Shown: piece after piece, positions 1-39,073 of the stretch
Numbering within the stretch: position 1 is the first letter of the stretch
Layout: every line of letters starts with the position of its first letter
Origin: an uncultured cyanobacterium
GTDB lineage: Bacteria; Cyanobacteriota; Cyanobacteriia; PCC-6307; Cyanobiaceae
NCBI GenBank assembly: GCA_903856805.1
Contig: CAIOCZ010000002.1
Span: forward strand, 1-39,073
Direction of reading: 5' to 3'
DNA length: 39,073 bases
Notes under the pieces: model-generated
Seen by the model: the letters and a program-made list of their open reading frames with translations, nothing else
Database searches by the model: none
Told to the model about the DNA's origin: nothing
Translations under genes and position numbers: made by a program

Positions 1-900
1 AAGAACGGCGTCGCGGCGGCGATCTGGCACCTGTTCGGCTTTGGGTTTGCCGAGTTGGGCACGGTCACCTGGCAGGCCCAGGACGGCAACCCCCGGCCGC
101 GGCTGTTTCGCCTGGCGGCGGAGCAGGCGGCCCTCAACCGGATGGGCTTCAACAACGACGGGGCCCAGGCCCTGCGCCAATGCCTTGAACGCCAGCAGTT
201 GCCGCCTCCCGGTCAGCGGCCAGCGGTGCTGGGACTCAACTTTGGCAAGTCCCGAAGCGTCTCCCTGGATCTGGCCCCCGACGACTACGCCTCCTCCCTC
301 GAACTGCTCGCCCCGCTGGCCGATTACGCCGTGGTGAACGTCAGTTCCCCCAACACCCCGGGTCTGCGGGAGTTGCAGGAGGAAGGCCAGCTGCGGCGGT
401 TGGTGGAGCGGTTACGTCGGTTGCCGGCCTGCCCCCCCTTGCTGGTGAAGATCTCCCCCGATCTGGAGGACGACCGCATCGATGTCATTGCTCGCCTGGC
501 CTACGAGGAGGGCTTGGCGGGGGTGATTGCCGTCAACACGAGCCTCAACCGGCTTGGCCTGGAGGAGCGCCGCCTGCCCGGCAGCGGCCTGCGCCTGGCC
601 GAGGAGGCGGGGGGGCTGAGTGGCCGGCCGCTCCGGCACCGGGCCCTGGAGGTGCTGCGGCGGCTGCGGGCCAGCTCCGGGCCGGCCCTGCCCCTGATCG
701 GCGTGGGGGGGATCGATTCGGCCGAGGTGGCCTGGGAGCGCATCAGCGCCGGAGCCTCGCTGGTGCAGCTTTATACCGGCTGGATCTACGAGGGGCCCAC
801 CCTGGTGCCCTCGATTCTGGAGGGGCTGGGCCGCCAGCTCGATCGTCACGGGCTGCGTTCAATTTCAGAAGCGGTTGGGTCTGGACTGCCGTGGTGTTGA
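1..900 (+). CDS. pyrD: Dihydroorotate dehydrogenase (quinone), class 2, 5'-truncated
   Basis: Oxidises dihydroorotate to orotate in pyrimidine synthesis; class 2 enzymes are FMN proteins that pass electrons to membrane quinone. The reading frame is open from base 1, so the N-terminal membrane-associating helices and the first part of the barrel lie outside the window. Visible class 2 motifs, in order, are [25 protein letters not shown] (its serine is the expected catalytic base), [23 protein letters not shown], the phosphate-binding GVGGIDS, and a C-terminal [11 protein letters not shown] segment. The stop is TGA at 898-900. The pilus genes start 58 bases downstream on the same strand. Family assignment is firm; only the start is missing. 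Confidence 0.97.
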
Positions 901-958
901 GGGTTTAGGTAGCGTCGGCGGGAGAATTCGACCCCACCACTTGGCGCTTCCAGGCCTG

Positions 959-1834
959 ATGCTTGATCTTCAGGACCGGCTGCGTCCGTTGAAGGCCCAG
1001 ATCTTCCCCCAGGTGATGCTCCTGGAGCTCAATGACACCAGCCTTCGGGGTCAGCTGATGCGCCGTCGGGGCCCCGAGCCCCTCAGCCTGGACGTGCCGC
1101 TGCCGCCCCTCACCTGCCGGGGGGGCATGCCGCTGGAAAAAGAACCCCTGGCTGATCTAATCGGCGATCTGATGGTGCGGGATGGGCTGATCGATGCCAT
1201 CGTGCTGGCGGCCCTACCCGCGGCGGCGGTGCACTGGAGGGTGATCGAATGGCCGTTCGACACCTTCCCCAGCGATCCGGAGGATGCCCTGCGTCAAGTG
1301 AACCCCCCCCTCAACTTGCCCCTGCCCTTGGAGGCGATGGTGCTGGATCTCCAGCCTCTGCCCGGCGTCGGTCCGCCCCAGATGCTTATGGCCGCGTCCC
1401 CACGGGACCTGGTGAATGGTTGGATTGAGGTGTTCTCCCTGGGTGGGGTGCGGCTGGAGCGATTGGCCCCGGCCCAGAGTTGCCAGCTGACGGCCCTGCA
1501 GCCCCTCCTGGCCGAGATCCCGGCGTCAGAGCTCGTGGTGCTGCTGGATCCCACCCCCGCCGGCCTGCGGCTGGTGCTGGTTCGCCAGGGGTTGCCGGTG
1601 TTCGAGCGCCTGCTGCCCCAGGCCCCGTCTGACCCCTGGGCGGAGCTGCAGCGCTGCCTTGCCTTCTATCGACGTCAGGATCCAGGGGTGGGGGGGATGC
1701 GCCTGCTGCTCGCCGGGGAGCTGCCGGGGTGGGAACAGCTGGAGGAGGTTCTGGGGGTGCGCGCCGAGCAACTCAACCCCGAACCCTTCGGTTCCCTGGT
1801 CCTGCAGGGGCTGGCCCATCCGGAGGTGGGGTGA
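959..1834 (+). CDS. PilM-like type IV pilus assembly protein (divergent, short)
   Basis: Called PilM-like because it directly precedes pilN, pilO and pilQ and is translationally coupled to pilN: its TGA shares one base with the pilN ATG at 1834. PilM is a cytoplasmic actin-like ATPase that binds the N-terminus of PilN. The start is placed at ATG 959, giving about 291 residues; the frame runs further upstream, but only into the pyrD 3' end. The protein alternates hydrophobic strands typical of the actin fold, for example around residues 18-24 and 195-215. I cannot see the usual glycine-rich phosphate loop near the N-terminus, and it is shorter than typical PilM (about 350 residues). It may be a degenerate, non-hydrolysing PilM. 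Position supports the role more strongly than sequence. Confidence 0.75.
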   Translation: MLDLQDRLRPLKAQIFPQVMLLELNDTSLRGQLMRRRGPEPLSLDVPLPPLTCRGGMPLEKEPLADLIGDLMVRDGLIDAIVLAALPAAAVHWRVIEWPFDTFPSDPEDALRQVNPPLNLPLPLEAMVLDLQPLPGVGPPQMLMAASPRDLVNGWIEVFSLGGVRLERLAPAQSCQLTALQPLLAEIPASELVVLLDPTPAGLRLVLVRQGLPVFERLLPQAPSDPWAELQRCLAFYRRQDPGVGGMRLLLAGELPGWEQLEEVLGVRAEQLNPEPFGSLVLQGLAHPEVG

Positions 1835-2646
1835 TGGCGACCTGGAGGGAACGGTTGGCGGCCCTGGGCGGCCGGAGGCCATCACGAACAACGGAGCCAA
1901 GTCCTGAGGGTGATGGGGCCCCACCGCAGGGGGAGATCCCCCTGCTCGATCTGCTACGGGAGCGACGCCGTAGCCTCGGTGCCGAGTCGATGCTCGCCGC
2001 CCTTGAACTTCGCCAGCGTCGGCTGCTGCAGGGGACGCTGGTGGGGGCCGTGCTGATTGGCGCCGCCCTGCTCACCGCTGGGGGGGTGATGCTGCGCCAC
2101 CGTTGGGTGCTGGCACGGATCAATGATCTGCGGGGCGTGGAGGCCGAGGTCACTAGCCTCCAGGCCGAGATGGCAGCGCGTAAGGCCGTGGTGGATCGGC
2201 TCACCGCCAGCAACGCCAATCTCACCCGAGCCCTCACCACCCTGCGCACCAGTTCGGCCCTGCTCACCGAACTGCAGCTCCGCACCCCGGAGGGTGTCCA
2301 GCTGGTGTCGGCCCAGGTAACTGGTCCGACCTTGGAGCTCAAGGGCCAGGCCAGTGACCCCTCGGCTTTTGCCCGCATCAATGCCATGCAGCTGGAACTG
2401 CGGCGTTCCCCCCTGCTGGATCCCCCAGGCCTCAGCTTGCTCAAGGTGGAACGCCTGCCGCCCGCCCCTCCCCCCACCAGCAACGGCAAAACGACCGTGG
2501 CCCCCCCCTCTCCGGTGGCCTTCGCGATCACCGGTCCATTCGCCACCTTGAGCCCCACCCAGCAGCTCACCCTGATGCGGCAGCTGGGTTCCGAGGGCAT
2601 GGCCCGGCGCTTACAACTGCTCGAGAGCGAAGGTCTGATCCCATGA
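1834..2646 (+). CDS. pilN: Type IV pilus inner-membrane protein PilN
   Basis: About 270 residues. A charged, proline-rich cytoplasmic N-terminus (residues 1-65) is followed by one transmembrane helix (about 68-90, rich in Leu/Ala/Gly), a periplasmic coiled coil (about 95-150, with repeated Glu/Leu and Arg/Leu heptads) and a ferredoxin-like periplasmic domain. This is the expected PilN plan. PilN bridges PilM in the cytoplasm to PilO in the periplasm within the pilus alignment complex. The start at ATG 1834 is supported by a GGAGG-like ribosome site just upstream (about 1822-1826) and by the one-base overlap with the previous stop; an upstream extension in frame would overlap the preceding gene by over 100 bases. 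It overlaps pilO by four bases (ATGA). The N-terminal cytoplasmic part is longer than in many PilN proteins. Confidence 0.88.
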   Translation: MATWRERLAALGGRRPSRTTEPSPEGDGAPPQGEIPLLDLLRERRRSLGAESMLAALELRQRRLLQGTLVGAVLIGAALLTAGGVMLRHRWVLARINDLRGVEAEVTSLQAEMAARKAVVDRLTASNANLTRALTTLRTSSALLTELQLRTPEGVQLVSAQVTGPTLELKGQASDPSAFARINAMQLELRRSPLLDPPGLSLLKVERLPPAPPPTSNGKTTVAPPSPVAFAITGPFATLSPTQQLTLMRQLGSEGMARRLQLLESEGLIP

Positions 2647-3404
2647 CCAACCTCCAACACGACTCCCGCACCCTCTCCAGCCAGGCCCTGCAGCGGCTCT
2701 GGCTTTGGGTGCCGGCCGGCGTCCTCGGGGTGGTGGCCCTATTTGTGCTTGCCGTGGCCGTGCTGCCGGAGCTGGGGTCCCTGCAGCGGGACAGCCAGCG
2801 GTTGGAGGAGTTAGAGGGGATGCAGCAACAGCTGAGCTTGCTGCGCAATCAGCTCAAGGTGCTGGATGAGAACCAGGCCAAGGCCCAGACCCAGCAGGCG
2901 CGGCTGTTTCAGCTGATCACCGGCAGTGGGGATCTCTCGACTTTCCTGGCGGCCCTTGATCGGACCGCCAGTCAGGCCGGAGTGCAATTGGACCTCTACG
3001 AACCCCAGGGCAGCCTGGCGACCACCGCCACCGGTCGTGCCAGTGCCTCCCCCACCCCGCCAGCGGGGAACGCTGCGGGGGCTCCGCCGGCCGGGCAGGC
3101 GGGTCAGGCCGCGGCCCGTGATCCCCTTGAGGTGGATGGCCTCCGCCGCAAGCCCATCCTGCTGTCCGCCCGCGGCTCCTATCCGGCCCTGCTGGAATTC
3201 CTGCGGGGCCTGGAGGCGTTGAACGTGCTGGTGGTGCAGAGCGATCTGAAGCTCAGCCTGGAGGACGACAAGGCGAAGCAAGCCTCCCGAAGCACCTCCC
3301 AACCCCGGGTGGAACTGAAGTTGGCCCTGAGCCTCTACGACCGGGAGGCCACGAAGGGGCGGGCCCGGCCGCTGCCCTCGCCGGCGGCCGCACCGCCGAA
3401 CTGA
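2643..3404 (+). CDS. pilO: Type IV pilus inner-membrane protein PilO
   Basis: 253 residues. A short N-terminus is followed by one transmembrane helix (about residues 20-42), a coiled coil (about 48-90, Leu/Gln/Glu-rich) and a periplasmic ferredoxin-like domain interrupted by an Ala/Pro/Gly-rich insertion (about 125-160). PilO pairs with PilN in the periplasm to support the pilus machine and its contact with the secretin. The ATG lies inside the pilN stop region (ATGA overlap), so the two are translationally coupled. The low-complexity insertion between the two halves of the globular domain is unusual and looks like a flexible linker. Assignment rests on topology, length and gene order. Confidence 0.88.
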   Translation: MTNLQHDSRTLSSQALQRLWLWVPAGVLGVVALFVLAVAVLPELGSLQRDSQRLEELEGMQQQLSLLRNQLKVLDENQAKAQTQQARLFQLITGSGDLSTFLAALDRTASQAGVQLDLYEPQGSLATTATGRASASPTPPAGNAAGAPPAGQAGQAAARDPLEVDGLRRKPILLSARGSYPALLEFLRGLEALNVLVVQSDLKLSLEDDKAKQASRSTSQPRVELKLALSLYDREATKGRARPLPSPAAAPPN

Positions 3405-3423
3405 CCCTGAGAGGATGGTGGAA

Positions 3424-3436
3424 CTGCCAAAGGCAG
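3424..3436 (+). other. Small GC hairpin between pilO and pilQ
   Basis: A perfect five-base-pair stem (CTGCC / GGCAG) with an AAA loop sits in the 57-base gap between pilO and pilQ. It is not followed by a T-run, so it is not an obvious terminator. It could slow transcription or adjust the secretin's expression relative to pilMNO, but could also be chance in GC-rich DNA. Confidence 0.3.
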
Positions 3437-3461
3437 ATACCATGCAGCCCATTGCGGCAAG

Positions 3462-5897
3462 GTGAGGGTGGCTAAGGGAGCACGGGCCGTCTGGCTCCTG
3501 TCGGCGCTCCTTCTTGGAGGTGTCCAGGATCTCGGTCTTGCGGCCGGGGCCCAGACCACTGCGGCCACCCCCCTGCAGTTACGGGTGCGACGGATGCCCG
3601 ATTCCCTGGATCTGGTGATCGAGGGCACCGGTGCCTCCCCCCAGTTGCTGCAGACCAGTCGGGGCAGCACCTGGTTGGGCCGGTTCACCACCACCACCCA
3701 GACGCTCCTGCCCCTCGGGCCCCAGCGGTTGTCCCTGCCGGAGGCAGGCCTGCAGGCCATCAGCCTGGAAGGGGGCCCCCGAGAGTTTCGGCTGGAGGTG
3801 GTGCCGCTGCCGGGGATGCCGTTGAACCGGCCGGTGGTCAGCGCCGATGGTCGCAACCTGATTCTGTCCTTCAATGCGCCGGCCCAGGCCAGCCTGCAGA
3901 CGCTGGAGCCCAATGCCGCCATGCCGGGACGGCTGCCCCAGGCCGCCTTTGTGCCCCCCCTGCAGCCGCGGGCCGTGGCCCCACCGCTGGGAGACATGGC
4001 CGTGGGCACGATGATGCTCAGCAATCCCAGCTATGTGAACGTCAGCGGACCGCCGGTGACAATGACCCTGCGGAACGCTCCCGCCAAGGATGTGCTGATG
4101 GCCCTGAGTCAACTCGGGGGCTACGGCTTTGTGTATGTGGATGATGTTGCTGCTCCCGATTCGAGCAGCAAGGCGGCATCCGGGGGTGGATCTGGGAGTG
4201 GATCTAACAGTGGATCCGGAGCGGCGACCAGCGCCACCCTGGCCCGCAACAGTCCGGGCATGAGGCCGATCTCGATCGCCTTCCGACGGGAGAGCTATGG
4301 CCGGGCGATTAACTCCACTCTGATGGCAGCGGGGTTGCAGGGCAAACGCGATGGCAACACGATCTTTGCCGGCCCGAATGTGCTGGCCAAGAGTTTCGGG
4401 GCCCAGATGTCGAAGGTGTATCGCCTCAACCAGGTGAGCGCCAATTCGGCTGCGGATTATCTCGCCAGCCTGGGCGCCACGATCAGCAAAACGTTCACCA
4501 CCACCTCGGTGAGCTCCCAGACCCAGTCCACGGGCACCCCCATCGACAACCAGGGCTCCCAGCAGACCCAGACCGCGCGCACCACGGCCATCGAATCCTA
4601 TGGGGCCAGCCAGGGTCCCCTGCGCGGCTTGATCGGCACCACCGACAGTCGCCTGGGCACGGTGACCCTAGTGGGAGATCCACGGGTGGTCATGGTGGCC
4701 GAGAGCTATCTCAAGCAGCTGGATCTGAGGCAGCGGCAGGTGGCGCTTTCGGTGAAGATCCTGGATGTTGATCTCACCAACGATGCCGAAACCAATAATT
4801 CGTTCGCCTATCGCTGGGGCAATGGCTTCATCGTGAATGCGGGCGGCAGACTGGTGGCCAACTTCGGAAACTTCCTGCCGCCGGGCTCGGCCGAAGGCGG
4901 CCTCCCTAGCCCCTACACCGGCGCCGATGGCACCTCGCCCAGTGTTGGCACCGGTCAGTTCAATGGGAATGGTTTCCTCGACCGTCCCTTGGACTCCAGC
5001 CGGTTCCCGGGCAGTTCCTCGAATCTGCCGGGCTTCCCCCAAGCCGGCAATTTCTATGCCCGGCCCGACTACGGCACCTACGCCGACCCCGGCCGGCCGG
5101 GGGTGTCGGACATTGATTCCCAGGGCAAGATCACGTTCAAGTCACCCACACGCTTCAGTTATCCCGCCAATCAGCTGTTCGACCTGGTGCAGGCCCAAAT
5201 CGTGGCCAAGACCACCAAGGTGTTGGCCAGCCCCACCCTCATCCTCCAAGAGAATCCTTCCCTCCTGCGGGATGATTCCTCCGGGGTTAGTTCCGGTACG
5301 ACCACCACCGCCAGCCGCTCGTCCCTCGATTCCGCCAACATTGATTCGCCCATTGGCCGCAAACGCGGTAATGAAGGAATTGTCCGGGTTGGCATTGATG
5401 TACCCACCAAGGTGAGCGTGACCCAGAGCGGCACCATCGGCAGCATCAGCTGCTCGATTGATGAACTCACCACCTCCGGTCTGGTGTTGGGGGCGCGGAT
5501 TGAGAAAATCGATGACAACGGCTTTGTGACCTTTGCCCTCTCGCCCAGCATTTCGGCGGTGCGGGAAACGATCCCCTCCGGTGGAAATTGCCCTCCGATC
5601 AGCATCCTGGCCGTGCGCAAGTTGGACACCGGTGCGGTGCGCGTGCGCGATGGTCAGACCCTGATCCTTACCGGCGTGATCTCCGACGAGGACCGCTCCG
5701 AAATCACCAAGTGGCCGATCCTGGGGGACGTTCCTTTCGTTGGACAATTCTTCCGCAACACCACCCGCCAGCGTAATAAGCGGGAACTGGTGATCATGGT
5801 CACGCCACGCATCATCAATGATCAGGAGGGCGGGGTCTACGGCTATGGCTATCAGCCTGGCACCAGTCAAGCTCGGGAGCTGCTGCGGGGCAGCTGA
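3462..5897 (+). CDS. pilQ: Type IV pilus secretin PilQ
   Basis: 811 residues from GTG 3462; GTG 3468 is an equally possible start. The N-terminus is a signal peptide (hydrophobic about residues 9-28). An AMIN-like beta domain (about 35-150) is followed by a secretin/TonB N-terminal-like domain (about 185-300), an N-domain (about 315-430, with the DPRVVMVAESYLKQLD pattern) and the secretin barrel (about 560-795) ending in VPFVGQFFR and ELVIMVTPRII. It forms the outer-membrane pore for the pilus fibre. A Gly/Ser-rich linker (about 236-256), built from near-repeats of GGATC-containing DNA at about 4187-4220, interrupts the N-terminal part. Two cysteines, C664 and C710, sit in the barrel region and could form a disulfide. 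It is the last gene of the pilus cluster and converges on the next gene with a 19-base gap. Confidence 0.95.
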   Translation: MRVAKGARAVWLLSALLLGGVQDLGLAAGAQTTAATPLQLRVRRMPDSLDLVIEGTGASPQLLQTSRGSTWLGRFTTTTQTLLPLGPQRLSLPEAGLQAISLEGGPREFRLEVVPLPGMPLNRPVVSADGRNLILSFNAPAQASLQTLEPNAAMPGRLPQAAFVPPLQPRAVAPPLGDMAVGTMMLSNPSYVNVSGPPVTMTLRNAPAKDVLMALSQLGGYGFVYVDDVAAPDSSSKAASGGGSGSGSNSGSGAATSATLARNSPGMRPISIAFRRESYGRAINSTLMAAGLQGKRDGNTIFAGPNVLAKSFGAQMSKVYRLNQVSANSAADYLASLGATISKTFTTTSVSSQTQSTGTPIDNQGSQQTQTARTTAIESYGASQGPLRGLIGTTDSRLGTVTLVGDPRVVMVAESYLKQLDLRQRQVALSVKILDVDLTNDAETNNSFAYRWGNGFIVNAGGRLVANFGNFLPPGSAEGGLPSPYTGADGTSPSVGTGQFNGNGFLDRPLDSSRFPGSSSNLPGFPQAGNFYARPDYGTYADPGRPGVSDIDSQGKITFKSPTRFSYPANQLFDLVQAQIVAKTTKVLASPTLILQENPSLLRDDSSGVSSGTTTTASRSSLDSANIDSPIGRKRGNEGIVRVGIDVPTKVSVTQSGTIGSISCSIDELTTSGLVLGARIEKIDDNGFVTFALSPSISAVRETIPSGGNCPPISILAVRKLDTGAVRVRDGQTLILTGVISDEDRSEITKWPILGDVPFVGQFFRNTTRQRNKRELVIMVTPRIINDQEGGVYGYGYQPGTSQARELLRGS

Positions 5898-5916
5898 CCC
5901 TGCGGTTTCCTGTGCT

Positions 5917-6732
5917 TTAGAGGGCCAGGGGGACCAGATACTTGATCGCTAACGGCGCCAGGCTTTCCATCAGGCCCATGGCCCCATGGAGCAGCTGGCT
6001 GCCCATGCCGTTGCCGCCGGGGGGCTTCGCGGTGGGTTGGTCGAGGGTGGCGGTGAACTGGCGCAATTGCTTGGCCTGGTCCCCATCCCCGCCCCTTTCG
6101 TAGAGCGTGGCGGCATAGGAGAGGTCGGAGCTGGCCTGCTCGCTCTTGCCCTGTTGACTGCGACTGATCCCCCGTGCCGCCCAACTGATCGCCGCCTCCG
6201 GTTGGCGTCGGATCGCCTCCCCGAAGAAGCGTTCCGCCTCCGTTTGGCGCCCAGCCAGGGCGGCCTCCACACCGGCGTTGTGCAGATCGACGTAGCTCAA
6301 TTGATCGGGGGCGATCCCCACCGCCTGTTGCCAGTGGCTGCGGCTCAGGGCGCCCGCATCCAAGAGGGCTCCGCTGAGATCGCTCTGGCGTAGATCCGTG
6401 CCCTCCAGGCGGGCCCCCCGGAGGTCGGCCCCCCGCAGGGAGGCCCCCTGCAGGCTGGTGAAGCTGAGATTGGCGCCGGCCAGGACCGCCCCATCCAGTC
6501 GGGCCTGGCTCAGGTTGGCCCGTTGCAGCTGGGCCCCCTGCAGCTGGGCGTCCCGCAGATCGGCGTGGACCAGATCGGCATCTTGCAGGCGGCAGCGGGG
6601 GCAGTGGTGGTTGGCCAGCAGGGCCTGCAACGCCTCCAGGTTCGCGGCCCACAGCGGCGCGGCGGGCGGCGCGACGGGCACCAGCAGCGCCAACGCCGCC
6701 GCGGGTGCGGTCCAGCGGGCGAAGCGAGCCAT
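5917..6732 (-). CDS. Exported pentapeptide-repeat protein with C-terminal TPR-like region
   Basis: 271 residues from ATG at 6732. A signal peptide (hydrophobic about 9-28, cleavage probably after the Ala-rich PLWAA) precedes a short cap with a CPRC motif (C44/C47). About 15 pentapeptide repeats of the A(D/N)LxG type follow (residues 50-127), predicted to form a right-handed quadrilateral beta helix. A helical region (about 154-215) has the pattern of one or two TPR repeats (SWAARGISRSQQG), and the protein ends with a hydrophobic tail (about 252-271). The cap and CxxC layout resembles cyanobacterial lumenal or periplasmic pentapeptide proteins. The function is unknown. It lies 62 bases downstream of the transglutaminase gene on the same strand and may be read through from it. 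Confidence 0.85.
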   Translation of the reverse strand: MARFARWTAPAAALALLVPVAPPAAPLWAANLEALQALLANHHCPRCRLQDADLVHADLRDAQLQGAQLQRANLSQARLDGAVLAGANLSFTSLQGASLRGADLRGARLEGTDLRQSDLSGALLDAGALSRSHWQQAVGIAPDQLSYVDLHNAGVEAALAGRQTEAERFFGEAIRRQPEAAISWAARGISRSQQGKSEQASSDLSYAATLYERGGDGDQAKQLRQFTATLDQPTAKPPGGNGMGSQLLHGAMGLMESLAPLAIKYLVPLAL

Positions 6733-6794
6733 GGCAGGGGCGCAAGGGTGGGCCTGTTGTAACCCGGCTCCGGTCCCGGTGGCTGCGGTGCGGA

Positions 6795-8597
6795 TCAGCG
6801 CGGCAGCCGGCGCAGTGTTGTCACGAGTCGGCGCCGCAGGCGCCGCAGCTGGTCCAGGCTCGGTGCCGCCCCTGGGGCCGCGAAGCGCTGCTGCTGGTAG
6901 GCGACCACGAAGGCGCTCAGGGCGTCGGCCAGCTCGGGCCAGCACCCGATCACCCGCGACGCGAAGGCCGTGAGGCTTTCGCCGGCGAGCGGCGTCAGCC
7001 CCCGCCGGGCCAGCGGCGCCAGGCCCCGGTCCAGCTCCCGGCGCCAGGGATCGGTTCCCGTGTTTGCTTGCCACCAGCGCAGCCAGGCCAGCCCCAGGGC
7101 GAGGGCCATCGCCACAAGACCGAGCAGAACGAAGCCCCCCGCCTGGCCATGGGGCCCGAACAGACGCTGCTGCAGCGCCTGCTGGCTCTGCTGGTCGAAC
7201 CCCAGCCACAGGCTGGTCCAGGCCAGATCAAGGCCCCACCATTGCTGTTGCAACCACACCAGCGGCCCCTGAGGCGCCAGGCTTGGGTTGATGGCGCCGG
7301 AGTCCAGGGTCACCCAGCGGCTGGGATCGACCAGGCGCCAGCCTTCTCCCTCCAGCCACACTTCACTCCAGGCATGGGCATCGCTCTGGCGCAGGTTGAG
7401 GTAAGGCTGGCCGCCCAGGGGTTGCACCCACTGACCCCCCTGGTAGCCGCTCACCACCCTTGCCGGCACCCCCGCCGCGCGCATCAGCACGGTGAAGGCA
7501 CTGGCGTAATGGCCACAGAATCCCTCCTGGCTGTGGAACAACAGCTGATCGAGCGGCTCCCGTTCAGGCAGCGGTCCGGGGTGACGGGTGTAGCGAAACG
7601 GTTGGCTGCGGAACCAGTGTTCCGCCAGGTCCAACCGTTGCGCAGCCGAACCGGTCGCCGCCCAGCGGGCCGCCAGGGCCTCCAGGCGTGGATTGGCGCC
7701 GCGCGGCAGCTGCAGATCGATCAGGGTGGGGGGGTGCTGCTGCCAACTGGCCTGCCCCTGGACCTCCCCCAGGGCGTAGATCCGTCGCTGCTGGTCCCTA
7801 GCCCGGTCAACCAGTTCCCCTCGGGGGGACGGCCTCAGCTCCGTCCCCAGGGGCCGGCCGGTGCCGCCCCAGGGCACCACATTCAGGCCACTGGGCTCCG
7901 CGAGCCAGAGCTGGCGAGGACCGCTGGTTGGGGGGAGGGGCGTCCCAGGCCCGGAGGGCTGTTGATCCAGGGCCAGCCAGCTCCGTCCGTCAAAGCCCTC
8001 GTGCACGAGCACCCGCCAATATCGCTGCGGCGGTGCCGGGGGCGCCCCCCCCAGAAACTGCACCCGGGCTGCCGGGGTTGGATTGTCCACCAGGGTGCTG
8101 ATCGCCCCTGGATCCAGGCGATCATTCAGGCCGGTCAGGGCGGCTTGGCCGAGGTCGTGGGGGACCGGCGTCAGCGGCCCCAGGCGGGGCAGCAGCAGAA
8201 ACAGGGCCAGGGTCAGGGGCAAGGCCGCCACCAGCACCACCAGGCTGCGGCGCAGCAACTGCCGCCAGCTGTTGCCGCGATCGACCTCCAGGGCCAGCAG
8301 CCCCATCAGGATGACCACGGCGGTCCCCCCCTGGAGCAGGCTGCCGGCGAGATCGGGCTGCAGGGCGGCCAGGACCCCAACGCTAAGCAGTTGGAGCAGC
8401 CCCACCAAGCGCCGTTCCGACAGGGTGCGCGCTTCGCGCAGTTTCAGGGCGGTGAGGCCCGTCAGCAGGATGGCCAGCAGGGTGAGCAGCAGGGACAGCG
8501 GTAAGCGCACCAGGCCGACCGCCAACAGGACCATGGCGAGCCATTGCAGGGTGGTTGCGCTTCGGAGCGATGGACCTCGCGATGGACCTCTCGCCAT
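6795..8597 (-). CDS. Transglutaminase-like membrane protein (TgpA/DUF3488 type)
   Basis: 600 residues. The N-terminal third has a cluster of hydrophobic helices (about 20-180). A periplasmic region then leads to a transglutaminase-like cysteine-protease fold with a clear triad: C361 in GFCGHYA, H408 in DAHAW and D424 in DPS. A further transmembrane helix follows (about 480-505) and a cytoplasmic tail ends in an Arg-rich stretch. This is the TgpA layout. Proteins of this type are usually encoded with a MoxR ATPase and a DUF58 protein, as here. The ATG follows the DUF58 stop directly with no gap. The exact substrate is not known from sequence; a role in cell-envelope protein modification is inference. 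Confidence 0.9.
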   Translation of the reverse strand: MARGPSRGPSLRSATTLQWLAMVLLAVGLVRLPLSLLLTLLAILLTGLTALKLREARTLSERRLVGLLQLLSVGVLAALQPDLAGSLLQGGTAVVILMGLLALEVDRGNSWRQLLRRSLVVLVAALPLTLALFLLLPRLGPLTPVPHDLGQAALTGLNDRLDPGAISTLVDNPTPAARVQFLGGAPPAPPQRYWRVLVHEGFDGRSWLALDQQPSGPGTPLPPTSGPRQLWLAEPSGLNVVPWGGTGRPLGTELRPSPRGELVDRARDQQRRIYALGEVQGQASWQQHPPTLIDLQLPRGANPRLEALAARWAATGSAAQRLDLAEHWFRSQPFRYTRHPGPLPEREPLDQLLFHSQEGFCGHYASAFTVLMRAAGVPARVVSGYQGGQWVQPLGGQPYLNLRQSDAHAWSEVWLEGEGWRLVDPSRWVTLDSGAINPSLAPQGPLVWLQQQWWGLDLAWTSLWLGFDQQSQQALQQRLFGPHGQAGGFVLLGLVAMALALGLAWLRWWQANTGTDPWRRELDRGLAPLARRGLTPLAGESLTAFASRVIGCWPELADALSAFVVAYQQQRFAAPGAAPSLDQLRRLRRRLVTTLRRLPR

Positions 8598-9527
8598 TCA
8601 GCGGCAGGTGGCCAGGGCCGTTAGGCAGCGGTCGCGCTGCTCGGAGCCCCGATCCGGTGGAATGCGTTGCTCCCCCAGCACCAGTCCGAAGCTCGCCCCC
8701 TGGCCATGCAGGCGCCAGATGCGTTCGCTGAGATGTTCCAGTGCCCGTTCCCGGGGGAGCGAGGGTTCGGGGGCCAGCAGCGCCTGGCCCCCCTGGGGAT
8801 CGCCAAAGCGCTTGGCGAAGCGACCGCGCCCCTGGGCCAGCCGTTTCCAGGCCAGCCGCCCATGGCCGTGTTCCGGCCGGTGCGGCGTGAGGTCGTGCCA
8901 CTCGGCACCCTCGAGGCCCAACGGCGCGCCGGAGCAGGGGGTTGCCGCTGCCAGTCCGTCCTCCAGCGAGAGTTCCCGGACCGGACCCGCCCGACGGGCG
9001 GGAAACACCAGCTGCTGCAGACTCGGTTGCCAACGGGACCAGCAGACGAACAGCCCCAGGGGAGCGCTGGTCTGCAGATGCAGCAGGCCGGGGGTGTGCA
9101 GGCCCCGGCGCCTGGGGGTCCAGGGCACCGCCAGATGATGCACCCCCGCGGCCAGGGTGTGGGGCTGCCCCAGGGCCTGCCCCGACCAGCCCAGGCGGAG
9201 GCCCTCGCAGAGGCTGGGCACTTGGAGCCGCAGGGGGTAGGTCAGGGTGGTTGCGGCGAAACCCGGCGCCGGCTGCTCGCAAGAGAACTCCAGTCCCTGC
9301 AGGTTGAAATGGGTGAGATGGAGGGCAAGCAGGAACACCGCCAGCATCAGAAAGCTGAGCAGGATCGGACCATTGCTCTGCAATTGGATTCCCACCAGCT
9401 GCAGCATCAGCAGCACCGCCAGCCATTGCCAGCCGAAGCGACTGGGCAGGATGTAAAGGTTGCCCAGTCCCAGACGCAGCCGTTCGCCGTTGGCAGGCCT
9501 GAAGGCCAGGGGTTTAGCGAAGTCCAT
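8598..9527 (-). CDS. DUF58 domain membrane protein
   Basis: 309 residues. Two adjacent N-terminal transmembrane helices (about 32-72) precede a beta-rich region and the DUF58 domain. The diagnostic segment is WKRLAQGRGRFAKRF (about residues 223-237), which matches the usual DWRASAR-type DUF58 core, though preceded by a longer, His/Arg-rich stretch than the common DYxxGDDxRxID form. DUF58 proteins accompany MoxR ATPases and transglutaminase-like proteins; together they are thought to act in assembly or activation of envelope complexes. The start overlaps the upstream moxR-type gene by 14 bases and the stop abuts the next ATG, so the three genes are very likely one operon. The length is shorter than many DUF58 proteins (about 400), lacking the usual C-terminal extension. 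Confidence 0.86.
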   Translation of the reverse strand: MDFAKPLAFRPANGERLRLGLGNLYILPSRFGWQWLAVLLMLQLVGIQLQSNGPILLSFLMLAVFLLALHLTHFNLQGLEFSCEQPAPGFAATTLTYPLRLQVPSLCEGLRLGWSGQALGQPHTLAAGVHHLAVPWTPRRRGLHTPGLLHLQTSAPLGLFVCWSRWQPSLQQLVFPARRAGPVRELSLEDGLAAATPCSGAPLGLEGAEWHDLTPHRPEHGHGRLAWKRLAQGRGRFAKRFGDPQGGQALLAPEPSLPRERALEHLSERIWRLHGQGASFGLVLGEQRIPPDRGSEQRDRCLTALATCR

Positions 9528-10443
9528 CCACCTCCGCCAGCAGGCCGGCGCTGAGGGCCGCCCGGTCCTGGTCGGGCAAGCCCCGATCGAGGCGGTGTTC
9601 GCACACCGCAGGCAGGACCGCCTGCACGTCGTCCGGCACGACGTGCAGGCGGCCGGCCTGCAGGGCCCAGGCCCGGGCCGCCGCCAGCACCCCCAGTCCC
9701 GCCCGTGGTGACAGGGGCAGGCCCGGAAACCCGGGGCGGCGGCTGCGGGCCAGCAGATCCAGCAGGTAGTCCAGCAGGGCCTCGCTGGTGTGCTGCCGTG
9801 CTGCCCGTTCCTGCAGGTCCAACAGGTCCTGGGGCTGCAACCGGTTGGCGAGGGTCGCCGGCGCTTCGGCGACGCCGGCCAGCAGCTGCCGCTCCGCGGT
9901 CCGCTCCGGGAAGCCCAGGCTCAGGCGCATCAGGAAGCGATCCAGCTGGGATTCGGGCAGGGCGGAGGTGCCGCCTTGCTCCAGCCCGTTCTGGGTGGCG
10001 ATCACCAGGAAGGGAGTCGGCAGTGGATGGCTGGTGCCATCCACGCTCACGCGCCCGCTGGCCATGGCCTCGAGCAGGGCGCTCTGGGTGCGGGGACTGG
10101 CCCGATTGATCTCATCGGCCAGCAGCACCTGGCTGAACAGGGGACCGGGGTGGAAGCGAAAGCGGCCGCTGGCGGGCTCGAAGATGTTCACGCCGGTGAG
10201 ATCGGCCGGCAGCAGGTCACTGGTGAAGCTCACCCGCTGAAAGGCCAGGCCGAAACAGCGGGCCAGGGCCTCCGCCAGCGTCGTTTTGCCGACGCCCGGC
10301 AGGTCTTCGATCAGCAGGTGGCCGCGGGCCAGCAGACAGGCCAAGGCCAGGCGCACCTGGTGCTCCTTGCCCAGCAGCACCCGGCCGATGGCGGCGATCT
10401 CCGGTTCGAGACTGGTGGCGACGACGGCACTGGTGGCGACCAA
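9514..10443 (-). CDS. MoxR-family AAA+ ATPase
   Basis: AAA+ ATPase of the MoxR type. The Walker A motif is GVGKTT after LLARGHLLIEDLP, the Walker B is LLADEINRA, sensor 1 lies in FLVIATQN, and the arginine-finger region is LDRFLMRLSLGFP. The C-terminal lid contains LSPRAGLGVLAAARAWAL and DDVQAVLPAV. MoxR proteins act as chaperones that insert cofactors or mature partner complexes, usually beside DUF58 genes, as here. The start is uncertain. The frame extends to an ATG at 10596, but that would overlap the divergent aminotransferase gene and code through a direct repeat that looks regulatory. TTG 10443 gives 309 residues, the normal family length; TTG 10464 is an alternative. No strong ribosome site decides this. 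Confidence 0.88.
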   Translation of the reverse strand: MVATSAVVATSLEPEIAAIGRVLLGKEHQVRLALACLLARGHLLIEDLPGVGKTTLAEALARCFGLAFQRVSFTSDLLPADLTGVNIFEPASGRFRFHPGPLFSQVLLADEINRASPRTQSALLEAMASGRVSVDGTSHPLPTPFLVIATQNGLEQGGTSALPESQLDRFLMRLSLGFPERTAERQLLAGVAEAPATLANRLQPQDLLDLQERAARQHTSEALLDYLLDLLARSRRPGFPGLPLSPRAGLGVLAAARAWALQAGRLHVVPDDVQAVLPAVCEHRLDRGLPDQDRAALSAGLLAEVDGLR

Positions 10444-10487
10444 GGCCCCGGCTGAACTAGCCAACAGCGTATGGGCAAGCCGCCGGT

Positions 10488-10524
10488 TTTGGGAGTCGTT
10501 GGCCCGGCTTTGGGAGCCGTTGGC
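10488..10524. promoter_or_regulatory. Two direct 16-base repeats spaced 21 bases in a divergent promoter region
   Basis: The sequence TTTGGGAGTCGTTGGC at 10488-10503 recurs with one mismatch (TTTGGGAGCCGTTGGC) at 10509-10524. The start-to-start distance is 21 bases, two helical turns, so a protein would meet both on the same DNA face. The pair lies between the likely moxR start and the divergent aminotransferase ATG at 10561. I read it as a candidate operator or activator site; the regulator is unknown. Confidence 0.5.
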
Positions 10525-10560
10525 GTGGTACAAACCAACCCATCGGTGGGGAGGCGGGCC

Positions 10561-11688
10561 ATGGCGTTTGCGGGCGAGCCGGCGCCCGAAGCCCATGGCG
10601 GCAACCGGGGGGCAGTGGCCCGACAGTTGGGCTGTCGCCCCGACCAGGTGCTGGATGCCAGCGCCTCCCTGGTGCCGTTCGGTCCGCCCTTGGCGATGCG
10701 GTTGCGCCTACTGGCGGCCCAGGGGAGCAGCTTGCGGGACTACCCCGACCGCACCTACACCGCGTTGAGGGGGGCGCTGGCCGGTCGGCATCAGCTCGAT
10801 CCGGCCTGGGTGCTGCCCGGCAATGGCGCGGCCGAGCTGATCACCTGGGCCGCCCGGGATGCCGCCGCCGAGGGCCCCAGCCTGCTGCCCACCCCGGGTT
10901 TCGCCGACTATCGCCGCGCCCTGGCCTGTTGGCAGGGGGCCTGGGTGCCGTGGCCGTTGCCCCTGCACTGGGAGGACGGCTTCCCCCAGCCGTTCCCCAC
11001 GCCGGCGAAACCGCCGGCGGTGCTCTGGCTCACCAACCCCCATAACCCCACCGGCCAGCTCTGGAGCCGGAGGTCCCTGGAGCCTCTGCTGGCCGCCGGT
11101 GGGTTGGTGATCGCCGATGAGGCCTTCCTGCCCTTGGTGCCGGGGGGCGAGCGCCAGTCGCTGGTGCCCCTGCTGGCGCGCCATCCCAATCTGGTGGTGT
11201 TGCGCAGCCTCACCAAGCTCTATGGCATCGCCGGGGTGCGGCTGGGCTATGCCCTGGCCCATCCAGACCGGCTCGCCCGCTGGGCCGCCTGGCGCGATCC
11301 CTGGCCCGTCAACGGCCTGGCCGCCGCCCTGGGGCCAGCGTTGATCGCCGATGGGGCCTGGGAACAGCGGGTGCAGGATTGGGTGGCACGGGAGCGGAGC
11401 TGGCTGGTGCCACGGCTGGCGGCGATCCCGGGACTGACGCCGCTGCCCTCCGCCACCAACTTTCTGCTGCTCCGCAGCACGGCGGCGGGCGGTGGTGCTG
11501 GAGGTGGCGAAGCGCCGTCGCTAGAGCCGTTGCGGCTGGCTCTCCAGAACCGCCATCGCATCCTGCTGCGCGATTGCCGTTCGTTCGATGGCCTGGATGG
11601 CCGCTGGCTGCGGTTGGCACTTCTGGATCGTCGCGGCCATCGGCGGCTGCTGCGGGCCCTGACCTTGGAGTCGGGCCAGGCGCCTTAG
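10561..11688 (+). CDS. PLP-dependent class I/II aminotransferase (threonine-phosphate decarboxylase CobD-like or HisC-like)
   Basis: 375 residues from ATG 10561. The fold type I aminotransferase motifs are present: VLPGNGAAELI (phosphate-binding turn), NPHNPTG (N162 of the cofactor ring stack), IADEAF (D186 to the pyridine nitrogen), SLTKLYGIAGVRLGY with Schiff-base K219, and R227. The N-terminal DASASLVPFGPP segment matches the 'D-S-A-N-x-N-P-x-G' start of CobD and HisC. CobD would decarboxylate threonine phosphate to aminopropanol phosphate for cobalamin's lower loop; HisC acts in histidine synthesis. In picocyanobacteria I recall a gene of this kind beside murG and pyrD, usually annotated as cobalamin-related, but sequence alone does not separate the two. 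It converges on murG with a nine-base gap. Confidence 0.88.
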   Translation: MAFAGEPAPEAHGGNRGAVARQLGCRPDQVLDASASLVPFGPPLAMRLRLLAAQGSSLRDYPDRTYTALRGALAGRHQLDPAWVLPGNGAAELITWAARDAAAEGPSLLPTPGFADYRRALACWQGAWVPWPLPLHWEDGFPQPFPTPAKPPAVLWLTNPHNPTGQLWSRRSLEPLLAAGGLVIADEAFLPLVPGGERQSLVPLLARHPNLVVLRSLTKLYGIAGVRLGYALAHPDRLARWAAWRDPWPVNGLAAALGPALIADGAWEQRVQDWVARERSWLVPRLAAIPGLTPLPSATNFLLLRSTAAGGGAGGGEAPSLEPLRLALQNRHRILLRDCRSFDGLDGRWLRLALLDRRGHRRLLRALTLESGQAP

Positions 11689-11697
11689 CCCGCCGCC

Positions 11698-12780
11698 CTA
11701 GCCCGCTGCCAGCTCCACCAGCAACCGGGCCAGTCGCTGATCGGCATCGCGCACCGCCAGTTGGCCCATCCCCTGCCGCAGGGCGCTGAGTGGATCGGCT
11801 GGGCCGCCGTTGACCCCCCGCAGCCGTGGGCCGAGCAACCGCCAGATCGCCTGCTCCAGGGCCGGCTCCCCGGGCTCGTGCTGCCACACGATCACGGCCG
11901 CCGCCAGGGCCGCGGCCGCCGCGGCGTTGGCATCCTGATGGCGGTCGGCGGCCTGGGGGAAGGGCACCAGGATCGCCGGGGTGCCGCAGACGGCCAGTTC
12001 GCTCAGACTGCCGGCGCCGGAGCGGCTGATCGCCAGGTCGGCGTGTTGCAACAGGCCGGGCATTTCGTCGCAGAACGGACGCTCCACCACCCCCGCCAGG
12101 CTCGATTGGCCGGCGTCGGGATCATGGCTGCCGGTGAGGTGCACCACCCGGCACCCCGCCGCCGCCAGCTTCGGCAGCAGGGGGCGCACCATCCGGTTCA
12201 GGCCCAGGGCCCCCTGGCTGCCCCCCATCACCACCAGCAGGGGGCCGGGGCCCGTTGGCACCCAGTCCGGCAGGGGCGCCGCCACCAGCAGCGCCTGGCG
12301 TACCGGCGTGCCGGTGATGGCGGGATGGCAGCGGGGCAGGCGCTGCGCCGCCTCCGGCAGCCCCACGGCCACCCGGGTGCAGAGGCCCCCCAGCAGGCGG
12401 GTCACCTTGCCGGGGATGGCGTTGCTGTCGTGCAGCACCACCGGCACGCCGCAGCTGCGGGCCGCCAGGATCGCGGGTGCGGCGATGTAGCCGCCGCTGC
12501 TGAACACCACCGCCACCCGCTCCCGCCGGATCAACCGCCGCACGGGCAGGGTGGCCAGCAGCAGCTGGGCGAGGTTGGCCAGCTTGCGCAGGCCGCGCCC
12601 CTGCAGCCCGCCGGCCCGCACCGTGGTGAGGGGAATGTGCGGCGGCACCAGCTGGGTTTCCAGCCGATCCGGCACGCCCACCCAGTGCACCGTCCAGTCG
12701 GGGGGCAGGGCTTCGGCCACCGCCAGGGCCGGAAAGAGGTGACCGCCGGTGCCGCTGGCGGCGATCAGAAGCGTGGGCAT
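11698..12780 (-). CDS. murG: UDP-N-acetylglucosamine-N-acetylmuramyl-(pentapeptide) pyrophosphoryl-undecaprenol GlcNAc transferase
   Basis: 360 residues, full length for MurG. It adds GlcNAc to lipid I to make lipid II on the cytoplasmic face of the inner membrane. The N-terminal domain starts with the family glycine loop [14 protein letters not shown] and contains [16 protein letters not shown]. The inter-domain [14 protein letters not shown] and ITGTPVR segments follow. The C-terminal donor-binding domain shows [16 protein letters not shown], the [24 protein letters not shown] core and the conserved DRHQDANA motif. The start is the ATG at 12780. The upstream 61-base gap is shared with a divergent secreted-protein gene. 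Assignment is secure. Confidence 0.97.
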
Positions 12781-12841
12781 GGGGGCGGCGGGGGGCGGCG
12801 CGCCTAACTTAAAAGCCGATTCCAGGCTGCCTGGCCCGCCG

Positions 12842-13627
12842 ATGCCCCCGACCCCCTCCCGTTCGCCTGCCGCCCGCGGCGGCTCCCTGCGCCTGGCCTT
12901 GTTGGGGCTGGCGCTGGGGAGCTTGTCCCTGGCTGCGCTGCCGGCGCGGGCGGCGGCCCCCAGCCCCGCCCAGCTCCAGGCCCTGGAAACGGCCCTGAAC
13001 GACAGCGGTGAGCGGTCCCTGGCGGCCCTGCTGGAGGTGGGTCCAGGCCTGGATCCAGCGGCCCTCCAGAACCGTCACCATCAGCTGCGCCAGCAGTTCC
13101 CCGATCTGCACTGGCAGATCAGTGCCGGCACGCCCCAGCGCAATGGCCAGCCCACGGTCAACGTCAAGGTGAGTGGCACACGGCGGCAGGGCGGCAGCAC
13201 CTATCGCTTGGATGCCCAGCAGCAGTTGGCCCTGCAGAGCGACGGCACGCGAATCAACGGCCAGACGGTGCTGGGGGAATTTTCCCTGCTGCGCAGTGGC
13301 GAGAACGCCCCAGCGGTGAGCCTGATGATTCCCGATGCGGTGCTCACCGGCCAGCGCTACGACGTGGACGTGATCTTCGATGAGCCCTTGGATGGGGCCC
13401 TGGTGGCCGGCGGCATCGTGGCCCTCACCCCCCAGCAGATCGCGTCGCTGGAGAGCCCGAGCCTGGAGTTGGCCGCCCTTGGGGGTGGCGGCCTGTTCAA
13501 GACCGTGCAGGCCCCCTTTAGCCCTGGCTCCCAGACCTGGGCGGTGTTGCTGGTGCATCCGAAGGGCATCATCAGTGCCACCAAGCGGGTGCGGGTGGTG
13601 GACGACCGGGCGGCCCTGACGCCCTGA
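12842..13627 (+). CDS. Exported protein of unknown function
   Basis: 261 residues from ATG 12842. A twenty-residue Arg/Ser/Pro-rich head precedes a hydrophobic signal segment (about 17-33) ending in ALPARAAA, so the protein is probably exported. The mature part has an alpha-helical start (about 38-75) followed by beta-rich sequence with many Gly/Asn turns, including a [25 protein letters not shown] region. Near the end a short strand-rich domain ([24 protein letters not shown]) precedes the stop. I do not recognise the family. It is divergent from murG; the 61-base gap contains an AT-rich patch (about 12806-12817) that could be part of a promoter. The codons at the 3' end and just past it repeat GCCCTGAC three times. 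Confidence 0.75.
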
Positions 13628-13722
13628 CGCCCTGAGGGAAGCTCCCGCCATGGCCCGTCTACCCCACCGGTTCGCCCCCACCCCAACGGCCGGTTTCCCC
13701 GACGCTTTGCCGCTGGAGGGTG

Positions 13723-14478
13723 ATGGGGCCTGAACGCAGCGATCGCCCGCGACGCATCTGGGTGGTGGATGACGACCCCGAGCTGCGCACCATGCTCGCC
13801 ACCTATCTGGGCGACCAGGGCTACCAGGTGCGCACCCTGGCGGATGGGTCCCAGCTCACGGCGCGCCTCAGCGGCCAACTGGGCGGCGAACGCCCCGATC
13901 TGCTGGTGCTCGATCTGATGCTGCCCGGTGACGACGGCCTCACGCTGCTGCGGCGCCTGCGCGATGCCGGCGACGACCTGCCGGTGTTGATGCTCACCGC
14001 CCGGGCGGATGCGGTGGATCGGATCATCGGCCTGGAGCAGGGCGCCGACGACTACCTGGCCAAGCCCTTTCTGCCCCGGGAACTCAGCGCCCGCATCGAG
14101 GCCGTGCTCCGCCGCCGGGGCCAGGGCCCCAGCGGGGCGCCGCTGGTGAGCGCTGAACCGGTGATATTCGGTCACCATCGTCTGGATCTGGCCCGCCGCA
14201 GCCTGGAGCGGGATGGCCGTGCGGTGCCCATCACCAGTGGGGAATTCGCCCTGTTGGCCGCCTTCGTACAGCACCCACACCGGCCCCTGTCGCGGGAGCG
14301 GCTGATCGAACTGGCCCGCGGTCCCGCCAGCGAAACCGACAGCCGCAGCATGGACGTGCAGATCTCACGGCTGCGCAAGTTGATCGAACCCGATCCCACC
14401 CGCCCCCGCTACGTGCAGACCGTCTGGGGCTACGGCTATGTGTTCGTCCCCGACGGCACCCCTCGCCCGGCGGCCTGA
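13723..14478 (+). CDS. OmpR/PhoB-family response regulator
   Basis: 251 residues from ATG 13723; an adjacent GTG at 13720 is the alternative, and a GGAGG sits immediately upstream. The receiver domain (about 10-125) has the acidic pair at D16-D18, phosphoacceptor D64 in LVLDLMLPGDDG, the switch Thr92 (LTARADA) and K114 in AKPF. A winged-helix output domain (about 150-245) ends with the family signature RYVQTVWGYGYVF. It should bind DNA as a dimer when phosphorylated. The sensor kinase starts two bases after its stop, so the two form a pair and are co-transcribed. The regulon cannot be read from this sequence. Confidence 0.95.
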   Translation: MGPERSDRPRRIWVVDDDPELRTMLATYLGDQGYQVRTLADGSQLTARLSGQLGGERPDLLVLDLMLPGDDGLTLLRRLRDAGDDLPVLMLTARADAVDRIIGLEQGADDYLAKPFLPRELSARIEAVLRRRGQGPSGAPLVSAEPVIFGHHRLDLARRSLERDGRAVPITSGEFALLAAFVQHPHRPLSRERLIELARGPASETDSRSMDVQISRLRKLIEPDPTRPRYVQTVWGYGYVFVPDGTPRPAA

Positions 14479-14480
14479 CC

Positions 14481-15851
14481 ATGCATCGTCGCTGGCGGCT
14501 GCTGGGGTACGGGGCGGCGGCGGCGGGGTTCAGCGGCCTGAGCCTGCTGGCCCTGCAGTTGCTGTTGGGGCGCCGGCTGGAGCAGGCCCAGATCCGGCAG
14601 CTCGGCTCGGAAGTGACCGCCAACCTGCTGTTGGGGGAGGTGGCCCTGGAGCGCTTGAGCCCGGCGGCCCTCAGCCGCATCAGCGGCATGCGCCTGGTGG
14701 TGGGCGGCCGTCCCGGCTCCGCCGACAGCGTCGCCCGGCCCGCCGATCCGCGGTTGCGCCGTCAGGCCCGCCAGCTCCATGGGGAGCTCTGCCGTCGCCT
14801 GCCCCGTTGTCCCGATGTCTGGCCCACCCGGGACCGGCCGCGGGGGGTGTGGGTGGAGATGGGGTCGCCTCTGGAAGCGGTGTGGCTGTTCACACCGCTG
14901 CCGGCGCTGCCGGGTTGGCCGCCGGACCCCCTGCTGTTGGTGCTGGGGCTGGCTAGCGGGGCCCTGGGGGCCGCTTTGTTGTTTCAGGCGCTGGAGGTGC
15001 AGCGGCCCCTGGCGCTGCTGGAGCAGGCCGTGGGGGCCGTGGGTCTGGAGCAGCAGCCCGCCGCCGTCCCGGGCCGGGGTACGGGGGCGGTGCGCCAGCT
15101 CACCGTTCATGTCAACGCCATGGTGGCGCGGTTGGAGGAGGCCAGCGCTGAGCGCCGCACGATGCTGGCCGGCATGGCCCACGACCTGCGGGCGCCGCTC
15201 ACCCGGCTGCGGTTGCGGCTGGAACTGTCGGCCACGGCGCCGCTCAGCGAGGCCGAACGGGCCCTGGCCGCGGCCGACATCGTGGCTCTGGAGCGAATCA
15301 CCCGCCAGTTTCTGCTGTTTGCCGGGGTGGAGGCTGCTGAGGCTCCGGTGCTGGTGCCGCTGGAGGCCCTGCTGGCCGAAACGGCCGCGATTGCCGATGA
15401 CATGGTGCTGGATCTGGAGCCGCTGGAGCGGCTGGTGCGGCCGATTGCCCTGGCTCGGGCGGTGGCCAACTTGATCGATAACGCCCATAGCCATGGCGCC
15501 CCCCCCTTCCGGCTGGAGTTGCGGGGGCGGGGCGCTACGGGCTTTGAAATCGCCATGTGGGATGGGGGTGTCGGCATCCCGGCTACCGACTGGGAGCGGG
15601 CCCTGGTGCCGTTTCAGCGGCTGGATGCCGCCCGGGGCGACCAGGGCCACAGCGGGCTGGGGCTGGCGATCGCCGCCCGGGTCGCCCGGGACCACGGCGG
15701 TGAGCTTCAGCCCCGCCGGGTCGGCGGCGAGGGGACGCCGGGGTTTGCGGTGGTGTTGCGGGGCCGGTCAGATTTGGTCACATCTGGGGGCGATGCGGTT
15801 GGGGAACGGGAAGATCCCCCCGGCACCATGACGGTTGTTGATCCGTTTTGA
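14481..15851 (+). CDS. EnvZ-type sensor histidine kinase
   Basis: 456 residues. Transmembrane helix 1 is about 8-30 and helix 2 about 150-172, enclosing a periplasmic sensor of roughly 120 residues that carries two cysteines, C104 and C110 (LCRRLPRC). A HAMP-like linker leads to the dimerisation/phosphoacceptor helix with H234 in MAHDLRAPLTRLRLRLEL. The ATPase domain has the N box (NLIDNAHSHG), the G1 box (DGGVGIP) and the G2 box (GHSGLGLAI). It should autophosphorylate and pass phosphate to the regulator encoded just upstream. The tail after about residue 425 is not part of the kinase fold. The stimulus is unknown; the cysteine pair could sense envelope redox state, which is inference. Confidence 0.94.
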   Translation: MHRRWRLLGYGAAAAGFSGLSLLALQLLLGRRLEQAQIRQLGSEVTANLLLGEVALERLSPAALSRISGMRLVVGGRPGSADSVARPADPRLRRQARQLHGELCRRLPRCPDVWPTRDRPRGVWVEMGSPLEAVWLFTPLPALPGWPPDPLLLVLGLASGALGAALLFQALEVQRPLALLEQAVGAVGLEQQPAAVPGRGTGAVRQLTVHVNAMVARLEEASAERRTMLAGMAHDLRAPLTRLRLRLELSATAPLSEAERALAAADIVALERITRQFLLFAGVEAAEAPVLVPLEALLAETAAIADDMVLDLEPLERLVRPIALARAVANLIDNAHSHGAPPFRLELRGRGATGFEIAMWDGGVGIPATDWERALVPFQRLDAARGDQGHSGLGLAIAARVARDHGGELQPRRVGGEGTPGFAVVLRGRSDLVTSGGDAVGEREDPPGTMTVVDPF

Positions 15852-15856
15852 TCTCC

Positions 15857-16309
15857 ATGACCCTTGTCCCTGTCCGCCCCCGCCCGTTGATGGCGCGCCT
15901 GGTGCTGCCCCTGCACCTGGTGGCGGCGATTGGCCTGCTGCCGGGCCTGATCGCCGATCCCGCCGGCGCCCAGCCTGTGGGGCAACCCGCCGCGCGCCCC
16001 CTGCGGCCCACCCCGGAGCAGCTGAAGAAGATCTTTCCGGAGCAACGCAGCCTGTTGCTCGATGACCATCGCAGCCGCATCGCCATCCTGCAGAAGGGGG
16101 AGCGCTGCATGACGGCCGCCGCCAGCAGCGAGGCCCTGCGGGATTGCCTGCGCCAGGAACGGGAGGCTTATACCCGTCAACGGGAACAGAACCATGAACA
16201 GATGCGTCAGCTCTACACGCGCAATGGTCTGCCGCTGCCCGAGGCCGGCGGCTGGAAGGGCAAGGGCAAGGGCCAGGGCTATGGGGCCCCCGCCCCTGGC
16301 GGCAGCTGA
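15857..16309 (+). CDS. Small exported protein, unknown, next to two-component pair
   Basis: 150 residues from ATG 15857, five bases after the kinase stop; a TTG at 15848 would overlap the kinase. The signal peptide (about 12-38) ends in PAGAQ. The mature part is one predicted helical hairpin (about 52-122), rich in Gln, Arg and Glu, with two cysteines C84 and C97 spaced to pair. The C-terminus is Gly/Lys-rich and low-complexity (WKGKGKGQGYG). I do not recognise the family. Helical periplasmic proteins encoded beside EnvZ/CpxA-type kinases sometimes modulate the sensor (CpxP is the known example), so an accessory role is possible but unproven. Confidence 0.72.
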   Translation: MTLVPVRPRPLMARLVLPLHLVAAIGLLPGLIADPAGAQPVGQPAARPLRPTPEQLKKIFPEQRSLLLDDHRSRIAILQKGERCMTAAASSEALRDCLRQEREAYTRQREQNHEQMRQLYTRNGLPLPEAGGWKGKGKGQGYGAPAPGGS

Positions 16310-16396
16310 GGCTCCACCTCCGGAAGACTGGGCCGGGGGTGAGCGAGGAGCGCAGGTCTCCTAGGTTAAAGACCCGTTGTTTTGCGGACCCCGGCA

Positions 16397-16873
16397 ATGC
16401 TGCTGCGTTCCCTCGCTGTCCTCCTGCCCCTGGCCCTGGGCGCCACCGCCCAGGCGGCGCCCCTGTGCACCTTCCTTCAACCGATCGGTGGAGATGGCGC
16501 CTCGCCGGTGGTGGCCAAATCTGTGGGGGCGGCGAAGGTGACGCCGGTGGGCATGTTGGCGGGTCGCACCAACTGGAACACCGATTTCATCGTGGATCGC
16601 AGCTATAGCAGCTATAAATTCTTTTTCACGGCAAATTCATCGGATCCCAAGGCCAAATATCCGGTGGAAGGATTCATGAAATTCTCGGATGGTTCCAACC
16701 TGCAGGTCATCAACGAAACCATGAGTCCGCCGATTGGCACGGGCCGAATGTTTGGTCCGTTTGCCGCCGTCCCGGGCAAGCAAGCCAGCCAGATGAACTT
16801 CAAGGTGGGCGCCAGTGCCGATCCAGGTTCCCTTGGATTTAGCTATCGGATTTCCGTGCAGGGCTGCCGCTGA
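16397..16873 (+). CDS. Small exported protein of unknown function
   Basis: 158 residues from ATG 16397; an upstream in-frame TTG at 16382 is less likely. A clean signal peptide (about 3-20) ends with AQAAP. The mature protein looks all-beta, with alternating hydrophobic residues (SYKFFFTANSSD, FKVGASADPGSLGFSYRISV). A cysteine near each end (C24 and C157) suggests a disulfide clamping the domain. The middle of the gene is visibly less GC-rich than its neighbours (about 16610-16700). No family recognised. It follows the previous small exported gene by 87 bases on the same strand. Confidence 0.75.
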   Translation: MLLRSLAVLLPLALGATAQAAPLCTFLQPIGGDGASPVVAKSVGAAKVTPVGMLAGRTNWNTDFIVDRSYSSYKFFFTANSSDPKAKYPVEGFMKFSDGSNLQVINETMSPPIGTGRMFGPFAAVPGKQASQMNFKVGASADPGSLGFSYRISVQGCR

Positions 16874-16934
16874 GGCGGCAGCCGGGAGCGGCAGTCGGGA
16901 GCGCTAGGACATGCCTGCTCCCGGATCCCGTTGT

Positions 16935-17177
16935 TCAGGGGGCCTTGACGTTGGGGCAGTTGGCCTCTTTGCCGAAATGATCCGTGATCCGTTGGGTCCC
17001 CACGGCATAGATTTTTTTGGCCTTGGCCACGTCCCCCTTGGCCTCCAAGATCTTGGCGCCGAATTTTTTGCAGGCCTCGTCGAGGGTCATGCCGGCGGCC
17101 CGGGCAGGGGTGCTCAGCAGGGCAGGGGCAAGGGCGGCGGTGAGGCTGGCAGCCAACAGGAGGGCAGAACGGTTCAT
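16935..17177 (-). CDS. Very small exported protein with two cysteines
   Basis: 80 residues from ATG 17177. The signal peptide (about 4-28) ends in TPARAAG. The mature peptide is about 52 residues, Lys-rich and helical, with C36 and C74 positioned for one disulfide. A normal signal peptide and start codon argue that it is real, but I do not recognise a family. It converges with the preceding plus-strand gene. The 220 bases on its upstream side, up to the pgk terminator, hold no other gene I can see. Confidence 0.65.
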   Translation of the reverse strand: MNRSALLLAASLTAALAPALLSTPARAAGMTLDEACKKFGAKILEAKGDVAKAKKIYAVGTQRITDHFGKEANCPNVKAP

Positions 17178-17397
17178 GGGTGGGGAAGAGTGAGGAAAAG
17201 CAGCGGTGCTGCAGCTGGGAGCTGCATTCTGCGCTCTGGTGCGGGGGCGGCCGCCACGGGTGTCTTCAACACCATCCCCCTGCCGTCGCCGCGCGCCGTA
17301 GTGGTCGGTGAACTAGCCGCCAGGCCTGCCGGGCCAGCGTGCTGAGGCCGGGCATCCGCTGCCATGGGAATCCGCCCCGGCTGCTCAGCCCTGGCGC

Positions 17398-17423
17398 AAA
17401 AAAAAGACCCCCTAGCGGGAGTC
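17398..17423 (-). terminator. Rho-independent terminator of pgk
   Basis: Read on the minus strand, GACTCCC pairs with GGGGGTC (seven pairs, one G-T) around a four-base GCTA loop and is followed directly by eight T. It lies 59 bases past the pgk stop, on the same strand, and is the clearest terminator in the window. Confidence 0.9.
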
Positions 17424-17481
17424 CAGGAAGGATCGGGGCGAGGGCCGTCCAGGGCTCAGCCCAGAGCGGCCCAAGGCCTGA

Positions 17482-18687
17482 TCAGGCCTCGTCCAGGGCC
17501 GCCACGCCAGGCAGCACCTTGCCCTCCAGCAGCTCGAGGCTGGCGCCGCCGCCGGTGGAGATATGGCTCATCCGATCGGCCAGGCCGGCCTTTTCCACGG
17601 CGGCCACCGAGTCACCGCCGCCAATGATCGTGCAGCAGCCCTTGCCGCTTAGCTCGGCCAGGGTGGTGGCGATGGCGTTGGTGCCGGCGGCGAACTTGTC
17701 GAACTCGAACACGCCCATCGGACCATTCCAGATCACGGTCTGGCAGTCGGCCAGGGCCTCCTGGAACACCTTGATCGAGTCAGGGCCGATGTCCAGGCCC
17801 ATCCAGCCGTCGGGGATTTCCTCCACCTTGGCGATCTGGCTGTTGGCGTCCGGGGCGAAGTTATCGGCCAGCACCACATCCGTGGGCAGCAGGAACTGCA
17901 CGCCTTTGGCGGCCGCCTTGGCCTCCAGTTCGCGGGCCAGATCGAGCTTGTCTTCCTCCACCAGGCTCTTGCCCACCGCCAGGCCCCGCGCCTTGTAGAA
18001 GGTGAAGATCATGCCGCCGCCCACCAGGATCTTGTCGCACTTGTCGATCAGGGCCTCCAGCACGCCGATCTTGCTGCTCACCTTGGAGCCGCCCACAATC
18101 GCCGCCAGCGGCCGCTTGGGTTCATCAATGGCGCCCTGCAGGTACTGCAGTTCCTTCTCCATCAGATAGCCGGCCACGCTGGGCCGCAGGAACTTGGTGA
18201 CCCCCTCGGTGGAGGCGTGGGCCCGGTGGGCGGCGCCGAAGGCGTCGTTCACATACACATCAGCCAGGGCCGCCAGCTTCTCGGCGAAGGCGGGATCGTT
18301 TTCCTCTTCTTCGGCGAAAAAGCGCACGTTCTCCAGCAGCACCACGCCGCCATCGGTGAGGGCAGCCACCTTGGCTTCTGCGTCCGGACCGATGCAGCTG
18401 TCGGTCTTGACCACCGGTCCGCCCAGCAGTTCGCTAAGGCGGGTCGCCACGGCGGTGAGGCGCATGCTTTCGTTCACCTGGCCCTTGGGCCGGCCGAAGT
18501 GGGCGGCCAGCAGCACCCGGGCCCCCTTGCCGGTCAGGGCGTTGATCGTGGGCAGGGCGGCGCGGATGCGGGTGTCGTCGGTGATGGCGCCGGCATCATC
18601 CAGGGGCACATTGAAGTCGACCCGCACCAGCACGCGCTTGCCACGGAGTTCTTCGGCACCAAGACTGGCCAGGGATCGCTTCGCCAT
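17482..18687 (-). CDS. pgk: Phosphoglycerate kinase
   Basis: 401 residues, full length. It interconverts 3-phosphoglycerate and 1,3-bisphosphoglycerate with ATP/ADP, in the Calvin cycle and glycolysis. N-domain motifs are RVDFNVPLD, the GRPKG loop, LLENVRFF and the substrate-binding [15 protein letters not shown]-domain nucleotide motifs are [32 protein letters not shown], and the [13 protein letters not shown] and [13 protein letters not shown] loops. The start is ATG 18687. The gene is monocistronic: a divergent gene begins 162 bases upstream and a strong terminator lies just downstream. Assignment is secure. Confidence 0.98.
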
Positions 18688-18849
18688 GGGTACGGGGTAG
18701 GGGAAAGGCGGGGGGAGATTAACCCCTGGGCCTGCCCCGGGCGGGCGGCGGCGGCGGAAGGGCTTCGTTCCTTCGGTTCTTCCCCATGGTCAGAGGCCCT
18801 CTGGAGTGCCCATCATGGAGATCGTGCCTCCGATTGCGCGCCGCGGGCC

Positions 18850-19236
18850 ATGTTCGAGACCGTCCTCTTTCCCCTTGATCACAGCCGTCAGGCGATGGAC
18901 ACGGCCGCCGTGGCCCTCAAGCTTGCCCAGCACCACGGCAGCCGCCTCGTGGTGCTCTCGGTGGTGGAGGAGGCTGAGGGCATGATGCACGACCCCGTCC
19001 AGGTGGCCCAGTTGTTGGAGCAGGCCCGCGCCAGCTTTGTCCAGGCCGGCATCGCCTGTGAGGTGCTGGAGCGCTCCGGCAAGCCGGCGTTTGTGATCGG
19101 TGATGTGGCCGATGAGATCAACGCGGATGTGATCGTGATGGGCACCCGCGGCATCCCGCTGGAGGGGGCGGATCAGCAGAGCACGGCCGCCCGGGTGATC
19201 CAGCTGGCCCCCTGTCCCGTTCTGGTGGTGCCTTGA
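18850..19236 (+). CDS. Universal stress protein (UspA) family
   Basis: 128 residues from ATG 18850. The protein begins MFETVLFPLDHSRQAM and ends CPVLVVP, both typical Usp landmarks. The ATP-binding loop region is GTRGIPLEGADQQST; relative to the usual G-x2-G-x9-G-(S/T) pattern the second glycine-serine step is altered, so nucleotide binding may be weakened. Usp proteins are small cytoplasmic dimers linked to stress survival; the exact role is unknown. The stop TGA overlaps the TTG start of the following ylqF gene, pointing to coupled translation. Confidence 0.88.
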   Translation: MFETVLFPLDHSRQAMDTAAVALKLAQHHGSRLVVLSVVEEAEGMMHDPVQVAQLLEQARASFVQAGIACEVLERSGKPAFVIGDVADEINADVIVMGTRGIPLEGADQQSTAARVIQLAPCPVLVVP

Positions 19237-20147
19237 CCAGTACCCCAGACCGCCAGGCGGTGGCGCTGAGCAGCCAGGCGCCGGCCATTCAGTGGTATCC
19301 CGGCCATATCGCCAAGGCCGAACGGGCCCTGGGCGCCAGCCTGGAGAAGGTGGATCTGGTGATTGAGGTGCGCGACGCCCGCATCCCCCTGGCCACGGGC
19401 CATCCGCGGCTGCAGCGCTGGATCCGGGGCAAACAGCACCTGCTGGTGCTCAACCGGTTGGACATGATTACCCCCGCGGCCCGCCTGGCCTGGGATGGCT
19501 GGTTTCGTGCCGCCGGCCACACCCCCTGGTGGTGCGATGCCAAGGCGGGCACCGGGGTGAAGCAGCTGCAGCAGGCGGCGATCCGCTCGGGGAATCAGCT
19601 GAATGCCCGGCGCAGCGGCCGCGGCATGAAGCCCCGGGCGGTGCGGGCCCTGATGCTCGGCTTCCCCAATGTGGGTAAGTCGGCCCTGATCAATCGACTG
19701 GTGCGCCAGAAGGTGGTGGAGAGCGCCCGCAAGGCCGGCGTCACCCGCAGTTTGCGTTGGGTGCGGCTGGGCCAGGACCTCGACCTGCTGGATGCCCCGG
19801 GGGTGCTGCCCCCCCGCCTGGATGACCAGCTGGCGGCCCTGCGCCTGGCCCTCTGCGATGACATCGGCCAGGCCGCCTACGACACCGAGGCGGTGGCGCT
19901 CGCCTTCCTTCGTCTGCTGGACCTGCTGGAGCCGGTGCCGACCTCCGGTGTGGCGACGGGGCTGCTGGAGGGGCGCTACGGGGTGGCGGCGGCGGATGTC
20001 GAGGCCTGGTTGTCGGCCGCGGCCCTGCGCCACACCAGCGGAGACACCCTGCGCATGGCCCAGCGGCTCCTGGATGACTTTCGCCGGGGCTTGCTCGGCC
20101 CGATCGCCCTGGAGTTCCCCACCGGACACCCTGGCCCCCCCGCCTAG
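19233..20147 (+). CDS. ylqF: Ribosome biogenesis GTPase YlqF/RbgA
   Basis: 304 residues. It is a circularly permuted GTPase that helps mature the large ribosomal subunit. The permuted order is visible: the G4-like motif comes first (NRLD, residues 74-77, where NKxD is usual), followed by G1 (GFPNVGKS, 143-150) and then G3 (DAPG, 187-190). The family opening WYPGHIAKA and VDLVIEVRDARIPL are present. The start is taken as TTG 19233, overlapping the upstream stop; GTG 19260 is the alternative. The C-terminal helical domain (about 205-290) is the rRNA-binding part in this family. The Arg in place of Lys in G4 is a small oddity. Confidence 0.93.
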   Translation: MTSTPDRQAVALSSQAPAIQWYPGHIAKAERALGASLEKVDLVIEVRDARIPLATGHPRLQRWIRGKQHLLVLNRLDMITPAARLAWDGWFRAAGHTPWWCDAKAGTGVKQLQQAAIRSGNQLNARRSGRGMKPRAVRALMLGFPNVGKSALINRLVRQKVVESARKAGVTRSLRWVRLGQDLDLLDAPGVLPPRLDDQLAALRLALCDDIGQAAYDTEAVALAFLRLLDLLEPVPTSGVATGLLEGRYGVAAADVEAWLSAAALRHTSGDTLRMAQRLLDDFRRGLLGPIALEFPTGHPGPPA

Positions 20148-20184
20148 GTTGAAGCAGGGTTCCGGTTGTGGTGGCGCGATTCGC

Positions 20185-21138
20185 ATGTCCAGCTTCGGCG
20201 AAGGCGCTGGCGAGCGGCTCACGCTCCACTACCCCAAGCCCTTGCCGATGCGGCTCGACCGCTGGTTGGTGGCCCAGCGGCCCGAGCAGAGCCGCGCCCG
20301 CATCCAGAAATTCATCGACGCCGGCTATGTGCGGGTGAATGGGGTCACGGGTCGGGCCAAGACGCCCCTGCGCCAGGGCGACGAGGTGGAGCTGTGGATG
20401 CCGCCCCCGGAGCCGCTTCCCTACCTGGAGGCCCAGGCGATGCCGCTGAGTGTGCTGTTTGAGGACGCGCACCTGATCGTGCTCGACAAACCGGCCGGTC
20501 TCACGGTGCATCCCGCCCCCGGCAACAGGGACGGCACCCTGGTGAACGGCCTGCTGCATCACTGCCCGGACCTGCCGGGCATTGGAGGTGAGATGCGTCC
20601 CGGCATCGTCCATCGCCTCGATAAGGACACCACGGGCTGCATTGTGGTGGCCAAGAGCCAGGAGGCCCTGGTGAAGCTGCAGGGGCAGATTCAGCAGCGC
20701 ATCGCCTCCCGGGAGTATCTGGCCGTGGTGCATGGGGTGCCGGTCGGCGAGCGCGGCACGATCCTTGGCTCCATCGGTCGCCATCCCGTGGATCGCAAGA
20801 AATATGCGGTGGTGGCCGAGGGGGACGGGCGCCATGCCTGCACCCACTGGAGCCAGGTGGAGCGGCTGGGCGATTACTCCATGCTGCGCTTCAAGCTCGA
20901 TACCGGCCGCACCCATCAGATCCGGGTGCATTGCGCCCACACGGGTCACCCCATCGTGGGCGATCCGCTCTACAGCCGCTGCCGCAATCTGCCGGCGGCG
21001 CTGCCGGGCCAGGCCCTCCATGCGGTGCAGCTTGGGCTCAACCATCCGATCACCGGCGAGCGGATGACCTTTGAGGCGCCGTTGCCGGAGCCGTTCGAGC
21101 GGCTGCTAGCCACGTTGCGGCGGCGTTGCGTGGGCTGA
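20185..21138 (+). CDS. RluD-type 23S rRNA pseudouridine synthase
   Basis: 317 residues from ATG 20185; the frame is open far upstream but only across the end of the previous gene. The S4 RNA-binding domain is at about 22-70 (RLDRWLVAQ, SRARIQKFIDAGYVRVNG). The catalytic domain follows with LIVLDKPAGLTVHP, the active-site HRLDKDTTG with D146, and the C-terminal KLDTGRTHQIRVHCAHTGHPIVGDPLY signature. This is the RluA family, RluD branch, which isomerises specific uridines of 23S rRNA. Its position after ylqF, another large-subunit maturation factor, fits. Which uridines it modifies cannot be read from sequence. Confidence 0.94.
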   Translation: MSSFGEGAGERLTLHYPKPLPMRLDRWLVAQRPEQSRARIQKFIDAGYVRVNGVTGRAKTPLRQGDEVELWMPPPEPLPYLEAQAMPLSVLFEDAHLIVLDKPAGLTVHPAPGNRDGTLVNGLLHHCPDLPGIGGEMRPGIVHRLDKDTTGCIVVAKSQEALVKLQGQIQQRIASREYLAVVHGVPVGERGTILGSIGRHPVDRKKYAVVAEGDGRHACTHWSQVERLGDYSMLRFKLDTGRTHQIRVHCAHTGHPIVGDPLYSRCRNLPAALPGQALHAVQLGLNHPITGERMTFEAPLPEPFERLLATLRRRCVG

Positions 21139-21326
21139 CCCACTGGGGTGGAGTCCTGAAGGCCATGGAGTGGCTGAAGACAAGCCATGGCCATCGCCAG
21201 AATCCCGAAGTTGGCGAATATTTCCTTCCAGCCATTGCATGGCGGCACGCGGAGGCTCGGGGACCAGCTGGGCCGGCGGCCGTGCCCGGGTGTGCTCAGC
21301 TCCGGGGGGCGGCAAAGTAGCCAGGA

Positions 21327-21614
21327 ATGGGCTGCATTGTCATGGCCACGCCATCGCGTCGGCTGTTTGTGGATCAGTTTTTCGTGGGTTGGGTCTATGG
21401 GCCCTGGGTGGTGGCGAGCCTGTTGCTGATCCTTGCCCTCCGACTGCTGACGGAAGAGGACTTCAGCCTTCACAGCCATGCCTGGGGGCTGTTGGGCAAT
21501 GCGTCGATCTGCTTCTCGATCGGCTGCGTCTGCAAACTCTCCTGGACGATGGCGCGCTTCAATGCCGTGCGCCAGCTGGAACTGCAACTGCGCCAGGAGC
21601 TCGGCCTGCGCTGA
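21327..21614 (+). CDS. Small membrane protein, paralog of the next gene
   Basis: 95 residues from ATG 21327. Two transmembrane helices are visible (about 24-43 and 58-77), with a short acidic/His loop (TEEDFSLHSHA) between them and a charged Leu/Gln/Arg tail that may form a short helix. The second helix contains ICFSIGC, which is repeated exactly in the protein encoded next. The stop shares one base with the next ATG. I do not recognise the family. The position is directly upstream of a TolC-like gene, whose start in turn overlaps the second small gene, so the three form an operon. Confidence 0.72.
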   Translation: MGCIVMATPSRRLFVDQFFVGWVYGPWVVASLLLILALRLLTEEDFSLHSHAWGLLGNASICFSIGCVCKLSWTMARFNAVRQLELQLRQELGLR

Positions 21615-21850
21615 TGGCGATGACCCGTTCCCAGATCGCCATGGTCGTCACCCTGCCCTGGCTGGCCTCCGGGGTGGTGCTGCTGGCCATGACCCGCATT
21701 GAGGCTGAAACCCAGGAGGTGAAGCTGGGTCTGTTCGGCAGCGCCGCCATCTGTTTCTCGATCGGCTGCCTGGCGCGCACCAGCCTGGGACTCCACGATC
21801 TGATGCAGGCCTCTCAGGCCAAGGCAGCCCCCGGGAACGGGCAGGGATGA
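21614..21850 (+). CDS. Small membrane protein, tandem paralog
   Basis: 78 residues from ATG 21614. It has two transmembrane helices (about 8-27 and 37-56) and a short tail. It aligns with the preceding protein over PW-x2-AS / PWLASG, a loop of similar length, and G-x-A-ICFSIGC; the DNA around this motif is nearly identical at about 21508-21527 and 21749-21768. The two therefore look like an old tandem duplication rather than two unrelated small genes. It overlaps the tolC-like start by four bases (ATGA). Unknown function; possibly linked to the efflux system encoded downstream. Confidence 0.72.
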   Translation: MAMTRSQIAMVVTLPWLASGVVLLAMTRIEAETQEVKLGLFGSAAICFSIGCLARTSLGLHDLMQASQAKAAPGNGQG

Positions 21851-23556
21851 ACCGGCGGTGCTGGCAGAGGTTGTTGGCCCCTGGCGTGGCTTTCGGCCTG
21901 ATTGCGGTTGAGGCGCCAATGGGGGCCCAGCCGCTGATCCAGGCCCCCCAATCCCGCCGCCTGCCTCCTCCCTCCTCGGCGCTGTTGCGCAGCCTGGAGG
22001 GGTTCCAGCACGACCTGGAGTTGCTGGATCGCAGCTTGCGGCCGGGCTCGGCGGACGCTGAAGCTCCCACTCCGCTCCCAGCCGATGGCGCCGTTCTTGC
22101 CGCTCCGTCGGTTCCGTTCTTGCCGGCTCCGGCGGCGACGGCTCTGCCCAGCACGGTGGAGGCGGTGCGCATTGAACGGCGTCAGCGACTGAGCCTGGCC
22201 GAAGCCCTGGCGGTGGCCTTGCGCAACGATCCCGATCTGGCGGCCGCCGTGCTGAGCGTGCGGGAGCAGCAGGATCTGGTCGGTTCGGCCCGGGGGCGCT
22301 GGTGGCCCGAACTCGACCTGGATCTCGCGGGGGGCTACCGCCAGGAGCGCTCCTACAACTCTGTCTGGGCCGACAACGTCGGTTTCTACCCGGCCGGATC
22401 TCCCTTTCTGGTGAAGTCCCAGGGCTGGAACCTGATCCAGACCAATGTCGGTGCGGCGGCAGCCCGGATGGCGCTGGGCTGGGAGCTGATCAGCCCTGGC
22501 CGCGCCGCCGCGATCGCCGAAGCCGACGACAGCCTGCGGGCCTCCCGCCAGCGCTACGCCGATCGGCTGCGCCAGCTGCAGCTGGATGTGAGCCTGGCTT
22601 ACTACGGCCTGCAGCTCGCCGACCAGTTGCAGCGCATCCGCAAGGCCGTGGTCGACAGCGACACGGTGGTGCGCGATCAGGTGGCGGCCCTCAAGCAGGC
22701 AGGACTGGTGCCGCGGCTGGATCTGCTGCGGGCCGAGGCGGCCCTGCAACAGGGTCGCTTTCGCCTCGAGCAGGCCGAAGCCCTGCGGTTGAGTCGCCAG
22801 CGCCAGCTCAGCAACCTGATCAACGTGCCCTTCAATGTCAGCCTCCGGGCCAGTGATGGGGTGCGGCTCCAGCCCCCCTGGCCCCTCGATCTGGAGCAGA
22901 CGATCCTGAGCGGCTGGAGTGACAACCCCCAGCTCCAGGCTCTGCAGGCCGTCCGCGATGCCCTGTTGCGCCAGGCCGATCGTCGTGCCGCCGAGCTTCT
23001 GCCCAGCCTGCGGCTAGTGGCCACCGGTGGCTACGGCCAGGGGGTGCTGACCCAGCCGCTGATCGAGCTGAAGGGCTGCTGCGGATCGTCCCATCTCCCC
23101 CAACTGCTCAACCAGAGCTCCGATTGGGCCGCCGGCCTGCAAATGCATTGGCGCTTCTTCGATGGCGGCGTCACCGCCGGCGCCGTGGCCGCCAGCCGTG
23201 CCGCCGCCGCCCGCACCGATCAGAACCTGGCCCGGGAGCGCAATGCGATCCGTCAGCGGTTGGAGGCCGCCTTTTTCGACCATCGCGCCGCCCTCGGCCA
23301 GATTGTGGCGGCCCGCGCGGCTTACAGCGCCTCCCGTGAGGCGTTCCGTGATGTGCGAGCCCGCTATCAGCTGGGTCTGGCCGACTACAGCGATGTGGCC
23401 GACACCGTGACCACCCTGACCGGGGCGATGGAGGGGGTGGCCGAATCCACCACCCTGGCCAATGTCAGCTACGCCCAGCTGCTCCGCGAACTGTTGCCGG
23501 TGCCGAATCAGCCCGGTGATCCGGTGGCGTTGCCGCTGGTGCTCGGCGGCTCCTGA
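21847..23556 (+). CDS. TolC-family outer-membrane efflux protein
   Basis: 569 residues. The N-terminal signal peptide (about 8-27) precedes a proline-rich spacer (about 33-100) that is longer than in standard TolC proteins. Two outer-membrane-efflux repeats follow (about 110-320 and 350-555). The first opens with RLSLAEALAVALRNDPDL and the periplasmic helices are rich in Ala, Gln and Arg (SREAFRDVRARYQLGLADYSDVADT). TolC trimers form the outer-membrane and periplasmic channel for type I secretion or efflux pumps. An HlyD-type fusion protein is encoded convergently next to it. No inner-membrane pump gene is seen between them. The 3' end overlaps a small minus-strand gene by 49 bases. Confidence 0.92.
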   Translation: MNRRCWQRLLAPGVAFGLIAVEAPMGAQPLIQAPQSRRLPPPSSALLRSLEGFQHDLELLDRSLRPGSADAEAPTPLPADGAVLAAPSVPFLPAPAATALPSTVEAVRIERRQRLSLAEALAVALRNDPDLAAAVLSVREQQDLVGSARGRWWPELDLDLAGGYRQERSYNSVWADNVGFYPAGSPFLVKSQGWNLIQTNVGAAAARMALGWELISPGRAAAIAEADDSLRASRQRYADRLRQLQLDVSLAYYGLQLADQLQRIRKAVVDSDTVVRDQVAALKQAGLVPRLDLLRAEAALQQGRFRLEQAEALRLSRQRQLSNLINVPFNVSLRASDGVRLQPPWPLDLEQTILSGWSDNPQLQALQAVRDALLRQADRRAAELLPSLRLVATGGYGQGVLTQPLIELKGCCGSSHLPQLLNQSSDWAAGLQMHWRFFDGGVTAGAVAASRAAAARTDQNLARERNAIRQRLEAAFFDHRAALGQIVAARAAYSASREAFRDVRARYQLGLADYSDVADTVTTLTGAMEGVAESTTLANVSYAQLLRELLPVPNQPGDPVALPLVLGGS

Positions 23557-23738
23557 GCGCTGGCCTGGAGTCGCTCCCAGCGCCGGTTCTGCCAGGCCAT
23601 CGTGCGCCAGATCAGCACCACCAGCAGGGCCGCGAACCAGAACCACACTTCTGGAGCGTTGGCGTGCAGCAGGACCACCAGAAAGGCAAGCTCCAGCCCC
23701 AGCCAGGGCAGTTCCCGGCGCAGGCTCCCGGTGGTCAT
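23508..23738 (-). CDS. Small membrane protein coupled to HlyD-type gene
   Basis: 76 residues from ATG 23738. Two hydrophobic helices (about 12-26 and 31-47) are joined by a short NAPEVW turn. The tail is basic, then Ser/Thr/Gly-rich. The ATG overlaps the stop of the HlyD-type gene by four bases, so it is translated with that gene. Its last 49 bases overlap the 3' end of the convergent TolC-like gene, so one of the two C-termini is constrained by the other. No family recognised. It might be an accessory part of the exporter. Confidence 0.68.
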   Translation of the reverse strand: MTTGSLRRELPWLGLELAFLVVLLHANAPEVWFWFAALLVVLIWRTMAWQNRRWERLQASAQEPPSTSGNATGSPG

Positions 23739-25051
23739 GGCAGCATCCCCCTCTGGCGCAGCTGGCTGTCATCCTGGCTCTCCTGCTGGTGCAGGGTGCG
23801 GTAGGTCCCGGTGAGGTCCCGCAGGATCGGCAGCAGATAGCTGACCGGTGGGCGCCATTCCACATAGCCATGGGCCTTGAGCGTCAGCCCCTGGCGAATC
23901 GGGAAGACACTGCTGCCCCGGCTGAGGGTCCAGCGATAGCCATCCAGGCTCGAGTTCTTGGAAGTACGGCTGGGATCCGGGCCCGTCGTCAGAAGGTCGA
24001 TCTCGGTGCGCATCACGGGTCCGTTGCGCACCAAGGCCTCCGCCAGCTGGGGATTGCCCATGGTGGTGTTGACGTCTTCGCGGGTGGCGGGAAGCAGGCT
24101 GATCCGGTTCACCTGACCGCGGATGCCGCCGAAGCGACCCCTCTCATTCCAGTCCGGGACCACCTCCATCATCAGGCCCTGCCGCAGCCGTCGTGCATCG
24201 GCCGGGGCGAAATAGGCCACGGCCTGCAGCGCTTCGCTAGTGCGGCTACCGAGGGTGCCAAGCCGTTCGCCGGGCTTCACGGTCTGGCCGCGCACCACCT
24301 GTAGATCAAGGAGGCGCCCAGCGCGATCGGCCCGCAGGGTGCCGTCGTAATTCAGTCGGGCCTGGGTCACCCGGATGGCGCGGCGGCCATCGTCGATGGC
24401 ATAGCGACGGCGCTGGGCCTCGGTCGCGATCTCCAATTTCACCTTGTCCCAGACGTCGATCGCCTCCCGCTCGCGGATGCTCACTTCGGCGACGCTGTTG
24501 CCCAGTTGGATCGCCCGGTCTTCGCTGGCCACCACCTCCTGGGCCAGGGGAGCGACCACCTCGCGGCTCGCCAGATGGCGGAAATCGGCCACTTTCTGGT
24601 CGTAGACACGGCGCAGGGAATCAAAGCGCTGGCGGTCAGCCTCCAGTTTGGCCAGGGCCGTATCCCGCAGGCGCCCGGCCGAGGCCAGTCGGTCGCGGTC
24701 GCGGCGGTCGAGATCGGTGTTGATCCGGACCAGTTCGGCCAAATCCCGCTCCTGACGGCGCAGCTGTTGCTCCAGGGTGGGCAGGTAGAGGCGGACCAGG
24801 GTCTGGCCCCGCTTCACCGCCTCGCCCACCCGTACCGGCAGGTCGAGAATCTGGCCTTCGGCTCGGGAATCGATCACCGTCGCGCCGCCGGGCACGATCA
24901 CCACGCCCCGGCCAATCACTTCGGTGGGCACGGGCCAGAACAGAAACCAGCCGGCGGTGAGGGCCCAGGCCGTGCCCAGAGCCACGAGCACCTGACGCTC
25001 GGGATGTCGGAGGGAACGTTCGCTGCGCCGATCCCCAGGAAGCGGGTTCAT
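23735..25051 (-). CDS. HlyD-type membrane fusion protein, NHLP/NHLM bacteriocin-exporter-like
   Basis: 438 residues from ATG 25051; GTG 25084 is an alternative. One transmembrane helix (about 21-40) is followed by a biotinyl-lipoyl half-domain (GRGVVIVPGGATVIDSRAEG), a long coiled coil (about 90-230), the second lipoyl half (RAGRLLDLQVVRGQTVKPGE) and a beta-barrel domain. The C-terminal pattern (IRGQVNRISLLP, then a GNPQLAEAL element, GYRWTLSRG and a final YLLPIL) matches what I recall of the NHLP bacteriocin-system HlyD family; this is from memory and needs a profile search. Such proteins link an inner-membrane exporter to TolC. No ABC transporter with peptidase domain is nearby. GMC1 lies 169 bases upstream on the same strand. 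Confidence 0.85.
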   Translation of the reverse strand: MNPLPGDRRSERSLRHPERQVLVALGTAWALTAGWFLFWPVPTEVIGRGVVIVPGGATVIDSRAEGQILDLPVRVGEAVKRGQTLVRLYLPTLEQQLRRQERDLAELVRINTDLDRRDRDRLASAGRLRDTALAKLEADRQRFDSLRRVYDQKVADFRHLASREVVAPLAQEVVASEDRAIQLGNSVAEVSIREREAIDVWDKVKLEIATEAQRRRYAIDDGRRAIRVTQARLNYDGTLRADRAGRLLDLQVVRGQTVKPGERLGTLGSRTSEALQAVAYFAPADARRLRQGLMMEVVPDWNERGRFGGIRGQVNRISLLPATREDVNTTMGNPQLAEALVRNGPVMRTEIDLLTTGPDPSRTSKNSSLDGYRWTLSRGSSVFPIRQGLTLKAHGYVEWRPPVSYLLPILRDLTGTYRTLHQQESQDDSQLRQRGMLP

Positions 25052-25220
25052 ACAGACCGGCTTCACCGTGCGCCTCTCCACCACAGCCCCCTTTCAGCCC
25101 AGCCTGTTCCAGGATCATGCCAAGCCCGCCAGGACAATGCCGCGGGCGGATCGGGCGGCGGCGGCAGACCTGGAGGATCTCCGGTGGTTGGAACCGAAGC
25201 CTGGGGGCGTGGCTGCTGGC

Positions 25221-26876
25221 TCACCCCCGCAGGCGCTCGACCAGATGGGTGCCCACCCGCAGGGCATTGGCGATGGCGGTGAGGGAGGGGTTCACCGCGC
25301 CGATCGTCGGCATGAAGCTGGTATCGACTACATAGAGGTTGTCGAGTTCGTGGGCTTTGCAGTTGATGTCCAGCACCGAACTGACCGGGTCGGTGCCGAA
25401 TCGGCAGGTGCCGGCCTGGTGCCCCACGGCGGCGATGCCCATGCTGTTGGCGATGTAGATCTGGCGCTCTACCAGGTGGTTGCGTAAATAGAGGCGATCG
25501 AGCATGCCCTCCAAACGGCTCACCAGACGCTGGGAGGCGGTGAGGTTGTTGGGGGTGTAGCTGAGTTGGATCTGCCCGGAGCTGGTCACGGTCACCCGGT
25601 TGTCGTGATCGGGGAGATCTTCGCTGGAGATCCAGAAGTCGATCGCGTGTTCGGCGATCTTGTCCATGCTCCAGCCCGGCATCAGGAAGGTTTCCAGCGG
25701 GGCATAGCCCTTCATGATCGTGCCGCTGGTCTTACCCGTCATTTGGATGTTTCCCATCGGGTAGTCGAAGTCGGCATCTCCGAGGTACCAGTCGTTGACG
25801 CAGACCGTTTTCTGGAAGGTGGTGGGGTTCGGCTCGTGGGCCAGGGCCACCATCGCCTTGCTGTTGTGGAACATGTAATGGCGGCCCACCTGGTCGGAGC
25901 CGTTGGCCAGGCCGCGGGGATGGCTGTCGTTGGCTGACATCAGCAGCAATCGGGCGCTGTTGGCGGCGCCACAGCTCACTACCACCACATCCCCACTCAC
26001 CGTCAGCGGTTCGCCGTCGCGCTCCAGTTCCACTGCCTTCACCGTGCGGCCGGATTCATCGGTCACCAGGCGCTTCACCTGGGACCGGGTCAGCAGCGAC
26101 ACATTCGGCGCCGCCAGGGCCGGCCGCATGCCCAGCACCTCGGCGTCCGACTTGGCGTGCACCAGGCAGGGGAAGCCATCGCAGCGGTTGCACTTGCGGC
26201 AGCGGCTGAAGGCCATGTTGGCCTCGTCGAGCATCACGCCGCTGGGGGCGTGGAAGGGATGGAGCCCGGCGGAGCGCAGATCATCCACCAGCTTCTGCAT
26301 GCGCGGCTCATGGGCCACCGGCGGATGGGGATAGGGGCCGCTGCAGGGCGGCTCGGTGGGATCCTCACCGCGCTGGCCATGCACGTGATACATCTCCTCG
26401 GCTTTTTGATACCAAGGCTCGAAATCGCTGTAGCGCAGGGGCCAGGCCGGCGAGATGCCATCGAAGTGAGCCAGCTCCTCGAAGTCCTGCTGGCGCAGGC
26501 GGAAGTGGGCGGCGCCGTACATCTTGGTGGCGCCGCCGACGAAGTAATGGCTGCCGGGCTGGAAGGCCTTGCCGTGTTTGTCCAGCCAGGGATCCTTCGA
26601 GACGTAGCGGTTTTCTTGGAACACCGCTTCCGCATCCCAGTTCTGAGGTTCCTGGGGCAGCCAGTCGCCCCGCTCCAGCACCAGAACCTTCAGGCCTGTG
26701 GGCGCCAGGTGGCGGGCCAGGGTGCCACCGCCGGCGCCGCTGCCGATGATCACCACATCGAAGTGGGCTCCGTTCGCGACCTGCAGCTGGGCCGCTTCGG
26801 GCAAGGGTGAGCTGGAGAAGGCCGGACCACCGAGCGCGGCAATGACGGCAGCGGTGCTGGGGGATGGGGAACTCAT
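25221..26876 (-). CDS. GMC-family oxidoreductase 1 (catalytic residues intact, four-Cys cluster)
   Basis: 551 residues from ATG 26876. An unstructured head of about 40 residues precedes the FAD Rossmann motif VVIIGSGAGGG (45-51). The catalytic pair of the family is present: H486 in GHQAGTCRFG and N529 in GAVNPSLTAIANALR. A cluster of four cysteines, C226, C229, C232 and C237, sits just before an AKSDA segment. Related FAD sugar dehydrogenases carry an Fe-S cluster in a comparable place, so these cysteines may bind metal or an Fe-S cluster. The family oxidises alcohol groups of sugars, sugar acids, choline or sterols; the substrate here is unknown. No typical Sec or Tat signal is visible, so it is likely cytoplasmic or peripheral. 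It is the last of the eight-gene co-directional block, 72 bases after the glucosidase. Confidence 0.9.
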   Translation of the reverse strand: MSSPSPSTAAVIAALGGPAFSSSPLPEAAQLQVANGAHFDVVIIGSGAGGGTLARHLAPTGLKVLVLERGDWLPQEPQNWDAEAVFQENRYVSKDPWLDKHGKAFQPGSHYFVGGATKMYGAAHFRLRQQDFEELAHFDGISPAWPLRYSDFEPWYQKAEEMYHVHGQRGEDPTEPPCSGPYPHPPVAHEPRMQKLVDDLRSAGLHPFHAPSGVMLDEANMAFSRCRKCNRCDGFPCLVHAKSDAEVLGMRPALAAPNVSLLTRSQVKRLVTDESGRTVKAVELERDGEPLTVSGDVVVVSCGAANSARLLLMSANDSHPRGLANGSDQVGRHYMFHNSKAMVALAHEPNPTTFQKTVCVNDWYLGDADFDYPMGNIQMTGKTSGTIMKGYAPLETFLMPGWSMDKIAEHAIDFWISSEDLPDHDNRVTVTSSGQIQLSYTPNNLTASQRLVSRLEGMLDRLYLRNHLVERQIYIANSMGIAAVGHQAGTCRFGTDPVSSVLDINCKAHELDNLYVVDTSFMPTIGAVNPSLTAIANALRVGTHLVERLRG

Positions 26877-26948
26877 GGAAAAAGTGGGATGATGGGAGGA
26901 GCTGGGCGGAAAGGGCTTATGGATCGCTGGGCTCAAATCTGGCTGGCT

Positions 26949-29672
26949 TTAGCCATCGGGGTAGCGGGAGAGTTGGTTGATCATCTTGCAAACCAACACG
27001 CTCCATCCGGTCTGGTGGGAGGCCCCGATACCGCTGCCATTGTCACCGTGAAAGTATTCGTAGAACAGGATTAGATCGCGCCAGTGGGGATCGTTCTGGA
27101 ACGTCTCCACCGCACCGTTGAAGGGGCGGTGGCCCTGGTCATCGCGGCGGAAGATCGCCACTAGCCGTTTCTCCAGCTCTAAGGACACCTGCCAGAGATT
27201 GAGCCAGTTGCCGGAGCGGGTGGGGAACTCCACTTTAAAGCTGTCACCATAGAAATGGGCGAATTTCTGTAGGGATTCAATGAGTAGGAAGTTCATCGGC
27301 ATCCATACTGGACCACGCCAATTGGAGTTGCCGCCAAACATGGCCACTGGGCTATCGGCCGGGCTATAGGCGAGGGTCTGGGTCTGGCTGCCCTCGGTAT
27401 AGCTGTAGGGGTGCTTTTCATACACCTTGGAAAGCGAGCGGATGCCGTAGGGAGAGAGAAATTCCTCCTCGTCAAAGAGGCGTTCGCAGATCCGTCGTAA
27501 GTGCTCTTTGGGGACGAGGGTGAATAGCACGCGGTCGTTGTTCCAGATTCCAAGGTTGTTCACAATCCAGGAGGGGGTTGTGCGCTCGTGGGTGAACCAG
27601 GCCAGGGAGTGGTTGACGTCAAGCATGGGTAGGCGTTGCACGGTGTCGATATCGAAGCTCTGCACCGCTAGCAGGGGCACCAATCCCGAGAGCGACCGAG
27701 TGCGTAGATAGTCGACACTTCCGTCGGGACGTTTGATCACGTCGTAGTAGAAGCCATCCTCTTCGTCCCAGTTGAGGTAGTCGCGACCGGAGGGGTTGTT
27801 GAGGCCGATCGCCAGCTGCACAAAGTCCACCACAAAACGCTCGCAGATGTCGGCGTATTCCGGCTCTTCACGGCTCAGTTCGACGGAGATCTGCAGCAGG
27901 TTGAGGCTGAGGGAGGCCATCCAGGCCGTGCCATCGCATTGCTCGATGATGCTGCCGTCAGCGAGGGGGAAGCGCCGATCAAAGACAGCGATGTTGTCCA
28001 GGCCTAGGAAACCACCCTGAAAGATGTTGTCGCCAGAGCGGTCGTTGCGGTTCGCCCACCAGCCGTATTCCAGGATCAGCTTGCGTAGGGCTGCCCGCAG
28101 GAAGGCCAGATCGGGGGCGTCGTTGTATTTGCGATCAATTTGGTAGATGCGCATCGCCGCCCAGGCACCAATCGGTGGATTGGGATCGGAGAGGGCCCAC
28201 TCGTAGGCCGGGGTCTGGGCGTTGGGGGCGGTGTAGTGGGGTTTGCGAAGCAGCATGCACTGCTTCTTGGCGGTGGCCGGATCGATGACGGCGAACGCCA
28301 CGGAGTGGAACATCAGATCCCACTGGCAGAAGTAGGGGTACTCCCAGCAGTCCGGCATCGAGATCACGTCGTGGGCGTGAAGGCGTTTCCAAATAGCGTT
28401 CTGGGTGTTGAGGCGTTCGGCGGGGGGAGGTGTGCCGGTGGGGTCACCCTCCAGCCAGCGCATCACGCTCCATCCGTAGTATTTTTTGCACCACAGCAGG
28501 CCAGCGCTGCCGGCTAGGAGGATGCGGCGGTCGTCATCGCTCAACCCATGCAGTCGATGGGCGTAGTAGTCCAGCCATTCACGCTCGCGGTCGGCGAAGA
28601 TCGTCGCGAACTCGTCAGAGAAGGGGGGGGTGGCGACCGCTGACGTGCCATCGACGCGGCGCAGGCGCAGCTCCACCACCCATTCTTCGCCGGCGGCCAA
28701 GGTGCGCTGCACCAGCCTGGCTGTTTTGCTCCCACGCAGGGCTGGATTCACCGCCCCGGCCTCGCCGTTAATCACGTGGCGATGGAAGCCATCCTTCTGG
28801 AAGGGGGTGGGGTTGGGCTGGCCCCAGAGTCGCTCGCTGTTGGTTTCGTTGTCGGTGAAGATCCAGGTTCCAGGCGCCTGGCAGTCGAGTTGATAAATCC
28901 CTAGATGGGGCAGGGAATCGGTGACGACGGCGCTGCTGCTGGGATCATTGTTCGCTGCGGCGTCTAGGGTGATCTGGTGCTCGATTTCGTCGGGATAGCC
29001 CCAGCGCCAGGTGTTGCGAAGCCACAGGCTGGGCAGCAGGGTGAGGGGTGCCGCTTCGGGGCCGCGGTTGGTGGCTTTGATTCTGATCAGTAGATCCTCC
29101 GCCCCCGCCTTGGCGTACTCGATGACGATCTCGAAGTAGCGGTTCTCGTTGAAAATACCTGTGTCAATCAGTTCGTATTCGGGCTGATCGCGTCCGCGAC
29201 GGCCGTTCTCCTCGATCAGTTTCTCGTAGGGGAAAACGCGTTGCGGATACTTGTAGAGCCCCCGCATAAAGCTGTGGGTGGGGGTGTTGGCCAGATGGAA
29301 GAAGTAGTCCTTGATGTCTTCTCCGTGGTTGCCCTCAGGGTTGCCGAGCCCAAAGGGGCGCTCCTTGAGGATCGGGTCGGCACCATTCCAGAGAGCCACC
29401 GAAAAGCACAGGCGGCACTGTTCGTCGCAGAGGCCCAGCAGTCCGTCCTCCCCCCAGCGGTAGACGCGGGAGCGGGCATGGTCGTGGGGGAAGGAGGTCC
29501 AGGCGTCGCCATCGGCGGAGTAGTCCTCGCGCACGGTTCCCCACTGGCGCTCGCTCAGGTAGCTACCCCAAAGGCTCCAAGGCGCGACGTCGTGGTCGCG
29601 CTCGGCGATGCGCCGGGTTTCGGAGGGGCTGATGGCGTCGATCTCGTCGCCGTAGGAGGATGGGGATGTCAT
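26949..29672 (-). CDS. GH63-like (alpha/alpha)6-barrel glucosidase
   Basis: 907 residues. The N-terminal half is a beta-rich domain with WSLWGSYLSERQWGTVREDYS at the start. The catalytic (alpha/alpha)6 barrel follows from about residue 370. Likely catalytic residues by analogy with GH63 are acid D452 (CQWDLMF) and base E872 (FYEYFHGDNGSGIGASH). The NWRGPVWMPMNFL motif is also typical of the barrel. Bacterial members hydrolyse alpha-glucosides, or glucosyl- and mannosyl-glycerate, a compatible-solute group; the substrate here cannot be told. No signal peptide is visible, so it is probably cytoplasmic. The ATG overlaps the GMC2 stop by four bases, so it is translated with the oxidoreductase. 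Length is near that of other bacterial members (about 880-900, from memory). Confidence 0.9.
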   Translation of the reverse strand: MTSPSSYGDEIDAISPSETRRIAERDHDVAPWSLWGSYLSERQWGTVREDYSADGDAWTSFPHDHARSRVYRWGEDGLLGLCDEQCRLCFSVALWNGADPILKERPFGLGNPEGNHGEDIKDYFFHLANTPTHSFMRGLYKYPQRVFPYEKLIEENGRRGRDQPEYELIDTGIFNENRYFEIVIEYAKAGAEDLLIRIKATNRGPEAAPLTLLPSLWLRNTWRWGYPDEIEHQITLDAAANNDPSSSAVVTDSLPHLGIYQLDCQAPGTWIFTDNETNSERLWGQPNPTPFQKDGFHRHVINGEAGAVNPALRGSKTARLVQRTLAAGEEWVVELRLRRVDGTSAVATPPFSDEFATIFADREREWLDYYAHRLHGLSDDDRRILLAGSAGLLWCKKYYGWSVMRWLEGDPTGTPPPAERLNTQNAIWKRLHAHDVISMPDCWEYPYFCQWDLMFHSVAFAVIDPATAKKQCMLLRKPHYTAPNAQTPAYEWALSDPNPPIGAWAAMRIYQIDRKYNDAPDLAFLRAALRKLILEYGWWANRNDRSGDNIFQGGFLGLDNIAVFDRRFPLADGSIIEQCDGTAWMASLSLNLLQISVELSREEPEYADICERFVVDFVQLAIGLNNPSGRDYLNWDEEDGFYYDVIKRPDGSVDYLRTRSLSGLVPLLAVQSFDIDTVQRLPMLDVNHSLAWFTHERTTPSWIVNNLGIWNNDRVLFTLVPKEHLRRICERLFDEEEFLSPYGIRSLSKVYEKHPYSYTEGSQTQTLAYSPADSPVAMFGGNSNWRGPVWMPMNFLLIESLQKFAHFYGDSFKVEFPTRSGNWLNLWQVSLELEKRLVAIFRRDDQGHRPFNGAVETFQNDPHWRDLILFYEYFHGDNGSGIGASHQTGWSVLVCKMINQLSRYPDG

Positions 29673-31183
29673 AGAGATGCCTTCATTGCTTCGGCGATCC
29701 GGAGGGCATTGGCAATCACCGTGAGGCCGATGCCCACCGATGGGCAGGAGGGCAACACGCTGGCATCGACGATCCAGAGGTTGTGCACCTCATGGCTGCG
29801 GCCCTCCAGGTTCACCACCGAGGTGGCTGGATCTGATCCCATGCGACAGGTGCCGCAGGCGCCGCCAATCACCGGCAGTGGGGCCTCGCCGCGGGGATGG
29901 ACGGGGGCCGCCTTGGTCACCAGAGTGAGGGGATCGGATTCCACGGCCTTGAGGCAGTCGATCCAGCGGTAAACGAGGCGGTCGTGGGCTTCGCGGTTAT
30001 TGGGGGTGTAGTTGATCTGCAGCTGGCTGCCGCGTAGCAACACTCGGTTGTGGGGATCGGGCCGCACGGCGCTCATCGCCCACCAGGTGATCGAGCGGGA
30101 GGCGAGCTGGTCGATGCCGAAATCGGGCAGCAGCTTGGTCACCAGGGAAAGTACCGGTGGCGATTCGGCAAACAGGGCATCCTGTAGAACGCCGCCGCCG
30201 CTGTGGATCGAGCCAAGCGGGAAGTCGACGTTCTTGTCACCCCAGTAGAAGTCGGTGATGCCGTGACCGCGGGCATAGCGACCTGAATTGGGGGCTGTTG
30301 CCAACTGCAGGATCGTGGTGAGCTGGGGCTTCATCAGGTTGCGGCCCACCTGGTCGGAACCATTGGCCAGGCCCCGGACGTGGTGGTCGGTGGCCGAGCG
30401 CAGCAGGATCTCCGGGGTGCCAATCGCTCCGGCGGCCATCACCACCTGATGGCCGCGGAAGAGCCAATGCTGGCCTGCGATGTCGACTTCGACGCCGCGC
30501 ACTTCCTGGCCGGAGGGGTTGACGTGGAGCTGCACGACTCGGGCGTGCTCCTTCACCGTCACGTTGGAGCAGGTGCGGACAGGATCGACGCCGAACAATT
30601 CGGCATCGCCGGTGGGATCGACGGCCGAATCGGACCAGCTCAGGGGGAGGTCGTAGGGATGGAGGCCCTGGCGCTCAAGAGCGCTGCGCAGTTCCACAAG
30701 GAAGGGCTCGAGCGGCCGCGGGGCGGCGGGATAGGGGCCCGTGCGGGCAGGGGCGGTGGGATCGGCCCCCGCCACACCGTGGACGCGATAGATCTCCTCA
30801 CCGCGTTCATACCAGGGTTCCAGATCGGCATAGCGGAGCTCCCAGTCTGGGGAGGGGCCTTCCTGCAGCTTGACGCCGCTGAATTCCTGTTCTCGCATGC
30901 GTTCGAGAACGCCGCCCCAGATCTTGGTGTTGCCACCGATGGCGTGAACCATCTGGGGGGAGAAAGGATCACCGTCGGTGCCGAACCATTTCTCCTCGGG
31001 GTGGTAGCGATCCTTGCGGAACAGATCCGCCTCCGAAAGGTTCTGATCCTCCAGGGGCATAACGCCCCCGCGTTCGAGTAGCAGCACTGAATGTCCGGCC
31101 GCCGATAGCGCACCCAGAAGGGTGCCGCCGCCGGCACCACTGCCGATCAGGATTACGTCGTAGTGGTTGTCATCGATGATCAT
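29669..31183 (-). CDS. GMC-family oxidoreductase 2, catalytic His and Asn replaced by Gly
   Basis: 504 residues. The FAD motif VILIGSGAGGGTL is at the N-terminus (about 10-23). The protein aligns with GMC1 throughout, including the shared RGLANGSDQVGR segment. At the position of the catalytic His it has GGACGTCRMG (Gly441), and at the catalytic Asn position SVGIGLT (Gly484). The four-Cys cluster of GMC1 is absent. The frame is intact and the flavin site kept, so this does not look like a decaying gene; it may oxidise by a different route, or serve as a non-catalytic partner of GMC1. The start lies three bases after the ctaE stop, and its stop overlaps the glucosidase start, so it links the oxidase to the sugar enzymes. 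Confidence 0.9.
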   Translation of the reverse strand: MIIDDNHYDVILIGSGAGGGTLLGALSAAGHSVLLLERGGVMPLEDQNLSEADLFRKDRYHPEEKWFGTDGDPFSPQMVHAIGGNTKIWGGVLERMREQEFSGVKLQEGPSPDWELRYADLEPWYERGEEIYRVHGVAGADPTAPARTGPYPAAPRPLEPFLVELRSALERQGLHPYDLPLSWSDSAVDPTGDAELFGVDPVRTCSNVTVKEHARVVQLHVNPSGQEVRGVEVDIAGQHWLFRGHQVVMAAGAIGTPEILLRSATDHHVRGLANGSDQVGRNLMKPQLTTILQLATAPNSGRYARGHGITDFYWGDKNVDFPLGSIHSGGGVLQDALFAESPPVLSLVTKLLPDFGIDQLASRSITWWAMSAVRPDPHNRVLLRGSQLQINYTPNNREAHDRLVYRWIDCLKAVESDPLTLVTKAAPVHPRGEAPLPVIGGACGTCRMGSDPATSVVNLEGRSHEVHNLWIVDASVLPSCPSVGIGLTVIANALRIAEAMKASL

Positions 31184-31186
31184 GGT

Positions 31187-31789
31187 TCAGGCTCTCCAGA
31201 CATAAAGCAGCACGAATAAGATGATCCAGATCACATCCACGAAGTGCCAGAACAGGGAAGTAGCTTTAACTCCTTCTTCGCCGCCGTTGTAGTTGCCAGG
31301 GATGAAGGACTTGGCAAGCATCACTCCCATCAACAGGATGCCGGTGGCCACATGTAGGCCATGGAAGCCGGTGAGAAGATAGAAGGTGCCGCCAAATGTG
31401 CCGGAGGTGAAGCCGAACTTGAGTCCACTCCATTCCACGGCCTGGCCGTAGAGGAAATAGGCTCCCATGGCCATCGTTAGTAGCCAGAAGCCTCGGAACA
31501 GCCAGAGCTTCTCCTTGCCCTTGAAATGTTCCGCCACCACCATCGTCAGGGAGCTGGAGACCAGCACCACTGTGTTGATGAGCGGCATGCGCCATTCCAG
31601 GCCCTCTACTCCGGCGGGAAGCCAGTCGAGGGCGGAGAGGCGCAGGACGGCGTAGCCACTAAAGAACACTAGGAAGATGACACTCTCGGAGCAAAGATAA
31701 ATAATGAATCCGGTCAAGTTGTGGTTGGCATGCTGTCCATTGCCGTGGGGGACGGCTTGGTCGGAGGGGGGGAGAGGGGTGCTGGTCAT
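31187..31789 (-). CDS. ctaE: Heme-copper oxidase subunit III
   Basis: 200 residues, five predicted transmembrane helices, as for the short cyanobacterial subunit III. Landmarks are FIIYLCSESVIFLVFFSGYAVL, NTVVLVSSSLTM, YLLTGFHGLHVATGILLM and the end SLFWHFVDVIWIILFVLLYVW; the conserved E and H of helix regions are kept. Subunit III stabilises the oxidase core. The first 26 residues are polar and cytoplasmic. The ATG overlaps the subunit I stop by four bases, and GMC2 begins three bases downstream of this gene's stop. Confidence 0.94.
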   Translation of the reverse strand: MTSTPLPPSDQAVPHGNGQHANHNLTGFIIYLCSESVIFLVFFSGYAVLRLSALDWLPAGVEGLEWRMPLINTVVLVSSSLTMVVAEHFKGKEKLWLFRGFWLLTMAMGAYFLYGQAVEWSGLKFGFTSGTFGGTFYLLTGFHGLHVATGILLMGVMLAKSFIPGNYNGGEEGVKATSLFWHFVDVIWIILFVLLYVWRA

Positions 31790-33462
31790 CGGGTCGCCTC
31801 TTGAAGGGTGAGAGCTCGCTCGATTTCGGCTTGGTGTTCCACCAGGGGAGCACCGCTGCCGTAGCCGTAGGGGCGGCTGATTACGGTGGGGACATGGTCA
31901 CCAAAGTTGTCTTCTGCCGGCGGCGAGGGCAGCAACCATTCCAGACCGATGGCATTCCAGGGATTGTGGTTGGCGCGGGGGCCACGGGCCCACGAACTGA
32001 TCATGTTGAGCAGGAAAGGAATGATCGATACGCCCAGGAGAAAGGCGCCCAGGCTGGCCAACACATTCCAGAAGGCGAACTCAGGGTCGTAGGAGGAGAC
32101 CCGGCGCGGCATCCCCATCAGACCGAGAGGATGCATGGGCAGGAAGTTGAGATTGGCGCCGACAAAGGTGAGCAGAAAATGGAGCTTACCCAGTCCCTCG
32201 TAGGGCATGCGGCCGGTGAACTTGGGGAACCAGTGGTAAACGGCAGCAAAGATGCACATGACGGCCGCACCATAGATCACGTAATGGAAGTGACCGACGA
32301 CGAAATAGGTGTTGTTGACGTGAATATCGATAGGCACGGTGGCCAGCATGACGCCAGTAATCCCTGCAAATACGAAGTTAACCAAACCGCCCAGGCAAAA
32401 CAACATGGGCGTCGTCAGTTGGAGTTTGCCACGCCAGATGGTGCCCAACCAGGCGAACACCTTGACCCCCGTCGGTACCGCAATCAACATTGTGTTGAAC
32501 ATGAATAGGTTGCGCATCCATTCGGGTACTCCGCTGGGGAAAAAGTGGTGCACCCAAACGATCAAGCCCAAGCCAACGATGATGAACGAAGCCACGGACA
32601 CATAGACGTATCCAAACAAAGGCTTGCGCGAATAAACGGGAAATAATTCAGAAAAGATGCCGAATGCCGGCAGGATGATCACGTAGACGGCTGGGTGGGA
32701 ATAGAACCAGAAGAAGTGCTGGTAGAGCACTGGGTCACCACCGCCTTCAGGCCTGTAAAATGAGGTGCCAGCCGTTAGGTCCATCAACAGCATGATGGCC
32801 CCGCCAGTAAGGGCGGGCAAGCCAATTAACTGCAGGCTCTGGGCGGCAAGGGCGGTCCAGCAAAACACTGGCATGCGAAATAGGCCCATGCCCGGGGCTC
32901 GCATGCGCAGGATGGTGGTGACGAAATTGACGGCCCCCATGATTGAGGACACGCCAGAAAGGGCCACGGCCACCAGCCACAGCCCTTGGCCACTGATCAG
33001 GTTGCCCAGGGGATTTTGGAGGCTCACCGGTGGATAGGCCCACCAGCCCGAGTAGGCAGGACCACCGGGAACGAAGAAGCTGGCAATCAGCAGGGTGCCG
33101 AAGATGGGGACCAGCCAGAAGGCCACCGCATTCAGCCGTGGAAAGGCCATGTCCGGGGCTCCGATCATGGTGGGAATCAGCAGATTATTGATTCCATTAA
33201 GTACCGGGAATATGAAAAGGAACAACATGATTGTTCCGTGCATCGTATAGAGACCGTTGTATACGGTGCGATCGACGAGATCGGAGGCTGGTGTGATCAG
33301 TTCTCCCCGGATGATCATGGCAAGGAAGCCACCGATCAGAAAATAGAAAAAGGCCAATACGATGTATTGGATACCAATCACTTTGGCGTCGGTGTTGAAG
33401 CTGAAATAGCGGGTCCAGCTCTGGTTTTCTTCTGTGCTGGGCAGGGGGATCGTGCTGGTCAT
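31786..33462 (-). CDS. ctaD: Heme-copper oxidase subunit I (A-type, YSHP variant)
   Basis: 558 residues from ATG 33462, four bases after the ctaC stop; the open frame extends upstream but overlaps ctaC. Twelve transmembrane helices are expected. Metal ligands are visible: H75 (MHGT) and H393 for the low-spin heme, H391 for the high-spin heme, H256, H305 and H306 for CuB, and Y260, the tyrosine that cross-links to H256. The helix VI motif is YSHPAVY instead of the GHPE of classic A1 oxidases, as in A2-type enzymes. It reduces oxygen to water in the cytoplasmic or thylakoid membrane. In cyanobacteria the oxidase set is Cox, ARTO and Cyd; the CuA-less partner here points to the ARTO type. Confidence 0.95.
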   Translation of the reverse strand: MTSTIPLPSTEENQSWTRYFSFNTDAKVIGIQYIVLAFFYFLIGGFLAMIIRGELITPASDLVDRTVYNGLYTMHGTIMLFLFIFPVLNGINNLLIPTMIGAPDMAFPRLNAVAFWLVPIFGTLLIASFFVPGGPAYSGWWAYPPVSLQNPLGNLISGQGLWLVAVALSGVSSIMGAVNFVTTILRMRAPGMGLFRMPVFCWTALAAQSLQLIGLPALTGGAIMLLMDLTAGTSFYRPEGGGDPVLYQHFFWFYSHPAVYVIILPAFGIFSELFPVYSRKPLFGYVYVSVASFIIVGLGLIVWVHHFFPSGVPEWMRNLFMFNTMLIAVPTGVKVFAWLGTIWRGKLQLTTPMLFCLGGLVNFVFAGITGVMLATVPIDIHVNNTYFVVGHFHYVIYGAAVMCIFAAVYHWFPKFTGRMPYEGLGKLHFLLTFVGANLNFLPMHPLGLMGMPRRVSSYDPEFAFWNVLASLGAFLLGVSIIPFLLNMISSWARGPRANHNPWNAIGLEWLLPSPPAEDNFGDHVPTVISRPYGYGSGAPLVEHQAEIERALTLQEATR

Positions 33463-33466
33463 GGCC

Positions 33467-34405
33467 TCAGGAGTCGTGGGGGAGCGAGTTGGAACCGGGA
33501 ACGTTGACCTGAGGCGGTGGGGCCGGCCGCACGGTGGCCCAGCCAGGGTGGCTCTGACTCTGTCGCTGCACATACTCACCAACGGCATCACTCAGGCCGC
33601 TCTGGAGAGGTTGGGCGGCAGCCTGCTTTAACCAGGCCTGGAAAGTGTCGTCGCTTTCCACCACAACATCGGCCTGGTTTGCGGCGAACCAGGTGCCGCT
33701 GAACTGGGAATCCCTTAGCCGATAGCGACCCTCACGGGTGGGGGTGAGAGTGAAGTCGATGGCTTTGCCAGGAATTACATCCTGCTTGAGTCGGAAGGCT
33801 GGGATGTAGAAGCCATGGATCACATCATCCGAGGTGAGCCGGAAGGTGACCGGTAGATTGACAGGAAGATGGAGCTCCGTGGAGGAGACATGGGCATTGG
33901 GATAACGAAATTCCCAGGACCATTGGCGGGCGATCACTTCAATCGATTCGGCAGGGAGCCGATCCCCCGGGTAGCCGCCCTTGGCCTCAAGGGAGTTATG
34001 GGGATGGATGTGCTCCATCGGACCGAGGATCCCAAGCTCATGGTTGATTCGCATGGCGTAAACCGCGATGCTCATGACGATGACCAGGGGAATCAGGGTC
34101 CAGATCACCTCCAGGCGGGGGTTGCCTTCGATCGGCTCGGCATCGGTTTTGTCATACTTCTCAGCGCGATGCATCAGCACCACCCAGGTCATCACGGAGA
34201 TCACACTGAGAAAGACAAAGGTGCCCAACCCTGTCTCGAAGCTGAACAGGCCATCCACGAGGGGGGCGGCATTAGAAGCCTGAACAGGCAGCCAGTGATA
34301 GGCCTGGCCGGCCATCCAGTAACTGATCAGCACCATCAGGCCGATCCAGAGGACCAGAGCGACCAAGGCGACGGGGCCGGGGCGCCGTGGGGACGAGGAG
34401 GTCAT
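33467..34405 (-). CDS. ctaC: Heme-copper oxidase subunit II lacking CuA ligands (ARTO-like)
   Basis: 312 residues. Topology matches subunit II: an N-terminal helix (about 12-32), two helices (about 56-80 and 98-118) with NPRLEVIWTLIPLVIVM between, and a periplasmic cupredoxin domain (WSWEFRYPN, DVIHGFYIPAF). The CuA site is lost. H197 is kept, but the positions of Cys-x-Glu-x-Cys-x3-His-x2-Met hold D232, Q234, S236, F240 and N243. The enzyme is therefore unlikely to take electrons from cytochrome c in the usual way. This loss is known for the cyanobacterial alternative respiratory terminal oxidase, which is thought to use quinol. The C-terminal tail (about 270-312) is Pro/Gln-rich. The gene lies 12 bases after the DUF2231-type genes. 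Confidence 0.93.
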   Translation of the reverse strand: MTSSSPRRPGPVALVALVLWIGLMVLISYWMAGQAYHWLPVQASNAAPLVDGLFSFETGLGTFVFLSVISVMTWVVLMHRAEKYDKTDAEPIEGNPRLEVIWTLIPLVIVMSIAVYAMRINHELGILGPMEHIHPHNSLEAKGGYPGDRLPAESIEVIARQWSWEFRYPNAHVSSTELHLPVNLPVTFRLTSDDVIHGFYIPAFRLKQDVIPGKAIDFTLTPTREGRYRLRDSQFSGTWFAANQADVVVESDDTFQAWLKQAAAQPLQSGLSDAVGEYVQRQSQSHPGWATVRPAPPPQVNVPGSNSLPHDS

Positions 34406-34417
34406 GGGAAGAAAGCC

Positions 34418-35098
34418 CTAGGGAAGGGCGTCGTGAAGATCGACTCCGGTGGCCAGGAGCTGGTCGGCGGTGATGTGGACGCCGAACTCGGCGGCCAGTT
34501 CGGCTCCGAGGGTGCCGTGCAGGCCGATCACCAGAAACAACCCAAGGCCCACCAGCAGGTAGAGCCACTGAACCTGGCGGCCCATGTCACGGCGCCAGAG
34601 GAAGCGCTGATAGCCGCGCCATACCGTCATGGTGATGATCGCCAGCAGGATCGCTACACCACCGACCCCATGCCAAAGCATGGTTTCCATACTCTGCAGG
34701 CCGATGCTGCTGGTGACCCCTGGGATCGGCACCGCCAAAAGCATTTCGAAGAAGCCTGCCGCCACCGTGAAGAAGCTCACGACGGCGCAGGCCAGCAGGT
34801 TGTACCAACCCACGTTGTGGAAGCCGGCGCGGGTGATCGGCAGGGCCAGAAAGCGGAACAGTCTCTTCTCAACCGGAAAGAGGGCACCTGCGATATCGAA
34901 GGCGATGGCGATCACGAACAGACCGATCGTGAAATGGACTAGATTGGGATGGATTGGCAGGCTGTAGGGCAAGTCATTGGGACCAAGCCAGCTCGCCAGC
35001 TGACGAATCGGCGACGCGGCAGGCAATACGGTCGTCTCAACCAGCAGCGTGGCCACGGCGGAGGCGGGTGGCTGGAGTGGAGACAGGAGAACGTCCAT
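34418..35098 (-). CDS. DUF2231-type four-helix membrane protein B (histidine-rich)
   Basis: 226 residues from ATG 35098. After a 48-residue N-terminal region there are four hydrophobic helices (about 54-72, 98-122, 142-160 and 178-197). Histidines H50, H55, H143 and H208 align with those of the protein encoded just upstream; H94 and H194 are extra. The motif IHPNLVHFTIGLFVIAIAFD opens helix 1. Several aligned histidines in four-helix membrane proteins often bind heme. It lies between a paralog and ctaC, so a role in feeding electrons to the CuA-less oxidase is plausible. The direct abutment to the upstream stop (no gap) suggests coupled translation. Family name is from memory of such proteins in oxidase clusters. 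Confidence 0.82.
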   Translation of the reverse strand: MDVLLSPLQPPASAVATLLVETTVLPAASPIRQLASWLGPNDLPYSLPIHPNLVHFTIGLFVIAIAFDIAGALFPVEKRLFRFLALPITRAGFHNVGWYNLLACAVVSFFTVAAGFFEMLLAVPIPGVTSSIGLQSMETMLWHGVGGVAILLAIITMTVWRGYQRFLWRRDMGRQVQWLYLLVGLGLFLVIGLHGTLGAELAAEFGVHITADQLLATGVDLHDALP

Positions 35099-35596
35099 TT
35101 AGATCAATCCGGCGCGGCCGGCGGCCACCACAGGCACCGTATGGAGGCCATAGACCCAGATCAGTTGGTTCCCCAGGGTGACCTGTACCACCACGAGCAG
35201 GGCTAGCACCCCATCGGCCGCCAGGAAAGGCAGCGGCAGGCTTTCGGGATCACGGTTGCGCAGCACATAGCGCCAACCGGTGAGCAATGAAAGGACGCCG
35301 GAGAGGGACCAGCCCAGGGTGCTGTGCAGATTGAGGATGGAACGGGAGGCTCCGTAGGGATTCGCCAGTCCAGCCTCGACTTGGCCAAAGATGATCGCCA
35401 CGAAAATGGCCGCCGTGGCGAACAGCAGGTTCCAGAAGCTGACCTCAAACAGGTTGGGTCGCCGCATCACAACGCCGATTAGATCGAAGACCACGCTGAT
35501 CACCGCCATGGCGATAACAAAGTGGACCACGATTGGATGGAGAGTGTCCATCCATGGCAGGTTGTGATCGTTTAGCGGTGGCAGCAGCTGCTGCAT
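35099..35596 (-). CDS. DUF2231-type four-helix membrane protein A (histidine-rich)
   Basis: 165 residues from ATG 35596, the first gene of the oxidase block. Four hydrophobic helices (about 24-43, 53-72, 92-110 and 128-150) match the paralog downstream. The shared motif is LHPIVVHFVIAMAVISVVFD at helix 1, then FWNLLFATAA, LHSTLGW and a final TLGNQLIWVYGLH. Four histidines are conserved with the paralog: H20, H25, H91 and H152. In a four-helix membrane protein these could bind one or two b-type hemes. It starts 115 bases from the Nif11-type gene's 3' end; the operon promoter is expected in that gap, where I see a partial dyad. Confidence 0.82.
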   Translation of the reverse strand: MQQLLPPLNDHNLPWMDTLHPIVVHFVIAMAVISVVFDLIGVVMRRPNLFEVSFWNLLFATAAIFVAIIFGQVEAGLANPYGASRSILNLHSTLGWSLSGVLSLLTGWRYVLRNRDPESLPLPFLAADGVLALLVVVQVTLGNQLIWVYGLHTVPVVAAGRAGLI

Positions 35597-35655
35597 CGGG
35601 TCTTGGCCGTATCGGGCCTTATCAGGATGACAACAGTCTCCCGGTTGCGCTCGGT

Positions 35656-35674
35656 ATGCAATGGATCAATGCAT
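35656..35674. promoter_or_regulatory. Imperfect 19-base dyad upstream of the oxidase block
   Basis: The sequence ATGCAATGGATCAATGCAT is an interrupted palindrome (ATGCAnTGnnnnCAnTGCAT type, five-base perfect ends). It lies 60 bases upstream of the first oxidase-block gene, in the only sizeable gap before it, next to a CATAAT that could be a -10 box on the minus strand (35676-35681). A repressor or activator site is possible; it could be chance. Confidence 0.35.
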
Positions 35675-35711
35675 GATTATGGTCATTTGCACACGCAGGC
35701 TGCGGTGCGAC

Positions 35712-36008
35712 TCAGTCTTTGTCACTGGCGCCGAAGGCGTGCATGAGGGCGTCACCCCAGCTGTTGATCGCTTCCAGTGTGTGGTCGGGAGCTGTGCTGA
35801 TGGCTGCCGCGTGGGCCTTGAGAAGGGTGGCTTTGCTGAACGTGTGACCATGGCTGGTGGCCAAGTCGACGACATCGTCGAGACCGGTGGCGGCCTGCAG
35901 TTTCTGGTGCAGCCGCTCATCGTTGACGGCGCTGTTGACAAAGGCCTTGAGGGCGGTGAGCGACACGGGCGGAGAGCAAGTGAGGGAATCTGCATCCTGG
36001 CAGGGCAT
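35712..36008 (-). CDS. Nif11-domain protein
   Basis: 98 residues from ATG 36008; a GTG at 35966 would give 84 residues that begin exactly at the domain (SLTALKAFVNSAVNDERL). The Nif11 pattern is clear: LKAF, then LHQKLQAATGLDDVVDLATSHGHTFSKATLL, then a helical tail (LEAINSWGDALM). Nif11 domains occur as leaders of nitrile-hydratase-like/N11P peptides and also as stand-alone proteins. Here no Gly-Gly cleavage site or core peptide follows, so it is more likely a stand-alone Nif11 protein of unknown function. It is co-directional with the oxidase block, 115 bases upstream of it, and divergent from the NDH-2 gene, which begins 55 bases away. Confidence 0.82.
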   Translation of the reverse strand: MPCQDADSLTCSPPVSLTALKAFVNSAVNDERLHQKLQAATGLDDVVDLATSHGHTFSKATLLKAHAAAISTAPDHTLEAINSWGDALMHAFGASDKD

Positions 36009-36063
36009 GGCGCTTTTGGACGGAAATTGCAACTAGCGTGCAGAACTACCACCCTTTAAACCA

Positions 36064-37491
36064 ATGGCGAAGGAACGCTTCTTCCTCGAGCTAGTACCCA
36101 GCGAAGCCGTGATGAAGAGTTGGCCCCATGTGGTGATCGTGGGTGGCGGCTTTGCGGGACTCAAAGCGGCTCATCGCCTCGCCGGCAAGCCTGTGCGGGT
36201 CACGTTGGTGGACAAGCGCAACTTCAATCTTTTTCAACCTCTGCTTTATCAGGTGGCTTCCGGTTTGGTTTCCGAAGCCGATGTGGCCACACCCCTGCGG
36301 TTACTGCTAGCTAAGTCGTCGAATGTGCAGGTGCTGCTTGGCGAGGTGGTCGATCTCGACCCCGATAAGCGCGAGGTGGTGTTCAACGATCGACACCTCC
36401 GCTATGACAACCTGATTCTGGCCACGGGCTCCGGGAGCACCTACTTCGGCCATGAGGAGTGGCGCGAACTGGCGCCGCCGATGAAGATCATCGAGCACGC
36501 CGACGAGATCCGTCGCCGCGTGCTCTCGGCCTTGGAGGAGGCGGAACAGACCCCGGATGTGGAACGGTGTCGTTTCCTGCAAACGGCGGTGGTGGTGGGC
36601 GGTGGACCCTCCGGCTGTGAGCTGGCCGGATCGCTCAATGAATTGATGCAGCACGCGGCACGGCGCGATTTCCGTCAATTGGATCCGCAGTTGTGCCGAG
36701 TGATTTTGGTGGATCCTGGTGATCGGGTGCTGCGGGCGATGACGCCAGATCTCTCCGAGGCGGCCGGTGATTATCTGAACTCCCGTGGCGTCGAGTTGGT
36801 GCTGGGCGGCCGGGTGCAGAGCATCGAGGCGGGCCGCCTTACTGTGGACTTCAAAACGCCGCCCCCTGGGACGCCTGCCGAGCGCGTCCTAGAAGCCGCC
36901 ACCATCTGCTGGAGTGCTGGGGTGTGCGCCTCCCACCTCGGAAAGCTGCTGGCGGATCGCACGGGTTGCAACGTCGATCGCGGTGGGCGGGTCGTCGTCG
37001 AACCGGATTTTTCCATTGCCGGCCATCCGGAGATTCGGGTGGTGGGCGATCTCTGCTCCTATGCCCACACCGTCGATGGCAAGCCCCTGCCGGGCATGGC
37101 TGGACCGGCGGTGCAGATGGGGGGCTGGGTTGCTCTCGATCTGTTGTCCCAGTTGAGCGGCGAACGCCAGCCCACCTTCCGCTGGTTTGATTTCGGCAGC
37201 ATGGCGGTGATCGGCCCCCTGTTTGCCGTGGCCGATCTGCGTGGCGTCAAGATCACCGGTGCCTTCGGCTGGTTGCTGTGGGGCTTGGCCCACTTGGCCT
37301 TCATGCCGGCCAATGAAAACCGCCTCACCCTGCTGACCAAGTGGCTGTGGATGATCGCCACGCGCCAGCGGGCCAGTCTGCTGATCACTGGCCGGGCTGA
37401 TCAGCACATGGGGGTGGAGGTGGGCTTGGAACGGGCTGAACGGATTGAGGAGTCAAAACCGCCCGAGCCGCAGGTGTCAGCTGCTAGCTGA
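36064..37491 (+). CDS. Type II NADH dehydrogenase (NDH-2)
   Basis: 475 residues from ATG 36064; ATG 36112 would give a tighter start just before the flavin fold. The FAD motif VVIVGGGFAGLKAA is at 23-36, LVDKRNFNLFQPLLYQVASG follows, and the NAD(P)H-binding motif VVVGGGPSGCELAGSL is at 177-191. The second FAD contact is RVVGDLCSY (about 325-333), with the quinone-site MAGPAVQMG (about 344-354). C-terminal amphipathic helices (about 400-445) fit a monotopic membrane anchor. It oxidises NADH and reduces quinone without pumping protons. Cyanobacteria use such enzymes for redox balance. The divergent arrangement with the ARTO-type oxidase suggests that the two may be controlled together. Confidence 0.93.
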   Translation: MAKERFFLELVPSEAVMKSWPHVVIVGGGFAGLKAAHRLAGKPVRVTLVDKRNFNLFQPLLYQVASGLVSEADVATPLRLLLAKSSNVQVLLGEVVDLDPDKREVVFNDRHLRYDNLILATGSGSTYFGHEEWRELAPPMKIIEHADEIRRRVLSALEEAEQTPDVERCRFLQTAVVVGGGPSGCELAGSLNELMQHAARRDFRQLDPQLCRVILVDPGDRVLRAMTPDLSEAAGDYLNSRGVELVLGGRVQSIEAGRLTVDFKTPPPGTPAERVLEAATICWSAGVCASHLGKLLADRTGCNVDRGGRVVVEPDFSIAGHPEIRVVGDLCSYAHTVDGKPLPGMAGPAVQMGGWVALDLLSQLSGERQPTFRWFDFGSMAVIGPLFAVADLRGVKITGAFGWLLWGLAHLAFMPANENRLTLLTKWLWMIATRQRASLLITGRADQHMGVEVGLERAERIEESKPPEPQVSAAS

Positions 37492-37561
37492 TTTCGTTCT
37501 GGGTGCTGCTCCTGCCCCCGTTCCTTCCTTAACCACAACTCTTACTTCTTCCACAGAGTCC

Positions 37562-38770
37562 ATGTCATGTTTCCCTAGTCGGCTCCTGCCGCGGCAACAA
37601 TGTTTGGTGTCCCTGCTGCTCGGAGCTTCGATGCTCATGGCCTGCAGGCCGGCAGCCGCTGCCGTGCCGATGGGGGCAGCCTGTTTACCCGGCAGTCCCG
37701 TGGCCCGGGATTGTCGGAATCTCGTGATCATCAATTCTCCTGAATATCCTGAATCTGAGTCTCCTCAGTTAACTGTCCAGGCCTTTGATCAGGAATTTGC
37801 AGAGATCGTGGGCCGCACACCTAATCTCATTCCGATCGCCACTGGCTTTGGTTTTACTGAAGGTCCGGTCTTCTTGAAAGATCCAAAGGGACCTGGGGGG
37901 ATGTTGTTGGTCACGGATCAGATTCACAACAGCATCTATTCGATTCGTTGGAATGGTCTGGATGCAAACGGGACCATGACCTCCTCATCTTGGCAGGAGC
38001 CTCGCCTATTTCGCAATCCTTCCGGTGTGGCAGATGGTCAGACTCCTGATCTTCAGGGGAATCTGCTGACAGCTGAAACCACCGGCCGACGGGTTTCGAT
38101 CACTCGAAGTTTCGCAGCTAATCTGAAAAGTCCTGAACCCCAGGCGCCTTCGCTGGTGGATCATTACCAGGGGAAACCCCTGAACTCGCCAAATGATCTC
38201 GTTGTTAAAAGCGACGGGACTGTTTGGTTTACTGATCCCAGTTATGGATCATTACAGTTTCCACCCCAGCCAGCTGAATTGCCCAATAACGTCTATCGAT
38301 ACGACCCTTCCACCAAGCAGCTCACCGTTGTTGAGCCTGGTCTCGTCATGCCGAATGGCATTGCTTTTGGTCCTGGAGAGAAGACTCTCTACATCATTGA
38401 CAGTGGAGCCATCCAGGGGCCTCGGACATACTTCTCATACCTTCCTCACCGCATTTATCGTTATGACGTGAGCCGAGATGGGCGATCGCTTGAAAATAAG
38501 AGTCTCTACGCAAATGTGTCCCCAGGCTTTCCCGATGGTATGAGGCTGGATGAGAAAGGAAATGTTTATGTTGGTACTCTTGAAGGGATCCATGTGCTCA
38601 ATCCCCAGGGCAAGTTGATTGGTAAATTCTTGATGGCCAAGCAGACTGCCAATCTTGCCTTTGGAGGTGTTGATAACAATATATTGTTCATCACCTCTAG
38701 TAATACTGTTTGGGCCGTTAAGTTGAATACGCGCGGCCTTGTGCCAGTGCGGACTATTCCACGACCATGA
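37562..38770 (+). CDS. Secreted SMP-30/gluconolactonase-like beta-propeller protein
   Basis: 402 residues from ATG 37562. The N-terminus is a signal peptide with a lipobox-like LMAC (C28), so it is either a lipoprotein or cleaved after PAAAA. The six-bladed propeller has the metal and substrate motifs of the SMP-30/LRE family: E100 (GFTEGPVF), N211 (NSPNDLVV), N265 (MPNGIAFGP) and D325 (PDGM). Members hydrolyse sugar lactones such as gluconolactone, the product of sugar-1-dehydrogenases. The base composition is much less GC-rich than the left half of the window, a sign of recent acquisition. It follows NDH-2 on the same strand after 70 bases. The lactone substrate is unknown. Confidence 0.87.
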   Translation: MSCFPSRLLPRQQCLVSLLLGASMLMACRPAAAAVPMGAACLPGSPVARDCRNLVIINSPEYPESESPQLTVQAFDQEFAEIVGRTPNLIPIATGFGFTEGPVFLKDPKGPGGMLLVTDQIHNSIYSIRWNGLDANGTMTSSSWQEPRLFRNPSGVADGQTPDLQGNLLTAETTGRRVSITRSFAANLKSPEPQAPSLVDHYQGKPLNSPNDLVVKSDGTVWFTDPSYGSLQFPPQPAELPNNVYRYDPSTKQLTVVEPGLVMPNGIAFGPGEKTLYIIDSGAIQGPRTYFSYLPHRIYRYDVSRDGRSLENKSLYANVSPGFPDGMRLDEKGNVYVGTLEGIHVLNPQGKLIGKFLMAKQTANLAFGGVDNNILFITSSNTVWAVKLNTRGLVPVRTIPRP

Positions 38771-39073
38771 TTTCAAGGCATCATGCCGGCGAGTCTTTGG
38801 TTCGCCTTGCCATGGCCAAGTGCATGGGAATTGTCAATCAGTTCTAACCTGTGATTCTTAATCTAGTTGCCATCGGGGTTGGCCCTGCTCAGGCGTAATT
38901 CAAGTAACTTTATTTGGTCTTATTGTTCTAATTGGGGACTCCTGAAAAAGAAAACTGCGCCTCCTCGAGTGCGGCCAAAGACCAAGGAGGACAGGCAGCT
39001 CGAAAACTCGGTCATGCAGTGACAGGAGATTTGGCTGTCTCAAGCAGGCAAATGTTCCTGAGGACCACCCAGG
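38771..39073. other. Right-end stretch without a supported gene
   Basis: 303 bases of mixed, comparatively AT-rich sequence. A weak hairpin (GGCGA / TCGCC, nine-base loop) at 38788-38806 follows the lactonase gene but lacks a T-run. Near the end CCTCCT and AGGAGG flank a loop of about 20 bases (about 38963-38993). A 47-codon frame (TTG 38879 to TGA 39020-39022) exists but shows no recognisable domain or ribosome site. Confidence 0.4.

Follow-up and report, generated by a model that had tools for sequence, protein, structure and literature searches.

The source of the electrons that reach the cyanobacterial oxidase ARTO is at present uncertain, and the locus described here gives a direct route to learning it. 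In the window, a stretch of 39,073 nucleotides from an uncultured Cyanobiaceae cyanobacterium (GCA_903856805.1, contig CAIOCZ010000002.1, positions 1-39,073), eight nearly contiguous genes of the minus strand (25221-35596) encode, in order, two DUF2231 proteins, the oxidase subunits CtaC, CtaD and CtaE, a GMC-fold flavoprotein (GMC2), a GH63 glycoside hydrolase and a second GMC enzyme, GMC1 (Table 1). A sequence-only reading of this DNA had proposed that a glycoside is hydrolysed, that its sugar is oxidised by the GMC pair and that the electrons pass through quinone to the oxidase. Do these genes form a unit, and which of their products would serve the oxidase?

Table 1. Genes of the block and of its immediate surroundings (coordinates of the window)
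Feature	Coordinates	Strand	Profile or structure match
DUFa, DUF2231 membrane protein	35099..35596	-	PF09990 1.2e-35
DUFb, DUF2231 membrane protein	34418..35098	-	PF09990 1.4e-37
ctaC, oxidase subunit II without CuA motif	33467..34405	-	PF00116, PF02790
ctaD, oxidase subunit I	31786..33462	-	PF00115 5.6e-151 (scored on longer frame)
ctaE, oxidase subunit III	31187..31789	-	PF00510 3e-28
GMC2, ARTO-linked GMC-fold flavoprotein	29669..31183	-	PF05199, PF00732
GH63/MGH1-like glycoside hydrolase	26949..29672	-	PF22422 2.2e-19, PF03200 4.6e-10
GMC1, FAD-glucose-dehydrogenase-like enzyme	25221..26876	-	best PDB match 6a2u 4.9e-35
Nif11-domain small protein, start uncertain	35712..36032	-	PF07862 3.9e-10; TIGR03798 39.2 bits, cut-off 32.3
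NDH-2-type pyridine nucleotide-disulphide oxidoreductase, divergent neighbour	36064..37491	+	PF07992 7.2e-44
SMP-30/gluconolactonase-like protein	37445..38770	+	PF08450 3.4e-33

The eight co-directional genes of the earlier reading were all recovered on the minus strand, with their coordinates and families, two starts being trimmed: ctaD most likely begins at 33462 (an ATG 4 bases past the ctaC stop) rather than at 33591, and GMC1 at 26876 (an ATG 72 bases past the GH63 stop) rather than at 26936. The tight packing that had been described, with gaps of 0-12 bases or four-base overlaps up to the glucosidase and 72 bases before GMC1, was found as well. From DUFa onwards the spacings are 0 (DUFa-DUFb), 12 (DUFb-ctaC) and 4 bases (ctaC-ctaD), a four-base overlap (ctaD-ctaE), 3 bases (ctaE-GMC2), a second four-base overlap (GMC2-GH63) and 72 bases (GH63-GMC1). 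The lactonase-like and NDH-2-type genes that had been placed next door are present on the plus strand; the NDH2_C domain (PF22366) of the latter scores 22.6 bits, below the 27.7 cut-off, and the real start of the former probably lies past the NDH-2 stop. Upstream of DUFa on the same strand stands a Nif11 gene that the earlier list did not hold and that is a candidate member of the block. It was detected by tblastn at 13 of 161 loci, in 11 of which it is near-full-length, 71-78% identical and directly upstream of DUFa. A scan of positions 24900-36200 gave a single promoter-like site, which is on the plus strand, against 2.8 expected, and 10 terminator-like sites against 7.0 expected, so that neither the start nor the end of a transcript could be placed.

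The first five genes are laid out as in the known type-1 ARTO operon, with two membrane-protein genes preceding subunit II. The claim that this oxidase lacks CuA is borne out: the motif CxExCxxxHxxM is absent from 34 of 34 CtaC rows, and is present next to the other COX1 gene of the host genome. In an alignment with E. coli CyoB, the heme and CuB ligands and the active-site Tyr, at the positions that we take them to occupy, are kept in 37 of 37 CtaD rows. The residues of the bo3 quinol site (R71, D75, H98, Q101) occur in 0 of the 37 rows at each position; the ordinary oxidase of the host genome has, of these four, the Gln alone.

The block is real and is conserved beyond chance. Among the named close relatives, sampled as the best 80 of 570 matches, 26 of the 80 loci have less than 9.8 kb of downstream sequence and were set aside. 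Of the 54 left, 38 carry all eight genes in order, 39 have GMC2, GH63 and GMC1 behind the oxidase, 11 have ARTO-GMC2 without GH63-GMC1, and L204 has neither. In the same sample of the best 80 of 570, GMC2 comes next after ctaE at 64 of 64 loci, the NDH-2 neighbour occupies the same position at 19 of 80, and the order is kept over loci with a DUFa that is 72-98% identical. Junction lengths in this sample, measured from the start nearest the upstream stop and thus biased to short gaps, fall within -20..30 in 54 of 54 cases for GMC2-GH63 (median -4) and in 58 of 67 for ctaE-GMC2; the GH63-GMC1 junction is looser (median 30, range -20..177; 23 of 45 within -20..30). The search for the same gene order in other cyanobacteria, suggested with the earlier reading, thus finds it kept across a large clade, with carriers such as Synechococcus sp. 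RCC307 and BO 8801 and Cyanobium usitatum Tous; the complete eight-gene order is seen only in family f1 and closely related named loci. In 151 genomes of the family, GMC1 is present in 42 and GMC2 in 67, GMC1 never occurs without GMC2, and the two lie at most 5 kb apart in 32 of the 42.

The two flavoproteins follow different partners. An ARTO ctaD lies no more than 6 kb from GMC2 in 32 of 32 cases, across 12 families, against 0.12 expected, an expectation that, like the one given below, is too optimistic because of the kinship among the genomes. ARTO was defined at >=60% identity to the query, the list showing a gap down to 58%, and among the matches listed at this threshold 46 of 78 ARTO rows lack a GMC2 inside 6 kb. 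GMC2 tracks ARTO and not the glucosidase. In rows of at least 480 residues, the catalytic Asn is found in 0 of 98 and the His in 12 of 98, excluding L147 (0 and 13 of 99 with it), and the Cys cluster is missing from 98 of 98; the glycine motif for FAD is matched in 95 of 99. The 'GMC2' of L147 is a distant GMC protein (26% identity, end branch of 7.43 in a comparison of all 60 rows of the window and of the loci beyond the named ones with 11 of 41 GMC1 and 12 of 68 GMC2 named-locus rows). The sugar-oxidising pair of the sequence-only reading is therefore reduced to one member, GMC1, which keeps the His/Asn pair and the four-Cys cluster that GMC2 wholly or mostly lacks. GMC2 is probably an oxidase-dedicated flavoprotein of the GMC fold, acting as an electron-transfer or regulatory partner.

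The best PDB match of GMC1 is a glucose dehydrogenase. Its His is kept in 70 of 70 rows of at least 480 residues and its Asn in 69 of 70, with one gap, and the motif CxxCxxCxxxxC has its four Cys in 66 of 70 and three in the other 4. These residues align at or beside His476/Asn519 and Cys212/213/218/222 of the Burkholderia cepacia enzyme, BcGDH, as numbered in PMC6719666, and an Fe-S cluster is probable in GMC1 as well.

The glycoside hydrolase scores above the Pfam cut-offs (PF03200, 39.3 bits against 22.4; PF22422, 70.7 against 27), and its profile matches the mannosyl-oligosaccharide glucosidase 4j5t (1.4e-8); single-sequence searches of the PDB with GH63 and with DUFa gave no match. Asp452 and Glu872, presumably the catalytic acid/base pair, are invariant (18 of 18) and align weakly with the GH63 chains of the PDB. 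Inspection by eye revealed no evident signal peptide. GMC1 and GH63 lie within 9 kb of each other in 16 of 35 cases, against 0.17 expected, and in 9 of 28 outside the family. These proximity counts exclude GH63 fragments (two of G066, and G032, G016:C248, G125:C1:5628272 and G060:C23:672186), cross-matches of GMC1 with GMC2, and GMC rows that are distant or fragmentary. The pair also occurs in four genomes (G185, G111, G036, G215) where only an ordinary-type ctaD was found among the matches listed, so that ARTO is not required for it. Outside the family, a link to ARTO is seen for 3 of 28 GMC1 and 3 of 58 GH63 rows, and GMC1 is near GMC2 in 0 of 28. A scatter of the GH63 and GMC homologs away from the oxidase had been named as evidence against the proposal: the outcome is mixed, as the link holds inside the family and 55 of 58 GH63 rows outside it have no ARTO inside 20 kb. 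GH63 and GMC1 make up a pair of their own, which in this picocyanobacterial family has been fused to ARTO-GMC2.

Genes for GMC1, GH63, an SDR, an SMP-30/gluconolactonase, a glyoxalase-like protein, DoxX and NDH-2 are also found near ARTO at L104, L112, L113 and L114, four loci that belong to other families, in varying subsets and orders, and the nearest models of the SDR are glucose-1-dehydrogenases. This recurrence fits a sugar oxidation that supplies ARTO. Gluconate kinase, present in the host genome, was detected in 1 of 151 family genomes, where roughly 22 of about 40 first-look candidates per genome were scored; this counts against the sugar-oxidation reading, and the kinase, a likely later step, does not seem to belong to the conserved system. 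As GgpS has no match in the host genome, self-made glucosylglycerol is an unlikely substrate of GH63; an imported glycoside may serve instead.

The best explanation, to which we give a probability of roughly one half, is a composite respiratory operon in which a module of ARTO and GMC2 is joined to a GH63-GMC1 module for sugar oxidation, with electrons passing through quinone and ARTO to O2. The genes may be transcribed together. GH63, probably cytosolic, would cleave a glycoside and so release a sugar, which is most likely glucose; GMC1 would oxidise it through FAD and the probable Fe-S cluster to a lactone, which the neighbouring lactonase could open. The most likely point of entry for the electrons would be the cytoplasmic membrane's plastoquinone pool, which NDH-2 would also supply; ARTO would pass them on to O2, and GMC2 would serve it as a dedicated flavoprotein. 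The route first proposed, from glycoside to sugar, quinone and oxidase, is partly supported: the conserved order and the recurring sugar genes speak for it, and it loses GMC2 as a sugar oxidiser. A version in which ARTO, with neither CuA nor the bo3 quinol site, has its missing entry module encoded alongside it, the DUF2231 pair forming a His-rich site for heme or metal on the outer membrane face and GMC2 being turned from substrate oxidation to electron transfer, the whole forming a self-contained picocyanobacterial line from glycoside to oxygen, is offered as a decidedly tentative proposal.

ARTO could instead be an ordinary plastoquinol oxidase, as it is treated in a review (PMC6616624), the sugar genes and flavoproteins being merely co-regulated with it, for instance in the dark or in mixotrophy, and GMC2 being a dehydrogenase for another substrate with an unusual active site. 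GH63-GMC1 and ARTO are indeed each found alone, and the widespread FAD motif of GMC2 would suit a dehydrogenase. The loss of the bo3 quinol-site residues from every CtaD row speaks against it, other quinol sites being possible, and the constant presence of GMC2 beside ARTO is closer than co-regulation requires. We consider this alternative somewhat unlikely.

The DUF2231 pair raises another possibility, that these proteins and GMC2 serve the maturation of ARTO or metal handling (heme or copper insertion, Fe(III) reduction) rather than electron supply from sugar. DUFa has invariant His20, His25, His91, His152 and Glu74 (33 of 33 rows) and DUFb invariant His50, His55, His143 and His208 (31 of 31). 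In an AlphaFold2 model of DUFa (pLDDT 83.2, four helices) the conserved His and Glu lie at helix ends on a single membrane face, which weak loop charges suggest to be the outer one. Fold comparisons returned only common four-helix bundles: the best Foldseek match, at E 0.088, is a cytochrome bd chain, and in VIA-align designed bundles reach a Z of 14.1 and oxidase subunit III one of about 13. A specific DUF2231 fold was accordingly dropped, and heme binding is neither supported nor ruled out by these matches. A ctaD2/ctaE2 mutant is impaired in iron reduction and uptake, according to PMC10119275 citing others, which agrees with metal handling. This explanation leaves the glucosidase, GMC1 and the sugar genes near ARTO in other families unaccounted for, and we hold it to be improbable. 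A passive order, co-inherited without shared function in one clade of small genomes, would suit the restriction of the complete order to family f1 and its named kin and is very improbable in view of the short junctions with their typical four-base overlaps, the persistence of the order across loci as diverged as their DUFa proteins, and the different ways in which these genes are arranged around ARTO in other families.

The review PMC6616624 considers it unclear whether ARTO-type oxidases have additional subunits. Candidates are GMC2 and the two DUF2231 proteins, whose genes neighbour that of the oxidase in 12 families; to these the glucosidase and the glucose-dehydrogenase-like enzyme add further ARTO-linked ones in picocyanobacteria. 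A literature search conducted largely without subscription journals found no paper describing a link of ARTO to GMC, GH63 or DUF2231 genes. If the composite operon functions as proposed, phototrophs usually deemed autotrophs would possess a dedicated route for burning the sugar of glycosides, and the strains named above permit direct testing.

Several known systems can be compared with this block. The type-1 ARTO operon of Anabaena sp. PCC 7120 (alr2729-alr2730-coxB3-coxA3-coxC3; PMC6616624) shares the two genes before subunits II, I and III and the CuA-less subunit II; as cited there it names no GMC or GH63 gene, unlike the block, and the likeness rests on layout. The quinol oxidase cytochrome bo3 of E. 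coli likewise has no CuA and keeps the heme and CuB ligands, whereas its four quinol-site residues have no counterpart in CtaD of the block type. With the catalytic subunit of the FAD-glucose dehydrogenase of Burkholderia cepacia (6a2u), in the description of PMC6719666, GMC1 shares the His/Asn pair and four Cys at the Fe-S place, although their spacing differs; GMC2 has neither feature, and no gamma or c-type cytochrome subunit like those of that enzyme stands beside GMC1 within the eight genes. GMC1 scores 76 bits against a cut-off of 387 for MftG, as which it was therefore rejected, and no mycofactocin radical-SAM gene was found above cut-off in the host genome. MftG, the best NCBIfam match of GMC1, is a mycobacterial GMC flavoprotein that, according to PMC11778925, hands electrons from mycofactocinol to the respiratory chain, and it would work in the manner proposed here for GMC1.

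The eight minus-strand genes of the block were confirmed in the places given by the sequence-only reading, with Pfam matches to DUF2231 (twice), COX2, COX1, COX3, GMC, GH63/MGH1-like and GMC, and with starts most likely at 33462 for ctaD and 26876 for GMC1. The search for the same gene order in other cyanobacteria, which that reading had proposed, bears out its observation. Using an alignment of DUFa, the first of two DUF2231 membrane proteins, at least 570 relatives were confirmed on genome contigs and the best 80 were kept; their titles are cyanobacterial, except for L161, a bin titled Bifidobacterium breve. The closest loci among the matches listed belong to cyanobacteria of Cyanobium/Synechococcus type, and block carriers among the best 80 include Synechococcus sp. 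RCC307 (L220), S. lacustris Tous (L211), Synechococcus sp. BO 8801 (L168) and Cyanobium usitatum Tous (L182). Less than 9.8 kb lies downstream in 26 of these 80 loci, and order was counted in the other 54. GMC2, GH63 and GMC1 follow the oxidase in 39 of the 54; all eight genes are called in order in 38, the 39th having no called DUFb. The rest carry the alternative respiratory terminal oxidase (ARTO) with GMC2 and GH63 (3 loci) or with GMC2 only (11), and L204 is the single one without GMC2.

Across the best 80 of at least 570 loci, ctaE is followed by GMC2 in 64/64 cases, GMC2 by GH63 in 50/62 and GH63 by GMC1 in 41/45. Junctions are generally short: GMC2 and GH63 typically overlap by four bases (median -4, within -20 to 30 in 54/54), and the GH63-GMC1 junction is looser (median 30, range -20 to 177). 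The eight-gene observation stands, on stronger ground than its author could know.

Other features in the window
Feature	Position	Strand	Remark
Nif11-domain small protein	35712-36032	-	TIGR03798 over cut-off; on the block's strand, with the ARTO block on one side and NDH-2 on the other
HlyD-type adaptor	23735-25084	-	NHLP bacteriocin export model, score above cut-off
TolC-like outer membrane protein	21847-23556	+	Adjoins the HlyD-type adaptor, opposite strand
TgpA-type transglutaminase-core gene, unnamed gene and MoxR-type AAA ATPase, in a row	5917-10596	-	Pentapeptide-repeat frame overlaps the transglutaminase-core gene

Among the best 80 of at least 570 loci, near-full-length matches to the Nif11-domain protein (71-78% identity) lie directly upstream of DUFa in 11, and the HlyD-type adaptor follows GMC1 in 4.

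A scan of 292 phylum genomes yielded GH63 in 57, ctaD matches in 151 (the query also matches ordinary oxidases), and GMC1- and GMC2-query matches in 52 and 49, each query cross-matching the other's family. The chance expectations given here treat the genomes as independent, although they are related. Each of 32/32 GMC2 genes, from 12 families, has an ARTO ctaD no more than 6 kb away (sorted rows; 0.12 expected), and 16/35 GMC1 rows have GH63 within 9 kb (0.17 expected). Outside the window's family, ARTO lies within 15 kb of GMC1 in 3/28 rows (0.13 expected) and within 20 kb of GH63 in 3/58 (0.25 expected). Homologs unlinked to the oxidase had been named as grounds for refutation; the link holds for GMC2 and, outside the family, largely fails for the glucosidase. 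There, GMC2 accompanies ctaD in 18/18, GMC1 accompanies GH63 in 9/28, and GMC1 is near GMC2 in 0/28 rows. ARTO rows have GMC2 nearby in 32/78 overall and 14/14 in the family. Of 151 family genomes, 42 have GMC1 and 67 GMC2, which is present in every GMC1 genome; the two lie within 5 kb in 32/42, and about 14-15 kb apart in G221 and G288. From these proximities, and the separation of GMC1 from GMC2 outside the family, it follows that DUFa-DUFb-ctaC-ctaD-ctaE-GMC2 forms an old unit and that GH63-GMC1 is a second, fused in the window's family. A close relative of the window's genome, G175, has a second GH63 copy (C2:336-2924, 49% identity to the query) on a contig other than that of ARTO.

Around either module, in 80 phylum loci plus the window, SDR genes recur (31 in 27 loci), as do NDH-2 (14 loci), SMP-30 lactonase (10), glyoxalase-like (10), MIP channel (9) and DoxX (8) genes, these counts being descriptive since the loci were selected by their matches. 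Three of three SDRs tested had glucose-1-dehydrogenase as best model, and two passed the cut-off of a second such model. ARTO genes occur with several of these neighbours outside the family at L104 (G203), L113 (G129), L112 (G060) and L114 (G125). These four loci carry a more distant ARTO type (CtaD identity 60-63%) without GMC2, near subsets of GMC1, GH63, SDR, lactonase, glyoxalase-like, DoxX and NDH-2. In L105, L106, L109, L110 and L132, which have no ARTO genes, a MIP-type channel gene adjoins or is near GH63, a possible sign of a small polyol or glycoside.

Most likely, GH63 would release a sugar from its substrate, GMC1 would oxidise it, and electrons would pass to plastoquinone and through ARTO to oxygen; the adjoining NDH-2 and lactonase would fit this line. 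Such a glycoside-to-oxidase pathway is plausible, and gains support because the same genes are arranged differently elsewhere. The nearest solved GH63 relative is distant (4j5t, 1.4e-8), GgpS has no match in the window's genome, and gluconate kinase was found in 1/151 family genomes. ARTO may also have an iron role, since in passages of PMC10119275 it is linked with niches poor in iron and with Fe(III) reduction.

The oxidase was rightly described as CuA-less: the motif is missing from 34/34 CtaC rows. In 37/37 CtaD rows the positions of the heme and CuB ligands, of the active-site Tyr and of K362 are conserved, and R71, D75, H98 and Q101 of the bo3 quinol site are each replaced. As a control, the ordinary oxidase of the window's genome (3.0 Mb, 185 contigs, completeness 99.49% by the tool's own estimate), whose COX1 gene is the only one besides ctaD and adjoins a subunit II with CuA motif intact, lacks the R71, D75 and H98 equivalents but has the Gln. 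By its residues, ARTO thus has neither tested entry site. DUFa and DUFb each have four invariant His (33/33 and 31/31 rows), which in the DUFa model (pLDDT 83.2) lie near helix ends on one face; fold searches gave generic four-helix matches only. Loop charges weakly suggest that the face with these helix ends is the outer one, from which electrons enter other heme-copper oxidases. With both tested sites absent and these His on one face, DUF2231 and GMC2 could possibly form an electron-entry module. Quinol is still a possible donor because other quinol sites are conceivable; part of a review names plastoquinol as donor and considers additional subunits conceivable (PMC6616624).

The top PDB match of both GMC proteins is the B. 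cepacia glucose dehydrogenase, for which passages of PMC6719666 place a 3Fe-4S cluster at Cys212, Cys218 and Cys222, with Cys213 alongside, and name His476/Asn519 as likely catalytic pair. All 70 GMC1 rows have the His and 69 have the Asn (one gap); the four cysteines are complete in 66 rows, and the other 4 have three. Among 99 rows collected as GMC2, none has the Asn, 13 have the His, and 98 are without the Cys stretch; the exception is L147, a distant GMC, and leaving it out gives 0/98, 12/98 and 98/98. The idea of a sugar-oxidising GMC pair has to be dropped on these counts. Rows matching the FAD glycine motif numbered 95/99 for GMC2 and 62/70 for GMC1; a Tat-like motif was found in none of either, and both proteins are likely cytosolic. 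The branch parting them is fully supported (100/100; 83 rows), and in the midpoint-rooted tree the His-keeping GMC2 of G174, G058, G211 and G005 adjoin GMC1, a position that fits loss of the active site within the ARTO-linked lineage; eight rows from the best 80 of at least 570 loci also have this His. The most interesting aspect is the combination of an ARTO-linked GMC2 without the usual active site and an oxidase for which neither of the two known sites tested explains how electrons enter. Judged by residues, GMC1 is an enzyme of normal type and GMC2 is not: compared with the B. cepacia dehydrogenase, GMC1 shares the His/Asn and Cys positions, whereas GMC2 lacks the Asn and the Cys stretch.
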